Source: Pseudomonadota bacterium (GTDB lineage Bacteria > Pseudomonadota > Gammaproteobacteria > Steroidobacterales > Steroidobacteraceae). Taken from it: 64,000 bases of DNA. Each line of letters opens with the position of its first letter. The first letter of the stretch is position 1. Positions 1-64,000 of this stretch are shown one piece after another. The stretch covers positions 1-64,000 of the forward strand of contig JABBNZ010000007.1 in the NCBI GenBank assembly GCA_019352035.1, read 5' to 3'. Both the position numbers and the translations under genes were made by a program. The notes beneath the pieces are model-generated. The model was not told the DNA's origin and made no database searches. It was given only the letters and a program-made list of their open reading frames with translations.

Positions 1-1615
1 CGGCGACGATGCAGCCGACGCCGATCAGCACGCCCACCCAGAGCGCGCTCCAGTCGATGTTGTGCTCGATCACCCCCTGCGCCAGCGCCGAGATGAGCCC
101 CGCCTGGGGCGCGGGCAGCGCATGCGCCGGGTTGACCCCCGGCGCGCCGAGGAAGCCGAAGGCGTGATTGACGACATCGAGCACCGGCGGAATGATCAGC
201 GCGCCCGCGATGACGCCGATGACGAGCGCCCATTGTTGCTTCGCCGGCGTCGCATCGACCAGCTGTCCGGTCTTCAGGTCCTGAAGATTGTTGTTGGCGA
301 TCGAGGCGACGGCGAACACGATGGCCGTGACGAAGAGCGAGAAGGCCACGAGCGCCTTGCCGGCGCCCGCCGGCAGCGAGCCCTTCACCGCGAACAGCAG
401 CAGCAGCGCGAACACGACCACCACCAGGATGCCGATGCCGGAAAGCGGGCTGTTGGATGAGCCGATGAGGCCGGCCATGTAGCCGCAGACCGTGGAGACC
501 AGAAATCCCATGATCGCGATGAAAATCACGCCGCCCACGGTCAGCAGCCAGACGTGGGATTCGAGGCCGCTGGTCATGGCGAAGTGCCAGAGAAGCCACA
601 CCACCGGCACGAGGCACAGGATCGACACCAGAGCCACGATGCCGATGGGGATGTCCTGCTCCGTCCGCGGCAGCGTGTGCGCCTGACCGGCTTTGCGCAC
701 GCGCGCGGCGGCCATGGCGCCGGCGAGGCCCGAGGCAACCGGCTTGATCAGCGTGAGCAGCGTCCAGATCGCCGCGATACCGATGGTGCCCGCACCGACG
801 TATCGGACGTAATGACTCCACGCGGCCTGCGCGACGACCGCCGCGGCACCCGTGGCGGGGTGCAGCGCGGTGAAGTGGGGAATTCCCCATCCCCAGGCGA
901 TCAGCGCGCCGACCAGCATCGCGATGCCGACGGAGATTCCGACGAGATGGCCGATGGCGAAGAGCGCAAACGACAGGGCGAAGTCGAAGCCCGTCGCGCC
1001 CCCGCTGTTGCCGAGTCGGAAGTAACGCACCACGTCACTGGCGAAGATGCGGGTCTGCACGACGATATAGAATGCCGCCGACACGATTGCGCCCCACAGC
1101 ACCGCCTTGAGGCCGGCGTCGCCCGTTTCGACTTTCTCCATGTCCTCGTTCTTCTCGGCCCCGGAGCCGACCTTGAGCACTTCCGCGCAGGCGACCCCCT
1201 CCGGATACGGCAGATCCGATTGGGTGACGAGCGCGCGCCGCAGCGGAATGGTGTACATGACGCCGAGGATGCCGCCGGCCGCGCATACGGCGAACGAGAT
1301 CCAGAACGGAAAGCCGGTCCACCAGCCGACGATCACCAGGCCCGGCAGCACGAAGATGATGCTCGAGAGCGTGCCCGCGGCCGAGGCCACGGTCTGCACG
1401 ATGTTGTTCTCCTGGATCGTGGCGCCGCGCAGGCTGCGCAGGATCGCCATGGAGATGACGGCCGCGGGAATCGAGGTGGAGAAGGTGATGCCGGCCTTGA
1501 GACCGAAGTAGACATTCGCGGCCGTGAACAGCACCGTGATGAGCACGCCGATGAGGATGCCGCGCAGTGTGAATTCGCCGCGCGCTCCGTCGCCGGCGGG
1601 TGTTGGCGTCTTCAA
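1..1615 (-). CDS. OPT family oligopeptide transporter, C-terminus cut by window edge
   Basis: This is an inner-membrane secondary transporter of the OPT superfamily (oligopeptides or metal chelates). Reading the minus strand from a TTG at 1615 gives an N-terminus with GEFTLRGILIGVLITVLFTA, then a conserved block containing AANVYFGLKAG, IPAAVISMAILR and ENNIVQTVASAAGTLSSIIF, which is the bacterial OPT signature. About 538 codons are present and the frame stays open to base 1, so the C-terminus lies outside. An in-frame TAA lies 14 codons upstream of the TTG and no ATG or GTG intervenes, so TTG is the best start although its ribosome site is weak. Long plus-strand frames across this stretch are antisense artefacts of high GC. 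Family assignment is secure; the substrate is not. Confidence 0.85.
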   Translation of the reverse strand, partial: MKTPTPAGDGARGEFTLRGILIGVLITVLFTAANVYFGLKAGITFSTSIPAAVISMAILRSLRGATIQENNIVQTVASAAGTLSSIIFVLPGLVIVGWWTGFPFWISFAVCAAGGILGVMYTIPLRRALVTQSDLPYPEGVACAEVLKVGSGAEKNEDMEKVETGDAGLKAVLWGAIVSAAFYIVVQTRIFASDVVRYFRLGNSGGATGFDFALSFALFAIGHLVGISVGIAMLVGALIAWGWGIPHFTALHPATGAAAVVAQAAWSHYVRYVGAGTIGIAAIWTLLTLIKPVASGLAGAMAAARVRKAGQAHTLPRTEQDIPIGIVALVSILCLVPVVWLLWHFAMTSGLESHVWLLTVGGVIFIAIMGFLVSTVCGYMAGLIGSSNSPLSGIGILVVVVFALLLLFAVKGSLPAGAGKALVAFSLFVTAIVFAVASIANNNLQDLKTGQLVDATPAKQQWALVIGVIAGALIIPPVLDVVNHAFGFLGAPGVNPAHALPAPQAGLISALAQGVIEHNIDWSALWVGVLIGVGCIVA

Positions 1616-1723
1616 GTTATAGATCTGCCTGGTGACCCCCGATGCGGCGGCACCTTAACCCATTGCGCCGCCGCAGGGAAAGGGCTCGAAGTGGCGGGCG
1701 CTGCCCGCGCCCGCGGCTCCCGC

Positions 1724-2443
1724 TCAGGGCAGGGGGCGCTTCGGGGGCAGCGCCTCGCCGCCTGCGCGCAGCGCCGGGTCGACGGCATCCTGCCGGCCGT
1801 AGGTGCGGAACCTACCGATCACGGCCTGCATCTGGCGCGCATCGAGCAAGCCCACGTTGCCCAGCGCGAGCGCCGTGCAGTATTGCGCCGCCAGGCTCTC
1901 CACCTCGCCGGCGAGCTTCAGCGCGGCGGCGAGGTCCACGCCCATCGCGATGATGCCGTGATGGGCGAGCAGGCAGGCCCTGCGGCCCTCGAGCGCGGTG
2001 AGCGCCGCGTCCGACAGCTCTTGTGTGCCGAACATGTGATACGGGGCGCAGCGGATGTCCTCCGCCCCTGCGACGGCCACCATGTAGTGGAATGCGGGGA
2101 TGCCCCGCCCCGTGCAGGCGAGCGCGGTGGCGTAGCGGGAGTGGGCGTGCACGATGGCGCCGGCTTCGGCGCGAGCCGCCATGATGTCCCGGTGAAAGCG
2201 CCACTCGCTCGAGGGCTGGCGGCGGCCGTACCAGGCGCCCTCCAGGCTCACGAGCGGCACGTCCCGCGGCTCCAGCGTGTCATAGGCCATGCCGGTCGGA
2301 CTGACGAAGAAGCTGCCCGAGTCCCGGCGCACACTGACATTGCCCGAGGTGCCGTAGGTCAGGCCGAGGCGTGTCAGATCCCGGCAGCCGGCGATGACCG
2401 CCGCGCGCAGATCGCGATCCGATGGCGCGCCGCCGTTGCTCAT
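1724..2443 (-). CDS. Class II aldolase/adducin family protein (sugar-phosphate aldolase)
   Basis: A zinc-dependent class II aldolase of the fuculose-1-phosphate aldolase type, 239 aa, which is normal for the family. Visible motifs are TYGTSGNVSVR near the N-terminus (phosphate and substrate binding), IVHAHSRYATALA (two zinc histidines) and LLAHHGIIAMG (a further zinc histidine). Its ATG overlaps the stop of the mtnA-like gene by 4 bp (ATGA), so the two are translationally coupled. That pairing suggests the aldolase cleaves the ketose-1-phosphate made by the isomerase: 5-methylthioribulose-1-phosphate or 5-deoxyribulose-1-phosphate, giving DHAP plus an aldehyde. The substrate is an inference from context; the fold is certain. 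Confidence 0.85.
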   Translation of the reverse strand: MSNGGAPSDRDLRAAVIAGCRDLTRLGLTYGTSGNVSVRRDSGSFFVSPTGMAYDTLEPRDVPLVSLEGAWYGRRQPSSEWRFHRDIMAARAEAGAIVHAHSRYATALACTGRGIPAFHYMVAVAGAEDIRCAPYHMFGTQELSDAALTALEGRRACLLAHHGIIAMGVDLAAALKLAGEVESLAAQYCTALALGNVGLLDARQMQAVIGRFRTYGRQDAVDPALRAGGEALPPKRPLP

Positions 2444-3531
2444 GCTCGCAGGCGCCGCTCCGGGTAGAGGCTCAACAGGCCCTCGCGGCTCGCCTCGCAG
2501 ACGCCGCGCTCCGTGATGATGCCGGTGACGAGCCGCGCGGGAGTCACATCGAACGCCAGGTTGAGCGCCGCGCTGCCGTCCGGGACGATGCGGACCTTGC
2601 CGATCGCCCCCGCGGCGGTTCGACCGGACACCTCCGTCACCTCGAGAGCCGACCGCTCCTCGATCTCGATGTCGGAGCCGCCCTCGAGGCTCCAGTCGAT
2701 GGTGCTGACGGGCAGCGCCGCGTAGAACGGGACATCGTTGTCCTTTGCCGCGAGCGCTTTGAGGTAGGTCCCGACTTTGTTGCAGACATCGCCGCGGGCC
2801 GTGGCCCGGTCGCTGCCGACGATGGCCATGTCCACTTCACCACGCTGCATGAGAAGGCCGCCCAGATTGTCGACGATCACCGTGTGCGCAACGCCGTGCG
2901 CTCCGAGCTCGAAAGCGGTGAGCGAGGCGCCCTGATTCCGGGGGCGGGTCTCATCGACCCAAACGTGTACCGGGATCCCAGCGTTGTGCGCCATGTAGAT
3001 CGGAGCGAGCGCCGTGCCCCAGTCCACGCACGCGAGCCACCCCGCGTTGCAGTGGGTCAGGATGTTGACTCGGCGCCCGGACGGCTTGATGAGGCGCCGG
3101 ATGATCTCCAGCCCGTGCATGCCGATGGAGCGGCACTGCTCGACGTCCGCTTCGCAGATATCGCCGGCCTCACGGATGGCTGCCTCGTACCGCTGCGCCG
3201 CGGCAAGGGGCGAGATGACGCCACGCACTCGCTCCAATGCCCACGCAAGGTTGACCGCGGTCGGACGCGTCGCCCGCAGCGTGCTCGCAGCCTCTTCAAT
3301 GCGCTGATCGGAGGCGTCCATGCGCAGCGCCAACGCAAGCCCGTACGCGGCAGTCGCGCCGATGAGGGGAGCGCCCCGCACGACCATCGTTCTGATGGCG
3401 TGAGCCGCATCCTCCAGTGTCTTCAGATCCAGCGTGACGAGCTCGAACGGCAGCCGCGACTGGTCAATCACCCGAACGACACCCGGACCGGCCGGCCAGA
3501 TCGTGCGGTAAGGGGTGCCTGCGATCTTCAT
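2440..3531 (-). CDS. mtnA: S-methyl-5-thioribose-1-phosphate isomerase (MtnA-like)
   Basis: A 363-aa aldose-ketose isomerase of the MtnA/eIF2B-like family, which converts 5-methylthioribose-1-phosphate to the ribulose form in methionine salvage. The sequence shows MVVRGAPLIGATAAYG near residue 50, LTHCNAG with the catalytic cysteine near residue 160, VGSDRATARGDVCNK with the catalytic aspartate near residue 240, and PFYAALPVSTID. The usual VGADR motif reads VGSDR here. It is the first gene of a two-gene unit with the class II aldolase downstream. No kinase, phosphorylase or later MtnB-D enzymes occur in the window, so a shunt for methylthioribose or 5-deoxyribose is possible. Family confidence is high, exact substrate less so. 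Confidence 0.88.
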   Translation of the reverse strand: MKIAGTPYRTIWPAGPGVVRVIDQSRLPFELVTLDLKTLEDAAHAIRTMVVRGAPLIGATAAYGLALALRMDASDQRIEEAASTLRATRPTAVNLAWALERVRGVISPLAAAQRYEAAIREAGDICEADVEQCRSIGMHGLEIIRRLIKPSGRRVNILTHCNAGWLACVDWGTALAPIYMAHNAGIPVHVWVDETRPRNQGASLTAFELGAHGVAHTVIVDNLGGLLMQRGEVDMAIVGSDRATARGDVCNKVGTYLKALAAKDNDVPFYAALPVSTIDWSLEGGSDIEIEERSALEVTEVSGRTAAGAIGKVRIVPDGSAALNLAFDVTPARLVTGIITERGVCEASREGLLSLYPERRLRA

Positions 3532-3716
3532 GAGCGTTGCGGATGGTAGCCGGTTTGCCCGAAGTCCGCAGCGACCTGCGCTCGAATCAGAGTCGCCGTA
3601 TCGGCATCCGCGGGGTCACGGACTCTCACTCCCTCTATCCGGGTGACAGATGTCATCCGCCGCCGATGACCGGCGGCACTGGCCACCAGGCGCATCGGTG
3701 CGCCATCCTTGCCGGC

Positions 3717-4925
3717 ATGTCGAGACAATCCGATTCGCTCACCGCCGGGCGCCGGGAGGCCGATTGCGGAGCCGGCGAGCCGCTGCACGCCGGCGATCCG
3801 CCGCGGCTGCGCGCCGCGCCGGGCAGCCCGCTCCTGCCCGGGCTCGAGGGCAGATGGCGCGCCAGCAATCTCATCTGGCTCATCTATTCCGTTTCCTTCT
3901 TCATCGAGCCGCTGCAGCGCGGATCGCGAGGCGGCTGGCTCGTCTTCGCCGCCATCTACGCGAGCTTTCTGGCGATCTATCTGCCCCTGATCTTTTCGCG
4001 CTCCCGCCGCACGCGTGGCCTCCTGCTGGCCGCCCTGGCCGTCCTCGGCGCCGCCTGCTACCCGATGAACCCGAGCGCGGGCGGTGGCATGTTCATCTAC
4101 GTCGCTGCCTTCGGGCCGTTCGCGGCGCCTTCCTTCGCCATCGCTGCCGGCACCATCGCCGCCGCGGCGCTGATTTCCGCGGCGGAAGGCCTGCTGCTGC
4201 ACCTGAGTCCCTGGGCCTGGGGCGGCCTATCGTTCCTCGCGGCCGCGGTCGGCACCGGCAATCTCCTCCAGGCCCTGCGCATGTCCGCCACCCAGCGCCT
4301 GCTCCTCGCGCAGGAGCAGATCGAGCACCTCGCCAAAGTCGCCGAGCGCGAGCGCATCGCGCGCGATCTGCACGATGTCCTCGGCCACACCCTCTCGGTC
4401 GTGGTGCTGAAATCGGAGCTCGCGGGCAAGCTCATCGGCGCGGATGCGCAGCGCGCGCGGCAGGAGATCGGCGAAGTGGAGCGGATCGCGCGCCAGGCGC
4501 TGGGCGAGGTTCGCGAAGCGATCCGCGGCTACCGGACGGAGGGGATCGCGGCGGAGATCGCGCGCGCCCGCAGGGCGCTCGATGCGGCCGGCGTCAGGCT
4601 CGAGTGCCAGCCGCGCAGCCTGCGCCTCGAGGCCGCGCACGAGTCGGTGCTCTCGCTGGTGCTGCGCGAAGCGGTGACCAACATCCTGCGGCACGCCGGC
4701 GCGACGAGCTGCCGGCTCGAGCTCGCGGCCGACAGCGGAGGAACACATCTGACGGTGCACGACAACGGGCGCGGCGCTGGCGAGTACGCCGGCAACGGGC
4801 TTCGCGGGATGCGCGAGCGCGTGGAGGCCCTGGGCGGCCGGCTCGAGATCCGCGCCCGCCAGGGAACGTGCTTGATGGTCGACATCCCGGCGCCGGCAGG
4901 CGCCCTGATGCGCAATCACCCATAA
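3717..4925 (+). CDS. Sensor histidine kinase, DesK/NarX (HisKA_3) type
   Basis: A membrane two-component sensor of about 402 aa from the ATG at 3717; the frame is open further upstream to 3537, but that part reads as non-conserved sequence. Several hydrophobic segments occupy roughly residues 45-185. They are followed by the dimerisation/phosphoacceptor motif ERIARDLHDVLGHTLSVV (His in DLHDVLGH) and a HATPase_c domain with VLREAVTNILRHAG (N box) and VHDNGRGAGE (G1). It lies 21 bp before a small membrane protein and then a NarL-type response regulator on the same strand, forming a three-gene signalling operon. The DesK-like architecture suggests membrane or envelope sensing; the stimulus is unknown. 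Confidence 0.85.
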   Translation: MSRQSDSLTAGRREADCGAGEPLHAGDPPRLRAAPGSPLLPGLEGRWRASNLIWLIYSVSFFIEPLQRGSRGGWLVFAAIYASFLAIYLPLIFSRSRRTRGLLLAALAVLGAACYPMNPSAGGGMFIYVAAFGPFAAPSFAIAAGTIAAAALISAAEGLLLHLSPWAWGGLSFLAAAVGTGNLLQALRMSATQRLLLAQEQIEHLAKVAERERIARDLHDVLGHTLSVVVLKSELAGKLIGADAQRARQEIGEVERIARQALGEVREAIRGYRTEGIAAEIARARRALDAAGVRLECQPRSLRLEAAHESVLSLVLREAVTNILRHAGATSCRLELAADSGGTHLTVHDNGRGAGEYAGNGLRGMRERVEALGGRLEIRARQGTCLMVDIPAPAGALMRNHP

Positions 4926-4946
4926 TTTCCAGTGGAGCGGCCATCG

Positions 4947-5501
4947 ATGCAACCACCCCCGAGCGATCCAGTGCGGGCCTTCGGTGCCGCAGTCGGCGCC
5001 ATCTTCCTCAGCCTGTTCGGCGCAGCCTGGATCATTCTGTCCCTGATCAACGGGAACTTCGCGCCGGCCCTGTACGTGCCGCCCGTTTTGATCACGCTCC
5101 TTCTGCTGTGGAGAGCGAGCATCGTGTTGCGCAGAAATGCGGCAGCGGCGCGCTCGCAAATGGATCCGGGCTACCGCCGCAAGATAGGGAGAGTCTTCGG
5201 CATCGTCAACGCCGTGCAGTGGACGCTCGTATTCGTCGCCGCCACCCTCCTCCCCCGATTCGGCCTCGACTGGTTGATCGTGCCGGTCATCGTGATCATC
5301 GTCGGCCTGCACTTCTTTCCGCTCGCCCGGCTGTTTGATCGTCATCTGTACTACGGCACCGGCATCGCGCTCCTCGGCTGGGCGGTGGTGATCGCATTGG
5401 TTTCGCGCACCACGCTGGTGCCGATGATCACGGCCGTCGGGACCGGCACTTTATTGTGGGTCACGGCAGCGATCCTCATGTTTCAATGCGGTATCCTCTG
5501 A
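4947..5501 (+). CDS. Small polytopic membrane protein of unknown function
   Basis: A 184-aa protein with about five hydrophobic segments (for example FGAAVGAIFLSLFGAAWIIL, LYVPPVLITLLLLW, WLIVPVIVIIVGLHFFPLA, GIALLGWAVVIALV). I do not recognise a named family. The ATG at 4947 is preferred over a GTG at 4932 because GGAG lies 9 bases before it. The gene is sandwiched between a DesK-like kinase and a NarL-like regulator, with short gaps on both sides. It is therefore probably co-expressed with them and may be an accessory sensor or the regulated membrane component. Confidence 0.7.
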   Translation: MQPPPSDPVRAFGAAVGAIFLSLFGAAWIILSLINGNFAPALYVPPVLITLLLLWRASIVLRRNAAAARSQMDPGYRRKIGRVFGIVNAVQWTLVFVAATLLPRFGLDWLIVPVIVIIVGLHFFPLARLFDRHLYYGTGIALLGWAVVIALVSRTTLVPMITAVGTGTLLWVTAAILMFQCGIL

Positions 5502-5508
5502 CAATGGA

Positions 5509-6138
5509 ATGTGCGCAATGGGCACGTTGAGCAAGATCCAGGTCGCCATCGCGGAAGACCAGGCCATGGTGTTGGGCGCGCTCGCCGCGCTCCTCGAGAC
5601 CGAGCCTGACATCGCCGTGTGCGCGCGCGCCACCAATGGGCGCGCCGCCCTCGAGGCACTCGGCACGCACAAGCCCCACGTCCTGGTGACGGACATCGAG
5701 ATGCCCGAGATGACCGGCCTCACGCTGGCGGCGCAAGTGCAGCACCGCTACCCGGAGGTGCGGGTCATCATCCTGACGACCTTTGCGCGGCCCGGGTATC
5801 TGCGGCGGGCGCTGGATGCCGGCGCCAAGGGGTATCTGCTGAAGGACCGTCCCTCCGCGGAGCTCGCCGACGCGGTGCGCCGGGTGCATCGGGGCCAGCG
5901 GGTGATCGATCCGGAGCTCGCCGCCGAGGCCTGGAGCGCCGAGCCCGATCCGCTCACCGAGCGCGAGCGGCAGATCCTGTGGCGCGCGGGCGAAGGGTGC
6001 ACGACGGGCGAGATCGCTGCGCAGCTGTGCCTCTCCGAGGGCACCGTGCGCAACTATCTCTCCGAGGCGATCAGCAAGCTCGGCGCCTCCAACCGCATCG
6101 AGGCGGCGCGCCTGGCCCGCGCCAAGGGCTGGCTGTAG
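5509..6138 (+). CDS. Response regulator, NarL/FixJ (LuxR HTH) family
   Basis: A 209-aa transcription factor. The receiver domain (about residues 9-125) has the acidic pocket AEDQ, the phosphoacceptor aspartate in LVTDIEMPEMTG, the switch threonine in ILTTFA and the lysine in GYLLKDRPS. The C-terminal LuxR-type helix-turn-helix reads LTERERQILWRAGEGCTTGE and continues into the recognition helix with EGTVRNYLSEAISKLGASNR. It is eight bases downstream of the membrane-protein gene and is the evident partner of the upstream kinase. Two in-frame ATGs (5509 and 5518) are possible. Targets cannot be read from the sequence. Confidence 0.9.
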   Translation: MCAMGTLSKIQVAIAEDQAMVLGALAALLETEPDIAVCARATNGRAALEALGTHKPHVLVTDIEMPEMTGLTLAAQVQHRYPEVRVIILTTFARPGYLRRALDAGAKGYLLKDRPSAELADAVRRVHRGQRVIDPELAAEAWSAEPDPLTERERQILWRAGEGCTTGEIAAQLCLSEGTVRNYLSEAISKLGASNRIEAARLARAKGWL

Positions 6139-6140
6139 GC

Positions 6141-6338
6141 TCAGCCGGGCGCCGGCTGCTCGCAATCGGCGGCGATTCGCGCGTGAATCCTCTCGCGCGG
6201 ATCCTCAGTCAACGCCGTCCGCGCGCGCAGCGTCAGGAGCTGGTCCTTCGAAAGAATTCCGCGCCGCGCCAGCTCGCGCGTGAACACCAGGTCCTTGTCA
6301 CGGAAGGCAGCGTACTCGGAGAGCGCGAGATCGAACAC
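6141..6338 (-). pseudogene. Possible remnant of a nucleotidyltransferase-type (DUF6036-like) protein
   Basis: A 65-codon minus-strand frame starting at a GTG reads DLALSEYAAFRDKDLVFTRE followed by a hydrophobic/charged helix. The pattern (D)LA-SEYAA-R-KD--F resembles the C-terminal part of DUF6036/AbiEii-like nucleotidyltransferase proteins, which carry a conserved SK-xA--REKD--F segment. The rest of such a protein is absent: the upstream sequence soon becomes the end of the ompW gene. I therefore read it as a decayed fragment rather than a working gene. It ends three bases past the response-regulator stop, tail to tail. The assignment rests on pattern memory only. Confidence 0.3.
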
Positions 6339-6384
6339 TGGCGGGAAGGATCTGTTGCCGCAACCCCGGCGGCCGGCCGCGGGG

Positions 6385-7077
6385 CTAGAAGGAATACCCC
6401 GCCGAGATCACGAGCGCATTCGGCCAGAAGTGGATTTCCGAGGTGCGCTGGAGCCCCGCCGTGTCGGCCGTCAGCTTGGTGTTGACCTGCGCGATGGAGT
6501 ACGAGCCGTACACGTGCCAGCGGTCGTTGATCTCATAGCTCAGCCCGACGGTCGCGGCCGGTCCGACCGATGACGGCAGCGAGATCGAGGTGGGGCCACC
6601 GCTCGCCGCATTGCCCGCGGCCGTCGACTGACGCGAGAAGAACATCGTGTAATTGACGCCGACGCCGACATACGGACGCAAGCGGGAGTTCGCGTCACCG
6701 AACACGTACTCCAGCAGCAGCGACGGGGAGAACCAGCGGGCGGTGGAGATGATCTTGCCATTGTAGGGCACCGAGCCGAGCGTCGCCGGTCCCCTGCCTT
6801 CGGTCTTGGTGAGCGGCGGATAGCCGGCCGTGAGCTCGAGGCTGAAGTGGGTCGACAGAGAGCGCACATACGCGAGGTATAGCGTCGCGACATTGTCGAC
6901 ATGCAGGTTCAGACCTGGCGGCACGTACGGCCCCGAGATATCGCCCGCCTGGGCGTCGAAGTGCACGAGATACACACCCGCCCGGATGTCGTTCGGCCCG
7001 GCATTACCCGCGTAGGCCCCGGATGCGGCAAGCGAAACAGCGGCCCCGAGCGCCAGAGTCACGATTTTCTTGTGCAT
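6385..7077 (-). CDS. OmpW family outer-membrane protein
   Basis: A 230-aa eight-stranded outer-membrane beta-barrel. A signal peptide is evident (MHKKIVTLALGAAVSLAASG ending near AYAG). The mature part shows OmpW features: DIRAGVYLVHFDAQ, SLELTAGYP, LLLEYVFGDANSRLRPYVGVGVNY in the middle, and a C-terminal strand ending NALVISAGYSF with terminal Phe, the barrel-assembly signal. A GAGGGA Shine-Dalgarno lies five bases before the ATG. It is followed 18 bp from its start by the stop of the lipoprotein hydrolase gene, so both may be in one transcript. OmpW proteins carry small hydrophobic compounds; the exact ligand is unknown. Confidence 0.85.
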   Translation of the reverse strand: MHKKIVTLALGAAVSLAASGAYAGNAGPNDIRAGVYLVHFDAQAGDISGPYVPPGLNLHVDNVATLYLAYVRSLSTHFSLELTAGYPPLTKTEGRGPATLGSVPYNGKIISTARWFSPSLLLEYVFGDANSRLRPYVGVGVNYTMFFSRQSTAAGNAASGGPTSISLPSSVGPAATVGLSYEINDRWHVYGSYSIAQVNTKLTADTAGLQRTSEIHFWPNALVISAGYSF

Positions 7078-7095
7078 GATCGTCCCTCGCCGAGC

Positions 7096-8691
7096 TTACG
7101 GAACTTGCGCAAAGAAGCCGCGGGCCGCCGCCATGCAGAACGGTGCCTCGGTGGTGTGATAGGAGGCGATCGCCGCCGGGCCGTCCACGGTGGCCAACCC
7201 CGCGTAAGTCAGCTGGAAGCCCGCCTGCAGCGCCTGGAACGGCCCGCTCGGGGTGGCGTTGAGATCGAGCTCACTCACGAGCCCTCCCTGGACGTACGGG
7301 GCCCACTCCGCCGCCATGATCTGCGTGTTCTGGAAGAAGACGGTCGGGTCCTGGTCGCCGCCGCAGAGCAGCATCGGCTCCTGGGGGGCCCAGCCGCTGT
7401 TACGCATGTCGTTCAGCTTCAGGTCCTGGCGCAGCCCGACCGCCGGCGTGGCGGCGAGCGCGATATTGCTCGAGGTCAGCATCGGGTGGGTCGGGTCGAG
7501 CAGCGTCATCTCCGCCTGGTCCGGATTCACCACCGCATCGTCAACGTACTCCACGCGGTAGCTGTTGTTGATGAGGTAAGGGTTGCCGAACCCCGTATCG
7601 AACAGGGCCGCCTGCGCGGCGGTGTAAGGCGGGCTCACCGGCAGGGCGAGCAGCTGGTCGGCCGCCGTATCCACCGCGCTGATGCCCGTCGCGGAGGTGG
7701 GTATGGCGCTGTCGAAGAAAGCCGTCTGCGGAAGCTTGCCGCTCTGAACCAAGCTCGCGAACGGCTCCGGGCTCGGCAGCAGCGAGTCGATGCCGCTCGC
7801 GTAGGTCGCGGAAAACACCTGCGCCGGCGTGTTGTGGAGATTGCCGTAGGCGTGGTTGTAGCTGCTTCTCGTCATCGGCCCGAACGCCGTCGAGCCGAGA
7901 TTCACCTGCCCGAAGAAGATCGCATCCCCGAACGCCTCCAGCGCGTAGGGGCCCGAGGACGGCGCCGATGCGGTGACGGCTTCGCCGGCCGCCTGCATCG
8001 CCTTGACGGTGGCCATCGCCACGTAGCCGCCCTCCGAATACCCGGTGACGTACAGCTTGCCGTCATCACTGGTAGTCGGCGTGAACGTGCTGAGCAACGC
8101 AGTGCGGGCCGCCCCCAGCGCATCCATCATGTCGGTCGCGTTCGCGGCCCCGTCGAGAAACGGGTGATACCCGAGGGTCGAGATGTCATAGCCCAAATAA
8201 TTGGGCGCCACCACGATGTAGCCCTGGGCCGCGAACACGGCGGCCACCATGGCCGATTCGGTGTACGCGGGGTTCGAGGTATCGCTGATGTCGGCGATGT
8301 TGTAGGTGGACTGAGTCGCCGTGCCGTGCGCGTACAGCACGATGGGCCGAGGCCCCGTGCACGGTGCCGACGTGCCGGTGGGCACCATCAGCGCCCCGGA
8401 GGCGAGCTGCGGGGAGTTGTCCGGCCCGATCGTCCAGTATTTGATGTAGTAGAAATCGACGCCGCAGGCGGGCGGGCCGGCGAGCTGCAGCAACTGCTGC
8501 CCCGAAGGGGTCGAGTTAAGCTGCGCGGTGAAGGTCGCTGCGTTGGCGGAGGCCACGCGCAGCGGCGGATTGTCGAGGAGTGTGCCGCGAGCGTCGCTGC
8601 TCGCCACCTTTCCGGTCGGACTGTTACTGCCGCAGCCCGCAAGACCGAGGGCTCCCAGAATGGCCCCGAGCACGACAAGCTTCCGCAACAT
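7096..8691 (-). CDS. Lipoprotein alpha/beta hydrolase (secreted lipase/esterase-like)
   Basis: A 531-aa exported hydrolase starting at the ATG at 8691, which has a strong GGGGGAGGACGC ribosome site. The N-terminus MLRKLVVLGAILGALGLAGC ends in a lipobox, so the protein should be lipid-anchored. The hydrolase fold shows the oxyanion strand PIVLYAHGTA, the segment GYIVVAPNYLGYD, the nucleophile elbow VTGYSEGGYVA (Ser in GYSEG) and a late LLCGGDQDPTVF with the probable catalytic aspartate. A C-terminal histidine candidate is in ASYHTTEAPFC. It resembles the secretory lipase/lysophospholipase-like group. It is upstream of ompW on the same strand. Substrate is unknown. Confidence 0.75.
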   Translation of the reverse strand: MLRKLVVLGAILGALGLAGCGSNSPTGKVASSDARGTLLDNPPLRVASANAATFTAQLNSTPSGQQLLQLAGPPACGVDFYYIKYWTIGPDNSPQLASGALMVPTGTSAPCTGPRPIVLYAHGTATQSTYNIADISDTSNPAYTESAMVAAVFAAQGYIVVAPNYLGYDISTLGYHPFLDGAANATDMMDALGAARTALLSTFTPTTSDDGKLYVTGYSEGGYVAMATVKAMQAAGEAVTASAPSSGPYALEAFGDAIFFGQVNLGSTAFGPMTRSSYNHAYGNLHNTPAQVFSATYASGIDSLLPSPEPFASLVQSGKLPQTAFFDSAIPTSATGISAVDTAADQLLALPVSPPYTAAQAALFDTGFGNPYLINNSYRVEYVDDAVVNPDQAEMTLLDPTHPMLTSSNIALAATPAVGLRQDLKLNDMRNSGWAPQEPMLLCGGDQDPTVFFQNTQIMAAEWAPYVQGGLVSELDLNATPSGPFQALQAGFQLTYAGLATVDGPAAIASYHTTEAPFCMAAARGFFAQVP

Positions 8692-9318
8692 GCGTCCTCC
8701 CCCGGGTCCCGCGGCTGCGCCCGCAGCATCCAATCGCAAGCCCCGCATCGTTGCTTGCAGCATACACGGTCTCGTACGGGCGTCTACCGTCAGCATTACT
8801 TATGGCGTTCGTTGCCGCGGCGCAACGAGCGGACGCTCCGCTCGGCATCCGTCAGCCCGCCGCGACCTCGAGCGACAGGTCGACCTGCGCCGCCCAGGCG
8901 GGCAGCGCCCCTCCCAGATTGCGCGCGCGCCTTGATCCGCAGCGCCGCGGTCATGACAGCGAAGCATCCAGCGCCGCCGCCGCGCTGCCCATCGGCTTTA
9001 CGGCCGATATAACCGCAGCAGCTTGGCGCGGGAGATGATGACCCGGGCGTGATCGCGCCGCAGGACGGCGGCGCGCAAGGCAATGGGGTTGGTCGCCAGC
9101 ACCAACAGTACACGGACGCTATCGAGCGCCATGACGGCTCCGGCCGTATAGCCGAGCGGGAAGAGAAGCCCGTACCACCATGGGATCCTGTTGGGAGGGC
9201 CGCTTCGAGCCCTGTTGGCCGCCGGTGATCGTGGCGCTCGCGTGGACCGCCGTGTGGGCGAGAGAATCCAGGCGCCCGACAGCGAGCAGTCCCACCCTGG
9301 GGTTGCGTGGGCGACGCC
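8692..9318. other. 627-bp region without a confident gene
   Basis: No frame here has convincing codon usage or homology except a short minus-strand stretch described separately (8998-9132, extending upstream in an open frame to about 9250). The part next to 8691 should hold the promoter of the lipoprotein hydrolase. Several antisense frames run through it but look like composition artefacts. Confidence 0.5.
8998..9132 (-). pseudogene. Possible C-terminal remnant of a membrane glycosyltransferase
   Basis: On the minus strand a frame ending at 8998 encodes PWWYGLLFPLGYTAGAVMAL shortly before and across the ATG at 9132, then a basic tail ending KLLRLYRP. The Pro-Trp-Trp and LL-PLG pattern followed by a second hydrophobic turn resembles the C-terminal membrane helix of GT2 enzymes such as hopene-associated HpnB-like proteins. 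No catalytic domain is found upstream, where the FAD reductase gene ends at 9319. It is therefore either a truncated relic or a chance frame. Weak evidence. Confidence 0.25.
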
Positions 9319-10320
9319 TCAGGCGGCGGCCGCCTCCGCTGCGCCTCCCGCCCCGCGGGTCATCGCCCAGTCGAGCAGCCGGCTCGCGAGCCCGCCGCCG
9401 AGGCTCGCCCCGGTGACGTGGTCCAGGCGGTATTCCTTGCCGTGCACGATGGCTTCGGCCGCCCTGCGGCCGCTGCGCACCGCCGGGCCTATGCCCTCGG
9501 CCATGTCGCGTGTCGCGAGACCGGCGGCATCGCCGGCGATGAAGGCGTTCCCGCGGCGCACCACGTCCACCCGGCCGCGAAGGTAATAGCTGTAGCCCGC
9601 CGGGTCGTAGTGCGCTCCCAGAGCCAGACGGCCGCCGAGCATCCGCGTGAAGAGGGCCCAGTGCTCGTGAATGGAGCGCCCGCTCGCCTTCATGCGATCG
9701 GCCATGCCGCCGATCCCGACGTTGAGCCAGCCGTTCTGCTTCGGCACGTACCAGGCGTATCCCGGCAGCCCGTGATCGAAGAACCACAGATGGCAGTCCG
9801 GCTCGCGCCAGTCGTACTCGATCTCGTGCTCCAGGGTGACGGTCTGCAGCCCGCTCGCGCGCGGGTTGAGCTCGCGAAAGAGGGTGCGGTACACCGGGCA
9901 GCGGGTGCCGCCCGCGCCGATGAGATAGCGGCAGCGGAACGCCTCATCCACGATGTAGGCGCCCTCCTCCTCGCGGATGTTGCGCACGGTGTGCTGCAAC
10001 ACCGGGGCGCCGCTGCGCTCGAGCAGCCAGGCATCGAACTCCACCCGGCGGATCGAGTGCTGCACGCAGCGCACCGGCAGGTGCAGCCCCTTCAGGTGCA
10101 TGTGCATCCGCTGGAAGGTGAGGAAGCGGTGCGGGTAGGCGGCGATGTCGAGCTCCAGATCGCTGACCACATCCGGGGTGATCCAGCCCGCGCAGAGCTT
10201 CAGGCGTGGAAAGCGCTCCTTGTCGAGCACCAGCACGTCCGCGCCCGCCCGCTTCAGCTGCCAGGCGGCACTCGAGCCCGCCGGCCCGCCGCCGACGATC
10301 AGGACGTCGCAGGTGCGCAT
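9319..10320 (-). CDS. FAD-dependent oxidoreductase, geranylgeranyl-reductase-like
   Basis: A 333-aa flavoprotein. The N-terminal dinucleotide-binding motif is VLIVGGGPAGSSAAWQLKRA, followed by VLDKERFPRLKLCAGWI, where the PR-K-C-G segment is typical of geranylgeranyl reductase/lipid-reductase flavoproteins. A second FAD motif, GNAFIAGDAAGLATRDMAEG, lies near residue 270. The gene starts seven bases after the stop of a cyclopropane-fatty-acid-synthase homologue on the same strand, so the two are co-transcribed. A role in reducing or otherwise modifying a lipid produced by that methyltransferase is a reasonable inference. The C-terminal 20 residues are Ala/Gly rich. Confidence 0.8.
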   Translation of the reverse strand: MRTCDVLIVGGGPAGSSAAWQLKRAGADVLVLDKERFPRLKLCAGWITPDVVSDLELDIAAYPHRFLTFQRMHMHLKGLHLPVRCVQHSIRRVEFDAWLLERSGAPVLQHTVRNIREEEGAYIVDEAFRCRYLIGAGGTRCPVYRTLFRELNPRASGLQTVTLEHEIEYDWREPDCHLWFFDHGLPGYAWYVPKQNGWLNVGIGGMADRMKASGRSIHEHWALFTRMLGGRLALGAHYDPAGYSYYLRGRVDVVRRGNAFIAGDAAGLATRDMAEGIGPAVRSGRRAAEAIVHGKEYRLDHVTGASLGGGLASRLLDWAMTRGAGGAAEAAAA

Positions 10321-10327
10321 CGGTCGC

Positions 10328-11611
10328 TCAGCGGGCGTAGAGATGCTCGCGCGTCATCGGGACTTCATTGTTGTCCCGCGGCGCGAACACCACCTGGAAG
10401 AGCTGCAGCGCCCCGGTCGTGAAACCGGCCACCGAGCCCGCCAGATACATCCGCCACATGCGCACGAACTTCTCATCGAACATCTCGCGCACGCGCCCGC
10501 TCGCGGACTCGAAGAGCTCGAGCCAATGGCGCAGCGTCTGCGCGTAGTGCAGGCGCAGGTTCTCCACGTCGAGGACGGAGAACTCCCAGGGCTCGAAGAT
10601 GCGCATCATCTCCGAGAGCGCGGGCGGATAGGCGCCCGGGAAGATCCGCTTCTCGATCCACGGCTGCAGCGGCGCCGACTGGCTGCGCCCGATGGAGTGG
10701 ATGAGCCCGCGGCCCCGGGGGCCGATGCTGCGCGCGATCACCCCGCCGAGCGCCTCGTAGTTATCGACGCCGACGTGCTCTAGCATGCCGACCGACACGA
10801 AGGCATCGTAGCGTCCGGAGATGTTGCGGTAATCGTCGAGGACGTACTCGACCTGTGAGCCGAGTCCGAGGCGCGCGGCGCGCTCGCGGGCAAAGGCCAC
10901 CTGCTCGCGCGAGATGTTGAAAGCGCGAACCTTGACGCCGTAATGCTGCGCCATGTGCAGCGCCAGCGTCCCCCAGCCGCATCCGGCCTCGGCCACGCTC
11001 TCTCCCGGGCGCAGGCGCAGCTTGCGGCAGACGTGGTGCATCTTCGCCGCCTGGGCCTCATCGAGCGTCGCCTCCGGCGCCGGGTAATAGGCGCAGGTGT
11101 ACGCCATGGTCTGCCCGAGCCAGAGCGAGTAGAAATCGTTGCCGATGTCGTAATGGTGGTGGATGTTATCGCGCGAGCCCGAGAGGGTGTTGACGTGCGG
11201 CCGGCGCAGCCGCTCCGCCAGGCGCCGCACCGTCGAGGGTTGGGGGGCACTGCGGCTGGAGTGATAGATCGTCTCGAGCAGCTGCACCAGATCGCCCTCG
11301 ATCTCCAGCCGCCCTTCGCTATAGGCGTCCGGAAATCGCACCTGCGGGTCCGCGAGGATGCCGAGCAGGGTCGCGCGGCTCGAGACGCGCACGCGCGCGA
11401 CGGGCGCAATGCCCGGAGGCGCGACGCGCTCGCCGGTCCAGAGATGGAACTCCAGCGGGGGATTGCCGAGGTACTCGAGCAGGCGCGCCAGCATCCGCCC
11501 CTCCAGCGAGCGGGTGCCCGCCGCCAGGGAGGGCCTGTCGGCAAATTCTTCCGGAGCCGCCGCAGGCTGGCTCGGCACGGCGCGATTCACGCTCTCGTCC
11601 AAGGCATTCAC
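10328..11611 (-). CDS. cfa: Cyclopropane-fatty-acyl-phospholipid synthase family methyltransferase
   Basis: A 427-aa SAM-dependent enzyme acting on unsaturated acyl chains of membrane phospholipids. It shows the Cfa signatures YDIGNDFYSLWLG and MAYTCAYY, the SAM-binding motif VAEAGCGWGTLALHMA, and SVGMLEHVG with the bicarbonate/active-site region after it. The N-terminal part (about residues 40-120) is the lipid-binding domain. Length is slightly above the E. coli enzyme. It heads a two-gene unit with the FAD reductase, which makes alternatives to simple cyclopropanation (for example a methyl- or methylene-branched chain later reduced) worth considering. The gene symbol reflects family only. 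Confidence 0.85.
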   Translation of the reverse strand: MNALDESVNRAVPSQPAAAPEEFADRPSLAAGTRSLEGRMLARLLEYLGNPPLEFHLWTGERVAPPGIAPVARVRVSSRATLLGILADPQVRFPDAYSEGRLEIEGDLVQLLETIYHSSRSAPQPSTVRRLAERLRRPHVNTLSGSRDNIHHHYDIGNDFYSLWLGQTMAYTCAYYPAPEATLDEAQAAKMHHVCRKLRLRPGESVAEAGCGWGTLALHMAQHYGVKVRAFNISREQVAFARERAARLGLGSQVEYVLDDYRNISGRYDAFVSVGMLEHVGVDNYEALGGVIARSIGPRGRGLIHSIGRSQSAPLQPWIEKRIFPGAYPPALSEMMRIFEPWEFSVLDVENLRLHYAQTLRHWLELFESASGRVREMFDEKFVRMWRMYLAGSVAGFTTGALQLFQVVFAPRDNNEVPMTREHLYAR

Positions 11612-11666
11612 GATTGATCTCCCCTTCTCGTCCGGGGCCTAATTTAGCATGACTGCCCGGAGCGCT

Positions 11667-12929
11667 TCAGGGTGCCACCGTCATCCGGTAGCAGTCGATG
11701 AGGCGCTGAACGTGCGCCTGCAGGCCGAAGCGCCGGGAGCTCGAGACGGCGCCTCGTGCGTAGGAGAAGCGCTTGCCGGGGTCGCGCAGGGTCTCGACCA
11801 CGGCAGCCGCGAACGCCTCGGGGTCCTCAGGCGGCACCAGACGCCCGTTCAGCCCGTCCACCACCACCTCCGGCAGCCCCCCCACGGCATAAGCGACCAC
11901 GGGCCGCGCCGCGGCCAGAGCCTCGATGGCGGCAAGGCCCAGGCCCTCGGACTGCGAGGGCATCAAGAGGAGATCGATGGCGCCCAGCAGACGCGGCACA
12001 TCGACCCGGCGGCCGAGAAAGCGCACGTGTTGAGACATGCCGAGGCTGCGCGCGAGCGCCTCGCACGCGGCGCGCTCCGGCCCGTCGCCGATCACGAGGA
12101 GCAGCGCTCGCGGGCAGCTGCGCACGATCGTGGGCAGCATCCGCAGCAGCGCGCGGTGGCCCTTGACCGGATGCATGCGGCCGACGATGGCGAGCACCGG
12201 CCGGCCAGGCTCGATTCCGAGCTCGGCTCGCACCCGGCTGCGCGCGCCAGCCCCGGCGCTTCGCAGCGCTTCGAGGGGAACGCCGTTGCGGGCGACGCGC
12301 ACCCGCGCCGGGGTAACGTGATAGCGGCTCACGGTCAACTCCCGCACGGCCTCCGAAACGCACACGGCGGCGTCGGTGGGCTGCGCGAAGAGCCGCTGCA
12401 GCACGTTTACCGCCCCAGGATCGTTGAGGTCATGCACGTGCAACAGGGTCCGGGCGCCTATGAGCCGCGCAGCGATTCGCGCGACAAGGGTTCCCTTGAT
12501 CCCGGTCGCATGCAACAGCCGCACGCCATTGCGCCTGGCGAGGGCCGCCACGCGCAGGGCGACTGTTGGATCCCACTTGCCGGCATCGAAGAAGACGGGA
12601 CGGATGCCGAGTGCGCGCAACTCCGCGGCTGCGGCATGCGGTGCACGCAGAAAGCAGACGGTCAAGTCAACGCCCGCGCGAGCCAGCAACGGCAGCACGT
12701 GCACCAGATAAGTCGTGACGCCGTGGCGCACGCCGTCGGCATATCCGAAGTGATCGGCGAGCACCATGACGGGCGGCAGGTCAATGATCGGCCGGGGCGG
12801 CGCATCGAGCGGCGCCGTGCCGTCAGGGCCCGCATGCCTGCCGGGCTCCAGTGCCAGCCGCATTCCGTTTCCCGGTCCCGTTTCCGCCTGCGTGGTTGCG
12901 TCGCTCAAGGCCCGTCCCGATCGTGTCAC
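11667..12929 (-). CDS. Glycosyltransferase family 4 protein
   Basis: A 420-aa cytoplasmic GT-B glycosyltransferase. The N-terminal domain contains DHFGYADGVRHGVTTYLVHV (acceptor side, glycine-rich turn). The C-terminal nucleotide-sugar domain has VLAIVGRMHPVKGHRALLRM and PSQSEGLGLAAIEALAAARP with the E-x7-E retaining motif, then VVAYAVGGLPEVV. The first 45 residues are low-complexity, so a later start such as the Met at about residue 23 is possible. It stands 55 bp upstream of the cfa-like gene on the same strand, but the Cfa protein starts independently. Donor and acceptor are unknown. Confidence 0.8.
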   Translation of the reverse strand: MTRSGRALSDATTQAETGPGNGMRLALEPGRHAGPDGTAPLDAPPRPIIDLPPVMVLADHFGYADGVRHGVTTYLVHVLPLLARAGVDLTVCFLRAPHAAAAELRALGIRPVFFDAGKWDPTVALRVAALARRNGVRLLHATGIKGTLVARIAARLIGARTLLHVHDLNDPGAVNVLQRLFAQPTDAAVCVSEAVRELTVSRYHVTPARVRVARNGVPLEALRSAGAGARSRVRAELGIEPGRPVLAIVGRMHPVKGHRALLRMLPTIVRSCPRALLLVIGDGPERAACEALARSLGMSQHVRFLGRRVDVPRLLGAIDLLLMPSQSEGLGLAAIEALAAARPVVAYAVGGLPEVVVDGLNGRLVPPEDPEAFAAAVVETLRDPGKRFSYARGAVSSSRRFGLQAHVQRLIDCYRMTVAP

Positions 12930-13134
12930 TGCCGCATTCGGGCGAGCGGAAGCAAAGCCTATGCCCCTGTCGAGCCCCGCCTACAGCTTCCCGGCTCGCG
13001 GCGGCCTTCACGATGCATGTCCAGCGGCAGACCTACCGCTAGCGATTCGGGTACGACAAGAGCGAGCGCGACTGGCGCCCGGCGATGACCGCCGGCCACC
13101 GCCAGCGTCGCGCCTGCCCGCGGCCGAAGGTCAC

Positions 13135-13803
13135 CTATGATTGAGCTTGCCCAGAGCGCGCTCCCCGCTGCGCGAGCCCGCGCAGCCCGGCCGCGACGAA
13201 CGGGCCCAGGCGCGCCCTGAGGGCGGCGACGTCGTTGGAGCGGCACAGGCCGTCGGAGAGGACATCGAGGCGGCCGGTCTCGGCGAGTGAGAGGGTGAGC
13301 GCGCCGGTGAGGAAGTTGTAGCCCCAGAAGATGTCCTCGGGCGCGGCGCCGGGGAGGGATTCCATGAGCGCGCGGATGAACTCGCGCACCGTCGCATCGA
13401 AGGTCTTGCTCATCAGACGCCGGCCCCACTCCGGGGAGTTGTTCACCCAGGCGAGGAGCGAGAAATAGCTGTGCCAGCCCGGACCGGCATGGTCGAGGAA
13501 ATCCAGGATCGGATCGAAGAACGCCCCGATCACCGCCTCGGGGCTCACCGCCTGCGGCGCCGCGGCCCGGCGCACCGCGGTGAGGCGGCGCAGCCGCTCC
13601 TCGTTGAGCACGGCGCCCCGGCGCTCGAGGATCGCGGCGAAAAGCGGCTTCTTGCCCCCGAAATGATAGTTGACGAGCGCGAGATCGACCCCCGCCTCGC
13701 CCGTGATCTCACGCAGCGAGGTCGCGTGAAACCCCTTGCGGGCAAAGAGCTTCTCGGCGGCATCCAGAAGCTTCTCTTTGGTCGTGCGCTTGGGCCGGGC
13801 CAT
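13135..13803 (-). CDS. TetR/AcrR family transcriptional regulator
   Basis: A 222-aa repressor starting at the ATG at 13803 (GGGGGAG four bases before it). The N-terminal TetR helix-turn-helix reads KEKLLDAAEKLFARKGFHAT and continues SLREITGEAGVDLALVNYHF-GGKK, a canonical motif. The C-terminal ligand domain resembles the fatty-acid-responsive, CerR-like group (DHAGPGWHSYFSLLAWVNNSP). It is divergent from the TonB receptor gene at 14066, and palindromes typical of TetR operators lie between them (13972-14011), so it likely represses the receptor and itself. The ligand is unknown. Confidence 0.87.
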   Translation of the reverse strand: MARPKRTTKEKLLDAAEKLFARKGFHATSLREITGEAGVDLALVNYHFGGKKPLFAAILERRGAVLNEERLRRLTAVRRAAAPQAVSPEAVIGAFFDPILDFLDHAGPGWHSYFSLLAWVNNSPEWGRRLMSKTFDATVREFIRALMESLPGAAPEDIFWGYNFLTGALTLSLAETGRLDVLSDGLCRSNDVAALRARLGPFVAAGLRGLAQRGARSGQAQS

Positions 13804-13995
13804 CGATCTCCCCCGTGAAACGCCCATTCTAGCGGGTGGGGCGGCCGCGGCCGGGGCTTTCGCCGCGGCACTGCGCACCGAGTCTCGCCGGCCGGCGCGC
13901 CCGGGCGCCGCGCACCCGCACTGCGGTCCCGCCGGCCGCCGCCGCCCGACGGCTCTCCGGCTCCCCGTTGCAGTTCAACAACTGTTGCACTAGAC

Positions 13996-14011
13996 TTCAA
14001 CGGTCGTTCAA
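13996..14011. promoter_or_regulatory. Putative TetR-type operator between regulator and TonB receptor
   Basis: TTCAACGGTCGTTCAA contains the dyad AACG-GT-CGTT flanked by TTC and CAA. A second dyad, CAGTT-CAAC-AACTG, lies just upstream at 13971-13984. Both sit in the 262-bp divergent region between the TetR gene and the TonB receptor gene, where TetR proteins of this group usually bind TTCAACG-type palindromes. Binding is inferred from position and symmetry. Confidence 0.45.
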
Positions 14012-14065
14012 TACAAGTCAACCGCGAACGGCATCAACGACTGTCTGGTCAGAGGGGGCTCGGCA

Positions 14066-16447
14066 ATGTCGAACAGGCTTTCAGGGGCATTCATCGTCGC
14101 CTGCGGCGTTCTCGCCGCAGGCGCGGCGGCGGCGCAAGGCGCCGCCCATTCCACCTCCAGCGCCGCCGCCGCCGATGCGGCGCCGGCCGAGCTGCAGGAG
14201 GTCGTCGTGACCGCCCGGCACCGCAAGGAAAACCTGCAGAACGTGCCGCTCACGGACACCGCGGTGACGGCGGCCGCGATCCGGACGTGGGACGTCACGA
14301 GTCTCGAGGACTTGAACAGCTTCGTGCCCAACATGAAGATCTCCCAGGACCGGGCGACGAGCAGCACCATCAACGTCTACATCCGCGGCGTCGGCCAGAG
14401 CGATCCGCTCTGGGGCTTCGATCCGGCCGTCGGCGTCTACATCGATGATGTCTACCTCGCCCGCCCGCAGGCCGCCCTCCTCGATGTTCTCGATGTCCAG
14501 CGGCTCGAGGTGCTCTCCGGACCGCAGGGAACGCTCTACGGCAAGAACACCATCGCCGGGGCGATCAAATACGTCACCCGCGACATCGTCGGTCCGACGT
14601 GGCTCACCGCCTCGGTGACGGGCGGCAATTACGCCCGGCACGATTTCAAGCTCGACTTCTCGACGCCGGTGATCGACCATCACGTGTACTTCGGCGTCTC
14701 ACTCGGAGAGCTGCGGCATGCCGGCTACGGCGAGGTCGTCGCCCAGCCGGGGCAGCCGCCGAGCCCGCAGAACTTCATCGGCGAGGCGGTCTCGAACAAG
14801 AACGTGTTCGCCGGCCGAGCCAACCTCACCCTCCTCTGGGGCGAGAGCTCCAAGCTCGTGCTCGTGGCCGACGACATCCTCGATGACTCCAATGCCTCGG
14901 GCGGCCATCGCCTGACCAATTACCTAGTACCGCAGCTGTCGAATCCCTTCGACATGTACAACGACATGCCCGTGGGCAAGGACTACTTCCACCGCAACGG
15001 CTTCTCCGGCACCTACAGCCAGAAGCTGACCGAGCACCTCGACCTCAAGCTCATCGGCGCCTATTACGAAGGCCACGGCCAGCAGTTCATCAACTTCGCG
15101 CAGACCAACCAGAACCTCTTCGAAGTGCCGGCCCATTTCCAGGATCAGCAGACCTCCGGCGAGGGCAGGATCAACTTCACGAGCAGCCTGGTGAAGGGCG
15201 TGGCGGGCGTCTTCTTCATGGATAGCACCGCCTGCGGCGACTACAACGCCTCGATCGGCACCCTGAATCTCCTCGGGGTGCCGGCGTTCGATCTCTACAT
15301 CACCGAGCTCGTCCAGGGCTGCGTGAACACCAAGAGCTACGCCGTCTATGGCGATACCGCATGGAAGCTGACGGAGAAGCTGGACCTCGACACCGGCATC
15401 CGGTGGAACGAGGACCGCAAGACCGCGCACGTGTACCAGGCCGACTACGGCAGCCTCGCCCCGACGCAGCTCTACCCCGGCCAGACATTCTTCGATCCGG
15501 GCGCGGTGCCCGCCGGCTTCTTCCCCGACCCGGGCGTCGTCACGAACTACACCCGGCAGAAGCCCTTCGTCAACGTCACCCCGCGGCTCGGCTTCAATTA
15601 CCACTTCACCCCGAGCATCATGGGCTACATCATGTACAGCCGCGGGTTCCTGAGCGGCGGGTTCGACATGCGCGGCAATGCCGCGGTGTTCCCCGGCACG
15701 CAAAACGGTTACGACTCGGAGGTCGCCAACAACTACGAGGCGGGCCTGAAGTCCACCTGGCTGGATGACACGCTGCTCGTGAACGTCACCGCCTTCTACG
15801 ACCCGTACACGAACGCGCAGATCGGAGTGCAGCAGTTCGTCGAGTACGCCGGGACGCCCACCAACCTGACCGCGGTGCTCAATGCCGGCAAGCAGATCAA
15901 CGAGGGTCTGGAGCTGCAGTCGGCGTGGCGCGCCAGCCGCTCGCTCAACATTGGGCTCAATGTCGGCTATCTGGACTCCTATTACCAGGATTACCTCATC
16001 CCCTGCAGCGTGTTCACCGCGGCGCCGGGCTGCGGGGCCAGCGTGGCCGCAGTCAACGTCGCGGACGAGAACCATCCCCTCAACGCCCCGCGCTGGACGG
16101 TCTCGGGCAACGCCGCCTACACGTGGTTCCTCGACTCGGGGTCGCTTCTCGCTCGGGTGGGCTATGACTGGCGCAGCTTCACCAAGGTCGCCAATACGAC
16201 GCCCAGCGTGACCGATCAGCCTTCCTATGGACTCCTCAACGCCGGGCTCGCGTTCACCACCGCGAACGGGCACTGGCGCTTCTCGTTCGACGGCAAGAAC
16301 CTGACGGACACCCTCTACCGCGTGGCGGGCTACGACTTCGGCAATGCGCCCATCGGGCCGGCCAACTCCTTCATCGGCGGCATCAGCCAGATCGGATTCT
16401 ACGGGCCGCCGCGCACCTACTCCGCGACGGTGACCTACCATTACTAG
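14066..16447 (+). CDS. TonB-dependent receptor (no STN domain)
   Basis: A 793-aa outer-membrane receptor importing an unidentified substrate. A signal peptide is followed by a TonB-box-like stretch ELQEVVVTARHRKENLQNVP near residue 50, a plug domain (VYIRGVGQSDPLWGFDPAVG, QRLEVLSGPQGTLYGKNTIA) and a C-terminal barrel ending TYSATVTYHY with a terminal aromatic residue. AGAGGGGG lies seven bases before the ATG. It is divergent from a TetR gene and 16 bp upstream of a 3-hydroxybutyrate dehydrogenase gene, so uptake of a hydroxybutyrate oligomer or related compound is possible but unproven. Receptors of this Caulobacter/sphingomonad-like class take up many plant and microbial molecules. Confidence 0.9.
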   Translation: MSNRLSGAFIVACGVLAAGAAAAQGAAHSTSSAAAADAAPAELQEVVVTARHRKENLQNVPLTDTAVTAAAIRTWDVTSLEDLNSFVPNMKISQDRATSSTINVYIRGVGQSDPLWGFDPAVGVYIDDVYLARPQAALLDVLDVQRLEVLSGPQGTLYGKNTIAGAIKYVTRDIVGPTWLTASVTGGNYARHDFKLDFSTPVIDHHVYFGVSLGELRHAGYGEVVAQPGQPPSPQNFIGEAVSNKNVFAGRANLTLLWGESSKLVLVADDILDDSNASGGHRLTNYLVPQLSNPFDMYNDMPVGKDYFHRNGFSGTYSQKLTEHLDLKLIGAYYEGHGQQFINFAQTNQNLFEVPAHFQDQQTSGEGRINFTSSLVKGVAGVFFMDSTACGDYNASIGTLNLLGVPAFDLYITELVQGCVNTKSYAVYGDTAWKLTEKLDLDTGIRWNEDRKTAHVYQADYGSLAPTQLYPGQTFFDPGAVPAGFFPDPGVVTNYTRQKPFVNVTPRLGFNYHFTPSIMGYIMYSRGFLSGGFDMRGNAAVFPGTQNGYDSEVANNYEAGLKSTWLDDTLLVNVTAFYDPYTNAQIGVQQFVEYAGTPTNLTAVLNAGKQINEGLELQSAWRASRSLNIGLNVGYLDSYYQDYLIPCSVFTAAPGCGASVAAVNVADENHPLNAPRWTVSGNAAYTWFLDSGSLLARVGYDWRSFTKVANTTPSVTDQPSYGLLNAGLAFTTANGHWRFSFDGKNLTDTLYRVAGYDFGNAPIGPANSFIGGISQIGFYGPPRTYSATVTYHY

Positions 16448-16463
16448 CGCAGCCCCCAAGCCG

Positions 16464-17243
16464 ATGCGGTTGCAGGATCAGGTCGCGCTGATCACCGGCG
16501 CGGCGAGCGGCATCGGGCTCGAGGTGGCGCGGACCTTCGTGCGGGAGGGCGCGCGGGTTGCGATCGCCGACATCGACGCCGCGGAGGCATCGAAATCCGC
16601 CGCGGAGCTCTCGCGCGGTGGTGGACAGGCGATCGCGCTTACGATGGACGTCACGCGCGAGGACGAGGTCGAGGCCGGTATCACACGCGCGGCAGAGACC
16701 TGGGGAAGGCTGGACGTCCTCGTCTGCAACGCCGGCATTCAGGTCATCTCGCCGATCGAGGCCCTGTCGCTCGCCGACTGGCAACGGGTGCTCGCGGTGC
16801 ACCTCGACGGGGCATTCCTGGCCACCCGTGCGGCGCTGCGTCACATGTACGCGCGCCGCGCGGGCAGCATCATCTACATGGGCTCGGTCCATTCGAAAGA
16901 GGCCTCGGTCCTCAAGGCGCCCTACGTCACCGCCAAGCACGGGCTCCTCGGGCTCACACGCGTGGTGGCCAAGGAAGGCGCCCGCCACGGCGTGCGCGCG
17001 AACCTCATCTGCCCGGGATTCGTGCGCACGCCGCTCGTCGAGCGGCAGATTCCGCAGCAGGCCGCGGCCCTCGGCCTCTCCGAGGAGGAGGTCGTCCGCC
17101 AGGTCATGCTGAAGGACACGGTGGACGGGGAGTTCACCACCACCCGGGACGTCGCCGAGGCGGCCCTCTTCTTCGCCTCCTTCGAGTCCGCCGCGCTCAC
17201 CGGTCAGTCGCTGCTCGTCAGCCACGGCTGGTCGATGCAATGA
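16464..17243 (+). CDS. bdhA: 3-hydroxybutyrate dehydrogenase (SDR family)
   Basis: A 259-aa NAD-dependent short-chain dehydrogenase that would interconvert (R)-3-hydroxybutyrate and acetoacetate. It shows TGAASGIG, NAG, the catalytic Ser in YMGSVHSKEA and the Tyr/Lys pair in APYVTAKHG. The family-specific C-terminal block runs RANLICPGFVRTPLVERQIP through VDGEFTT to the terminal VSHGWSMQ, which closely follows known 3-hydroxybutyrate dehydrogenases. It starts 16 bp after the TonB receptor stop on the same strand, so it is probably in that TetR-controlled transcript. Confidence 0.85.
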   Translation: MRLQDQVALITGAASGIGLEVARTFVREGARVAIADIDAAEASKSAAELSRGGGQAIALTMDVTREDEVEAGITRAAETWGRLDVLVCNAGIQVISPIEALSLADWQRVLAVHLDGAFLATRAALRHMYARRAGSIIYMGSVHSKEASVLKAPYVTAKHGLLGLTRVVAKEGARHGVRANLICPGFVRTPLVERQIPQQAAALGLSEEEVVRQVMLKDTVDGEFTTTRDVAEAALFFASFESAALTGQSLLVSHGWSMQ

Positions 17244-17321
17244 AGTTAGCGTAGCCTTTGCCGCTTTCAACGGGGAGGCGCCCGCCTGCGGCGCCATCCG
17301 CCGGAAAGGCAGCAAGGGCGC

Positions 17322-17711
17322 ATGTGGAAGTCGATCATCGCGATCAGTGTGGGCGCAAGCGCCGGGGCGATTCTGCGCTGGTGGCTCGGTGACCGGCTGA
17401 ATGCGGTATTTCCGCTGCTGCCGCCCGGCACCCTGGCGGCGAACATCATCGGCGCCTACGTGATCGGTGCCGCCGTGGCGTTCTTCGCGACCTTCCCCGC
17501 GCTACCGGCCGAGTGGCGCCTTCTCATCATCACCGGCTTTTGCGGGGGCCTCACCACGTTCTCCACGTTCTCGGCCGAGGTGGTGGGACTGCTGCAGCGC
17601 GGTCAGCCGCTGTGGGCGGCCACCGAGGTGATCACCCACGTGGCCGCCTCGCTCCTGATGACCTTCGCCGGAATGGCAACGGTGCTCTGGCTGCGCGCAA
17701 TCACGAGCTGA
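17322..17711 (+). CDS. crcB: CrcB/Fluc fluoride channel
   Basis: A 129-aa four-helix inner-membrane fluoride exporter; these act as antiparallel dimers. The family motif [16 protein letters not shown] (central Na+ site and phenylalanine box) is present around residue 68, and [17 protein letters not shown] lies at the N-terminus. AAGG precedes the ATG by four bases. I looked for a crcB-type fluoride riboswitch in the 78 bp upstream and did not find its conserved bases. The gene stands alone between the dehydrogenase and a small hypothetical gene. Confidence 0.92.
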
Positions 17712-17738
17712 GCCTGAGCGGCCGGAGCCTGATTTCCC

Positions 17739-17966
17739 TCAGGCCGGCACTCGCGCAGCCTGAGACTTGGCCGCTGCCGTATCCGGGTACAAGAACCAGT
17801 CCACACACCCGAACTCCTTGGACGGATCGACCGCGGGCAGCGCCTGGCGGGCGCGGTCCCGGGCGGTGCCGGCGCTCTGCGAGTTGCCGGGAGCCGAAGT
17901 TGCGGTGCGACGGGGGACATCCTGAGCGGCTGCGGTGCGCTGCTGCGTCTGCGGTAGTGGTGTCAT
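17739..17966 (-). CDS. Small hypothetical protein
   Basis: A possible 75-aa protein with a polar, Gln/Ala/Arg-rich N-terminal half and a distinctive tail containing EFGCVDWFLYPDTAAAKSQA. GGAGG lies 11 bases before the ATG. I recognise no family. It is convergent with crcB (27 bp between stops). The 224 bp from its start to the next gene hold no other frame I can support. It might be a non-coding stretch. Confidence 0.35.
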   Translation of the reverse strand: MTPLPQTQQRTAAAQDVPRRTATSAPGNSQSAGTARDRARQALPAVDPSKEFGCVDWFLYPDTAAAKSQAARVPA

Positions 17967-18190
17967 GCCTGGAATCGCCTCCGGAATGCAGACTGCAAGG
18001 GTAGCAGTCGAATATGACAAGCTCATGATGCGCCCCGGCCGCGGCTGAATACAAGCCCGAGAATCCCCGTCGCGAGGGCTCCCGGGTCCGCTCCAAACTT
18101 CAGCGTCGCCGTTCGCCAACACGCGGGAGGGGCGGAATGCTTCTTGCGGAGGCTCAAGCTGGATAGCTGTTCGGAGCCGGTAGTCGCACG

Positions 18191-19504
18191 ATGAGAATCA
18201 GTATTTTCGGGCTGGGGTACGTGGGAGCGGTATCCGCGGCCTGCTTCGCCGAGCGTGGCCACACGGTGACGGGTGTCGACCCGAATGCCGACAAGGTGGA
18301 GCTCATCAACTCCGGGCATGCCCCCGTGGTGGAAGCCGAGCTCACCGAGCTCACCCGGCGCGCGGTGGCGCAGAAGCGCCTGCACGCCACCACCGATCCG
18401 GTGAGCGCCGTGCTCGAGACCGAACTCACCTTCGTCTGCGTGCCGACCCCGAGCCAGCCGAACGGCAACCTCGATTTCCGCTTCATCGAGAAAGTCTGCG
18501 CCGAGATCGGCGCGGCGCTGCGCGAGAAGCAGGGCTTTCACGTGGTGGTGGTGCGCTCGACCATCCTGCCGGGCACGCTGAAGGACCTCGCCATACCGAC
18601 GCTCGAGCGCGCGAGCGGCCGGCGCGCCGGGGAGGACTTCGGCGTCTGCCACAACCCGGAGTTCCTGCGGGAGAGCACGGCGGTGGCGGATTTCCGCAAT
18701 CCGTCGAAGACCGTGATCGGCGCCACCGACTCGCGCTCCGCCGACAGGGTGGCGAGTCTCTACGAGGGGCTGCCAGGGCCGCTGCTGCGCTGCGCCATCG
18801 AAGTCGCCGAGATGGTGAAGTACGCCGACAACAGCTGGCACGCGACCAAGGTCACCTTCGCCAACGAGGTCGGCAAGATCTGCAAGAGCCTCGGGGTCGA
18901 CAGCCACAAGGTGATGGACATCTTCTGTCAGGACGCGAAGCTCAATCTGTCCTCCTATTACCTGAAGCCGGGGTTCGCCTTCGGCGGCTCGTGCCTGCCG
19001 AAGGACCTGCGGGCGATCACTTATCACGCGCGCAGCCACGACGTGTCGACGCCGCTTTTGAACTCGCTCATGTTCTCCAACCGCGAGCAGATCGAGCAGG
19101 GCATCGCCATGGTGCTCGCCGCGCGGCGCAAGAAGATCGGCCTCCTCGGCTTCAGCTTCAAGGCGGGGACCGACGATCTGCGCGAGAGCCCCCTCGTCGA
19201 GGTGATCGAGCGCCTGCTCGGCAAGGGCTTCGACCTGCGGCTCTACGACCGCAACGTCAATATCGCCAAGCTCACGGGCGCCAACCGTGAATACATCATG
19301 AAGAGCATCCCGCACATCGAGCGGCTGATGGTCGCATCGGTCGAGGAGGTGCTCGATCACGCCGAGGTCATCGTCATCGGCAACCGCGGCGAGGAATTCA
19401 CCGGGCTTGCCGAGAGACTGCGCCCCGATCAGCTCGTGATCGACTTCGTGCGCATCCAGCAGATCGAGGAGCGTCATGGGAACTACAGCGGCATCTGCTG
19501 GTAA
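18191..19504 (+). CDS. GDP-mannose/UDP-glucose 6-dehydrogenase family
   Basis: A 437-aa NAD-dependent nucleotide-sugar dehydrogenase making a nucleotide-activated uronic acid for surface polysaccharide. Features: Rossmann motif IFGLGYVGAVSAACFAERGH, VPTPSQPNG, catalytic-region CHNPEFLREST, the lysine motif MVKYADNSWHATKVTFANEV, and the nucleophile cysteine in FAFGGSCLPKDLRA. The SSYYLKPG segment and overall length fit AlgD-like GDP-mannose dehydrogenases best. Its 3' end overlaps the next glycosyltransferase gene by 29 bp, so they are coupled. Followed by a heparinase/alginate-lyase-like gene on the other strand. Confidence 0.87.
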   Translation: MRISIFGLGYVGAVSAACFAERGHTVTGVDPNADKVELINSGHAPVVEAELTELTRRAVAQKRLHATTDPVSAVLETELTFVCVPTPSQPNGNLDFRFIEKVCAEIGAALREKQGFHVVVVRSTILPGTLKDLAIPTLERASGRRAGEDFGVCHNPEFLRESTAVADFRNPSKTVIGATDSRSADRVASLYEGLPGPLLRCAIEVAEMVKYADNSWHATKVTFANEVGKICKSLGVDSHKVMDIFCQDAKLNLSSYYLKPGFAFGGSCLPKDLRAITYHARSHDVSTPLLNSLMFSNREQIEQGIAMVLAARRKKIGLLGFSFKAGTDDLRESPLVEVIERLLGKGFDLRLYDRNVNIAKLTGANREYIMKSIPHIERLMVASVEEVLDHAEVIVIGNRGEEFTGLAERLRPDQLVIDFVRIQQIEERHGNYSGICW

Positions 19505-20777
19505 GCGCGTCCTCATCATCGTCCAGAACCTGCCGGTGCCCTTCGACCGGCGCGTCTGGCAGGAAGCGACGGCGCTCAAGACGCGGGGCTATGAAGTCGC
19601 GGTGATCTGCCCCGCGGCGCGCGGCTACACGGCGCGCTACGAATGCCTGCAGGGGATCCACATCTACCGCCATCCCCTGCCCTTCGAGGCCAAGGGGGCA
19701 TGGGGCTACATATGGGAGTACGCCTCCTCTCTCTTCTGGGAGCTCGTGCTCTGCCTGAAGGTGCTGCGGCGGCACGGGTTCGACGCCATCCACGCCTGCA
19801 ACCCGCCCGACAACATCTTCCTCATCGGGCTCCTCTTCAAGCTCTTCGGCGGCAAGCGCTTCCTCTTCGACCACCACGACATCAACCCGGAGCTCTACGA
19901 GGCGAAGTTCGGGCGCCGCGGCTTCTTCTACCAGCTGGTGCGCCTCTCGGAGCGGCTGACCTTCATGGTGGCCGACGTCTCCATCGCGACCAATGAGAGT
20001 TACCGGCGGATCGCGATCGAGCGCGGCCGGATGGCGCCGGAGCGGGTGTTCGTGGTGCGCTCGGGGCCGAGCCTCGAGCGGCTGCGGATCCTGCCGCCCG
20101 TGCCGCGATGGAAGCGCGGCCGCAAGTTCCTCATCGGCTACGTGGGAGTCATGGGCGCGCAGGAAGGTATCCCCTATCTCCTCGAGGCGGCGCGCCGTAT
20201 CGTGCGCGACCTCGGGCGGGAGGACGTGCAGTTCACGCTGGTCGGGGGCGGACCGGCGCTCGAGCAGATGCGGCGGCTCACCACGCGGATGAACCTCGAT
20301 GCCCATGTCGAATTCCCGGGCCGCCTGCCCGATCAGGAGCTGCTCGAGGTTCTCAACACCGCGGATGTCTGCGTCAACTGCGACGAAGTCAATCCGATGA
20401 ACGACAAGTCCACCATGAACAAGATCATGGAGTACATGGCGCTGGCCAAGCCCATCGTGCAGTTCGAGCTCACCGAGGGGCGCTTCTCCGCGCGCGAGGC
20501 CTCCCTCTACGCGCGCCCCAACGACGCGCGCGACTTCGCCGACAAGATCGTCGCGCTCCTCGATGACCCCGAGCGGCGCGAGCGGATGGGCCAATTCGGC
20601 CGCCACCGGGTGGAGCGCCAGCTCGCCTGGGAGTACGAGGCGCCGAAGCTCCTCGCCGCCTACGAGGCGCTCCTCGTCAAGCCCCCCGCCGCCCGCGCCG
20701 GATCCGCAGCCGCGACTGAAGTCGGGTATCCCCGCGGATACGGCCCGCGAAGACCACGGTCGTCGCCGGAGCCTTGA
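19476..20777 (+). CDS. Glycosyltransferase family 4 protein
   Basis: A 433-aa GT-B enzyme. N-terminal LIIVQNLPVPFDRRVWQEAT and HACNPPDNIFLIGLLFKLFG are characteristic of exopolysaccharide/sugar-nucleotide-dependent GT4 proteins. The C-terminal domain has YVGVMGAQEGIPYLLEAA and TMNKIMEYMALAKPIVQFEL with the retaining E-x7-E-like motif. It begins within the end of the nucleotide-sugar dehydrogenase gene, implying coupled translation. Its last 101 bp overlap the 3' end of the convergent heparinase gene; the corresponding C-terminal tail (rich in Pro/Arg/Gly) is unlike the rest and is probably not conserved. Confidence 0.82.
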   Translation: MGTTAASAGKRVLIIVQNLPVPFDRRVWQEATALKTRGYEVAVICPAARGYTARYECLQGIHIYRHPLPFEAKGAWGYIWEYASSLFWELVLCLKVLRRHGFDAIHACNPPDNIFLIGLLFKLFGGKRFLFDHHDINPELYEAKFGRRGFFYQLVRLSERLTFMVADVSIATNESYRRIAIERGRMAPERVFVVRSGPSLERLRILPPVPRWKRGRKFLIGYVGVMGAQEGIPYLLEAARRIVRDLGREDVQFTLVGGGPALEQMRRLTTRMNLDAHVEFPGRLPDQELLEVLNTADVCVNCDEVNPMNDKSTMNKIMEYMALAKPIVQFELTEGRFSAREASLYARPNDARDFADKIVALLDDPERRERMGQFGRHRVERQLAWEYEAPKLLAAYEALLVKPPAARAGSAAATEVGYPRGYGPRRPRSSPEP

Positions 20778-22746
20778 GGTCGAACCCGCTCGAGACCCAG
20801 CCGAGCGGACGCTCGCCGCCCTCCGCGGTCCGCCCGCGCACCAGCGCCGCCGACAGGGCCTCGGGGGGCTCGAGCTCCACGCGCAATCCGTCCCGCTCGG
20901 CGGTGATGCGCCCCTCCTCACTCACGACCTGACACTCCGGCGCGAAGTGCCAGAAGATCTCGGCGGTGTGTGCCGCCGAGCAGAGAAGCTCGTCGCAGAC
21001 CTCGAGCGTCGCGCTGCGGGCGTCGTAGCGCCAGGTCCGCCGGTGAGTCACCGGATCGGCGAGGCGCCGATAGCCATCGTGATGGGCGATGAGCATCTGC
21101 CGGCCCGGTGAGCAGATGAAGGCGTCCACGGTCGCCTTGGCGTGCCGCAGCCAGAGGAAGGGGCCGGCGAAGAGCGATTGGTCCTCCCCGTCCACCACCA
21201 CCGTGTTGTGCGCGGAGGTGCCGCGGAAGTAGCGGCGCCAGGCGCCCTCCGTGTGGTATGCGAAGGTGCCGGAGTCCACCAGGAAGGGCCGCCCCTCCAC
21301 CGTCAGCGTGAATGCCAGCGCATCGGCGTGTCCGTGGGCGGCGATGGCGAGATAACCGAGCGCGCCGGCATCGGCGACGATCCTGACTTCCTCGGGCGTC
21401 TCGAGGTCATCTCCCATCACGTAGTAGCCCGCGCTGGCGAAGGCGCGGCGCACCGGGAGGCGCACCCGCGACGTATCGAGGTGCTCGAACCGCGCCGCCG
21501 CCCCATCACCGAGGAGCCAGCGGGTCTTGTCATCGCACGCGCCGGCCTTCAGGCGAAACTCCGGACGCTCAAAGAGCACGGCGCCGCTCGCGAGGAGCGA
21601 CCGATAGACGCCCGGCCAGGGCGCCGGAGCGGTGCCGCCGGCCGGGACCAGGCGAGCCAGCACCCCTTCATCGGAATCGCCGATCGCCGGCACGCCGCCG
21701 CTCACATCCATGATGCTCGCCAGGAAATCGAGCATCGACTCGAGCGCGCCCCAGTACTCGGCGCCGAAGTCGCAGCCATTGGCGCGGGCGAAGAGCCCGG
21801 CGATGAGCAGCATGTCGGCCACGGCGTGGTGGTACCAGACCGCATGCTCCTTGTTGACGCCGTCCTCGAAGGTTTGCAGCAGCGCCTCGCGGGCGAGCTC
21901 CGTGCGCGCCAGCGCGCGCCAGCGCGCGCTCTCGGGCCAGAGCGGCCAGGTGAGGGAGGCGATGAAGAGCCCGGTCGCTTCCCCGATCAGATGATTGTTG
22001 GCCGAGGAATGGCGCGAGAGATGCCGGGCGATGAAGTGACAGTGCCGGTGGATGCCCTGGAGCCAGCGAGCGCGCAAGCCGCGCCCCTCCTCCCCGGCGA
22101 AGAGCGTTCCCTCATCGCCGCCGAGAAAATGCCAGGCGAATGCCCAATTGACGAGGCGGACGCCGTGCTCGAGGCTCGCGCACCAGTTGGCGCCGAGCGG
22201 ATAGGGGCACTGCCTCAGCCAGGAATCGACCAGCGTCTTCGCGCCGCGCGCATAGCGCTCATCCGCCGTCAGATGCCACGCCTGGGCGAGCGTGACCAGC
22301 TCGAGATGGCGGTTGATTTCCCAGAGATACTTGATGTCGCCGACCCGCGCCGGATCGCGGTAATTGAGGCTCAAGCCGAACTCGAGCGGCGCCTCGATCC
22401 CGGTCTTGGGATCGCGGTTCCAACGGGGCGGGAAGCCGAGCTGCGCATTCTCCAGCGCGAACACGTCGAAGCGGCCGTCGAGCACCCTGTCCGCCGCCCG
22501 AGTGTAGCGCTCCGTCTCAAATCCACGCGGCAGCGGCGATACCCACGCACGGCCGCAGACACCCGCCGGCGGGGACGGATGCGCGAGCCCGAGGCCGGCG
22601 CGCTCCATGTCGGCCTGCACCTTGCGCCGCAGCCTGAAACCGACTTCGCTCGGGCTCATGGCGCGCAGCCGGCTCAACGCCCACTGCAACCGGCCCGGCG
22701 CGGGGGCGGGAGAGGTCTCGCCGATGTCATCTCGCGCGGCAGTCAT
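20677..22746 (-). CDS. Heparinase II/III (alginate-lyase-like) family protein
   Basis: A protein of about 689 aa with an alpha/alpha toroid followed by a beta-sandwich, the layout of PL-type uronic-acid lyases and WbnE/AlgL-like proteins of exopolysaccharide clusters. Visible segments are SANNHLIGEATGLFIASL (catalytic-region Asn/His), EDGVNKEHAVWYHHAVADM (Tyr/His) and the metal/substrate segment AIAAHGHADALAFTLTVEGR, followed by SGTFAYHTEGAWRRYFRGTS and AHNTV. No signal peptide is obvious. The start at 22746 is uncertain, since no good ribosome site is seen. Convergent with the GT4 gene, which it overlaps by 101 bp. A role in trimming or modifying the polymer made by the preceding genes is inferred. 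Confidence 0.8.
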   Translation of the reverse strand: MTAARDDIGETSPAPAPGRLQWALSRLRAMSPSEVGFRLRRKVQADMERAGLGLAHPSPPAGVCGRAWVSPLPRGFETERYTRAADRVLDGRFDVFALENAQLGFPPRWNRDPKTGIEAPLEFGLSLNYRDPARVGDIKYLWEINRHLELVTLAQAWHLTADERYARGAKTLVDSWLRQCPYPLGANWCASLEHGVRLVNWAFAWHFLGGDEGTLFAGEEGRGLRARWLQGIHRHCHFIARHLSRHSSANNHLIGEATGLFIASLTWPLWPESARWRALARTELAREALLQTFEDGVNKEHAVWYHHAVADMLLIAGLFARANGCDFGAEYWGALESMLDFLASIMDVSGGVPAIGDSDEGVLARLVPAGGTAPAPWPGVYRSLLASGAVLFERPEFRLKAGACDDKTRWLLGDGAAARFEHLDTSRVRLPVRRAFASAGYYVMGDDLETPEEVRIVADAGALGYLAIAAHGHADALAFTLTVEGRPFLVDSGTFAYHTEGAWRRYFRGTSAHNTVVVDGEDQSLFAGPFLWLRHAKATVDAFICSPGRQMLIAHHDGYRRLADPVTHRRTWRYDARSATLEVCDELLCSAAHTAEIFWHFAPECQVVSEEGRITAERDGLRVELEPPEALSAALVRGRTAEGGERPLGWVSSGFDLKAPATTVVFAGRIRGDTRLQSRLRIRRGRRGA

Positions 22747-22771
22747 CGCGAGAGAACGGTCCGGGCAGGCT

Positions 22772-23554
22772 TCAGGTTCCGCCGCCGGAGCGGCCGGGCG
22801 ACTTGCCGAAGAAAGCCTGGGCGGCGGCCGCGAACTCCGCGCAGCGCAGGCGCGAGGCGAATTCCCGCAGCTCCTCCTGCATGTGCGCGGCGACTTCGGC
22901 ACTCTGAGCGGTGCGCATGAGACGCTTGGTGGCACGCACGGCGCCCGGCGGCTGCCGCGCCGCCGTGTCCGCGAGCGCACGCGCCTGCTCCATCAGCGCC
23001 TCATCCTCGACCACCCGGTTGACGAGTCCCCACTCCCTGGCGGTGCTCGCATCGAGCGGCGCGCCGAGAAAGAGCATTTCCGCCGCGCGCTGATGACCGA
23101 TCAGCCGCGGCAGCAGCAGCGTGCTCGCCGCCTCCGGCACGAGCCCGAGCTGCACGAACGGCGTGATGATACGGGTGCTGCGGGCGGCGGCGATGACGAG
23201 GTCGCAATGCAGCAGCAGCGTGGCTCCGATTCCGACGGTGGGACCGTGAACGGCGGCGATGAGGATCTTGCCGAAGCCGCTCAGTGCACGCAGGAAGCGA
23301 GCGATCACGTGATCGCTCGAGATGACCGCGGGCGCATCGAGGAAGTCCTTGAGATCGTTGCCCCCGGTGAAGCAACCGCCTTCACCGCTGAGTAGGAGGA
23401 CGTGTACGTCCTCGTCCCCTTCCGCCTCCGTGAAGGCGTCGATCAGCGCCTCATACATATTAGAGGTGAGTGCGTTCCGCTTTTCAGGACGATTCAGACG
23501 CACTTCGCAGACGTGTCCCCGACGGGAGACGAGGACCTGCTCAGGGATAGTCAT
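22772..23554 (-). CDS. Enoyl-CoA hydratase/isomerase family protein
   Basis: A crotonase-fold enzyme of about 260 aa (start MTIPEQ at 23554). It has VRLNRPEKRNALTSNMYEAL, an oxyanion-hole strand GEGGCFTGGNDLKDF, and AAVHGPTVGIGATLLLHCDL with the second oxyanion loop, then FVQLGLVPEAASTLLLPRLI carrying the catalytic-glutamate region. The chemistry is hydration or isomerisation of a 2-enoyl-CoA; the acyl group is unknown. It lies 25 bp upstream of the heparinase gene on the same strand, probably without a functional link. It is divergent from the FCD regulator, sharing a palindromic intergenic region. Confidence 0.85.
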   Translation of the reverse strand: MTIPEQVLVSRRGHVCEVRLNRPEKRNALTSNMYEALIDAFTEAEGDEDVHVLLLSGEGGCFTGGNDLKDFLDAPAVISSDHVIARFLRALSGFGKILIAAVHGPTVGIGATLLLHCDLVIAAARSTRIITPFVQLGLVPEAASTLLLPRLIGHQRAAEMLFLGAPLDASTAREWGLVNRVVEDEALMEQARALADTAARQPPGAVRATKRLMRTAQSAEVAAHMQEELREFASRLRCAEFAAAAQAFFGKSPGRSGGGT

Positions 23555-23589
23555 GGGCACACCGCACCTTGCCGCCAAGCCGAAATAGT

Positions 23590-23605
23590 CATATTATATA
23601 ACATG
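23590..23605. promoter_or_regulatory. AT-rich palindrome, putative operator of the FCD regulator
   Basis: CATATTATATAACATG is a near-perfect 16-bp inverted repeat (14 of 16 positions symmetric) standing out in GC-rich surroundings. It lies midway between the enoyl-CoA hydratase gene (minus) and the FCD regulator gene (plus). Autoregulatory FadR/FCD proteins commonly bind such sites. The AT-rich core may also contain the -10 element of one or both promoters. Confidence 0.45.
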
Positions 23606-23648
23606 GAATCGCCGCTCCACCGGCGCATGATAGCGGGGACCCTCCCCC

Positions 23649-24449
23649 ATGACCGGACAACCGCACTACCGTCCCGCGCGCCAAGCGCAGCCGCGGCCGA
23701 TGCCGCGCCTGAGCCGCCTCGCCCTCGAGCGCGCGCAGTCGAGCCACGACCAGATCGCGGCGATCCTCGGCACTGAGCTGCTCAAAGGCACTTACGCCCC
23801 CGGCACTAACATGCCCGCGGAGCCGCAGCTCATCCAGCGCTTCCAGATCTCGCGCACTGTGATGCGCGAGGTGATGAAGACGCTCGCGGCCAAGGGCTTC
23901 GTGATCTCGAAGACCAAGGTCGGCACCCGCGTGCGCGACCCGGTCTACTGGAACTACTTCGACGCTGACGTGCTCGCCTGGCGCGTACGCCTCGGCCTCG
24001 ATGATGAGTTCATGAAGAGCCTGACCGAGGTGCGCCGCGCGCTCGAGCCTCCCGCGGCGGCGCTCGCCGCCCGGCGCTGCGCCCCCGCCGACATCGCCCG
24101 CCTGCGGGAGTGCGTCCGGCAGATGGCGCGCACCGATCACACGCGTCAGAGTTTCGCCGAGGCGGACCTCGACTTTCATCTCGCCATCGGCAGCGCCTCC
24201 GGCAACCCGCTCATGCGCTCCATGGCGAGCGTCATCGAGACGGCGCTCGTCGCCTCCTTCGCCCACAGCTCCCCGGTCGATGAGCCGGAGGATCACGAGG
24301 CGACCGTCAACGGCCACGCGGCCGTCGTCGATGCGATCGAGGCCGGCGACGAGGCGGCCGCGGCCGCGGCCATTCTGAAAGTGATCAACATCGGGGTGTA
24401 CCGGATCGACGTCACCCGCAAGAAGCAACGAGGAAAGCACAACAAATGA
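23649..24449 (+). CDS. GntR family regulator, FadR subfamily (FCD domain)
   Basis: A 266-aa regulator. The winged helix-turn-helix reads [20 protein letters not shown] and [20 protein letters not shown], then [20 protein letters not shown]. The C-terminal FCD effector domain follows ([39 protein letters not shown] with its metal-binding Asp/His, then a late His in [18 protein letters not shown]). Its stop overlaps the start of the sugar-acid dehydratase gene by 4 bp. Regulation of, and induction by a product of, that dehydratase pathway is likely. These proteins typically bind sugar acids or their 2-keto-3-deoxy derivatives. Confidence 0.88.
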
Positions 24450-26242
24450 GCCCTCCCAGCGGACGGCGCCTGCGCTCGCGCGCCTGGTTCGACAACCCGG
24501 CCAATCCGGACATGACGGCGCTCTACCTGGAGCGCTACCTGAACTACGGCATGACCCTCGAGGAGCTGAAGTCCGGCAAGCCCATCATCGGCATTGCGCA
24601 GACCGGATCGGACCTCGCCCCCTGCAACCGCCATCACCTCGTGCTCGCCGAGCGCGTCGCCGCCGGCATCCGCGCCGCGGGCGGCGTACCCATCGAATTT
24701 CCGGTGCATCCCATCCAGGAGACGGGCAAGCGCCCGACGGCGAGCCTCGATCGCAACCTCGCCTACCTGGGGCTGGTCGAGGTGCTCTACGGCTATCCGC
24801 TCGATGGCGTGGTGCTCACCATCGGCTGCGACAAGACGACTCCGGCCTGCCTGATGGCCGCCGCCACGGTCAACATCCCCGCCATCGCGCTCTCGGTGGG
24901 ACCGATGCTGAACGGCTGGCACCGCGGCGAGCGCACCGGCTCCGGCACCATCGTGTGGAAGGCCCGCCAGATGCTCGCGGCCGCAGAGATCGACTACCCC
25001 GGCTTCATCGAGCTGGTCGCCTCCTCCGCGCCCTCCACCGGCTACTGCAACACCATGGGCACGGCGACGACCATGAACTCGCTGACCGAAGTCCTCGGCA
25101 TGCAGCTGCCGGGATCCGGCGCCATCCCGGCGCCCTACCGCGAGCGCGGCCAGATCTCCTATCTGACAGGCGAGCGGATCGTGCAGATGGTGCACGAGGA
25201 CCTCAGGCCCTCGGCCCTCATGACCCGCGACGCCTTCCTCAACGCCATCGTCGTCAACTCCGCGATCGGCGGCTCCACCAACGCGCCGATCCACCTGGCC
25301 GCGATCGCCCGGCACATGGGCGTCGAGCTGACGCTCGAGGACTGGCAGCGGTACGGCTACGAGGTGCCGCTCCTCGTGAACCTGCAACCCGCGGGCGAGT
25401 ACCTGGGCGAGGACTATCACCACGCCGGCGGCGTGCCGGCGGTGGTCAACGAGCTGATGAAGCGGCACCTCATCCGCGAGGACGCCCTCACCGTCAACGG
25501 CCGCACGATCGGGGAGAACTGCCGCGGGCGGGAGATCCTCGACACGGCGGTCATCCGGCCGTTCGAGAAGCCCCTGAAGGCCAACGCCGGCTTCCTTGTC
25601 TTCAGCGGCAATCTCTTCGACTCCGCGATCATGAAGACGAGCGTGATCTCGGAGGATTTCCGCCAGCGCTACCTCGGCAATCCGGCCGATCCGGACGCCT
25701 TCGAGGGCCGCGCAGTGGTATTCGACGGGCCGGAGGACTACCACGCCCGCATCGACGACCCGGAGTTGGGGCTCGACAGCCACACGATCCTCTGCATCCG
25801 CGGCACCGGGCCCATCGGATATCCTGGCGCCGCTGAGGTGGTCAACATGCGTCCCCCGGCTTACCTCATCAAACAGGGGATCACCGCCCTCCCCTGCATC
25901 GGCGACGGGCGACAGTCGGGAACCTCCGGCTCCCCCTCCATCCTCAATGCCACGCCGGAGGCGGCGGCGGGCGGCGGACTCGCGCTCCTGAAGACGGGCG
26001 ACCGGATGCGGGTCGACCTGCGCAAGCGGCAGGTCAACATGCTGGTGCCGGAGGCGGAGCTCGCCGCGCGGCGCAAGGCGCTCGAAGCCGCCCACGGCTA
26101 TGAGTTCCCGCCCTCGCAGACGCCATGGCAGGAGATCCAGCGGGGAATGGTGGATCAACTGGGCGATGGCATGGTGCTCAAGCCCGCGGTGAAGTACCAG
26201 AAGATCGACGAGAAGTTCGGGATCCCGCGGGACAATCATTAG
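24446..26242 (+). CDS. Sugar-acid dehydratase, IlvD/Edd family (xylonate/arabinonate type)
   Basis: A 598-aa iron-sulfur dehydratase. Cysteines at residues 60 ([10 protein letters not shown]), 128 ([10 protein letters not shown]) and 201 ([14 protein letters not shown]) have the spacing of the [2Fe-2S] ligands of crystallised pentonate dehydratases. The C-terminal domain has [16 protein letters not shown] and [16 protein letters not shown] with the catalytic serine. The likely reaction is D-xylonate or L-arabinonate to 2-keto-3-deoxy-pentonate, a step of the non-phosphorylative pentose pathway. It is translationally coupled to the FCD regulator. The dehydrogenase, lactonase, mutarotase and porter that would supply the acid lie about 24 kb away (49.9-54 kb). 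Confidence 0.88.
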
Positions 26243-26318
26243 ACGGCCAGCTTGCCGTTCCGGGGCCGCGCGCCCATAGCCGCGCTCGAGCTCACGGTCC
26301 CTGACGGGTTTCATAACA

Positions 26319-26351
26319 CCGCCATTCTCGTGGGTCTGTCGAGAATGGCGG
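26319..26351 (+). terminator. Strong hairpin after the dehydratase gene
   Basis: CCGCCATTCTC and GAGAATGGCGG form a perfect 11-bp stem around an 11-base loop, 77 bp after the dehydratase stop. No T-run follows, so it may act as a factor-assisted terminator, a transcript-end protector, or a regulator binding site ahead of luxR. Confidence 0.5.
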
Positions 26352-26393
26352 CGTTCCTCGCGCTCAACGCTCCTTTGACGGGTTGACAAAGCG

Positions 26394-26413
26394 GTCAAAA
26401 CGGTGTTTTTGAC
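26394..26413. promoter_or_regulatory. 20-bp dyad upstream of luxR (lux-box-like)
   Basis: GTCAAAA-N6-TTTTGAC is a perfect inverted repeat of exactly lux-box length, 57 bp before the luxR start. Additional half-sites TTTGAC (26374-26379) and TTGAC (26383-26387) precede it, and TTGACA at 26383 could be a -35 element. Binding by the downstream LuxR protein is inferred. Confidence 0.45.
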
Positions 26414-26469
26414 TGTCATTATCAACATGATTCCAGGCGCCGGAAGGCGCCGGCGGAGGAACGCGGACT

Positions 26470-27279
26470 ATGAACCCGTTCGACCTGATTCAAGGATTCC
26501 TCGAGCGCGCCGAGGGACACCTGCCGTCCCCCGAGCGGCTGGCTGCGGAATTTCTCAAGTCGATCGAGCCGCTGGGATTTCGTAATTTTGCCTGCTGCTC
26601 GCACGTCGATCCGTTCCACCCTCCACGCGAGGCGGTCATGCTGCACAACTACCCGCAAGGTTGGGTGCGCACGTTCAGCGACGCGCGGCTCTACGAGATC
26701 GACCCCGTCTTGGAGCGCGCGCAATCGCACCTGTTGCCGTTCTTCTGGGACACGGCCCTTCGCCCCGAGTCGCTGACCGGGCCGCAAAGGACGCTCCTCG
26801 CCGACGCCGCCGGGTATGGTCTCACCCACGGATATACGATCCCGCTGCATCTGTCCTGGCTGCCGGGCACATTGCGGGCCTCCTGCTCGGTGATTCCGGA
26901 CGGCGAGCGTGTCGATTCGGAAAGCTACGTCGTGGTCGAGGTGCTCGCGATCTACCTGTATCTGTTCGCCTCGCGCATTCAGGCCCCATGGCTCACTCCG
27001 GCGCGCGTGCTTCTGACGCAGCGCGAGCGCGGGTGTCTGGCGCTCGTGGCGCAGGGCAAGGAGGATTGGAGCATTGGGCGCCTCATGGGGCTGGGTACGT
27101 CCACGGCCCATTACCATATCGAGCACCTGAAGCGGCGTTTGGGTGTGAGCACGCGGCCGCAGGCGGTCGCGCAGGCATTGATGACCGGTCAGCTCACCTT
27201 CGCCGAACTGGCCCGAAGAATCGGCGCCGAGGTTACGGACGCGGGTATCGATCCGGCGCCCCCAGACCTGCACCGTTAG
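26470..27279 (+). CDS. luxR: LuxR-type quorum-sensing regulator (autoinducer-binding plus HTH)
   Basis: A 269-aa acyl-homoserine-lactone-responsive regulator. The N-terminal autoinducer-binding domain shows NYPQGWVRTF, the conserved D-P in YEIDPVLERA and FFWD; the position four after the first conserved Trp is Phe instead of the usual Tyr. The C-terminal LuxR HTH reads LTQRERGCLALVAQGKEDWS followed by IGRLMGLGTSTAHYHIEHLK and RRLGVSTRPQAV. It is the first gene of a luxR-luxI-phyH run on the plus strand, with a dyad upstream that could mediate autoregulation. The name is for the family. Confidence 0.9.
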   Translation: MNPFDLIQGFLERAEGHLPSPERLAAEFLKSIEPLGFRNFACCSHVDPFHPPREAVMLHNYPQGWVRTFSDARLYEIDPVLERAQSHLLPFFWDTALRPESLTGPQRTLLADAAGYGLTHGYTIPLHLSWLPGTLRASCSVIPDGERVDSESYVVVEVLAIYLYLFASRIQAPWLTPARVLLTQRERGCLALVAQGKEDWSIGRLMGLGTSTAHYHIEHLKRRLGVSTRPQAVAQALMTGQLTFAELARRIGAEVTDAGIDPAPPDLHR

Positions 27280-27410
27280 CCCAAACATGCAATCTCCGTG
27301 CCGGCGACGCCGCCGGCGGCTTCCGCTCGCCTCCTCTATTTAGATAGTTGGCACCGGTGGGATTTTCCGGCATTTTTTTGCCATTGGGATCGGAAGCGGT
27401 GGAGGAACCC

Positions 27411-28091
27411 ATGATCTTCGTCGTTGATGCCGCGGCGCGCAGGCACTTCGCGGCGGACCTGGCGATCATGCATCGCCAGCGCAAGGCTGTGTTCGTCGAC
27501 TGCGCCGGCTGGAAGATCCCCGTAGTGGCCGGTCAGGAAGCCGACTGCTACGACCTGTTGCAGGACAGCGTATACCTGCTGGCCAAGGAACAGCCGCGCG
27601 GACCGGTGCTGGCCTCGGCGCGCCTGCTCACGACCACGGGGCCGCATCTGATGCAGGTCCTCTATGCACGAGCGGACCTGGCCGCTGTTCCCTCCGGCCC
27701 AAAGGTATGGGAAGCATCGCGATACTGCTCGGACCCGGGAATCGCGGGCCGCAGCAAGCGGCTGGGTCTCCTCTGGGAAGTCATCTGCGGAGTCATGGAG
27801 ACGGCCCTCGCGCACGGCGTCAATCAGGTGATCTTTGCGGCCAACCGGGCGCTGCTGCCCCTTGCCCTCCACTGCGGCTGGCAGGCGAGCATCGTCGGGC
27901 CGACCCAGAAGGACGGCGACGACGAGTTCACGGCCGTCGCCGCATCCATGACAGTGCAAGGCCTGCGCAATGTCCGTGAGCGCTACGGCATTGCGGCGCC
28001 GATCACCTTCGCGGTCGGTGCGCACCCAGAAAGCGGCAACACCCCGGCTCACCCGAACGTTCGGCCGCCACAGCATGCGCGCGCGCCATGA
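27411..28091 (+). CDS. luxI: Acyl-homoserine-lactone synthase (LuxI family)
   Basis: A 226-aa autoinducer synthase that would join an acyl chain to S-adenosylmethionine. The ATG at 27411 has GGAGGA four bases upstream. The conserved LuxI residues are present with canonical spacing: R24, F28 and W34 (HRQRKAVFVDCAGW), D45 and D48 (EADCYD), R71 (ASARLL), E101 and R104 (WEASRYC). LLTTTGPHLM is the usual substrate-pocket block. A C-terminal proline-rich tail of about 20 residues is extra. Its stop overlaps the phyH start by 4 bp. The acyl chain made cannot be read from sequence. Confidence 0.9.
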   Translation: MIFVVDAAARRHFAADLAIMHRQRKAVFVDCAGWKIPVVAGQEADCYDLLQDSVYLLAKEQPRGPVLASARLLTTTGPHLMQVLYARADLAAVPSGPKVWEASRYCSDPGIAGRSKRLGLLWEVICGVMETALAHGVNQVIFAANRALLPLALHCGWQASIVGPTQKDGDDEFTAVAASMTVQGLRNVRERYGIAAPITFAVGAHPESGNTPAHPNVRPPQHARAP

Positions 28092-28936
28092 CCTCCCCCG
28101 ACACCACCCCGGCCCTCGACCTCCTGCGCTCGAAGGGCTACGTGATCTTCGACCGGCTGCTCTCCGAGGAGCTGGTGGATCGAGTCTGCGCTGAGCTCGA
28201 GCCCTGGTTCAGGCAGACACCGCATTGCCAGGGAGACTTCTACGGCTGGGCTACGACCCGACTCGGCTCCGTGCTGCTCAAATCACCGAGTTCACACGGC
28301 CTCGTGCTCCATCCTCTGCTGCTGTCCCTGATGAACCAGGTGCTGGGCCCGCACTGCGACTGGTATCAGCTCAATCTCAGCCAGGCCGTCCGCCTGCACC
28401 CGGGGCAGCGCCAGCAAGTGCCCCACAGGGATGAGGAAATGTGGCACTGCCAGAAAAACGGCATCGAATACCTGGTCAACGTCATGTGGGCCCTGTCGGA
28501 GTTCACCGAGGAAAACGGCGCGACGCTCCTCTGGCCGCGCAGCCACTACCAGCGGCTCTCCCGCGAGCTCGACAGCGCGGGAGCCGCGATCGGGGCGATG
28601 CCGCGCGGCTCCGCCCTGGTCTACCTGGGCTCGGTCACCCACTGCGCAGGGGCCAACCGCAGTCCTCACCCCCGAACCGGCCTCATCTTCAGCTACTCGC
28701 TGGGGTGGCTGAAGCCTTACGAGAATCCGTTCCTCTCGTATCCGCCGCCCGTCGCGAAGGGATTCCCGCCGGCACTGCGGGATCTCATCGGCTATCGCAT
28801 CCATCGGCCGAATCTCGGCGGATATGAGGGGCAAGACCCTTCAGTGCTGTTTGAGACTTCATCACACACATTGCCCGCGATCGATGCCATCCCGGACTCA
28901 ATTGCACGAGAGCTGAAAGCATTCTACCAAGCGTAA
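28088..28936 (+). CDS. Phytanoyl-CoA dioxygenase (PhyH) family protein
   Basis: A 282-aa Fe(II)/2-oxoglutarate-dependent oxygenase. The iron triad is visible as H113 and D115 in VPHRDEEMW and H185 in GSVTHCAGANRS, with a downstream Arg (HPRTGLIFSYS) to hold 2-oxoglutarate. The jelly-roll core includes NVMWALSEFTEENGATLLWP, typical of PhyH. Translational coupling to luxI (ATGA) makes a role in the quorum circuit likely, for example hydroxylating the acyl-homoserine lactone, its acyl precursor or a co-regulated metabolite. The substrate is unknown. Confidence 0.85.
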   Translation: MTSPDTTPALDLLRSKGYVIFDRLLSEELVDRVCAELEPWFRQTPHCQGDFYGWATTRLGSVLLKSPSSHGLVLHPLLLSLMNQVLGPHCDWYQLNLSQAVRLHPGQRQQVPHRDEEMWHCQKNGIEYLVNVMWALSEFTEENGATLLWPRSHYQRLSRELDSAGAAIGAMPRGSALVYLGSVTHCAGANRSPHPRTGLIFSYSLGWLKPYENPFLSYPPPVAKGFPPALRDLIGYRIHRPNLGGYEGQDPSVLFETSSHTLPAIDAIPDSIARELKAFYQA

Positions 28937-29024
28937 TCACGAGTGGATTGCCCATTACCCTCTCCACCCAGACGAACCGGGACAGCCTACCACCCAAGAC
29001 CATCAGCACTTGACGGAACGTCTC

Positions 29025-30029
29025 ATGCCCAGGACTCAAAGCCACTCCCGTCAGAAATCCATGCCTTCCACGTCACTGCAGCCCAGTAGCCCGGTAACTC
29101 GGGGCGAACGGCGGCTCATCAATCCCTTTCGCTGCCGCGTATGGACGCAGCACTCCCGCCCGGAGGAACAGCTGACGGAAGCCGCCTGCAAGTCCTTAAG
29201 GGAGTCAATCGACAAGAATGGTCAGCATCAGCCGGCCCTAGGGCGGCCCATCAACGACGATCCCAGCTGCGACGTCGAGATCATTTGTGGCGCCCGCAGA
29301 CACTCCGCCGCTCTTGCCCTGCGGCAAGATCTCCTGATAGAGCTTAGGGACCTCAGCGACGCCGAGGCATACGTTGCAATGTACGAAGAGAACGCAGAAC
29401 GCAAAGATGACTGTCCGTATGTTCAAGGCCAGATTCTACGCCGGGCACTGCACTCCAGCGCATACTCCTCCCAAGAAGGTCTGGCCCGCGCATTCCGCCT
29501 CTCTCATTCCAAAGTACAACGGCTGCTCATGATTTCCCAGTTGCCCAGCATCATCATTAGTGCATTCCAGTCTCCAAACGACATTCGCGAAAGCTGGGGC
29601 GTGGCGCTGTACCAACTCTGGAAGGCAAGTGATCCCGAGCACGCACTAACCGCCCGCGCGCGGGCGATTGTGCACAGGCCAGAACGAATGCCGGCGCGGA
29701 ATGTGTATGCCGCCTTGACCACCGCCAACGCCGCCAAACCGTCGAACCATAGGCTCCATCGGAGTATCCCGGTTTACGGTCGCAATCACATCATTCTGTT
29801 TCGCGAACAAGAGCAGGTCGCACACTTCACCTTCACCGTCCCCAAAACGATGCTCACCCAACACCGGCGCGAAGCCTTGACTCAGGCAATGCTGAAGATC
29901 CTGGATATCGAAACGGCTCCACCCGCCAAAAACAGCAACCTGAGTGACGTCAACGCCCGTAGCATCCCAACACCTTCAGCCGACAATGACTTGCGCACTC
30001 CAGCGTCTGGACTCCAGCCACAACACTAA
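29025..30029 (+). CDS. ParB-like partition/nuclease-domain protein, no ParA partner
   Basis: A protein of about 334 aa. Residues about 25-115 resemble the ParB N-terminal domain: INPFRCRVW, SIDKNGQHQPALGRPI, EIICGARRHSAALALR (box II-like G-x-RR) and LSDAEAYVAMYEENAERKDD. A helix-turn-helix with SSQEGLARAFRLSHSKVQRL and LLMISQLPSIIISAF follows. The last 60 residues are polar and low-complexity. No parA, origin or plasmid gene accompanies it. It stands at the left end of the low-GC lasso island, tail to tail with the ABC exporter gene. It may be a DNA-binding regulator of the cluster or a relic of a mobile element. A TTG 15 bases upstream is an alternative start. Confidence 0.75.
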   Translation: MPRTQSHSRQKSMPSTSLQPSSPVTRGERRLINPFRCRVWTQHSRPEEQLTEAACKSLRESIDKNGQHQPALGRPINDDPSCDVEIICGARRHSAALALRQDLLIELRDLSDAEAYVAMYEENAERKDDCPYVQGQILRRALHSSAYSSQEGLARAFRLSHSKVQRLLMISQLPSIIISAFQSPNDIRESWGVALYQLWKASDPEHALTARARAIVHRPERMPARNVYAALTTANAAKPSNHRLHRSIPVYGRNHIILFREQEQVAHFTFTVPKTMLTQHRREALTQAMLKILDIETAPPAKNSNLSDVNARSIPTPSADNDLRTPASGLQPQH

Positions 30030-30220
30030 TAACCTTCCTGGGGGCAGCGTGTCCATACGCGCGCTCACAGCAACACAGTCCTTGTAATGTCGTCGCCCCA
30101 TGCGACCACTCGACCCGAGGCACGAAAGCGCCGCATCCTTCGCAAATCACCCATGCAATTTCCACTTTTCTGTCAAACGATCCCGTCGACGTTACCATAC
30201 ACCCGTACTCCAGGCCCACT

Positions 30221-31990
30221 TCACCCTATCACCCTCCTATTACCCTGCGCATTCCAAAGTTCTGCATATATCCCATTCCGCCTCAGCAACCCACCGTGCG
30301 TACCTCGCTCAGCAATATCGCCATTCTCGAGCACCACGATCTCATCGGCATACTCAACCGCCGAAAGGCGGTGAGCAATGACTATTGTCGTACTCGTCAG
30401 CGCTACCGCTCGAAGACTTCGCAATATTTCACCTTCTGTCCGACTGTCTAGCGAAGAAGTCGCCTCATCGAAAACATAAATCTTTGGCGATTTGAGCACC
30501 GCTCGCGCAATGGAGATGCGCTGCCGCTCGCCTCCCGAGAGTTTCATACCCCTCTCTCCCACAACCGTGTCATACCGGCTCGGAAGATTCATGATGACGT
30601 CATGCAGCTGAGCCACCCCGGCAGCCTCCTGAATCTGCTCCAACGTGGCCTCCGCACACCCAAGCGATATGTTGTATCGAACGGTCTCATCAAAAAGCAT
30701 CGTTTCTTGCGGAACAACCGCAATGACACGTCGCAATTCCCGGAGGCTTAGCAATTGAATTGGGATTCCATCGAGCAGAATCGCACCACTTTCCGGCTCC
30801 AGCAAACGCATCAAGAGCCGAACGATCGTCGATTTCCCCGATCCGCTCCGCCCCACGATGCCGAGAACTTTCCCACCAGCCACGCCGAAACTGACACTTC
30901 TCAGCACTTGGCGGTGGCAACCATATGAAAGACTTATTCCTTCAAATTCGACGGTACCCGGTCCCGAACCCAGGTGTTGCCCACTCTGGGACTTCTCCGT
31001 TGCCTCTCGAAACAGCCGTACGAGCCTGTCAAGCATGGCTACTCCAGAAGATAGTCCCTGGTTCGCATAGCCCATCATTTCAATTGGCCGCACAACCTGT
31101 AATGCATAGGTGTTCACCAAAACGAAGTCTCCAAGCGTCATGCGCCCCCGCCGCACTTCATCCGAAGCATAGAAAATAGTACCGCCCACGAAGGCGGCGA
31201 AGATGGCGGACGTCACGACCCCATTCAAGGCAGACCGCATGCAAAACCCCAGCGATTCAGATTCCGCATGACTCAGCGCACTCGAAACGCGACGTTGCAC
31301 CAGCGTCTCGGCACAAAAATACTTTACGGTCTCGTAGTTGAGCAACCCGTCTGTCATCACCGCGGCCGCGTCGATCCGCGCGGCCATCGCTCGGCGCGCC
31401 GACCTGTTCAGAGGCTGAACTGAGCACCCGAATGCAATGGAATAGGCCGCGACTGCGCCAAACAACAGAAACAGAAATCCCGGGGCTACAACACGTAGCA
31501 GTACAACAAGGACTGTCCCCAACTCGACCAATACCGGAATGTAGGTGAATACCAAATGGTGCAAGATACTGCGCAACCCCGCCAGGCCGCTATCAAGAGT
31601 CTCGGTTACCGCCCCAGTCTTCCGGTCAAGATGAAATCTCAGCGGCAAGTGCATAAGGTGTGCGAAGAGGCCCTCACTTAGGTTGCGAAGGATTCTCTGC
31701 CGCGCTCGCGCAAAGCTTAGCTCTCGGATCTCATTTATGGTCCTGGCGAGCCAAAGCGACCCCACATAGAACACCAGTAACAGCGACACGGAGACGGATT
31801 GCTTCGCTCGCCCGCCAATCAGTGTGTTCACAATGACGCGCAGCACCGCAGGACCGATCGCAGTCAGCATGGCCGCGGCGATCACGAGGACCAGGACATT
31901 TGCCAGCCTGCATCTCACGGAAGGCGTTGCTGCCTTCCACAGCATGCGCAGTATTTCGCGAAGGCCGACTGTCGAATGTGGCGGTTGCAT
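30221..31990 (-). CDS. ABC exporter (fused permease-ATPase) of the lasso peptide cluster
   Basis: About 589 aa from the ATG at 31990 (a longer start at 32053 adds 21 residues; neither has a good ribosome site). The N-terminal half is a six-helix ABC exporter domain (VLVLVIAAAMLTAIGPAVLR, YVGSLWLARTINEIRELSFA, FLFLLFGAVAAYSIAFG). The ATPase has Walker A GIVGRSGSGKST, signature LSGGERQRISIARAVL, Walker B KIYVFDEATSSLD and the switch His in IVIAHRLS. It belongs to the ATM1-like group, the same architecture as the McjD immunity exporters of lasso peptides. It is divergent from the precursor gene across a 321-bp region. Likely role: exporting the mature peptide and giving immunity. Confidence 0.87.
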   Translation of the reverse strand: MQPPHSTVGLREILRMLWKAATPSVRCRLANVLVLVIAAAMLTAIGPAVLRVIVNTLIGGRAKQSVSVSLLLVFYVGSLWLARTINEIRELSFARARQRILRNLSEGLFAHLMHLPLRFHLDRKTGAVTETLDSGLAGLRSILHHLVFTYIPVLVELGTVLVVLLRVVAPGFLFLLFGAVAAYSIAFGCSVQPLNRSARRAMAARIDAAAVMTDGLLNYETVKYFCAETLVQRRVSSALSHAESESLGFCMRSALNGVVTSAIFAAFVGGTIFYASDEVRRGRMTLGDFVLVNTYALQVVRPIEMMGYANQGLSSGVAMLDRLVRLFREATEKSQSGQHLGSGPGTVEFEGISLSYGCHRQVLRSVSFGVAGGKVLGIVGRSGSGKSTIVRLLMRLLEPESGAILLDGIPIQLLSLRELRRVIAVVPQETMLFDETVRYNISLGCAEATLEQIQEAAGVAQLHDVIMNLPSRYDTVVGERGMKLSGGERQRISIARAVLKSPKIYVFDEATSSLDSRTEGEILRSLRAVALTSTTIVIAHRLSAVEYADEIVVLENGDIAERGTHGGLLRRNGIYAELWNAQGNRRVIG

Positions 31991-32178
31991 AGCCTGCAGC
32001 ACAAAGGCCGAAGATTTGCCGTTCTCTCGAAAGGCTACGCATCCGATTTGCATCCGACAAGACAGTCTCGCTCATTCGTCATGGCGACCCAAGTTGGGCG
32101 ACCGCAACCCATTGACCCGGCTCTCCTTGTGACCACTCAGGTCGCGTTTAGCGCGCCTCCATGAGTCGCATTATCTTG

Positions 32179-32214
32179 AATGGGAGCCGAGACCTGCGCA
32201 TACGAACTCCCATT
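32179..32214. promoter_or_regulatory. Inverted repeat in the exporter/precursor promoter region
   Basis: AATGGGAG (32179-32186) and CTCCCATT (32207-32214) are perfect 8-bp arms separated by 20 bases, about 100 bp upstream of the lasso precursor start. It could be an operator or a leader-RNA hairpin. No convincing sigma-70 promoter was found; the neighbouring ECF sigma factors may recognise this region. Confidence 0.35.
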
Positions 32215-32311
32215 GACTAACGATGTTGTCGGCCGCAGGCTCACACTTGCCTTCGCGGAGAACGGCGCCGCTTCGCGCTCGGCGAGTGTCACATCAATTG
32301 AGGAGACGACC

Positions 32312-32410
32312 ATGATTGTTGAACTCGGATCTGTGAAATCGAAGACAATGGGCCTGACGGTCGTGACGACCGAGTCCAGTTCCGCGCAGCCCGGACCTCA
32401 GCAGCCCTGA
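32312..32410 (+). CDS. Lasso peptide precursor (A gene)
   Basis: A 32-codon gene encoding leader MIVELGSVKSKTM and core GLTVVTTESSSAQPGPQQP. The leader has the ELGSV motif and the Thr at position -2 that define proteobacterial lasso leaders. Core residue 1 is Gly and residue 8 is Glu, the only acidic residue of the core, so a Gly1-Glu8 macrolactam with an 11-residue tail is predicted. GAGGAG lies seven bases before the ATG and decides the start. The same frame is open to an ATG at 32180, but that has no ribosome site. The gene is followed by a hairpin and then the B and C genes on the same strand. The 13-residue leader is short for the family. Confidence 0.85.
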   Translation: MIVELGSVKSKTMGLTVVTTESSSAQPGPQQP

Positions 32411-32444
32411 TCAGGACCATTCCGCTCACTTAGGATGAGCTTTT

Positions 32445-32472
32445 GGGGCGTGCAGCATTGGCTGCACGCCCC
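32445..32472 (+). terminator. Hairpin between precursor and processing genes (attenuator)
   Basis: GGGGCGTGCAGC and GCTGCACGCCCC pair perfectly over 12 bp around the loop ATTG, 34 bp after the precursor stop and 29 bp before the B gene. ATCTCTCT follows instead of a pure T-run. Such a structure would terminate part of transcription, giving much more precursor mRNA than enzyme mRNA; similar stem-loops are described between A and B genes of other lasso clusters. Confidence 0.75.
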
Positions 32473-32501
32473 ATCTCTCTGAATGCGACAGGCAGGCACG
32501 T

Positions 32502-33218
32502 ATGACGCCCCGGTATCTGCTCAGCCAGCACTCCTACATCTGCGTCGATCGTCACTTTTGCGTGATCCTCGATGCCGAGTGCGATTCCTACATTGCCTTA
32601 CCGCGAATGACCATGGAGCACATGTCACCTTGCCTATCCGGCTGGCTTAGCCAAAGGGGATCGGGCCTCTCTGGGGCGCTCACGTCAGATCTCGACGAGA
32701 TCGCACGACATCTCCTGAGGAGGGGGATACTGACCACCTCAACGCGCCACGGCAAGCCGGTACGTCCGGCGATCATCCCGCGCGCTCATGAAAGCCTCGG
32801 AGAGTCCGATACGAAGCTTCCCTGGCGCTCAACCATGCGATTTTCAGCAGCAGCTGCACGATCGCTCATCTGGGCCAGCAGGCGCCTCTCGCACCACGCC
32901 CTTCTATCTACAATCCGGACGATTGTCTTGTACCGGGATCATGACCACCGCTTCCAAGCGCGACCAGACATATCCCGCATAAGTGCCCTAATTGCGGCAT
33001 TCAACTCCTGGCGGGGCTTCGCTTCCCGGCCAAATGCATGCCTCTACGACTCCCTAGCGGCTCTTCACTTCCTAACGCAGTACGAGATATTTCCATCGTT
33101 GATCTTTGGCGTAGTAGCCGAACCATTTCAGGCTCACTGCTGGCTCCAATACGATGGCCTTATACTGAACGATAGCCTTTCCCATGTGATCGACTACACA
33201 CCGATCATGCTCGTATAA
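32502..33218 (+). CDS. Lasso peptide B protein: RRE domain fused to transglutaminase-like leader protease
   Basis: A 238-aa maturation enzyme. The N-terminal 85 residues (YLLSQHSYICVDRHFCVILD, then a helical DLDEIARHLLRRGIL) resemble the PqqD-like RiPP recognition element that grips the leader. The C-terminal domain is a transglutaminase-like cysteine protease with a candidate triad C180 (RPNACLYDSLAALHFL), H212 (FQAHCWLQYDG) and D224 (LILNDS). It would cut between Met-1 and Gly1 of the precursor, freeing the amine for ring closure. The fused B form is usual in proteobacteria. It sits between the attenuator hairpin and the C gene, 13 bp before the latter. Confidence 0.87.
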   Translation: MTPRYLLSQHSYICVDRHFCVILDAECDSYIALPRMTMEHMSPCLSGWLSQRGSGLSGALTSDLDEIARHLLRRGILTTSTRHGKPVRPAIIPRAHESLGESDTKLPWRSTMRFSAAAARSLIWASRRLSHHALLSTIRTIVLYRDHDHRFQARPDISRISALIAAFNSWRGFASRPNACLYDSLAALHFLTQYEIFPSLIFGVVAEPFQAHCWLQYDGLILNDSLSHVIDYTPIMLV

Positions 33219-33231
33219 CTCTATCCCCGTC

Positions 33232-35106
33232 ATGTATCCGTTTATCGCACTCCTGTGGGACCCGACCGAAGCAGACGCCTCGGCCGCTGCCCAAAGACTG
33301 ACCGCAACCATTCGCGAAGCCCTTCTGAACTACCGACCAGCTCTCGTCGCCGATGGCTTCGCCGTTCTGACGGATTCCCCGGCCGGAAACTCCATGCGTC
33401 TCTATCAACTGCAGGAGCAAGCCGGCGTAGTGCTTGGCCGCTTGTTTCCCATGGACATGGATCATTGCCATGCCAATTGGTCGTGGTCGCCCTCCATCTC
33501 GGATACGGCCGAAATCGTACGGAGTCAGGGGCAATGGCTCATACGCAATATGTGGGGGAGCTATATCGCGCTGATACGGAATTCTCGCAGCCTTGAAAGC
33601 TTTGTCATTCGAGACTGCTCCGGAAAGCTCCCCTGCTATCGACTGAAGCATTCGCGCGTCGATGTGATTTTCTCCGACCCGGCCGATCTGCAAGCCATCG
33701 GCCTTATTTCAAAGTCGCTCAATTGGAGGTATATACAGGCCTTTCTCTACGCCAGCCAGGTGCAGATTCGAGACACAGCACTCCAAAGTGTGACGGAGCT
33801 GCTGGCTGGCGATTGCTTTCATAGATCATCCGCGACCGTCTACTCGCAACACTCCGCCTGGAGTCCTCACTCAGTTTTCGCGCAGCCCTGCATTCGTGAC
33901 TTCGATTACGCCGTCGATCAGGTACGCTCGGTCACGCTCGGCTGCATCGGAGCATGGGCATCCACCTACGACAGAATTCTTCACAGCCTCTCGGGCGGGC
34001 TCGATTCAACAGTCGTCCTGGCTTGCTTGAGCCGCAGCCAACGACCACCTCACGTTGTTTGTATAAATACATTCGGCGCCAGGAGTGCGGAAGACGAACG
34101 CTCGTTTGCACGACTGGCCGCCTCGTCCGCGAACGTAGAACTCCAGGAGATTCCGATTATCTCGGAACGGCTCGTGATAGATGATGCTCTCACCGACCTC
34201 CCTTTAACCGCCAAGCCGTCAATCCCGGGCACAATTGGCACGCTGGGCGTCGCGGCACTCAATGAACTAGGTCAACGCTTCGCCGCTGAGAGCATTTGGA
34301 CTGGCCAGGGCGGCGATCACCTGTTTCTGCAGACACTACTGCCTCTTGCCCCGCTCGACTATGTTCACCTGCACGGATACCGCCCGGCGGTGTTGAAGTC
34401 GCTACGGGATGCCGCCCGGCTTTCCGGACTGGGCTACTGGCGCGCCCTGTCACTTCTTTGGAATGGACCCTTCGAGCACATAGCGCATACCGTCGACACA
34501 AGTCATGCTGCCAGGCACCCGTTTCTTGCGCCGGACCTAAGATCATGTCCCCCTGGAGAATATCTTGCACACCCATGGTGGAAGGCTCCTTCGCAATCCC
34601 TACCACCCGGCCGACGCATGCAGGTCACTGCGCTTTCGGAGGTGTTGAATCGTCATCGTCCCTTGCCCCGACTGCAAACGACCTATGAGCACCACCCTCT
34701 ACTCTCTCAACCGCTGTTGGAGTTGTGCCTAAGAATTCCGTCTTACTTGCACCTCCACGGTGGGATAGACCGAGCTGTTGAGAGATCGGCGTTCGCAAAT
34801 CTCATTCCGGACCGAATAGCTTCCCGACGTCAGAAAGGGCAAAGCACCTTTTCAATATTGGATACGCTTCACCGCAGCGACGGATACATTCGTGATCTGC
34901 TACTCGGGGGCGTTCTCAGCCACGAGGGCATTATCGATCGAGCGGCACTCGCCCCCTACTTGGAAGGGCACCGGCCACTCGAACTCCAGATCCTCTTTCC
35001 ATTCCTTTCCTGTATAGCGGCTGAGCTATGGATCCGTAATTCCCTCAATCATCTATCAGCCATTCGGCCACCGGCCGCCCTCTCCGGCCACCGTCCACGG
35101 TCCTAG
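33232..35106 (+). CDS. Lasso peptide macrolactam synthetase (C protein, asparagine-synthetase-like)
   Basis: A 624-aa ATP-dependent cyclase that would adenylate Glu8 of the core and join it to the Gly1 amine. The N-terminal domain resembles class II glutamine amidotransferases but begins MYPFIALLWD without the catalytic Cys2, as expected for lasso cyclases, which use no glutamine. The synthetase domain carries the pyrophosphate loop LHSLSGGLDSTVVLACL near residue 255, INTFGARSAEDERSFARLAA and WTGQGGDHLF. It directly follows the B gene and its last 51 bp overlap the 3' end of the convergent isopeptidase gene. Codon use is less GC-rich than in the flanking chromosome. Confidence 0.9.
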   Translation: MYPFIALLWDPTEADASAAAQRLTATIREALLNYRPALVADGFAVLTDSPAGNSMRLYQLQEQAGVVLGRLFPMDMDHCHANWSWSPSISDTAEIVRSQGQWLIRNMWGSYIALIRNSRSLESFVIRDCSGKLPCYRLKHSRVDVIFSDPADLQAIGLISKSLNWRYIQAFLYASQVQIRDTALQSVTELLAGDCFHRSSATVYSQHSAWSPHSVFAQPCIRDFDYAVDQVRSVTLGCIGAWASTYDRILHSLSGGLDSTVVLACLSRSQRPPHVVCINTFGARSAEDERSFARLAASSANVELQEIPIISERLVIDDALTDLPLTAKPSIPGTIGTLGVAALNELGQRFAAESIWTGQGGDHLFLQTLLPLAPLDYVHLHGYRPAVLKSLRDAARLSGLGYWRALSLLWNGPFEHIAHTVDTSHAARHPFLAPDLRSCPPGEYLAHPWWKAPSQSLPPGRRMQVTALSEVLNRHRPLPRLQTTYEHHPLLSQPLLELCLRIPSYLHLHGGIDRAVERSAFANLIPDRIASRRQKGQSTFSILDTLHRSDGYIRDLLLGGVLSHEGIIDRAALAPYLEGHRPLELQILFPFLSCIAAELWIRNSLNHLSAIRPPAALSGHRPRS

Positions 35107-37401
35107 ACCGAATAGACAACGTCGACATTGCTTCCCGTATAACATTCTCATCTTATCCCAACGACGATACTCTTTTCCCTTCGAAGGATCCGCACTGCGC
35201 TTGCCAAGGAGCCAATAGTTGAACCAGTCCAACGTTCGCTGCATGGACGCCGCCGCTGCGCGCGGATCCCAGAACAGGTGCGATTCATTTGGATAAAATA
35301 CGAGATCATAGGGAATGCCCGCTTCTCGCAAGAATACGAGCCTTGCAAGCGCGGTAGTCGCACTCCCCGCCGCCGGTTGTTCGAGAAGCGGGCCGGCAAA
35401 TGACGACGCACGAAAATCGGGCGAGAACTTTCGATAGGCTCTGATCACATCCGGATTGGAGCTGTAGGCGGACCCCCCGTAAAGCGACCGATATCCGTAT
35501 TGGGCAGACACAATCCCATCCTCCCAGTACTCATCGGCGGTTGGACCTGACGCTCCGTCGTCGATGGATGCCACTCTAAAGAGCTTTGACTGGGTCATGG
35601 TGAACAGGCTTAGTGCAGCACCATCACTGTATCCAGCAATCCCAGTCTTTGCCGGATCGACCACCCCTGCCCGCACGAGACTCACCACAACGGCCTCCAT
35701 GCTTGCCACCGGGCCCTTGATGACTCTCATTTCCCTCGTCCTCACAGCCGTTTCCGTGGTACGAACATGCCGAAATTGCCACGGAGTGCCCTGGGCCAGA
35801 CTGGTCCATGGGGTATTTGCCTCAACTACCAAATATCCGCCTTCGGCCAGTGCCTGAACAGGAATCTCCCCCTGTATCATGCCTTGATCAGCGAATGTAT
35901 TGATGGCGCCGTCGACATGGGTAACGACGATCAGCGGATACTTCCGTTCCGCGGAATAGTGCCGAGGATAGATGACGTATCCGTCGCTCTTCTGTCCATA
36001 CTTGTTTGTCCAGTGTTCAAGCTTCACGTTCAAAGGAGTGATCCGCGCATACCTGGCATTTGGTCGCGCGACTGTCCTCATCGCCCCCGTTCTTCCATTG
36101 AGCACGACGAGCTCCGGCGCAAGCGTCTGACTCTGCCTTACGCAAACACCGATTCGCAGATCGTCTGTAAAATCACAGGGATTCAAGTTGTCCTTCACCT
36201 TGGCCCATGCTCGGCCTGCCCGAGACTGAGGCAAAGAAACCAAGCCGATGTGATGATGGTAAAGCGCGCTCAGGATTTGCCTTCCTGTCCCGGAGTCAAT
36301 CCAGGTCCCACCCGGAAAGCTTTTCATCATTCCAACCATTGAATATGGCACACCCCCGAGATCCTTCGTCTTGGTACCAGTATCAGAATATTCCCACAGA
36401 TGGTCAGCGCCGCGAAATTGCTTTACTTCGTAGTAGCGACCACTGTCTGCAGCTGGAACAGCCATAACCCACCAGGGCGAGTTCAGCGGCAGGGCTCGCT
36501 TGACTCCGGTCTTGGCATCCACGTACCACCGCGATATGGCGATGCGTCCAGATGGCGCTAGCGTATCCGTGGTGTACACAATGTGTCTGGAGTCGCGCAT
36601 CCATAATGCCGAAGCCAAATCTCTTCGCAGATTGGCCTCTTCAAGAAACTGATCCGCTGGCACAAACGCAACCACATGACTCCCTTTCCCGTTTGCGCCC
36701 TGCACGTGCAGTTCAAATCCCACAAACTCCCCCGCGGGACGCCTTAGCGTAGAAAACGCCACATCCTTTTGATCATCGTATTCCACCCCGTCTTCGTCAA
36801 ATGCCCGAACCTGGACGGGCGTGCGCAGTTTGAGCGTCGAATACCACAGCTCCGATCCATCGGGAGACCACTGATATGACCACACCCCGGCTCGACGCGG
36901 TCCCTGAACAGTGGGTATCACACCACCATACGCACCGACCATCGCCGTGCTCGACGACACGGCGACTGGGAACACTGTGCCGCTATCGCCGACGTCATAC
37001 AGCTGCACACCATTGCCTATGTCCGCCAGAATTGTCCAGCGCTTGGCACCCGACCGTTGCGTCACATCCTTGATATATCTGGCTTCAAGCAAGCAGTTCG
37101 GGTGACCGGCGCCACTAAGTTCAACCTCGCATAATTCATACTTGACGCGGTCTGCCGCAACGGAAGGCTCTCGGAGCACATATGCAGCTTCTCCTTCTGA
37201 TGAGGACACTGCAACAGATTGGATCTGCCGGACATCGACAATGTCCGCTATCGTCCAAGGTTTTCCAGTTGCAGATACGGCTCCGGCGAATCCGATAATG
37301 CCAATCGCGACGCTACGCACGCACGCTTTCGCGTATACGCTCACCTGTCCATACCCAGTCACCGGCACCAGCGCACGCGCCGGGCTCACTGAAACATCCA
37401 C
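35056..37401 (-). CDS. Lasso peptide isopeptidase (S9 prolyl-oligopeptidase family, Atxe2-like)
   Basis: A 781-aa exported protease with a hydrophobic signal (VRSVAIGIIGFAGAVSATG near residue 30), a beta-propeller and a C-terminal hydrolase domain. The nucleophile is Ser592 in TGIAGYSDGAALS and the histidine is His708 in FYPNESHLFWDPR. Family members open the macrolactam of the host's own lasso peptide in the periplasm. Where others read PLLMQLADDE-like with the acid residue, this one reads PLLEQPAAGSATTALAR, so the expected catalytic Asp appears absent (see findings). Its start overlaps the TonB receptor end by 16 bp, so both are in one transcript. Role assigned from cluster context plus family. 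Confidence 0.85.
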   Translation of the reverse strand: MDVSVSPARALVPVTGYGQVSVYAKACVRSVAIGIIGFAGAVSATGKPWTIADIVDVRQIQSVAVSSSEGEAAYVLREPSVAADRVKYELCEVELSGAGHPNCLLEARYIKDVTQRSGAKRWTILADIGNGVQLYDVGDSGTVFPVAVSSSTAMVGAYGGVIPTVQGPRRAGVWSYQWSPDGSELWYSTLKLRTPVQVRAFDEDGVEYDDQKDVAFSTLRRPAGEFVGFELHVQGANGKGSHVVAFVPADQFLEEANLRRDLASALWMRDSRHIVYTTDTLAPSGRIAISRWYVDAKTGVKRALPLNSPWWVMAVPAADSGRYYEVKQFRGADHLWEYSDTGTKTKDLGGVPYSMVGMMKSFPGGTWIDSGTGRQILSALYHHHIGLVSLPQSRAGRAWAKVKDNLNPCDFTDDLRIGVCVRQSQTLAPELVVLNGRTGAMRTVARPNARYARITPLNVKLEHWTNKYGQKSDGYVIYPRHYSAERKYPLIVVTHVDGAINTFADQGMIQGEIPVQALAEGGYLVVEANTPWTSLAQGTPWQFRHVRTTETAVRTREMRVIKGPVASMEAVVVSLVRAGVVDPAKTGIAGYSDGAALSLFTMTQSKLFRVASIDDGASGPTADEYWEDGIVSAQYGYRSLYGGSAYSSNPDVIRAYRKFSPDFRASSFAGPLLEQPAAGSATTALARLVFLREAGIPYDLVFYPNESHLFWDPRAAAASMQRTLDWFNYWLLGKRSADPSKGKEYRRWDKMRMLYGKQCRRCLFGLGPWTVAGEGGRWPNG

Positions 37402-40061
37402 GAGACCCGCAATCTGACTTCCCGCCCGAATACATTCGCGTTTAGAGGATCGTAATGAACACCCGGGACAAACTGATCAAACTGCACATACGGGGGCGCA
37501 CGATTGAAGACGTTCTCCACTGAGATGCCAACCTGAAGGCCACGAAGCTCTCTCGTCTGCGTCGGCTCAAACCCTACGGAAACATCCATCGTGGTCCACG
37601 AAGCCACGCGAGGCGTAGTCGGCTGGTAGGTATTCGCTTCAGATCCCACATAGTTCGCAAACCCACTTACCGTCCATGGCCCTGTCACCCACGAAACACC
37701 TCCGCGGGCGCTGATCTTTGGTGGCTCAAAGACTTTTCCGCTGATCTCGACTTCCGGTGCGCCCACAACTAACTTCTGGCGAAAGTCGAGAAAGGCAGCG
37801 TTCAAAAATGGCTCTACCTCGCCAAACCGGGTGCGCTCCCCGTACTTAAGTTCAACGGTTGCTCCAGACACATCCTGCGACGCGACATTCACATACCTAA
37901 GATTCACGACCGCAGGTACATTTGCTGGATCGATTGGCGCACCCACCAAGTTGACAACGTAGCTCGCCGAATCGATCAAGCTCTGAACATACTGGGCAGA
38001 AGGCGAACGCGTGACGAATGGCGCATTCAGCGGATCGGTAAGGGCGGTAAATGGATTCGCAAGCTGCCCTATACGATGATCGTAGACGATGTGCAAATAC
38101 GTCACGGACCCACTCAGCCCCTGGACCGCCCCCGAACGATAATCTATGCCGGCTGTCCACGTATCGGCGGTTTCCGGCTTCAGTTCATTATTGCCGCCCG
38201 TAGTCTCCACAATATTGGAGGCTCCGGCTGCCGATAAGGCATCGGGAAGCCGGTAATAGAGAATCCCCTGCTGATTGTGCATTTCGAACAGTGACGGAGC
38301 CCGGAACGCTCTCCCCCATGTTCCTCGGAGAGTGACGACCCTAAAGGGTTTGTAAATGAGCCCCAGTTTAGGCACCGACACGTTGCCAAAATCCGAGTAC
38401 CGCTCATAGCGTCCGCTCATATTGAGCATCAACGACCGGCGCCACGCCATAGCAGACGATCTGATCAGTGGAATGGCTAATTCTCCGTACATGTATTCGA
38501 CCGTTCGACGCGCGCCGTGCAAATCCGAAACGCCTCCATCCGCGGCGTTGTACGCTTCGAGTCGGTATCCGGCGCCTATCGCCCCGCGGGAGATTCCGGA
38601 AGGCAGAGTCAGCACAGGACCGTTTGCGGTCACTTCAATCGACCTCGCTTGCCCTTCATAAGACAGCGCGGGCACTGGCCCGCCCGGCACCAACGCCGAA
38701 GTCGAAAGACTGCGTTGCTCGGAGTAATCTCCGACTGTCGACAGCCCCCACGAAAACGGCAGAGGAGCATTCAATCCTGCCGATGCTGCGTATTGGTGGA
38801 CTGCCACCTCATTGCGCTCGCTTGGGTAGAGCGGCCCGTCTGAAAACGCGTCGCGAACGATCCTGTACGTGTAAAGTCCGCGCGCGAATGCATCCACGTT
38901 GCCGAAGTTTTGGTGCCCGCTTACGAAGAACGAGTTCCGCGACATCCCAGGCGACGCGGTGGTCAAAGGCCCAGCAGAATTTGTCGCGTCTCGCTGAGAG
39001 GCGAGAATTGGGTTCTGCTTGTCGAATTCGTAATCGAATATGACGCCGCCGGCGCGCCAAGTCTTGCCGAACATTTGATTGAATTCTCGCTCCGTCCCGC
39101 CACCGTCGGAAGTTCCCCCACCTAATAGTGTCGTTTTGGCGCCGTTGAAATCACGACGAAGAACGATGTTGACCACGCCTGCGACCGCGTCTGATCCATA
39201 TATCGCCGATGCGCCTCCGGTCAGCACGTCAATATGGTCGATGATAGGCAGCGGGATCAGGGAAATGTCGACGGAACCGAAAGGACCGTCTGTCGCAAGC
39301 CTCTGTCCGTCGACCAACGTCAGCGTCGAATCGGCGCCGAGGCCGAATAAATTCGGAGCGGGGCTGCCGGACGGAGACTGATTGGCGTTTGGTGTGGACC
39401 CAATGACGGTCTGTGGATTTGCGTTTCCAAAATTCTCCGGAAGACTCCTAATCAAGTCTCCGATAGTGCTATATCCGGACCGCTCAATGTCCTGGGATGT
39501 TATCTTTATTACCGGAGACGACGGGGGTTCCCCGGCAATATGGGTGCCGGTCACAGTGACTTCTCGTAATTCCACCGCCGTGGGCTCCGCGGCTCCGCCT
39601 GTTTGCATGTGTCTTCGAGGCTCCCCTTGCTTGGACTGCTGCGCCTCAATCGGTGGATCCCCTGACGACGCGTTCGCCTCAGAAGGAGAGTCACCACCGC
39701 TGCCGGATGTCGATTTGATCTGCACGGTGTCCCCGTGCTGCACGAAGTTCAGAGCGGTCCCTTTCAAGAGCTTGTCCAGGGCTTCTCTGACTGTATAGCT
39801 TCCTTTTAGATTGCTCGCGTGAGATCTACCGGCCAGCCTCCCTGCGACATCGAGCTGAACGCGCGCCTGCACCGCAAGTTGGACTAGCGCCGCTCGCAGC
39901 GTTTTCGCGTTAATGTCCAGGTTGACCACCTTATCCAGATCACCAGCAACGGCAGCGCGGCCGATCAAGATGGCCACCGCCCCGAGCAGTGCCACCCTGA
40001 GATCGAAGCGAGACGCTACGGACCTCCCACTAATGGGACTGCGACCGCGCACTAATTTCAT
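37386..40061 (-). CDS. TonB-dependent receptor with STN signalling domain
   Basis: An 891-aa outer-membrane transducer. After the signal peptide, residues about 45-120 form an STN domain (VNLDINAKTLRAALVQLAVQ, LKGSYTVREALDKLLKGTAL), the part that contacts FecR. Then come a TonB-box-like ELREVTVTGTHIAGE, a plug (VDGQRLATDGPFGSVDISLI, GGASAIYGSDAVAGVVNIVL) and a large barrel ending GREVRLRVSWMFQ. GAAGGGG lies eight bases before the ATG. Located upstream of the isopeptidase gene and downstream of sigma/FecR, it likely takes up the lasso peptide (or its cargo) and reports its presence across the envelope. Confidence 0.9.
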   Translation of the reverse strand: MKLVRGRSPISGRSVASRFDLRVALLGAVAILIGRAAVAGDLDKVVNLDINAKTLRAALVQLAVQARVQLDVAGRLAGRSHASNLKGSYTVREALDKLLKGTALNFVQHGDTVQIKSTSGSGGDSPSEANASSGDPPIEAQQSKQGEPRRHMQTGGAAEPTAVELREVTVTGTHIAGEPPSSPVIKITSQDIERSGYSTIGDLIRSLPENFGNANPQTVIGSTPNANQSPSGSPAPNLFGLGADSTLTLVDGQRLATDGPFGSVDISLIPLPIIDHIDVLTGGASAIYGSDAVAGVVNIVLRRDFNGAKTTLLGGGTSDGGGTEREFNQMFGKTWRAGGVIFDYEFDKQNPILASQRDATNSAGPLTTASPGMSRNSFFVSGHQNFGNVDAFARGLYTYRIVRDAFSDGPLYPSERNEVAVHQYAASAGLNAPLPFSWGLSTVGDYSEQRSLSTSALVPGGPVPALSYEGQARSIEVTANGPVLTLPSGISRGAIGAGYRLEAYNAADGGVSDLHGARRTVEYMYGELAIPLIRSSAMAWRRSLMLNMSGRYERYSDFGNVSVPKLGLIYKPFRVVTLRGTWGRAFRAPSLFEMHNQQGILYYRLPDALSAAGASNIVETTGGNNELKPETADTWTAGIDYRSGAVQGLSGSVTYLHIVYDHRIGQLANPFTALTDPLNAPFVTRSPSAQYVQSLIDSASYVVNLVGAPIDPANVPAVVNLRYVNVASQDVSGATVELKYGERTRFGEVEPFLNAAFLDFRQKLVVGAPEVEISGKVFEPPKISARGGVSWVTGPWTVSGFANYVGSEANTYQPTTPRVASWTTMDVSVGFEPTQTRELRGLQVGISVENVFNRAPPYVQFDQFVPGVHYDPLNANVFGREVRLRVSWMFQ

Positions 40062-40094
40062 GATACGTACCCCTTCTCTTTTAGCTGTCGATTG

Positions 40095-40123
40095 CGCGCA
40101 AACACCTTGGTTATTTTTGCGCG
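40095..40123. promoter_or_regulatory. Inverted repeat in the TonB receptor promoter region
   Basis: CGCGCAAA (40095-40102) and TTTGCGCG (40116-40123) are perfect 8-bp arms with a 13-base spacer, within the 244-bp region between the FecR stop and the receptor start. It may be an operator or a hairpin separating receptor expression from that of sigma/FecR. I could not identify the ECF promoter elements with confidence. Confidence 0.4.
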
Positions 40124-40305
40124 GTGTGTAGCAGGCAGCGCGAAACCGCTGGGAATGGATATCCCCTTCAGTTGGAGATTTCTGCTTTGCTACTCAGATT
40201 TTCGCAAATAAGACGGCTGTATGACTTCAAGCGGGAACCGGACATAAGACGTTGGTGCGACGAAATTCCCAGCCTTGGAGTTTTTCGACCGACGGCATCC
40301 GATAG

Positions 40306-41472
40306 TTAGGAACAGCTGCTTTGTTGTGGAAGACCGGCTGCTTGATTTGAGCGGCGCATACGAATACGCACGTCGCCGCCTCCTTCGCGCACGGTTACCG
40401 GCAAAATGCACTGCAAACTGTGCAGCCAATCTTGAGTCTCGTTCGTGAATACAACTCCACTTATTCGAAGTGATCCGGCCGATGAGCTCACAAAGATGTG
40501 CTTCGAAGAGTAGCGATTGACGGTTTCGACCACGTACCTGAGCGGCTGATCGTCAAATATTAGGCTCCCGCGAGTCCATGCAGTCGCAGTACGGATGTCC
40601 GTATGCTTCAGGCGGTCCAATGCACCGTTCTGATCAAACGTAAGTTGCTCGCCGCGAACTACACGAATTGGCACTGGACCCAACCGAAGAGCGGACGCCG
40701 GGAGGAGGTCGCGTGCGGTCCACCAAGGCAGCTGCTCAGCGACTTCGACCGAGCCCTGCGTGACCGTCACAACGACTCGATCGGCCTCCCGCGTCACCAG
40801 AAACGCGGTTCCGAGATCCTTGATGCTCCCTCGACCAGCAGAGACCACAAAGGGCCAGCGTGGGCTGTCTGCGACCTTGAACCACGCCTGCCCTTCGATG
40901 AGGTTCACCGAGCGACGGTGTGCAGTGAAGATCACCGACACCTTTGTGTGTCCGCCGAGAATGATGCTTGTGCCGTCGCGCAGCTGAATGTCCTTTGTCC
41001 CGCCAACCGGTGTTTTATAGATTTCGAGGCCGTGCGGCCCCTGATCCGAATGAAACCGCATCGGCCGGAGGACAAAAATCATCGCTACCGCGACGACCGC
41101 GACCGCGGCCGCGGCCGCGCCCGCGCGGCGCCACCGCCGCCAGTACGCCTTGAGTGAGTGCGGAGTTGCTCCGTCCTTCCGGGCCCGAACTGCGCGCCAC
41201 TCGGCGATAGGCATGGAGAGATCATATTGATCTCTCCTTAGATCTGGTCTCCTGGGCCGGACTCGCATCCGATATTGATTGCGGTCCGCGATAAGCCGGC
41301 ACATATCGTCGAACACCTGCCGGTTCGCCGCATCGGCATACCAGTCCTGCCACTTGCGGCCCACCGCGATCGTGAGTTCACTTTCGTCCGCTTCGCGTAA
41401 GGTGGTGTACCAGCCGAGCGCTTCGGTCCACCGCTCCATGCCCGTAGCGCCTTCTGCCTCACCCTGGCTCAT
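40306..41472 (-). CDS. FecR-family anti-sigma/sigma-regulator protein
   Basis: A 388-aa inner-membrane regulator. The N-terminal cytoplasmic part (ALGWYTTLREADESELTIAV, KWQDWYADAANRQVFDDM) is the FecR N-domain that binds the sigma factor. A single membrane segment AAAAVAVVAVAMIFVL near residue 125 is followed by the periplasmic FecR domain (YKTPVGGTKDIQLRDGTSII, SVIFTAHRRSVNLIEGQAWF, FLVTREADRVVVTVTQGSVE). A C-terminal STN-like segment (LRYVVETVNRYSSKHIFVSS) would meet the receptor. It overlaps the sigma gene by 4 bp, ensuring stoichiometric production. Confidence 0.88.
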   Translation of the reverse strand: MSQGEAEGATGMERWTEALGWYTTLREADESELTIAVGRKWQDWYADAANRQVFDDMCRLIADRNQYRMRVRPRRPDLRRDQYDLSMPIAEWRAVRARKDGATPHSLKAYWRRWRRAGAAAAAVAVVAVAMIFVLRPMRFHSDQGPHGLEIYKTPVGGTKDIQLRDGTSIILGGHTKVSVIFTAHRRSVNLIEGQAWFKVADSPRWPFVVSAGRGSIKDLGTAFLVTREADRVVVTVTQGSVEVAEQLPWWTARDLLPASALRLGPVPIRVVRGEQLTFDQNGALDRLKHTDIRTATAWTRGSLIFDDQPLRYVVETVNRYSSKHIFVSSSAGSLRISGVVFTNETQDWLHSLQCILPVTVREGGGDVRIRMRRSNQAAGLPQQSSCS

Positions 41473-42080
41473 TGCAGCATTCCGTTCGCATTGGCGGCAT
41501 CAAGACACGTCTGCAGGTAGTCCAAGGCCCGTGCCACATGCTTCTTCGCCATTCGACCGCTGATCCGCATTTCCCGGCCGACTTGGTCGAAAGTCTTTCC
41601 CTGCAGTACATGGAGGACGAATGCCTCGAAGCACCTCGGCGGCAGGTCATCGATTGCCCTCTCCACGATTCCCAACCGCTCCCTTGCCTCCACGATCTCC
41701 TCGGCAGAGAATTCCTGCTTCTCGAGCTCCGGCAGCGCAGCGCGGGTAAAGCGGTCATGCAGCGCTTGATGTCGCCGCCGGTCAATCGCCAAGTTCACGG
41801 CGACCCGCCAGAGGTACCCGGCCAAGACACTGATCGTCCCCGGGCGTTCCAATGCCAGCATCTTTGCGTAAGCTTCCTGCACGATCTCTTTCGCATCTTC
41901 GACCGATCCGGTTCGCACTGCCACGAAGCGTACTAGGGCCGCGTGGTGATCCCGGGAAATCTCGGCGAGCGCTTGCGAATGAGCTGGATTCGGAGCCGGA
42001 CTGCGTGGTCCGGCATCGGGCTCATTGTCAATTGCGGGTATAGCCTTGCGCCGGGTTGGGCCGCCGTCGCCAGCGCTCAC
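41469..42080 (-). CDS. ECF RNA polymerase sigma factor, FecI-like
   Basis: A 203-aa ECF sigma factor. Region 2 reads LVRFVAVRTGSVEDAKEIVQ, then EAYAKMLALERPGTI and LAGYLWRVAVNLAIDRRRHQ. Region 4 reads VERAIDDLPPRCFEAFVLHV and LQGKTFDQVGREMRISGRMA, then KKHVARALDYL, the FecI-type arrangement. It is the first gene of the sigma-FecR-(gap)-TonB receptor-isopeptidase series on the minus strand and should activate the receptor/isopeptidase promoter when the receptor is occupied. The first 35 residues are variable and the start could lie further in. Confidence 0.87.
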   Translation of the reverse strand: MSAGDGGPTRRKAIPAIDNEPDAGPRSPAPNPAHSQALAEISRDHHAALVRFVAVRTGSVEDAKEIVQEAYAKMLALERPGTISVLAGYLWRVAVNLAIDRRRHQALHDRFTRAALPELEKQEFSAEEIVEARERLGIVERAIDDLPPRCFEAFVLHVLQGKTFDQVGREMRISGRMAKKHVARALDYLQTCLDAANANGMLQ

Positions 42081-42782
42081 GAGCAGGCCACCGCGACTTC
42101 ACATTTAGACGAGCGGTTCGTCGGATGAGGAACCGGGGGCAAATGGCACCCGGTATCGCGCGAATGGCAAGGGAGGGGATGTACCATAGCTCTAAAGTCA
42201 ATGACTGCCGCGTCAAACCCGGTCTTGGTGGAGTGCATTTTCTCCGGGCTTCCTGATCGCGCTCACCGACGACTCCGTTCTTTCCAACACTGAGATTCAG
42301 TATTTCATACGGATGTGCTGTTATTTCTTACTTACTGAAATTTTCCATCTGATCTCGCACGGTTTCGTCACCGAGGACTGGCACGCGTTCGCTTCTCACA
42401 CCCCAACCGTGTGTTGCACGACGCATGCCAGAGCGTCTGGTCTATACTCATCGGCGCGCCTTAGCCCGACATAGGCACGACGAACCGGCTTGAATTTTTC
42501 CCATGGGTCTGGCACATGGGCTCTCTGTCCGCGCGACTGATGGCGCCAATGCAAACCAGATCCGGCGGCGCCTGTTGGCCCGCTCCCACCTCCGATTCCG
42601 CTGGCTTGCCCCCCCGGGCATCCCTAGAGTGCCGCGCACACTTGCGACGCCGAGTATGCGCTCGCATCAGCCAGGCGAATTTCGAGTGGCTGCTCCCGAT
42701 CAAGCTACGGACGACCGATGGATCAGCCGCTCAGACTTTGCGCGTGCATGTTATCGCGGCGTGGCGACCGCCCCGCTGCGTG
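42081..42782. other. 700-bp region between two divergent sigma-factor genes
   Basis: No gene is supported. The part near 42300 is distinctly AT-rich (TGCTGTTATTTCTTACTTAC) and should contain the promoter of the FecI-like gene. A TATACT box at 42442-42447 could serve the plus-strand sigma gene. Frames open across 42503-42780 lack homology, although one of them (different from the sigma frame) ends DDEVAFGALYAAV, discussed in the findings. Confidence 0.4.
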
Positions 42783-43286
42783 ATGATGAGGTGGCGTTCG
42801 GCGCGTTATACGCGGCTGTTGAGGATGTGCCGCAGACGGGGCTACTCGCTCGAGGACGCGAGGGATCTCGTCCAGGAGGCTTATCTACGCTTCTTTGATT
42901 ATCGGCGATCCACGAAGGTCAGGGACCCTGACTCCTTGCTGCGCCGCATTATCATCAATCTTTCCATCACGCGCTTTCATCGTGAACGGTCGAACCCGGT
43001 CACATTCGTCAGCATCGACAGGCTGGACAGACGGATCAGACTCGTGGATCCCGCGCCCGGGCCGGAGCGCACGCTGGCGGCCGAGCAGGAGCTCAACGCA
43101 GTCGCGAACCTCCTGAGCGCCGTGAGCCCTCGGACGTGTCAGATCTTCATTGCGCAGCGCGGCGGATACAGCTACGAGGAGATCGCCGCTGCATTCGCCG
43201 TCAAGCCACGCACAGTCGAGAAGCACGTGGCATCGGCAGCCCTCCTTTTGGAGGAGATGATGCCTGAAGGTTTCGATCGCTCCTGA
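42783..43286 (+). CDS. ECF RNA polymerase sigma factor (second, start uncertain)
   Basis: A sigma factor of about 167 aa. The conserved part begins RYTRLLRMCRRRGYSLEDAR and continues DLVQEAYLRFFDYRR, then a region-2 end SLLRRIIINLSITRFHRERS. Region 4 contains VANLLSAVSPRTCQIFIAQR, GGYSYEEIAAAFAVKPRTVE and KHVASAALLLEEM. The frame is open upstream to 42516, but that extension is Arg/Pro-rich and looks non-coding, so I place the start at the double ATG at 42783/42786. A frameshift near 42800 is possible. It has no adjacent FecR or receptor of its own and may control cluster genes or be solitary. Confidence 0.65.
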   Translation: MMRWRSARYTRLLRMCRRRGYSLEDARDLVQEAYLRFFDYRRSTKVRDPDSLLRRIIINLSITRFHRERSNPVTFVSIDRLDRRIRLVDPAPGPERTLAAEQELNAVANLLSAVSPRTCQIFIAQRGGYSYEEIAAAFAVKPRTVEKHVASAALLLEEMMPEGFDRS

Positions 43287-43363
43287 CGTGTGCCTCAGGA
43301 CGCGCCCGAGGCGGCGCAAACTGCTCTCGACAACGGCCTCGCGAAGCGCGAGGATATCGCGCA

Positions 43364-43579
43364 TTGGCAAACAACGATGCCACCATCCCGGCTCTCGTCC
43401 ACACGTACGTGGAGTGTCCGCATTGCGGACGCATCCCGCGACCGACCGGAACTCTTCTGGTGCTCCCAGGTGCCGACAGCCCCGATCGTGCTCACTGTAA
43501 CGTGACATGCAGTCGTTGCGGCTCGACGAAGGCGACGCTGTACCTCGAGCGGGAATTGATGTCCCCGCTACGCCACTGA
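43364..43579 (+). CDS. Small zinc-ribbon-like protein
   Basis: A 71-aa protein starting at TTG with GAGGA nine bases upstream. Two cysteine pairs, VECPHCGRI near residue 18 and VTCSRCGSTKATLYLERE near residue 50, could bind one zinc ion as a zinc ribbon. No family is recognised. It lies 77 bp after the second sigma gene at the right end of the lower-GC island, convergent with the S9 peptidase gene 25 bp away. It may be a regulator or a chance frame; the paired CxxC motifs favour a real gene. Confidence 0.45.
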   Translation: MANNDATIPALVHTYVECPHCGRIPRPTGTLLVLPGADSPDRAHCNVTCSRCGSTKATLYLERELMSPLRH

Positions 43580-43604
43580 CAGGGAGGCTCTCGCGCCTCC
43601 GGGC

Positions 43605-45590
43605 TTATGTCCGCTGGGCTGTCGCGGGAATGTGCTCCTCGAACCAGCCGACCGTGCGCGCGGCGTAGTCCACCGTCGCGGGCCATTTGCGCACGCCGTG
43701 CCCTTCCTGCGGGTATGTCACCAGGGCCGACTTCACCCCGTTCTCGAGCAAGGCGTTGTGGAACTGCACGGCCTCTTCCGACGGCGTGCAGCGATCGAGC
43801 ACGCCACAGGTGGACAGGGTGGGGGTCTTGGCCTGATGAGCGAAGTTGATCGGGCTGCGGTCGAAATACTTGCCGCCCGGGTTGGTGTAGGTGTCTTTGA
43901 GGAATAGCGACACGAAGTGCGGGATGTTGGAGATCAAGTGCTCCGTCACCTGGTTCGTCACCGGTGAGACGGCGACGGCGGCCCCGAAGCGCCGGTCCTG
44001 GGTGATCAGCCACGCCGTCATGTAGCCGCCGTAGCTGACGCCGGTCACGCCGAGCCGGGCGGGGTCGGCGAGGCCCCGTTTGACCAGATGATCGAGGCCG
44101 GACAGGTAGTCGTGGGTATCCGCTCCCCCCATGTCCCCGAGCACGGGCCGCACGAACGCCTGGCCGCGCCCGGTGCTGCCGCGGGGGTTGGGCAGGAACA
44201 TCGCATAGCCGCGCTTGAGCAGCATCAGGGTGGCGATGCTGCGCCGTCCGAGCCAGTACGGCCGGTAATGCCACACCGGGCCGCCGTGCACGTTCAGGAT
44301 GACCGGATGGGGCCCGCGGCCCACCGGCTTCAGGAGCAGCCCATGGATCTCCAGGCCATCCGGCGCCTGCCATTTCACGGTCTCGACGCCGCCGAGCACA
44401 GAGAGCGCCTCATGGGCGCCGGGATCGAAGGATTTGATGGTCTGGTAGCGCCCTCTCCGGATGATGGCGATCTCCGGTGGGCGCGTGAAGCCCTCGGCCA
44501 CCAGCGCGCAATCGCCAGCCTCCCCGAAGCCTGCGACCGCGGTGTAGTAGCCGCCGGTCGTGATCTCCTCGCTCGCCCAGAGCTCCTCGAGCTGGCCAGA
44601 CTGGGCATCATAGAGCGAGATGACCGTCTCGAAGCCCCGGTGCCCGGCGAGCAGCAGATGCCGGTCGGAGCGCCATTCCGTATGGGTGACGTCCACCCCC
44701 CGGGTCGCAAGGTTGCGAACCTCGCCGCTCTGGGTGTCGATCACCCTCAGATCCCCTGCCACGATCCAGCGGTCGCTGCAGAGCGCCTCGACCACGGCAA
44801 TATGGCGGCCGGACGGGGAGGCGCTGGGCCAGCCCAGCTGGTCCTGCGGGGTGTAAACGACGCGGCTCGCGCCGCCCTCGGTCTCGATGACGGTGAGGCG
44901 GGCGGAGTACCAGAGCCCCTCGCTGGGGCCCGGGGAGACGATGGCCGTGATGGCATCATTACCGCACCAGGCGGCCTCCCAGACGTTGCTGTCCGCCGGA
45001 CTCACCTGGGAGACACGGTTCTCCTCGACCTCATAGACCCAGGCGCGACGCCAGCGGTAGGCCTCCTCCCCCGTATCGACGGTCGGCAGCCAAGCCGGAA
45101 GGTCCTTGGCAGCGGTCTTGGTCGTCGCGGCGCCCTGTGCGCCGGCGAGGTCCGCCCCGTGGCCGGCGACCCCGAGGAGAATCCGCCGTCCGCTCGCCGA
45201 CCACTGCAGGTATTCCACCCAGCCCTCGACCGGCGGGGTGGCGCGGCACTCCCCGGTATCGGCATCGAGCAGGTAGAGCTGGAAATCCCCCGCCTTGCGC
45301 CGGTCGGAGAGGAAGGCGATCCGCCGGCCGTCGGGCGAGAGCTTCGGGGCCCGATCGGTGTTGGGCCCGAAGGTGAGAACCCGGGTGTCCCCGCTCGTCA
45401 GGTCGGTCAGGCCGATCCGCGAGACCGCCTCGTTGGCGGAGTCGATGAGGTTGACCGTGAAGACGGCCCGCTCGCCGTGGGCCGAGATTTCCCCCGCGTC
45501 GGCGATGAGACCGTTCCCGGGCCGGCGGAAGGTGCAATAGAGGGCCTCGGTCTCCCGATACAACGGGGTGTCACGAATGTCTCTTTGCAT
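43605..45590 (-). CDS. S9 family peptidase (acylaminoacyl-peptidase/DAP-like)
   Basis: A 661-aa serine peptidase without a signal peptide. Beta-propeller repeats with SPDGRRIAFLSDRRKAGDFQ and WSASGRRILLG are followed by the hydrolase domain: HGGPVWHYRPYW, the nucleophile motif LGVTGVSYGGYMTAW and a late VTYPQEGHGVRKWPATVDYA with the catalytic His. CGVLDRCTPSEEAVQFHNAL holds the Asp. GGGGA lies six bases before the ATG. It probably degrades short or N-blocked peptides in the cytoplasm. It returns to the high-GC chromosomal composition and is not part of the lasso transcript, though both are S9 enzymes. Confidence 0.88.
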   Translation of the reverse strand: MQRDIRDTPLYRETEALYCTFRRPGNGLIADAGEISAHGERAVFTVNLIDSANEAVSRIGLTDLTSGDTRVLTFGPNTDRAPKLSPDGRRIAFLSDRRKAGDFQLYLLDADTGECRATPPVEGWVEYLQWSASGRRILLGVAGHGADLAGAQGAATTKTAAKDLPAWLPTVDTGEEAYRWRRAWVYEVEENRVSQVSPADSNVWEAAWCGNDAITAIVSPGPSEGLWYSARLTVIETEGGASRVVYTPQDQLGWPSASPSGRHIAVVEALCSDRWIVAGDLRVIDTQSGEVRNLATRGVDVTHTEWRSDRHLLLAGHRGFETVISLYDAQSGQLEELWASEEITTGGYYTAVAGFGEAGDCALVAEGFTRPPEIAIIRRGRYQTIKSFDPGAHEALSVLGGVETVKWQAPDGLEIHGLLLKPVGRGPHPVILNVHGGPVWHYRPYWLGRRSIATLMLLKRGYAMFLPNPRGSTGRGQAFVRPVLGDMGGADTHDYLSGLDHLVKRGLADPARLGVTGVSYGGYMTAWLITQDRRFGAAVAVSPVTNQVTEHLISNIPHFVSLFLKDTYTNPGGKYFDRSPINFAHQAKTPTLSTCGVLDRCTPSEEAVQFHNALLENGVKSALVTYPQEGHGVRKWPATVDYAARTVGWFEEHIPATAQRT

Positions 45591-45677
45591 GAGATTTCCC
45601 CTTTGGTCTTTTTTTCCCAGAACCGGGAGAATGATCCCATCGCCGGTTGCCGTCCAGTGGCAGTGCGCGTTTTTGCT

Positions 45678-46943
45678 TCAGCCGGCCCCGTCGAACCGGG
45701 CGAGCGCGTAGTCCGCGGGATCGACTCCCGGGGAGCCTCCCGTCAGCAGATCCGACAGGAGTTGCCCCGACCCCGCCGCCATCGTCCACCCCAGGTGCCC
45801 GTGGCCGGTGTTGATCCAGAGGTTGCCGAGCGGTGTCGGGCCGATGATCGGCACCCCGTCGGCCGACATCGGGCGCAGCCCGCACCAGGGCTGCGCCTGC
45901 GCCCGCTCGAGCCCGGCCGCGGGCAGCACCTGTCGCACGAGCCTCAGGAGGTTGCGGATGCGGCTTTGCGGCAGCGACAGGTCGTAACCGGCGAATTCCG
46001 CGGTTCCCGCCACGCGGATGACTCCCTCGAGGGGCACGACCACGGCGTGAAAATCGTCGTCGCAGACAGGGAGCCGCAACGGCGGATCGAGCCGCGGATG
46101 CTCGAAAGTCAGCGAGTAGCCCTTGGCGGGCCTCACGGGCACCTCGAGCCCGAGCTCCTTCAAGAGAAGCGGGCTGTAGCTGCCCGCGGCGATGACATAA
46201 CGGTCGGCGGTAAACCGCTCGCCCCCGCTGCGCACCGCCGTCACGCTGCCCTGTCGGACCTCGATGCCGGTGACCGGCGTGCGGAAGCGAAACTCCACAC
46301 CGGCGCGGCGGGCGTGCTCCGCGAGACCCACGGTGAACCTGTAGGCGTCGCCGAGCTCATCGAAGGGGTAATGGATGCCGCCGGCGAGCCGGGTGCCGAG
46401 CGGCGCCAGCGCCGGCTCCATGGCCACGATCTCATCGGCCGTCAGGCCGCGCAGGATCAGGCCCTGCGCCCGCAGCACCTCCCCCCACTCGAGCGCCCGC
46501 TCCAGGGCCGCGCGGTCGCGAATGAGCCGCAGCGACCCCTGGGTGCCGCAGCCGTACTCGATCCGCGTCTCCCGGCGCAGCTCCCCCAGGACCTCGAGCG
46601 AGCGCAGCGCGAGCTTGAGGTTCTTGATCGAGTTGCGTTGGTAACGGTCCGGGGTCGAGTTGCGCAGAAAAGCCGCCCCCCAGCGCCCGAGATGCGGCAG
46701 GGCTTTCAGGCGCAGCTTCAGCGGCGAGTCGGAGCGGCCGATGGACGCCAACAGCACCCGCCAGCTCCCGGGCGCGTTCCAGGGCTCCGGCATGCTGGGC
46801 GTCAGGAGCGAGCCGTTGGCGAAGCTCGTCTCGCGCCCCGCCCCCTCCTGGCGGTCGAGGACGGTGACCTCCCAGCCGCGGCGGGCCAGGAAATACGCGG
46901 AGGTGGTGCCGATCAGGCCGCTGCCGATAATGAGCGCTTTCAA
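45678..46943 (-). CDS. D-amino-acid dehydrogenase family FAD oxidoreductase (DadA-like)
   Basis: A 421-aa flavoenzyme of the DAO fold. The N-terminal FAD motif ALIIGSGLIGTTSAYFLARR and the DadA-type segment VLDRQEGAGRETSFANGSLL are present, followed by PSMPEPWNAPGSW. The C-terminal part has CGLRPMSADGVPIIGPTPLG and NLWINTGHGHLGWTMAAGSG, the standard DadA ending. It oxidises D-amino acids (or cis-hydroxyproline) to keto acids, passing electrons to the respiratory chain. It lies 87 bp upstream of the S9 peptidase on the same strand, consistent with peptide/amino-acid catabolism. Confidence 0.85.
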   Translation of the reverse strand: MKALIIGSGLIGTTSAYFLARRGWEVTVLDRQEGAGRETSFANGSLLTPSMPEPWNAPGSWRVLLASIGRSDSPLKLRLKALPHLGRWGAAFLRNSTPDRYQRNSIKNLKLALRSLEVLGELRRETRIEYGCGTQGSLRLIRDRAALERALEWGEVLRAQGLILRGLTADEIVAMEPALAPLGTRLAGGIHYPFDELGDAYRFTVGLAEHARRAGVEFRFRTPVTGIEVRQGSVTAVRSGGERFTADRYVIAAGSYSPLLLKELGLEVPVRPAKGYSLTFEHPRLDPPLRLPVCDDDFHAVVVPLEGVIRVAGTAEFAGYDLSLPQSRIRNLLRLVRQVLPAAGLERAQAQPWCGLRPMSADGVPIIGPTPLGNLWINTGHGHLGWTMAAGSGQLLSDLLTGGSPGVDPADYALARFDGAG

Positions 46944-47012
46944 CTGCGTTCCGGGCTTCCCATGGGGGAAGCGCAGCCTACCTCGGCCGCCGACACGCAG
47001 CCAAGGCGCTCG

Positions 47013-47297
47013 CTAGAGGCGGTGCCAGTAGGCGTTGCCGACGCAGGGCACCTGCCCGATCTTGGCTGCAATCAACGACAGGCGCCCTTCCGTGAGCCCC
47101 GTGACGTCGACACGGATGTACAACGTGCCTGTCGTTCCATGCTCCGCGACTACACGGCGCGGGACGACGTTGAGGGACTGGAAACAGTTTAAGACGCGGG
47201 CGAGCGCGCCCGGATCGGCATCAGCGCTGACGCGCAGGCAAAGCGCCTGTGTCGGGCCGTCTTCGGGCGCCTCTTGCAGGGCCAGTTCTTGGGTCAT
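47013..47297 (-). CDS. Small ACT-domain protein
   Basis: A 94-aa protein consisting of one ACT-type alpha/beta domain: LCLRVSADADPGALARVLNC, FQSLNVVPRRVVAEHGTTGT and LYIRVDVTGLTEGRLSLIAA. Similar small proteins act as amino-acid sensors or as acetolactate-synthase regulatory-subunit relatives. GAGGA lies nine bases before the ATG. It is 69 bp upstream of the dadA-like gene on the same strand and might sense an amino acid in that pathway. No catalytic domain is attached. Confidence 0.7.
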   Translation of the reverse strand: MTQELALQEAPEDGPTQALCLRVSADADPGALARVLNCFQSLNVVPRRVVAEHGTTGTLYIRVDVTGLTEGRLSLIAAKIGQVPCVGNAYWHRL

Positions 47298-47517
47298 GGA
47301 ATCGGATCCTCATGGCAATCTCACCTCGGTCGGACACGGACACCCCCGGCTTTCAGCGAAAGCCGGGCGGGTAATCGAGCCGATCTGGCGGCTGAGGACC
47401 ATCATGCTTGCGATCGAGTATGCCCCAGCGCCCGGATGGAAGTCACCTGCCTGCCGCATTTCTCGATGAGCACGCAACCAAAAGCCATTGACTTTCCCGC
47501 GGCGCCGAAATGCGAGT

Positions 47518-47531
47518 TGGTAGCGCTACCG
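47518..47531. promoter_or_regulatory. TGRTANCGNTAYCA-type operator upstream of GH51 gene
   Basis: TGGTAGCGCTACCG, a nearly perfect palindrome centred on GCGC, 54 bp before the arabinofuranosidase start. It matches three other sites in this window (56334, 56694, 63197) and has the CG-centred shape of LacI-family operators. Confidence 0.6.
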
Positions 47532-47585
47532 TCCTGATGCTGGTATCGTCCAAGTTGGATCGACCTCTCGGGCCAGCCGGGGAAC

Positions 47586-49781
47586 GTGCCCCGAAAGCGA
47601 AAACCGTTGAAGAAGTCACTGCTGACCGTGGCCGCCGCGGTGCTCTGCGTTGCGGCTCTGCCCCGCGCACGGGCCGCCGCCGCGCCCAGCCCGCGGCCGA
47701 TCCTCGCCACTGTCGATACGAGGCAGGTCAGCCGGCCGATCAGCCCTTACGAATACGGCATGTTCATCGAGCACATCGGCCCGCTCGTCTATCGCAGCCT
47801 CTGGTCCGAGATGCTCGATGACCGCAAGTTCTATTACGCCATCTCCTCCCGGGCCGCACCTGCCCCGGCAGGCCCGCGCTTCCTGCGGATGATGGCGCTG
47901 CGGCGCTGGCAGCCGGTGGGGCCCGATGCGCTCGTCACGATGGACACGCGCGATCCCTTCGTGGGCCTGCACAGCCCGCGCATCGAGCTCGGCGCCACGA
48001 GCGCGCACGGGATCCGCCAGTCCGGTCTCGCTCTCGTCAAAGGCAAGCGATACACGGGGTACATCTATCTGAAGGGGGGACCGGCAGCCCGGGTCAGCGT
48101 GACCCTCACCTGGGGACACGCGGCCCGCGACCGCGCAGCCGCTCAATTCTCCGGGCTCACGCACGGCTACGAGAGAGTCCCCTTCAGCTTCACCGCCGGC
48201 GCGGATACGGCGCGGGGCGCCCTCGAGATCACCGGTACCGGATCGGGCAGTTTCCACATCGGCACGGTCTCGCTCATGCCGGCGGACAACGTGGACGGCT
48301 TCCGGCCTGACACCATCGCCCTGCTGCGCCAGCTCCATTCCGGCTTCTGGCGCTTCCCCGGCGGCAACTTCACGGCCGATTTCAACTGGTACGAGGCGGT
48401 GGGCGATCGCGACACGCGCCCGCCCGTGCTCGATCACGCCTGGAACGCGGTCCAGTCGAACGACGTCGGGCTCGACGAGTTCATGACTCTGTGCCGGCTC
48501 CTCGGCGCCGCACCCTACATCACCGTCAACGCGGGATTCGGGGACGCGCACTCCGCCGCCCAGGAGGTCGAGTACATGAACGGCTCGACCGCGACGCCCC
48601 TCGGGGCGCTGCGGGCCCGCAACGGCCATCCGGCGCCCTATGACGTGAAGTTCTGGAACATCGGCAACGAGCCGTACGGCCCCTGGGAGCTCGGTCACAC
48701 CGATCTGAAGGACTTCCTGGTGAAGTACGGGGAATTCGCGCGCGCCATGCGCCGGGTCGACCCCTCGATCGTCCTGCTGGCCCCGGCCGCGATGCCCGAT
48801 GAGATGACCATCGAAGGGGTCGCCCGCGACCTGCACATCGCGAGCGATGAGGTGCCGTACTGCGCCGCCGCCGACTGGACCTGCGGCTACCTCGAGCACA
48901 GCTTCGGAGATTTCAACGGCATCACGGAGCATTGGTACGCGCGCGCGGGCATGCGCTTCGATCTGGCCCGCGGCCGCCAGGGACTTCGGATCGATCACAT
49001 GGAGCCCGGCTACGTCCCGGCGAAGGAGAGCGTGCTGCAATGGGTGCGGGCGCCCTCGGATCGGGTGCGCCTCAAGGCCGAGGAGTGGCGGCATTACGAG
49101 GGGCGTTTCCCGGCGATGCGGCGCGGCAAGATCTTCATGTCGATCGACGAGTATGCCTACACGGGAGCACCGCCCGACCTTAAGCTCTCGCTCGCCTACG
49201 CCATGGTGCTCAACGAGATGCTGCGCCACACCAACTTCCTGCGAATGTCGGCCTTCACCATGGGCGTCTCGACGCTCGACTTCGACGCCACCGCCGCGAC
49301 GTTGAATACCACGGGGCTCCTCTTCAAACTCTACGGGAAGCATCTCGGTGCGGGCCTGCTGCCGGTCAAGGTCACGGGCGACTCGCCGCAACCGCTCACC
49401 CGGTACCCGCTGCCCGTGGAGACGAATCCGCACGAGGCGGGCAGCGCGACGTACCCGCTCGATGTCATCGCCGCCGTCAGTCCCGACCGGAAGTACCTGA
49501 CGGTGGACGTGGTCAACGCGACCGCCGCGGCGCAGTTGCTTTCGCTCGATGTGCGCGGCGCCAGGATCGCGGGCAGATCCCAGCTCTGGCAGATGACCGG
49601 TCCCACGCTCGAGTCGGCCAACCGTCTCGGCCAGAAGCCTCGAGTCCGCGTCCGGCGGATCGCAACGGCCGCGGCACCGACCCTATCGGTTCCACCACTC
49701 AGCATCGACATCTACCGCTTCCCGTTAACGTCTTCCCCTCCCCCAGGGGAGGAGGGTGCTGACGAAGGGCAGCGGCCCTGA
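47586..49781 (+). CDS. Alpha-L-arabinofuranosidase, GH51 family
   Basis: A 731-aa exported glycosidase removing arabinofuranosyl side chains from arabinoxylan or arabinan. Signal peptide LLTVAAAVLCVAALPRARA follows a basic N-terminus (GTG start). The GH51 core begins PISPYEYGMFIEHIGPLVYR, with a carbohydrate-binding insert at about residues 110-225, then LHSGFWRFPGGNFTADFNWY. The acid/base Glu is in KFWNIGNEPYGPWE, and the nucleophile is probably the Glu in FMSIDEYAYTG. A LacI-type operator stands 54 bp upstream. It is convergent with the arabinose oxidation operon, whose substrate it would supply. Confidence 0.88.
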   Translation: MPRKRKPLKKSLLTVAAAVLCVAALPRARAAAAPSPRPILATVDTRQVSRPISPYEYGMFIEHIGPLVYRSLWSEMLDDRKFYYAISSRAAPAPAGPRFLRMMALRRWQPVGPDALVTMDTRDPFVGLHSPRIELGATSAHGIRQSGLALVKGKRYTGYIYLKGGPAARVSVTLTWGHAARDRAAAQFSGLTHGYERVPFSFTAGADTARGALEITGTGSGSFHIGTVSLMPADNVDGFRPDTIALLRQLHSGFWRFPGGNFTADFNWYEAVGDRDTRPPVLDHAWNAVQSNDVGLDEFMTLCRLLGAAPYITVNAGFGDAHSAAQEVEYMNGSTATPLGALRARNGHPAPYDVKFWNIGNEPYGPWELGHTDLKDFLVKYGEFARAMRRVDPSIVLLAPAAMPDEMTIEGVARDLHIASDEVPYCAAADWTCGYLEHSFGDFNGITEHWYARAGMRFDLARGRQGLRIDHMEPGYVPAKESVLQWVRAPSDRVRLKAEEWRHYEGRFPAMRRGKIFMSIDEYAYTGAPPDLKLSLAYAMVLNEMLRHTNFLRMSAFTMGVSTLDFDATAATLNTTGLLFKLYGKHLGAGLLPVKVTGDSPQPLTRYPLPVETNPHEAGSATYPLDVIAAVSPDRKYLTVDVVNATAAAQLLSLDVRGARIAGRSQLWQMTGPTLESANRLGQKPRVRVRRIATAAAPTLSVPPLSIDIYRFPLTSSPPPGEEGADEGQRP

Positions 49782-49866
49782 GGCCGCGGTACTGGCGGCG
49801 AAAATCGAGTGATCGAGAGCAGCCGAGCCCGCCGCCGATGCGGCTGCGCCGCGCGCTGCCGCCGCT

Positions 49867-50625
49867 CTACACCCAGCCGCCGTCCACGATGTAGTGCTGG
49901 TTGGTGCAGGCGCTCGCCTCCTCCGAGGCGAGGAAGACGACGAAGCTCGCCACCTCGGCCGGCTCCAGCCTTCGCTTCAGGCACTGCCGGGCCATGATCT
50001 CGGCCTCCGACTCCGCGGTGACCCATTTCTCGAGCTGACGCTGCGTCATGATCCAGCCCGGCGCGACCGCGTTCACGCGTATCCCGTAGGCGCCGAAGTC
50101 GCGTGCGAGCGAGCGCGTCAGACCCAATACAGCGGACTTCGACGCCGTGTATCCCGCCATGCCGCCCTGCCCGATGATCCAGGAGATCGAGCCGAGGTTG
50201 ATGATCGAGCCGCGCCCCGCCGCCTTCATGCCGGGGATCACGGCCTGGGCACAGAAGAACTGCTGCTTGAGGTTGACCGCGATGCGGCTGTCCCACACCG
50301 CCTCGGTGACCTCCTCGGTGGCATGGCGCTCATCGTGCGCGGCGTTGTTGACCAGCACCTGGATCGGTCCCAGGCGCTTGGCGGTCGCCGCCACGCAGCG
50401 CCGCAGCGCCGGGATGTCGGTGAGGTCGCAGGGCTCGAAGTGCACGGGCGTCCCCGCGGCCTGAAGCTCCCGCACCAGCGCGCGCGAGGGCTCCACGGCG
50501 ATATCGATGAAGGCGACCTTCGCCTGCTGCGCCGCGAACCGGCGCACGATCGCCTCGCCGATCCCCGAGCCGCCGCCCGTGACCAGCACCACCTGTCCCT
50601 TCAAGTCAGGATAAATCGCCGCCAT
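49867..50625 (-). CDS. SDR family oxidoreductase, probable sugar 1-dehydrogenase
   Basis: A 252-aa NAD(P)-dependent dehydrogenase with VLVTGGGSGIGEAIVRRFAA, VNNAAHDERH, catalytic Ser in IINLGSISWIIGQ and Tyr/Lys in GYTASKSAV, ending in QHYIVDGGWV. Such SDRs serve as L-arabinose or D-xylose 1-dehydrogenases of the Weimberg/Dahms-type routes. It overlaps the lactonase gene by 20 bp and is the last gene of a four-gene minus-strand operon (porter, mutarotase, lactonase, dehydrogenase). The pentose specificity is inferred from that context and the GH51 neighbour. Confidence 0.85.
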   Translation of the reverse strand: MAAIYPDLKGQVVLVTGGGSGIGEAIVRRFAAQQAKVAFIDIAVEPSRALVRELQAAGTPVHFEPCDLTDIPALRRCVAATAKRLGPIQVLVNNAAHDERHATEEVTEAVWDSRIAVNLKQQFFCAQAVIPGMKAAGRGSIINLGSISWIIGQGGMAGYTASKSAVLGLTRSLARDFGAYGIRVNAVAPGWIMTQRQLEKWVTAESEAEIMARQCLKRRLEPAEVASFVVFLASEEASACTNQHYIVDGGWV

Positions 50626-51526
50626 CTGCCTTCGCTCTCTCCGATTGATCGTGTGTTGAAGCGGTCTGCACTTCCACCGGCCTCTGCCCGGCCGCCGGCG
50701 CCTCGAAGCCGAAGAGGTCCCCCGCCAGAGGCTGCGCCGCGCGCTCTGCGGCCGTCATGCCCTTCCACGCGGTGGTGACGTAGGCCGTGCGGCGATCCGG
50801 GCCGCCGAAGGCGATCTTCGTGACCTGGGCGCACGGCAGGCGCACCGTCGCGAGAAGCTTGCCCTCGGGCGAATAGCGGCGCACGCCCCAACCGCCCCAG
50901 AGAGCGATCCAGACACAGCCCTCCTCGTCCACCGCCGTGCCATCGGGCCAGCCGGCGCCCTCCTCGATGCGCAAGAATACGCGCTTGCCGGTGAGCCTGT
51001 TCGGCTCCGGCCGGTCGAATGCGTAGACGGTCCGGTTGGCTGTGTCGGTGTGATAAAACACCCTGCCGTCGGGACTGAACGCCGGACCATTCGTAATGAC
51101 ATAGCCCTTATCGAGCATGACGCACTGTCCGTCCGCATCCAGACGGTACAAGGCGCCGCTCGGGGCGCTCTCGGCATCGTGCATGGAGCCGAACCACAGC
51201 GCCCCTTCTGGACTCACGCACGCGTCATTCAACCGGTTGGCGGGAAGATGGGGCTCCACGTGAGTCAGATGCACGAACTCGCAGGCCTGCGGGTCGAACC
51301 GATGCAGCCCCGTCCTGAGGCCGGCCACGAAGCCGCCGCCGCGCAGCGGCGCGAGAAACCCAGGCTGCTGCGGCGCCGCCCAGACATGGTGCTCGCCCTT
51401 GCCCGGATGCCACCGGTGGGCGCGCCGGCCCTTGATGTCGACGAACCAGAGCGCCGCCTCGCGCTCCACCCACACGGGACCTTCGCCGAGCTCGGCGCCG
51501 ACCTTGCATACGTGCGTCGCATCCAT
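50606..51526 (-). CDS. SMP-30/gluconolactonase-like sugar lactonase
   Basis: A 306-aa six-bladed beta-propeller lactonase (start MDATHV at 51526, AGAGG eight bases upstream). Metal-site and family motifs: GAELGEGPVWVEREAALWFV with the first Glu ligand, NRLNDACVSPEGALWFGSMH with the Asn, NGPAFSPDGRVFYHTDTANR and GWPDGTAVDEEGCVWIALWG with the Asp. It would open the aldonolactone produced by the downstream SDR, probably L-arabino- or xylonolactone. The gene overlaps the SDR gene, ensuring coupled expression. Confidence 0.88.
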   Translation of the reverse strand: MDATHVCKVGAELGEGPVWVEREAALWFVDIKGRRAHRWHPGKGEHHVWAAPQQPGFLAPLRGGGFVAGLRTGLHRFDPQACEFVHLTHVEPHLPANRLNDACVSPEGALWFGSMHDAESAPSGALYRLDADGQCVMLDKGYVITNGPAFSPDGRVFYHTDTANRTVYAFDRPEPNRLTGKRVFLRIEEGAGWPDGTAVDEEGCVWIALWGGWGVRRYSPEGKLLATVRLPCAQVTKIAFGGPDRRTAYVTTAWKGMTAAERAAQPLAGDLFGFEAPAAGQRPVEVQTASTHDQSERAKADGGDLS

Positions 51527-51586
51527 GATCACGACCTCTTGGGACAGGACCTTCGCTTCAGGCGGCGAAGCATACCCGCATGCCTC

Positions 51587-52471
51587 TCAATTGTCCGAGT
51601 TAGCGACGCTCAGCGTCACGAGCGCCTCGAAGCGCTCCCCGGGCGCGAGGAGCCTGTTGCCGGTGACCGCCGCGGGGGCCGAGCGGTTGACCGCATTCGG
51701 CATCTGGCTCACCGGCTCGATGCAGAAGAAGTCCTTGTCCGGGGGACTGTAGATGTGCAGCCAGCGCAGCTCGCGGCTCGCCGTGAGCGTCAGGCGCAGG
51801 CGCTCCTCGGGCAGCAGGATCCGCGCCACGCCGTCCCAGCCGGTGTGGCAGTGATCGATGAGCTCCGGGCGCGCCAGCGCATCGCCGCGGCCCCACTGCC
51901 CGAACCGCGCCCCGCGCGCGAGCCGCACCGGCAGCAACTGCTCGTCCGTGAGCCACGCGCCCTCGAGGTGCGCCTCGAGGAGCGCCCCCCGTCCCTTGTG
52001 GAAGTAGGGGTGCCACCCCAGGCCCGCGGGCATCGGCGTCGAGTCGAGGTTCTCGAGCGTGAGGATCACCTCGAGACTGTCCGCGTGCAGTGTCAGCGTC
52101 TGCGTGGCGGCATAGTGCCAGGGCCAACTGTCGGGGGGGTGCTCGAAGGCGAGCACCGCGCAGTCGCGGGCGGCGGACTCGACTCGCCAGGGCCGCCGCC
52201 AGGCGTGGCCATGCAGCGGATGCGCCTGGCCGGGCGCATTGCGCTCGATCCGGACCTCGCGCCCGCCCGCCCGAAAGCGCCCGTCGGCGATGCGGTTGGC
52301 GAAGGGCACGAGCGCGAATGCCGCCGTCTCGAACGGATCGCGGGTCCCGGGCGGCGTCGGCCGCAGCACATCGCGCCCTCGATGGCGCAGCCTCGCCACG
52401 GCGGCGCCGAGATCGGGAAGCACCTCGAGTGTCAGCTCCCCGTCGGCGAGCGAGATCCTCTCGTGCGTCAT
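51587..52471 (-). CDS. Aldose 1-epimerase (mutarotase) family protein
   Basis: A 294-aa beta-sandwich enzyme interconverting anomers of free aldoses. Motifs: ALVPFANRIADGRFRAGGRE, HPLHGHAWRRPW with the first active-site His, PAGLGWHPYFHKG with the second His, and a C-terminal FFCIEPVSQMPNAVNRS containing the catalytic Glu. It lies three bases after the sugar-porter stop and 60 bp before the lactonase gene, in the same operon. It would feed the correct anomer to the 1-dehydrogenase. Confidence 0.87.
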   Translation of the reverse strand: MTHERISLADGELTLEVLPDLGAAVARLRHRGRDVLRPTPPGTRDPFETAAFALVPFANRIADGRFRAGGREVRIERNAPGQAHPLHGHAWRRPWRVESAARDCAVLAFEHPPDSWPWHYAATQTLTLHADSLEVILTLENLDSTPMPAGLGWHPYFHKGRGALLEAHLEGAWLTDEQLLPVRLARGARFGQWGRGDALARPELIDHCHTGWDGVARILLPEERLRLTLTASRELRWLHIYSPPDKDFFCIEPVSQMPNAVNRSAPAAVTGNRLLAPGERFEALVTLSVANSDN

Positions 52472-52474
52472 TCC

Positions 52475-53980
52475 CTACCGCTGCGCCGGCTTCGACACAA
52501 GGCCGGCATCGGGCCCCTCGCGATGCCACAGCTCCTGGATCGACTCGAGCGGGCGCCCCTTGGTCTCCGGCACGAAGCGCATGACGAAGATCGCCGCGAG
52601 CAACGCGCAGATGCCATACACCCAATACGCGAAGCCGTGATTGAAGCGGGCGTTCAGGTAGCTGCTGCCGTCCATCACCGGGAAGGTCGAGGACACGATG
52701 AAGTTCATGATCCACTGCGCCGCGACCGCGATCGACATCGCCTTGCCGCGGATGGAGTTGGGGAAGATCTCCGACAGCATGACCCACACCACCGGTCCCC
52801 ACGAGAACGAGAATCCGAGGATGTAGACGACGACAGCCGCGAGGGCGAGGTAGGAGGATCCGTTGCCCGCGGCGGCGCCGGCCGGGCCGGCCGTCGCGCT
52901 CACCAGGTGCCGGTCGAAGAGGAAGCCGAGAAAGATCATGGCGACCGCCATGATCAGGGCCCCGGCGATGAGCAGCGGCTTGCGCCCGATCCTATCGACG
53001 GTGAAAGTGGCGATCAGCGTGAAGACGGTCATGGTGACGCCGCTGTAGATCGCCGAATCCCAGAGCGCCTGCGTCGTCGAGGCGCCCATGTTCTCGAACA
53101 TGTGCGGCGCGTAATAGAGCACGGCGTTGATGCCGACGATCTGCTGGAACACCGACAGCAGGATACCGACGACGAGCACCAGGGAGCCGAAGGTGAGGAG
53201 CGGACGGGTGTGCTGGACCAGCGTGGCCTTGATCTGCTGCAGGGTCGGCTGCGCCTGCGCCTCGCCCACCAGGCGCTTCAGCAGCGCCAGCGCCTCCGGG
53301 TCACGATCCTTCAGCACGAGGTAGCGCGGCGTCTCGGGCACCATCAGCATGAAGATGATGAGGAGCGCTGCCGGAATCGCGGCCGAGGCCAGCATGTACC
53401 GCCATGCAGTGGTCATGAGGTATGCGCGCGTGTGGCCCGCCTGGATCGCGTAGTTGACGAAGTAGACGAGCGTGATGCCAACGACGATGGCGATCTGCTG
53501 GAAGGTGACCAGCATGCCGCGCGAGGAAGGCGGGGCGACCTCCGCGATGTACATCGGCGCCAGCATCGAGGCCATGCCGATCGCCATGCCGCCGAGGACG
53601 CGATAGCCGAGGAAAGGCGCCAGTGCGTGATAGCCGGTGGCGCCGAAGATGCTCCAGAAGAACTCGGGATAGCCGGCCCCGATCGAGGAGACGAAGAAGA
53701 GCGCGCCGGCGATGAGCAGGCCCGCCCTGCGGCCGATCCGGGTCGAGAGGGGACCGGCGATCCCCGCCCCGATGACACAGCCGAGGAGCGCGATGGAGAT
53801 CGCGAGGCCCGAGAGGAAGTTCGCATCGGCCTGCGCGAGATGCCGCGGCAGCACGAAGTTGTGGGTGATCGCGCCGGTCACGCCGGAAATCACGGCCGTG
53901 TCGTAACCGAACAGCAGCCCTCCCAAAGTCGCCGCGACCGTGAGCGCTGCCACGAGGCCCGGATTGCCCTTGCTGCTCAT
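52475..53980 (-). CDS. MFS sugar porter (sugar:proton symporter)
   Basis: A 501-aa twelve-helix carrier. The start at 53980 is chosen for GGGGG five bases upstream; the frame is open to 54034. Sugar-porter signatures are present: GGLLFGYDTAVISGVTGAIT, a GRRAGLLIAG loop, GYRVLGGMAIGMASMLAPMY, VPETPRYLVLKDRD, QQIVGINAVLYYAP for sugar binding and VPETKGRPLESIQELW at the end. Family members carry xylose, arabinose, galactose or glucose. First gene of the pentose oxidation operon, so arabinose or xylose is most likely. Confidence 0.9.
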   Translation of the reverse strand: MSSKGNPGLVAALTVAATLGGLLFGYDTAVISGVTGAITHNFVLPRHLAQADANFLSGLAISIALLGCVIGAGIAGPLSTRIGRRAGLLIAGALFFVSSIGAGYPEFFWSIFGATGYHALAPFLGYRVLGGMAIGMASMLAPMYIAEVAPPSSRGMLVTFQQIAIVVGITLVYFVNYAIQAGHTRAYLMTTAWRYMLASAAIPAALLIIFMLMVPETPRYLVLKDRDPEALALLKRLVGEAQAQPTLQQIKATLVQHTRPLLTFGSLVLVVGILLSVFQQIVGINAVLYYAPHMFENMGASTTQALWDSAIYSGVTMTVFTLIATFTVDRIGRKPLLIAGALIMAVAMIFLGFLFDRHLVSATAGPAGAAAGNGSSYLALAAVVVYILGFSFSWGPVVWVMLSEIFPNSIRGKAMSIAVAAQWIMNFIVSSTFPVMDGSSYLNARFNHGFAYWVYGICALLAAIFVMRFVPETKGRPLESIQELWHREGPDAGLVSKPAQR

Positions 53981-54333
53981 TACTGCCCCCATCTGTCTTG
54001 AGTTGATCGTCCGCTTCGCATTCTCGCACACCACTCATCCGCGGGCGGCTTTGCGCATCATCCGGGCTGCAGCAGGCCGCGGCCCGATTCTCGAGCGTGC
54101 CCAGCCGCACGCTCGAGATGCGCACGCGATCGCCCCGGCTCCCCCGAAGCGGTGCGCCTGAAGGAGGCGCTCCTGGCGGCCGGTTTGTGGTCGCAGTACC
54201 CGGAGGTAAGGCGCCGGGGCTGTCCGCCGCCCCGCTGCCAAGTGCCGCGCCGCGGTCCGTCAGCGCGGCGGGCAACCTCCTGGATCGTCACACCGCCGCG
54301 CAGCGGGCGCCGCGATTTGCGCTCGGGCTTCCC
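53981..54333. other. 353-bp region, no intact gene; possible LacI-type relic
   Basis: It should hold the promoter of the sugar-porter operon, but no TGRTANCGNTAYCA site was found here. On the minus strand from a GTG at 54291 the frame reads VTIQEVARRAD, exactly how LacI-family DNA-binding domains begin, then degenerates, with a stop at 54058. This could be the stump of a lost LacI regulator, or chance. Confidence 0.35.
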
Positions 54334-56265
54334 TCAATGGATCGCGAATGCCCGATAGGAGTGCGGCGCCAGGCGCACCACGAAGCTCCTCTCGCCGGCC
54401 TCCCCGGGCGCGGGGCCCGGCGTGATATCCGGTGAGGGCAGCACTGCCCCGCCTGACACCAGATCCACCAGCTTCGAGGCGCCCGCCTTCACGAAGATGC
54501 GCACCGTGGCCGGGCTCGCGCGGTAGGACTCCACGACGAGGGTATGGTTGTCGTAGGCGAAGAGGCTCACGCGCGCCGGAGCGTCGATGCGCAACGGAAA
54601 TCTCGCGAGCAGATAGCCGCGCAGCTGATTGAGCACCGGCTCGGGCAGCTCATAGAGATCGCCCATGTTGGCCGGCACGTCGAGAACATAGAGCTCCCCG
54701 GGTCCGTACTGCGTGCCGAGCAGGATCGGCACCGCATTCGCCGCGGCCTCGGCGCGGATGAGCGGCCAGCTGTCGTTGGTGTAGAAATGGATCTGCGGGA
54801 AGATCACCGGACGGTTCCTCGCGCCCGGCACGTCGAGATCACCGCCCCCGTGGGGGCCGAAGGTCCCGTAGTAGTGGCGCGCCAGGATCGGCAGCCCGCC
54901 GTAGCTGATCTCGGCCACCTTCTCGATCCCCCGGTGCTTCAGGGCGTGCAGCAGGCCCGAGGTGATGATGACCTCCCCGCCCGCCTTGAGATTCCCCTCG
55001 ATCTCCTTGACGATGTCCGGATCCTGCGCAGCCTCCTCGGTGAGGAGCGTCACCGGCGCATCCTTGGGGAAGCGCGGCGTCATGTCGATGGGGATGCCGA
55101 TGTTGCCGAGGTAGTTCTGCAGGAAGTCCTCCTCGGAGGAGGACTGGTAGGGCTTGTAGCTCTCGATGCCGACCGGCCGGCCCAGCCTGCCTACGAAGGC
55201 ATCGACCTGCGAGAGCGAATAGCCCGCCACCCGTGCCCAGCCGGGGACCGCCTCGGGGGTCGCCGCGGGGGCATGGAAGGACTTCACCATGGCGCTCCAT
55301 TGAAAGCTCGAATGGTCCCCCGCCCACGGCCGCTCGCCCTCGATGGCCAGCGCCGGCGAGGCGAGCTGGGTCCAGCTGAAGAGGGTGATCTCGGGCGCCT
55401 TGGCGAACATCGTGTCCCAGAGCTGCTCCGCGTAGCGGTCGGCGTAGCGCGTGCCGAAGGTGTCGACCCAGCCGCCGCGATCGCCCCCGTGCGGGCGGAT
55501 GTTGCTGTAGTAACGGAAGATCTCGTAGCTCTCGTACTGCTGCAGCAGCTGATAGGTCGCGACCGGATCGCGGGTCTCGGTGCCGGTGTAGATGGAGTCG
55601 AAGAGCTTCGGTCCCCGATCGAGGTCGAAGCCGAGCCCCTGGAAATGCTCGTACCAGTTCGGGTACTTGATAATCACCTTCACGCGCGGGTTCACCTTGC
55701 GCGCAGGTCCCAGGATCACGTGCTTCGCCACCCAGTCCATCTTGCGCAGCCGGTACTGCGTCCAGGTGAGGGAGCCCTTCTCGCGGATGTCGGCGCGGCT
55801 TCGCGTGTTGTAGAACGTGAAGTCATCGAGAATGACGGTGTTGAAGTGGCTCGCCGCCATCCGCACGGCGCGCTTGGCCATCGCGACATCCGCGGGCTTC
55901 GCGTAGTCGAAGCTCTCAAAGAGCCCGTGCACATCCGGGGCCGTGAGACAGATGCCCCCCTCGACCGTGATGCCGCGGGCCCTGAAGAAGCTCGCGATGC
56001 GATCGAGCGAGGCGGGATCGGCGAACACGCCGCCGCGGTAGTCCTCCAGATACACCTTGTTGAAGTGCACCTGGCTGAAGATGCGCTCGAACTGCTGCCG
56101 CAGCACCCTGGGGTCCGCGAGCTGGCGGGTGGACTGCACCGGGATGTAGACGGCGACGCTGAAATTCTTGTAGGGCCGTTGCGGCTGCGCGGCGAGCGCG
56201 GAGCCGGCGGCGAGCATTAGTGATACCGCCGCGATGATGCTGCGCAAGGTAAACCTGATCCCCAT
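54334..56265 (-). CDS. Exported putative glycosidase (TIM-barrel-like), unassigned family
   Basis: A 643-aa protein from the ATG at 56265, which has GGGAGGA five bases upstream. Signal peptide MGIRFTLRSIIAAVSLMLAA ends near SALAAQ. The N-terminal half looks like a glycoside-hydrolase barrel: FNKVYLEDYRGGVFADP, FRARGITVEGGICLTAPD, HFNTVILDDFTFYNTRSRAD, NPRVKVIIKYPNWYEHFQGL and FDSIYTGTETRDP, with acidic residues at strand ends (ED, LDDF, GTETRD). A middle region resembles a glutamine-amidotransferase-like domain (GEVIITSGLLHAL) and a C-terminal beta domain follows. I do not recognise a CAZy family. It has the locus operator 69 bp upstream and is divergent from GH67. Confidence 0.7.
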   Translation of the reverse strand: MGIRFTLRSIIAAVSLMLAAGSALAAQPQRPYKNFSVAVYIPVQSTRQLADPRVLRQQFERIFSQVHFNKVYLEDYRGGVFADPASLDRIASFFRARGITVEGGICLTAPDVHGLFESFDYAKPADVAMAKRAVRMAASHFNTVILDDFTFYNTRSRADIREKGSLTWTQYRLRKMDWVAKHVILGPARKVNPRVKVIIKYPNWYEHFQGLGFDLDRGPKLFDSIYTGTETRDPVATYQLLQQYESYEIFRYYSNIRPHGGDRGGWVDTFGTRYADRYAEQLWDTMFAKAPEITLFSWTQLASPALAIEGERPWAGDHSSFQWSAMVKSFHAPAATPEAVPGWARVAGYSLSQVDAFVGRLGRPVGIESYKPYQSSSEEDFLQNYLGNIGIPIDMTPRFPKDAPVTLLTEEAAQDPDIVKEIEGNLKAGGEVIITSGLLHALKHRGIEKVAEISYGGLPILARHYYGTFGPHGGGDLDVPGARNRPVIFPQIHFYTNDSWPLIRAEAAANAVPILLGTQYGPGELYVLDVPANMGDLYELPEPVLNQLRGYLLARFPLRIDAPARVSLFAYDNHTLVVESYRASPATVRIFVKAGASKLVDLVSGGAVLPSPDITPGPAPGEAGERSFVVRLAPHSYRAFAIH

Positions 56266-56333
56266 GACATCCTCCCCCTCGCCCGCGGCGCAGAGCCCGC
56301 ACGCTCGTGAGCCTACGCGGAACGGCACCGCGA

Positions 56334-56347
56334 TGGTAGCGCTATCT
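56334..56347. promoter_or_regulatory. TGRTANCGNTAYCA-type operator upstream of the putative glycosidase
   Basis: TGGTAGCGCTATCT, a 14-bp CG-centred palindrome 69 bp before the minus-strand putative glycosidase. The 469-bp divergent region (56266-56734) holds this site, a second at 56694 and no gene I can support. Confidence 0.55.
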
Positions 56348-56693
56348 GCGGCGCCGACGCAAAGGGCGGATGCGCGCGCGCGATGTCGCCTCGCGCGAGA
56401 CGGCGCGGACGGCGCAGCCACGCCTTCCCGTGACACTGCGTCATCTGCGTCGGATCGAGGCTCTTGCGCTGTCCGATGCCGGGCGACAAATCGCGAGACG
56501 CCACGACCTGCACGTGGCCGATGCAATCGACCCGTCGCCCGTGCTTCACCTCACGGCATTCGCGACGAAGAAACTGCCGCAGCTGCTTAAGCTGATGTCG
56601 GCAACCCGGCGGGCGCAGGTCGTAACCGCCTCGCCGGACGCATGATCGGCGGCTTGCACAGACCGGCCGCTCGCCTGCCTACCCCGGCTCGGA

Positions 56694-56707
56694 TGATAGC
56701 GATATCA
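56694..56707. promoter_or_regulatory. TGRTANCGNTAYCA-type operator upstream of GH67 gene
   Basis: TGATAGCGATATCA, 28 bp before the alpha-glucuronidase start; the flanking A and T extend the outer arms (ATGATA/TATCAT). Position close to the start codon fits repression by roadblock or promoter overlap. Confidence 0.6.
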
Positions 56708-56734
56708 TGACTGCTCCGCACAGGAGAACTTCTC

Positions 56735-59077
56735 ATGCCCCATCGGACCCGGCCCGCGGTGCGCCGCGAGAACGGCCGCCACGCTCGTCAGGCCGCGGTC
56801 CCTCTGGCACTGCTGCTGGCCGCGATCTTCTGGCCGTTGGCTCCGCTGACCGCCCGCGCGCAAGGGTGGCACGGCGCGAACGCTCCGAGTGACGCCTCGG
56901 ACGGTTACCGGCTGTGGCTTCGCTACGTGCCGATACACGGCGCGTGGCTCACGCGATATCGGGCGTCGGCCACCGAGATCGTCAGCCCTCAAGCGGTGTC
57001 AGCGGCGGGAGCCGCAGCAACCGTCGCGCCCTCGCTCTCCCCCACCCTGAGGGCGGCGCAATCGGAGCTTCTGCGCGGCCTGACGGGCATGTTGGGCAGT
57101 GCGCCTCGACGGGCCCGCGATGTGAGGCAGGACGGTGCGATCCTCTTCGGGACCCCGAGCTCCTCGCCTCGGATTTCGGCGCTGGGGCTCGATCTCTCAG
57201 GCGCCGGATCGCAAGGCTACGTGATCCGCACGGTCACCATTGCGGGCCACCGGGCCACGGTGATCGCGGCAAAGACCGATATCGGCGTGCTCTACGGCAC
57301 ATTCCGCTTCCTGCGGCTGCTTCAGATGCGCGAGCCGGTCGCGCACCTCGCCATCGCATCGCGCCCGAAGATCCGCCGCCGCATCCTCGATCACTGGGAC
57401 AACTTGAACGGCACGGTGGAGCGGGGCTACGCCGGCGGCTCGATCTGGCAATGGCAGAGCCTGCCGCAGCACCTCTCGCCCCGCTACACCGACTACGCGC
57501 GCGCCTGCGCCTCGATCGGCATCAACGGCGCCGTGCTCAACAACGTCAACGCCAGTCCCTTCATCCTGACACCGCTTTATCTCAAGAAGGCCGCGGCGAT
57601 CGCCTCCGTGCTGCGCACCTACGGCATCCGGGTGTACCTCTCCGTTCCGTTCAGCGAGCCGGTGACGCTCGGCAAGCTCGCGACGGCCAATCCCCTCGAC
57701 CCTAAGGTGCGGGCCTGGTGGCGGGGCAAGGTCGATGAGATCTATCGGCAGATCCCGGACTTCGGCGGCATTCTCATGAAGGCCAACTCCGAGGGGCAGC
57801 CGGGACCGAAGGACTACGGCCTCACCCAGGCGCAGGGCGCGAACCTGCTCGCGCGCGCCCTCGCCCCGCACGGCGGTATCGTCATGTGGCGCGCCTTCGT
57901 CTACTCCACGAGCCCTCACTCCGAGGATCGCATCAAGCAGGCCTATGACATCTTCAAGCCGCTCGACGGCAAGTTCGCGGACAACGTGCTGGTGCAGGTG
58001 AAGAACGGGCCGCTCGATTTCCAGCCGCGCGAGCCCTTCCATCCGCTCTTCGGCGCGATGCCGCACACGAACCTGATGCTCGAGCTCCAGATCACGAAGG
58101 AATACCTCGGGCAAGAGACGAGCATCGTCTACCTGGGTCCGCTCTATGAGGAAGTCCTGCGCGCCGACACCTGGGCGAAGGGCCGCGGATCGACGGTGGC
58201 GCGGGTGATCGACGGCTCGCTCTACGGCGAGCGGCTGACCGCGATCGCAGGCGTCGCCAACATCGGCTCCGACCGCGACTGGTGCGGCTCGATCTTCAAC
58301 CAGGCCAACTGGTACGTCTTCGGGCGCCTCGCCTGGAATCCCGATCTCCCGGCGCGCCGGATCGCCGGGGAGTGGGTCAGGATGACCTTCACCAACGACC
58401 CGCGGTTCGTGAAGCCCGTGGTGCGGATGATGATGGGATCGCGCGAGGCGGCTGTCGACTACATGACGCCGCTCGGGCTCGCGAGCCAGATGGCCCCCGG
58501 CACGCATTTCGGGCCGGGGCCGTGGGTGGCGCCCGGCAAGGGGCTGCCCCCGGACTGGAGCAGCACCTACTACAGCCGCGCCGATGCGCACGGGATCGGC
58601 TTCGACCGCACGGCAACCGGCAGCGATGCGATCGCGCAGTACTCACCTCACGTCGCGGCAAAATTCGCCGGCCTCAAGACCTGTCCCGAGGACTTGCTCC
58701 TCTGGTTCCATCATCTGCCCTGGAGTTATCGCCTGCGCTCGGGGCGCACCCTGTGGGATTCACTGGTGCTGCACTACCAGCGCGGCGTCGAGTGGGTAAA
58801 GCAGGCGCGGAAGACATGGAGAGGCCTTTCCCGCTACGTCGATCCGCAGCGCTACCGCATGACGGCGGACTTCCTCGCGATCCAACAGAAGGACGCCGAA
58901 TGGTGGCGTGACGCGAGCATCGCCTACTTCCAGTCGATCGCGCATCTGCCGCTGCCCGCGGGGGTCAAAGCGCCCCCCGAGACGCTCGCGCACTACGAGG
59001 CCTTCTGTATTGCCTACGTCGAGAACTCCGCAAGCGCTCCGGCCTGTGCGCCCGCCGATGTCACGGTGCCCAAATGA
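56735..59077 (+). CDS. Alpha-glucuronidase, GH67 family
   Basis: A 780-aa exported enzyme releasing (4-O-methyl)glucuronic acid from xylo-oligosaccharides. AGGAG precedes the ATG by eight bases. A basic N-region and hydrophobic core (VPLALLLAAIFWPLAPLTARA) form the signal peptide. GH67 landmarks follow: YRLWLRYVPI, the segment RRRILDHWDNLNGTVERGYA then GGSIWQW, INGAVLNNVNASP, GILMKANSEGQPGPKDYGLT, and a C-terminal helical domain with WNPDLPARRIAGEWVRMTF and DLLLWFHHLPWSY. Length suits the family. It is tail to tail with the mannonate-dehydratase-like gene (7 bp between stops). Confidence 0.92.
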   Translation: MPHRTRPAVRRENGRHARQAAVPLALLLAAIFWPLAPLTARAQGWHGANAPSDASDGYRLWLRYVPIHGAWLTRYRASATEIVSPQAVSAAGAAATVAPSLSPTLRAAQSELLRGLTGMLGSAPRRARDVRQDGAILFGTPSSSPRISALGLDLSGAGSQGYVIRTVTIAGHRATVIAAKTDIGVLYGTFRFLRLLQMREPVAHLAIASRPKIRRRILDHWDNLNGTVERGYAGGSIWQWQSLPQHLSPRYTDYARACASIGINGAVLNNVNASPFILTPLYLKKAAAIASVLRTYGIRVYLSVPFSEPVTLGKLATANPLDPKVRAWWRGKVDEIYRQIPDFGGILMKANSEGQPGPKDYGLTQAQGANLLARALAPHGGIVMWRAFVYSTSPHSEDRIKQAYDIFKPLDGKFADNVLVQVKNGPLDFQPREPFHPLFGAMPHTNLMLELQITKEYLGQETSIVYLGPLYEEVLRADTWAKGRGSTVARVIDGSLYGERLTAIAGVANIGSDRDWCGSIFNQANWYVFGRLAWNPDLPARRIAGEWVRMTFTNDPRFVKPVVRMMMGSREAAVDYMTPLGLASQMAPGTHFGPGPWVAPGKGLPPDWSSTYYSRADAHGIGFDRTATGSDAIAQYSPHVAAKFAGLKTCPEDLLLWFHHLPWSYRLRSGRTLWDSLVLHYQRGVEWVKQARKTWRGLSRYVDPQRYRMTADFLAIQQKDAEWWRDASIAYFQSIAHLPLPAGVKAPPETLAHYEAFCIAYVENSASAPACAPADVTVPK

Positions 59078-59084
59078 TCCTTCT

Positions 59085-60368
59085 CTACCAGTCCCACATC
59101 GAGCCGTCCTCCAGACGCGCGATCGGCAGCTGCTTCGCGCTGTAGGGAAAGCGCGCGGCGAGCTTCTCATCGAGGGTGACGCCGTGGCCCGGGCTCTCCC
59201 CGCAATGCAGCCGCCCGTCGCGAAAGACATAGTCGTGCGAAAAGACCTCCTCCGTCTGCCCGCTGTGGCGCATGTACTCCTGGATGCCGAAGTTCGGCAC
59301 CCAGGTGTCGAAGTGCAGCGCCGCCCCCATCGTGACCGGCGAGAGATCCGTCGCGCCGTGAAAGCCGGTGCGCACCTGGTGCATGGCGGCGAAGTCGGCG
59401 ATGCGGCGCACGTGCGTGATGCCCCCCGCGTGAACAATGGTCGAGCGGATGAAATCGATGAGCCGTCCCTCGATGAGCCGCTTGCAGTCCCAGATCGAGT
59501 TGAATACCTCGCCCACCGCGAGCGGCGTGACCGAGTGGCGGCGGATGAGCTCGAAGCCCTCCGGGTTGTCGGCCGGGGTCGCATCCTCCAGCCAGAAAAG
59601 CCGGTGCGGCTCGAGGTCGCGCGCCAGCCGGGCCGCCTCCACGGGCAGCAGCCGGTGATGGGCATCGTGCAGCAGCTCGAGGCCGCGGCCGTGATCGGCG
59701 CGCAGGCGCTCGAAGAGCTTCGGCACGATCTCGAGATAGGCCGGTGTCGACCATTCCGTCTCGAGCGGCAGCTCGCTCTCCGCCGGCTCGTACGCATCCT
59801 TCAGCCGCGAGACGCCGTAGGGCTTCTTCACTCCTGGAACGCCGCACTGGGCCCGCACCGCGCGATAGCCCATCGAGACGTACCGCCCCACTTCCGCGGT
59901 CGCCTCCTCGATGTCGCGGCCGTTGGCATGTCCGTACACCAGCACGCCATCGCGCGAGCGCCCGCCGAGCAGGCGATAGAGCGGCAGTCCCGCCATCTTC
60001 CCGAGGATGTCCCAGAGAGCCACATCGACCGCGGCGATGGCCGTCATGGTCACGGGCCCCCGCCGCCAGTAGGCGCCGCGGTAGAGGAACTGCCAGGTGT
60101 CCTCGATCCGTCCCGCATCGCGCCCGATCAGGTTGGGCACGACATGGTGCTCGAGGTAGGCTGCGACGGCGAGCTCCCGGCCGTTGAGCGTCGCATCGCC
60201 GAGGCCAAAGACGCCCGAGCGCGTCTCGATCCTGAGCGTCACGAAATTGCGGCCCGGACAGGTCACGATGAGGCGCGCCGCGGTAATCTCCCGCTCGCGG
60301 GCGGAGCCTTCCCGGCGGTCCGGCTCCGGGGCAGCCGCCGATTCAGGAGTCGACTGAGGATTGGCCAT
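59085..60368 (-). CDS. Enolase-superfamily D-mannonate dehydratase (ManD-like)
   Basis: A 427-aa mandelate-racemase/enolase-type enzyme; the start at 60368 has GGGAG nine bases upstream. Sequence features of the ManD group: [89 protein letters not shown], and metal ligands in [26 protein letters not shown] and AVGEVFNS, then [13 protein letters not shown] and HGATDLSPV. It should dehydrate D-mannonate to 2-keto-3-deoxygluconate, though some family members act on gluconate. Its start codon interlocks with that of the divergent uxaC gene. Confidence 0.87.
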
Positions 60369-61815
60369 GAACAATAACTCCCATTGGGATTCCGCCGGCG
60401 CGTTGCATGCGGACCGCCTCTTTCCCGCGGATCCCGGCACGCGCGCCATCGCACGCCGACTCTACAACAGCATTCGCGCTCTGCCCATCATCAGCCCGCA
60501 CGGTCATACCGACCCGCGGTGGTTCGCGGACGATGCGCCGTTCGCCGATCCGGTCTCGCTCCTCCTGACGCCGGATCACTACATCACGCGCATGCTCTAC
60601 AGCCAGGGGCTGAGCCTGGAGGAGCTCGGCGTGGTCCCGCTCGCAGGCGCGCCCGCGGCCGCCTTCGACACGCGCGCCGCCTGGCGCCGGTTCGCGGCGC
60701 ACTATCATCTCTTTCGCGGCACCCCGACCCGCCTCTGGCTCGACTGGGTGCTCGGCGCCGTGTTCGAAAGCGACATCCCGCTCGCGCCCGCGAACGCCGA
60801 TCGCACGTACGAGCGGATCGCCGAGCGGCTCGCGCGGCCGGACTTCCGCCCGCGCGCGCTCTTCGAGCGTTTCGGGATCGAGGTGCTCGCCACCACCGAG
60901 TCGCCGCTCGATGCCCTCACCTCCCATGCCGCGATCCGCGCGAGCGGCTGGAAAGGGCGCATCATCAGCGCCTACCGGCCCGATCCGGTCATCGACCCGG
61001 ATACGCCCGGGTTCGCGGCCAACCTCGCGCGCCTCGCCGAGCTCACCGGCGAGGACACGGGCTCCTGGGACGGCTACCTCGCCGCGCACCGCAAGCGCCG
61101 CGCGTTCTTCGCTCAGATGGGCGCGACGTCCACCGACCACGGCCATCCGAGCGCGAGAACCGCGGACCTGAGCGAGCGCGACGCGCAGGCTCTGTTCGAG
61201 CGCATCGTGCGCGCCGCGCGCAGCGGCGCGGCTGGCGGCGCGGATGCGGACGCGTTCCGCGCGCAGATGCTCACCGAGATGGCGCGGATGAGCCTCGATG
61301 ACGGCCTCGTGATGCAGATCCATCCCGGCTCCTGGCGCAACTACAACCGCTCCCTCTTCCAGCGCTTCGGCCCCAACATCGGCGCCGACATCCCGATGGC
61401 GAGCGATTACGTGGGCGCGCTGCGCCCCCTGCTCGAGCGCTTCGGCAACGAGCGCGCGCTCACCCTCATCGTCTTCACGCTCGATGAGTCCGCCTACAGC
61501 CGGGAGCTCGCCCCGCTCGCCGGCCACTACCCTGCCCTGAAGCTCGGCCCGGCCTGGTGGTTTCACGACAGCCCCGAGGGCCTCATGCGCTTTCGCGAGC
61601 AGACCACGGAGAGCGCCGGCTTCTACAACACCGTCGGCTTCAATGACGACACCCGCGCATTCTTCTCGATTCCCGCCCGCCACGACGCCGCCCGGCGCAT
61701 CGACTGCGCCTTCCTCGCCCGCCTGGTCGCCGAGCACCGCCTCCCCGAGGACGAAGCCGCACAGGTCGCGCACGAGCTCGCCTACACGCTGCCGAAACGA
61801 GCGTACAAGCTCTGA
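60367..61815 (+). CDS. uxaC: Glucuronate isomerase
   Basis: A 482-aa amidohydrolase-fold isomerase converting D-glucuronate to D-fructuronate (and galacturonate to tagaturonate). Motifs: [20 protein letters not shown] with metal-binding His residues, [77 protein letters not shown] and [25 protein letters not shown] lies six bases before the ATG at 60367. It acts right after the GH67 enzyme in the pathway. No fructuronate reductase (uxuB) is present in the window. Confidence 0.92.
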
Positions 61816-61822
61816 GGTCCGC

Positions 61823-63103
61823 TCACGGCTCCAATGCCGCTGCAGTGAGCCGGGGCGCGAGCAGCTGGATCACCCCGAGCGCCAGGAGATACATGCACCC
61901 GGCGACGGCGAAGAGCAGCGCGTAGCTCCCGGTGGCCTGCAGCAGATAGCCCACCGCGGTGGAGACCAGGGCGCCGGAAATCGCGCCGGCGAACCCGCCG
62001 AGCCCCACGACCGAGCCGACCGCCGCGCTCGGATAGAGGTCAGATACCGTGGTGAAGAGATTCGCCGACCAGCCCTGGTGGGCCGCGGCCGCCAGGCCGA
62101 TGATCCCGACCGCGCCCCAGAGCGCGTGAATGCGCGGCGCGAGCACGATCGGCACGACCGCGAGCGCGCAGATCAGCATGGCGCTCTTGCGGGCCGCATT
62201 GACGCTCCATCCCATTCCGAGGAAGCGCCCCGCGATCCAGCCGCCCGCGATGCTGCCGGCATCCGCCATCACATAGACGACGACGAGCGGCGGCCCGAGC
62301 TCCATGAGGTCGAGGCCATAGCGGTGATGCAGGAATTTCGGCAGCCAGAAGAGCAGGAACCACCACACCGGATCGGTCAGGAACTTGCCGGCGGCGAACG
62401 CCCAGGTCTGCCGGTACCGCAAGAGGTGCAGCCAGCGCACGCGCGCCCGCGGCCGCGCCGGCGCGGCGGCCTCATCGCCCGCATCCCCGCGGATGTACTC
62501 GAGCTCACGCGCCGAGACCGCAGGATGCTCCCACGGCGGGCGATAGTAACGGAGCCACACGAGGAGCCAGAGCGCGCTCAACACGCTCGTCATCAGAAAC
62601 CCGGAGCGCAGACCCCACCATGACACCGCCACCGGCACCGCCAGGGGCGCCAGCACCGCCCCGATGTTGGAGCCGGCATTGAACAGCCCCGTGGCGAGCG
62701 CCCGCTCCCGCCGCGGGAACCACTCCGCCACGGTCTTCACCGCCGCCGGGAAGTTGCCCGCCTCGCCCAGGCCCAGCGCGAAGCGGGCCGCCGCGAATGC
62801 GATCACCGTGCGTGCAAGCGCATGGCTCGCCGCCGCAAGGCTCCAAACGCCGATGAACAACGCATACCCGATGCGGGTGCCCAACCGATCGATCAGAGCG
62901 CCCGAGAACACCAATCCGATCGCGTAGGCGACCTGAAAGGACGTGACGATGTAGCCGTAGTCGACCTGCGTCCAGCCGAGCGCATGCCCGAGGGTGGGCG
63001 CGAGCACGCCGAGCACCTGCCGATCGATGTAGTTGAGCGTCGTCGCCCAGAAGAGCAGCGCGCAGATCCGCCAGCGGACGCTTCCCACCCGCACGCCGAT
63101 CAC
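61823..63103 (-). CDS. MFS transporter, hexuronate (ExuT/GudP-like anion:cation symporter) type
   Basis: A 426-aa twelve-helix carrier of the ACS family. Visible: WATTLNYIDRQVLGVLAPTL, YIVTSFQVAYAIGLVFSGAL, a RLGTRIGYALF loop, RFALGLGEAGNFPAAVKTVA and EWFPRRERALATGLFNAGSN, the standard hexuronate/glucarate signature. Start is GTG. It would import glucuronate (or aldouronates) into the cytoplasm for UxaC. Convergent with uxaC (7 bp between stops) and divergent from the GH3 gene, sharing the operator at 63197. Confidence 0.9.
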   Translation of the reverse strand: MIGVRVGSVRWRICALLFWATTLNYIDRQVLGVLAPTLGHALGWTQVDYGYIVTSFQVAYAIGLVFSGALIDRLGTRIGYALFIGVWSLAAASHALARTVIAFAAARFALGLGEAGNFPAAVKTVAEWFPRRERALATGLFNAGSNIGAVLAPLAVPVAVSWWGLRSGFLMTSVLSALWLLVWLRYYRPPWEHPAVSARELEYIRGDAGDEAAAPARPRARVRWLHLLRYRQTWAFAAGKFLTDPVWWFLLFWLPKFLHHRYGLDLMELGPPLVVVYVMADAGSIAGGWIAGRFLGMGWSVNAARKSAMLICALAVVPIVLAPRIHALWGAVGIIGLAAAAHQGWSANLFTTVSDLYPSAAVGSVVGLGGFAGAISGALVSTAVGYLLQATGSYALLFAVAGCMYLLALGVIQLLAPRLTAAALEP

Positions 63104-63196
63104 CCCCGCGTTGATGTCCCCCGAAGCGATGAGCCCTCCGCCGCCCGCGGACCTGACCCGGACCGCCGATCATGAGATCGCCGCCGGGATTGTATA

Positions 63197-63210
63197 TGAT
63201 ATCGGTACCA
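63197..63210. promoter_or_regulatory. TGRTANCGNTAYCA-type operator between hexuronate carrier and GH3
   Basis: TGATATCGGTACCA, CG-centred, 49 bp before the GH3 start and 93 bp before the carrier start on the other strand. It could control both genes. Fits the consensus derived from the other three sites. Confidence 0.55.
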
Positions 63211-63246
63211 GTCCGGCGAAACGGCATCGGGCAGAGGGGGAAGATC

Positions 63247-64000
63247 TTGTCGCATCCCAGCATTTCAGGCGCCGTGGGGCGCCCGCGCGGCGCACCCGCC
63301 GCGCCATCCCTGCGCGCCGCCGCGCGGGCTCTTGCGCTGCTCCCGATCCTCGCCCTGGCGCTCGCAAGCCCGCGCGCCCGCGCCGCGAGCCGGCCGCTTT
63401 ACCAGGATCCGCACGCGCCGGTCGAGGCGCGGGTGAGCGACCTCCTCTCCCGGATGACCCTTCAGGAGAAGATCGCGCAGCTCTCCTGCATCTGGCAGGA
63501 CAAGGGCAAAGTCGAGGACGCGAACGGCAACTTCGATGCCGCGAAGGCGGCCCGCCTCTTCCCTTATGGCATCGGACAGGTGGCGAGGCCCAGCGACCGC
63601 GTGCCGCTCGAGACCAACGATCCCCTGAAGAACGTTTTTCGCGGCCCGGCTCAGACGGTGGCGTTCGTCAACGCCGTGCAGCACTACTCGATGGACGACA
63701 CGCGTCTCGGGATTCCGACGCTCTTTCACGGCGAAGGGCTGCACGGCTACATGGCGCGCGGCGCCACGAGCTTCCCCCAGGCCATCGCGCTCGGCAGCAC
63801 CTGGGACCCTGCGCTCATCACGAAGGTCTTCACCGTGGTCGCGCGCGAGGCGCGCGCCCGCGGCGTGCAGCTGCTCCTGACTCCGGTCATCAACCTCGGC
63901 CGCGACCCGCGCTGGGGTCGTATCGAGGAGACCTTCGGCGAGGATCCCTACCTCGTCACTCAGATGGGCGTGGCGGAGGTGCGGGGATTGCAGGGTCCTA
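63247..64000 (+). CDS. GH3 family beta-glycosidase (xylosidase/glucosidase), C-terminus beyond window
   Basis: The first 251 codons of an exported GH3 enzyme. Start is TTG at 63247, with AGAGGGGG eight bases upstream. A signal peptide ends after the hydrophobic run LALLPILALALASPRARA. The mature part opens with RPLYQDPHAPVEARVSDLLS then RMTLQEKIAQLSCIW, followed by IPTLFHGEGLHGYMARGATS, FPQAIALGSTWDPALI and LTPVINLGRDPRWGRIEETF with the EDPYLVTQMGV segment, all typical of GH3. The catalytic Asp lies past the right edge. In this locus beta-xylosidase is the likely activity. Confidence 0.9.
   Translation, partial: MSHPSISGAVGRPRGAPAAPSLRAAARALALLPILALALASPRARAASRPLYQDPHAPVEARVSDLLSRMTLQEKIAQLSCIWQDKGKVEDANGNFDAAKAARLFPYGIGQVARPSDRVPLETNDPLKNVFRGPAQTVAFVNAVQHYSMDDTRLGIPTLFHGEGLHGYMARGATSFPQAIALGSTWDPALITKVFTVVAREARARGVQLLLTPVINLGRDPRWGRIEETFGEDPYLVTQMGVAEVRGLQGP

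Follow-up and report, generated by a model that had tools for sequence, protein, structure and literature searches.

Gene content of the locus

The 64,000-nucleotide stretch of DNA analyzed here, hereafter the window, is likely to hold a functional class II lasso-peptide locus, of the isopeptidase type known from proteobacteria. The locus lies beside a quorum-sensing module and is probably controlled by it. In the reading that fits best, the lasso peptide would be made under density control and re-imported by the cell. The account is built on gene content, domain matches, the predicted fold of an RRE, a family of short leaders and a recurrent linkage between the two sets of genes. The features are as follows.

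26470..27279, plus strand: LuxR-type regulator (PF03472 86.3 bits, PF00196 43.5 bits, both over cut-off)
27348..28091, plus strand: LuxI-type acyl-homoserine-lactone (AHL) synthase (PF00765 68 bits, cut-off 24)
28088..28936, plus strand: PhyH-type dioxygenase, 4-base overlap with luxI (PF05721 92.7 bits, cut-off 22)
29010..30029, plus strand: ParB-like protein (TIGR00180 87 bits, cut-off 58.45)
30221..32053, minus strand: ABC exporter, probable lasso D protein (PF00664 and PF00005 over cut-off)
32300..32305, plus strand: precursor ribosome-binding site GAGGAG
32312-32410, plus strand: lasso precursor A, 32-aa ORF, MIVELGSVKSKTM followed by GLTVVTTESSSAQPGPQQP
32312..32350, plus strand: leader MIVELGSVKSKTM, 13 residues, Thr at -2 (ORF translation, precursor scan)
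32351..32410, plus strand: core GLTVVTTESSSAQPGPQQP and stop, predicted ring Gly1-Glu8
32444..32473, plus strand: stem-loop between A and B, 13 bp (fold z-score -3.76)
32502..33218, plus strand: B protein, RRE fused to cysteine protease (NF033537, predicted RRE fold)
33232..35106, plus strand: C protein, asparagine-synthetase-like macrolactam synthetase (PF00733, SGGLDS)
35056..37401, minus strand: AtxE2-like lasso isopeptidase, convergent with C (NF033523 189.6 bits, PDB matches)
37386..40061, minus strand: TonB-dependent receptor, possible STN signalling domain (PF00593 and PF07715 over cut-off)
40306..41472, minus strand: FecR-type transmembrane signal relay (PF04773 69.1 bits)
41469..42080, minus strand: ECF sigma factor (PF04542 and PF08281 over cut-off)

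The ORFs of A, B and C were all found in the order, on the shared strand and at the positions given by the sequence-only reading. That reading had described 32312-35106 as a complete system, which was right but understated, as genes for transport, uptake, linearisation and probable regulation surround A, B and C: beyond this interval lie the minus-strand exporter, isopeptidase, TonB, FecR and sigma genes and, upstream, LuxR-LuxI-PhyH-ParB.

Maturation, export and uptake genes

B had been read as a fused RRE and protease, and this agrees with a lasso B2 model over its cut-off (NF033537, 58.3 bits; cut-off 33), with PF13471 (58 bits; cut-off 26) and with C180 and H212, which were invariant in 18 of 18 aligned sequences. 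The N-terminal RRE that B is predicted to carry comes from a modeled fold and was reported by neither profile library. The AlphaFold2 model, obtained from an 18-sequence alignment (pLDDT 87.9), had the lasso RRE proteins TbiB1 5v1v/5v1u as its best PDB matches (E 0.065 and 0.078; probability 0.99; TM by target 0.59), with no PDB match reaching E 0.001. The expectation that B and C would match their profiles held. C exceeded PF00733 (73.9 bits; cut-off 21) but fell below two curated NCBIfam cyclase cut-offs (NF033561, 70.8 of 300; NF033535, 47.4 of 525). Its SGGLDS motif was intact in alignment A1, which comprised 11 C proteins and left out L003, L004 (stop inside the match) and weaker loci.

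In the case of the isopeptidase, PDB matches were obtained to 5jrk (E 4e-64) and to AtxE2 5txc (E 1.9e-26). GYSDG aligned with GYSRG and ESH with ETH of 5jrk in the Ser and His regions, and we take the aligned Ser to be the nucleophile and the His to be an active-site residue. Since its 189.6 bits lie below the curated NF033523 cut-off of 400, the gene is called AtxE2-like only. The possible STN domain of the receptor scored 25.1 bits against a PF07660 cut-off of 28.4. The sigma, FecR, TonB and isopeptidase genes were also present in relatives and annotated plasmids, and exporter homologues were 41-62% identical in those loci of relatives in which a full-length copy was found.

Linkage of quorum-sensing and lasso genes

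The AHL synthase gene adjoins that of an autoinducer-binding HTH regulator, as in a LuxI/LuxR pair. An assignment of 27348-28091 as ParA was rejected, Pfam giving LuxI. According to tblastn, a ParB-like gene follows luxI-phyH in close relatives as well.

This neighborhood recurs. Among 296 genomes of the order, lasso B2 exceeded its cut-off in 37 and LuxI in 15, the window's own genome included, and all 15 fell within the 37 (hypergeometric 1.5e-15, a value that overstates independence, given the relatedness of the genomes and the near identity of several loci). LuxI was located at most 13 kb from the lasso B gene in 11 of these 15 genomes; it was 31 kb away in G319 and on a separate contig in G036 and G188. 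In the genome collection, 78 lasso loci were obtained from 80 of 103 matches kept from the A1 genome scan (L037 and L116 are one same place). LuxI was found in 23 of them, always over the PF00765 cut-off, 22 times upstream of C and once downstream, and was not found in the other 55, some of which are short. In 22 of the 23 loci it lay 2.6-5.2 kb upstream of C. Moreover, all six sphingomonad plasmids selected for PhyH and lasso C at most 12 kb apart carried LuxI and PhyH beside lasso genes, among the matches listed (30 of 61 plasmid records for PhyH and 60 of 224 for LuxI), and in one of the six, LuxR-LuxI-PhyH-GntR leads directly into the precursor gene. LuxI was not annotated in four plasmids taken without this selection. 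In the available parts of four open-literature papers (PMC6963729, PMC8776678, PMC4235733, PMC7042699), no luxI beside lasso genes was described.

Such linkage could also arise if LuxRI-PhyH and lasso clusters were fellow travellers, brought together on plasmids and islands by shared mobility, with neither set controlling the other. All six annotated records that show the linkage are plasmids, and a SYK-6 plasmid carries LuxR-LuxI-PhyH next to conjugation genes, without a lasso gene in the 18.8 kb covered. In the window, GC content is 0.56-0.58 across the lasso part, below the 0.68 of the flanking IlvD-like gene. However, the linkage recurs across distant groups with differing gene arrangements, the distance from LuxI to C stays narrow in the genome collection, and the order sample held no genome with LuxI over cut-off that lacked lasso B2 over cut-off. 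At 0.64-0.66, LuxR-LuxI-PhyH are distinct in GC from the lasso genes, so joint arrival is not required, yet the two sets have stayed together. We consider shared mobility as the whole explanation rather unlikely and favor probable control by the quorum-sensing module. The interval between exporter and precursor yielded neither a lux-box-like dyad (at least 8 of 9 pairs) nor a sigma-70 promoter-like site, which counts against the main reading. Two G+C-rich dyads (at least 8 of 9 pairs) lie 5' of luxI. Searches for terminators, Rfam families, tRNAs and upstream repeats gave no lead.

The role of PhyH

PhyH might instead hydroxylate the lasso peptide, in which case the product would be the core minus water plus 15.995. 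Its presumed active-site residues H113, D115, H185 and R196 are intact (invariant in 11 of 11 aligned sequences), and its gene is close to the cluster. CanE, a 2-oxoglutarate hydroxylase, reportedly acts on an actinobacterial lasso peptide. A tailoring role was nevertheless not supported and is quite improbable. PhyH adjoined LuxI in seven of seven PhyH-bearing lasso loci of the genome collection, which had been fetched for C and not for LuxI, whereas 16 of the 23 LuxI-bearing loci gave no PhyH match. LuxI-PhyH also occurs beside conjugation genes, and four close loci with unrelated cores share 72-77% identity in PhyH. L112-L122 were fetched for their LuxI and thus provide no test of whether PhyH follows it. 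The PhyH profile was built on stop-to-stop frames overlapping luxI, which inflates its scores; accordingly, PhyH was counted by tblastn. Most likely, PhyH is part of the quorum module rather than of peptide tailoring, and perhaps it acts on the acyl chain of the signal.

Precursor, leader and predicted product

The 32-residue precursor matched the earlier description in leader and core. It has Thr at -2, a small first core residue (Gly1) and an acid within core positions 7-9, namely Glu8, which is the sole acidic residue of the core and makes the choice of ring acid unambiguous. The reading as a lasso biosynthetic system with a predicted Gly1-Glu8 ring and an 11-residue tail was supported, and the computed mass of the predicted product (core minus water) is 1864.92 Da. 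The core was absent from a PMC text search of the open literature, and tblastn against the plasmid collection gave no match to the precursor up to an E of 10, although so short a query (32 residues) makes this a weak test. In relatives, the A-B-C order is conserved and the leaders are homologous, which places the locus beyond chance. Two other lasso loci of the same genome yielded no precursor; L127 begins within B, and no suitable ORF was apparent in L128.

With its 13 residues, the leader is one of a family of short ones; the sequence-only reading had made no remark on its shortness. A regular-expression scan that required a ribosome-binding-site word, and to which some of the 78 loci gave no candidate, returned 70 precursor candidates, 20 of them with leaders of at most 13 residues, one with a misassigned start. 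The leaders of L039 and L040 have 11 residues (12 when counted from the first of two neighboring ATGs), and L096 (leader 12) and L097 (leader 22) are one same precursor. A stem of at least 11 pairs is predicted between A and B in 18 of the 20 short-leader loci, the window included; in the case of the window, none of 200 shuffles folded as well. Among open-literature papers pairing lasso peptide with short leader, none was, by title, on lasso leaders. Very short natural leaders are handy for enzyme studies, and they may partly explain precursors missed by gene callers.

The product may instead be branched-cyclic, its tail not passing through the ring, or its threading may be weak and heat-labile. 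The tail SSSAQPGPQQP has no aromatic residue, Arg, Lys, His, Ile or Leu, whereas relatives such as GIDTQQTESLGVPGYQF and GTPGSALEQGVIVGFDPR, compared by eye, place Tyr or Phe close to where this tail has Pro-Gln. However, relative L037, GFIPALVEAGQPGQQVG, is equally without such a residue, and the presence of an isopeptidase-like gene points to a lasso as substrate. In benenodin-1, Gln is said to plug the 8-residue ring. An unthreaded or weakly threaded product is regarded as distinctly unlikely, and the product would more probably be threaded. The missing bulky plug residue does count against the main reading, as do isopeptidase and C scores under NCBIfam cut-offs.

A true start further upstream, which would add 44 sense codons, offer two potential starts and give a leader of ordinary length, is very improbable: the upstream frame is open with an in-frame ATG at 32180, but the 76-codon ORF was rejected as precursor because GGAG stands 6-7 bases before the short-leader ATG in 19 of the 20 precursors (the exception, L011, has no GGAG) and because eight of the 20 have no in-frame ATG, GTG or TTG between the upstream stop and that ATG, which excludes a longer leader in those eight. 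In the close pair L039/L040, 57 of 60 bases before the ATG are identical against 85 of 93 in the gene; the upstream region is thus conserved like the gene, and the pair gives no mark of the start.

Proposed mechanism

From these genes we infer ring closure, threading, re-import, and LuxR control together with its sign. LuxI would produce an acyl-homoserine lactone, and LuxR with this signal would control luxI-phyH-parB and the lasso operon, directly or via the ParB-like protein; activation of the lasso operon is the simplest version. For capistruin, AHLs have been suggested to lower production via the repressor ScmR, a sign opposite to activation (PMC6963729). The RRE of B would bind the minimal 13-residue leader, the B protease would cleave after Met(-1), and C would activate Glu8 and join it to Gly1, closing the ring around the tail. 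Secretion of the 1864.92 Da product would then fall to the ABC exporter. Subsequently, the TonB receptor would re-import the peptide and pass a signal to FecR and on to the ECF sigma factor. Inside the cell, the ring would be opened by the isopeptidase.

Tentatively, a quorum-gated, self-recycling lasso peptide could act as a second, strain-specific signal on top of AHL, although we hold this more doubtful than density control itself. A conserved LuxR-LuxI-PhyH-ParB-exporter module would then be combined with exchangeable A-B-C cassettes, giving each lineage its own peptide "password". The cell's own TonB-FecR-sigma system would sense the peptide and the isopeptidase would erase it, while the natural leaders of 12-13 residues would represent the minimal RRE-binding form.

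What purpose is served by lasso peptides that are seemingly re-imported and cut open by their producers has not been settled; one proposed role is that of cargo carrier (PMC11006600), and the control of lasso genes is termed poorly understood in a review (PMC6963729). The location beside cell-density signalling offers a hint of the timing and purpose of peptide production. Moreover, the recurrent link to an AHL synthase yields a simple, testable idea, density control by LuxR, and suggests supplying AHL or LuxR for waking silent clusters.

Comparison with known systems

Although the peptide sequence is unfamiliar, the gene layout itself is known from other proteobacteria. As in isopeptidase-type proteobacterial lasso clusters ("benenodin family", Atxe2 isopeptidase), A-B-C lie on one strand and isopeptidase-TonB-FecR-sigma on the other, convergent with them. 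Unlike those clusters, the window has a 13-residue leader and an exporter upstream on the opposite strand, and LuxR-LuxI-PhyH-ParB stands upstream where annotated isopeptidase-type plasmids have a GntR gene.

As in the sphingomonad LuxR-LuxI-PhyH module (PMC3704786, PMC4288048), phyH adjoins luxI; in contrast to that module, the window has a lasso cluster alongside and a ParB-like gene after. The word "lasso" is absent from the available text of both papers. Metanodin BGC 89 (PMC12670498), assigned by the paper to a Steroidobacteraceae relative, likewise combines ABC with an isopeptidase gene, and luxI, luxR, quorum and homoserine are absent as words from its available text. Metanodin is a different peptide from that of the window; it begins with Asn, as does the predicted core of relative L112.

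Organization of the lasso locus

The sequence-only reading had placed a lasso-peptide system at 32312-35106, and the precursor gene A, B and C were found there in that order on the plus strand. The finding stands. Taken simply as a lasso cluster it is ordinary; it is lifted above that by a recurrent quorum-sensing partner and, as one further feature, by natural minimal leaders. The genes of the locus are as follows.

26470-27279, LuxR, directly upstream of the lasso genes
27348-28091, LuxI, directly upstream of the lasso genes
28088-28936, PhyH, directly upstream of the lasso genes
29010-30029, ParB-like protein, after luxI-phyH, also in relatives
30221-32053, minus strand, ABC exporter
32312-32410, plus strand, precursor gene A
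32502-33218, plus strand, B (NF033537, 58.3 versus cut-off 33)
33232-35106, plus strand, C (PF00733, 73.9 versus cut-off 21)
35056-37401, minus strand, AtxE2-like isopeptidase (5jrk, E 4e-64)
Minus strand, TonB receptor, FecR and ECF sigma factor

B passed its lasso model (NF033537) and C passed PF00733; C stayed under the cut-off for two NCBIfam cyclase models. B had also been described as a fused RRE/protease. In its AlphaFold2 model (pLDDT 87.9, built on an 18-sequence alignment), the N-terminal strands and helices had as best PDB matches the lasso RRE proteins TbiB1 (5v1v, E 0.065; 5v1u, E 0.078; probability 0.99), with no PDB structure match of this N-terminus below E 0.001. The model thus supports the reading of B as an RRE fused to a protease. 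Cys180 and His212 were invariant in 18/18 aligned sequences.

The isopeptidase scored 189.6 bits with NF033523, under the cut-off of 400. Similar gene blocks were found in relatives and in annotated Sphingopyxis and Caulobacter plasmids, and the Novosphingobium stretch read had such a block lacking FecR and sigma. From these genes, re-import of the peptide is predicted for the window locus. A second sigma-70-type factor (42516-43286, plus strand) is divergent from the first.

Recurrence of the quorum-sensing partner

Among 296 genomes of the order, own genome included, LuxI passed the cut-off in 15 and lasso B2 in 37, and all 15 fell among the 37, an overlap whose probability would be 1.5e-15 for independent genomes, an assumption that does not apply here. 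LuxI and lasso B were within 13 kb on one contig in 11 of the 15 (G000, the own genome, and G056, G050, G084, G272, G289, G149, G185, G194, G219 and G291). The distance was 31 kb in G319, the two genes lay on different contigs in G188 and G036, and in G038 the contig ends near the exporter. In a set of 148 relatives, which includes the own genome and overlaps the 296, LuxI passed the cut-off in 12, of which 6 had it no more than 13 kb from C on a shared contig.

A genome collection, which includes members of this order and in which several of the LuxI lasso loci are closely related, gave LuxI in 23 of 78 lasso loci listed from the best 80 of 103 matches to a C alignment profile, and in 21/59 where at least 5.5 kb was present upstream of C. 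All 23 passed PF00765; LuxI was upstream of C in 22 and downstream in 1.

Among plasmids, 26 records had a C homologue. At least eight PhyH plasmid records also had one, and in at least seven of them PhyH and C were no more than 12 kb apart; six of those seven were read, picked for PhyH-C closeness. LuxI and PhyH lay beside lasso genes in all six, LuxR was annotated in five, and the gene after PhyH was GntR in five and MarR in one. In four lasso plasmids read without this choice, no LuxI was annotated in the stretch read, and three had GntR just 5' of the precursor gene. No description of a quorum-sensing partner of lasso clusters was found in searches of the PMC literature, which does not cover subscription papers. 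Judging from gene order, LuxR/quorum regulation of the lasso genes is predicted.

For capistruin of Burkholderia, the review PMC6963729 states that its genes go up when scmR is lost and that scmR in turn is raised by AHLs; by that account, AHLs may reduce capistruin in stationary phase. That control is indirect, of opposite sign and through a distant gene, whereas in the window an AHL synthase is located at the cluster itself.

A constant module beside exchangeable lasso genes

The run LuxR-LuxI-PhyH-ParB, followed by exporter and lasso B and C, was found in G050, G011, G056 and G043; the exporter strand was opposite to LuxI in the window and G050, and the same in the other three. The run met a contig end shortly past the exporter in G004, G007 and G038 (the last also without LuxR, at its other contig end) and inside ParB in G012. 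G084 had LuxR-LuxI-exporter-B-C with no PhyH or ParB match, G036 had LuxR-LuxI and a partial ParB on a contig without a lasso gene, and in G035 the run broke at LuxI. The ParB-like gene (29010-30029) occupies the place held by GntR in five sphingomonad plasmids; it may be a regulator, not a partition protein.

In G050, G011, G056 and G043, PhyH was 72-77% (73-77% by tblastn) and the exporter 54-62% identical to those of the window, but C only 27-37% (exporter and C by tblastn), and the predicted cores (GFIPALVEAGQPGQQVG, NAKISFTPEPVSPQQYLPL, GVKLVGSPEPIFQQAQAL, SGKIGPLAEPVFPYQSRAL) were called unrelated. G+C was 0.64-0.66 in LuxR-LuxI-PhyH and stepped down to 0.56-0.58 over the genes ParB to TonB. 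Taken together, these identities, compared without a tree, the differing cores and the G+C step suggest that A-B-C was replaced beside a kept module. Over 28001-44000, the lasso locus has a G+C of 0.56-0.62, down from about 0.68, a drop like that of a horizontally acquired island; a tRNA search of the window found none.

PhyH could act on the peptide or belong to the quorum system. Its putative active-site residues, which we take to bind iron and 2-oxoglutarate, were intact in 11/11 aligned sequences. Since an enzyme with a variable peptide as its substrate should change along with that peptide, the constancy of PhyH favours a quorum role over peptide tailoring. Where PhyH was matched in a listed lasso locus of the genome collection (7 loci), LuxI was always its neighbour, and 16 of the 23 loci with LuxI gave no PhyH match. 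On the SYK-6 plasmid, LuxI-PhyH also lay next to conjugation genes, and in G319 it had no lasso B closer than 31 kb. The association of phyH with luxI was noted in Novosphingobium and other sphingomonads (PMC3704786, PMC4288048), in whose available texts the word 'lasso' is absent.

Precursor cores and short leaders

The window precursor has the leader MIVELGSVKSKTM and the core GLTVVTTESSSAQPGPQQP. Glu8 is the sole acid of the core, and thus the proposed Gly1-Glu8 ring with an 11-residue tail stands as predicted, with an expected neutral mass of 1864.917. By eye, the G050 core (locus L037, GFIPALVEAGQPGQQVG) resembles it, sharing the Gly1-Glu8 spacing and a QPG-QQ tail. The core type of GLKADAIESNGEVGVQHP and GIDTQQTESLGVPGYQF also resembles it by eye, but has Val or Tyr at the place of Pro in the window core. 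A bulky tail residue is absent from the window and L037 cores; hence, threading of the window peptide is a prediction.

A pattern scan covering the loci of the genome collection together with the window and four others gave 70 distinct precursor candidates. Leaders of 13 residues or fewer occurred in 20 (L096 among them through a misassigned start), and the commonest length was 27 residues (19 of 70). GGAG preceded the same ATG by 6-7 bases in 19 of 20 precursors checked, the exception being L011. In 8/20, the stretch from the preceding stop codon to this ATG had no in-frame start codon, which excludes a longer leader in those eight; the window has two upstream start codons, so its precursor start rests on the family. 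When the McjA leader was shortened by up to 28 residues, MccJ25 was still detectable and recognition was mostly left to the last eight leader residues, according to PMC11420955. By analogy, natural short leaders appear biochemically reasonable. The window has a 13-pair stem-loop in the A-B spacer, and stems of at least 11 pairs, differing in sequence, were predicted at this place in 18/20 short-leader loci, window counted.

Several other precursors were unusual. In L112 (G011; MITLGKVTTETQ followed by NAKISFTPEPVSPQQYLPL), the leader has 12 residues and the core would start with Asn, the first residue of the metanodin core; that of L115 would start with Ser. L047, L048 and L050, from records titled Woeseiaceae MAGs, have a short leader and two Cys in the core (e.g., GCGNSGLEFWVIPSRRDCM) and could encode a disulfide-bearing lasso peptide.

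Other lasso loci

The own genome (4.5-Mb assembly) has three C homologues, two of them outside the window. Two further lasso B-C loci, G000:C166 (L127) and G000:C156 (L128), occur in it, and L127 also carries isopeptidase, TonB, FecR and sigma homologues. L041, L053, L055 and L044 each contain two lasso systems back to back. Both systems have a B and a C of their own, they run on opposite strands, and an exporter gene separates them.
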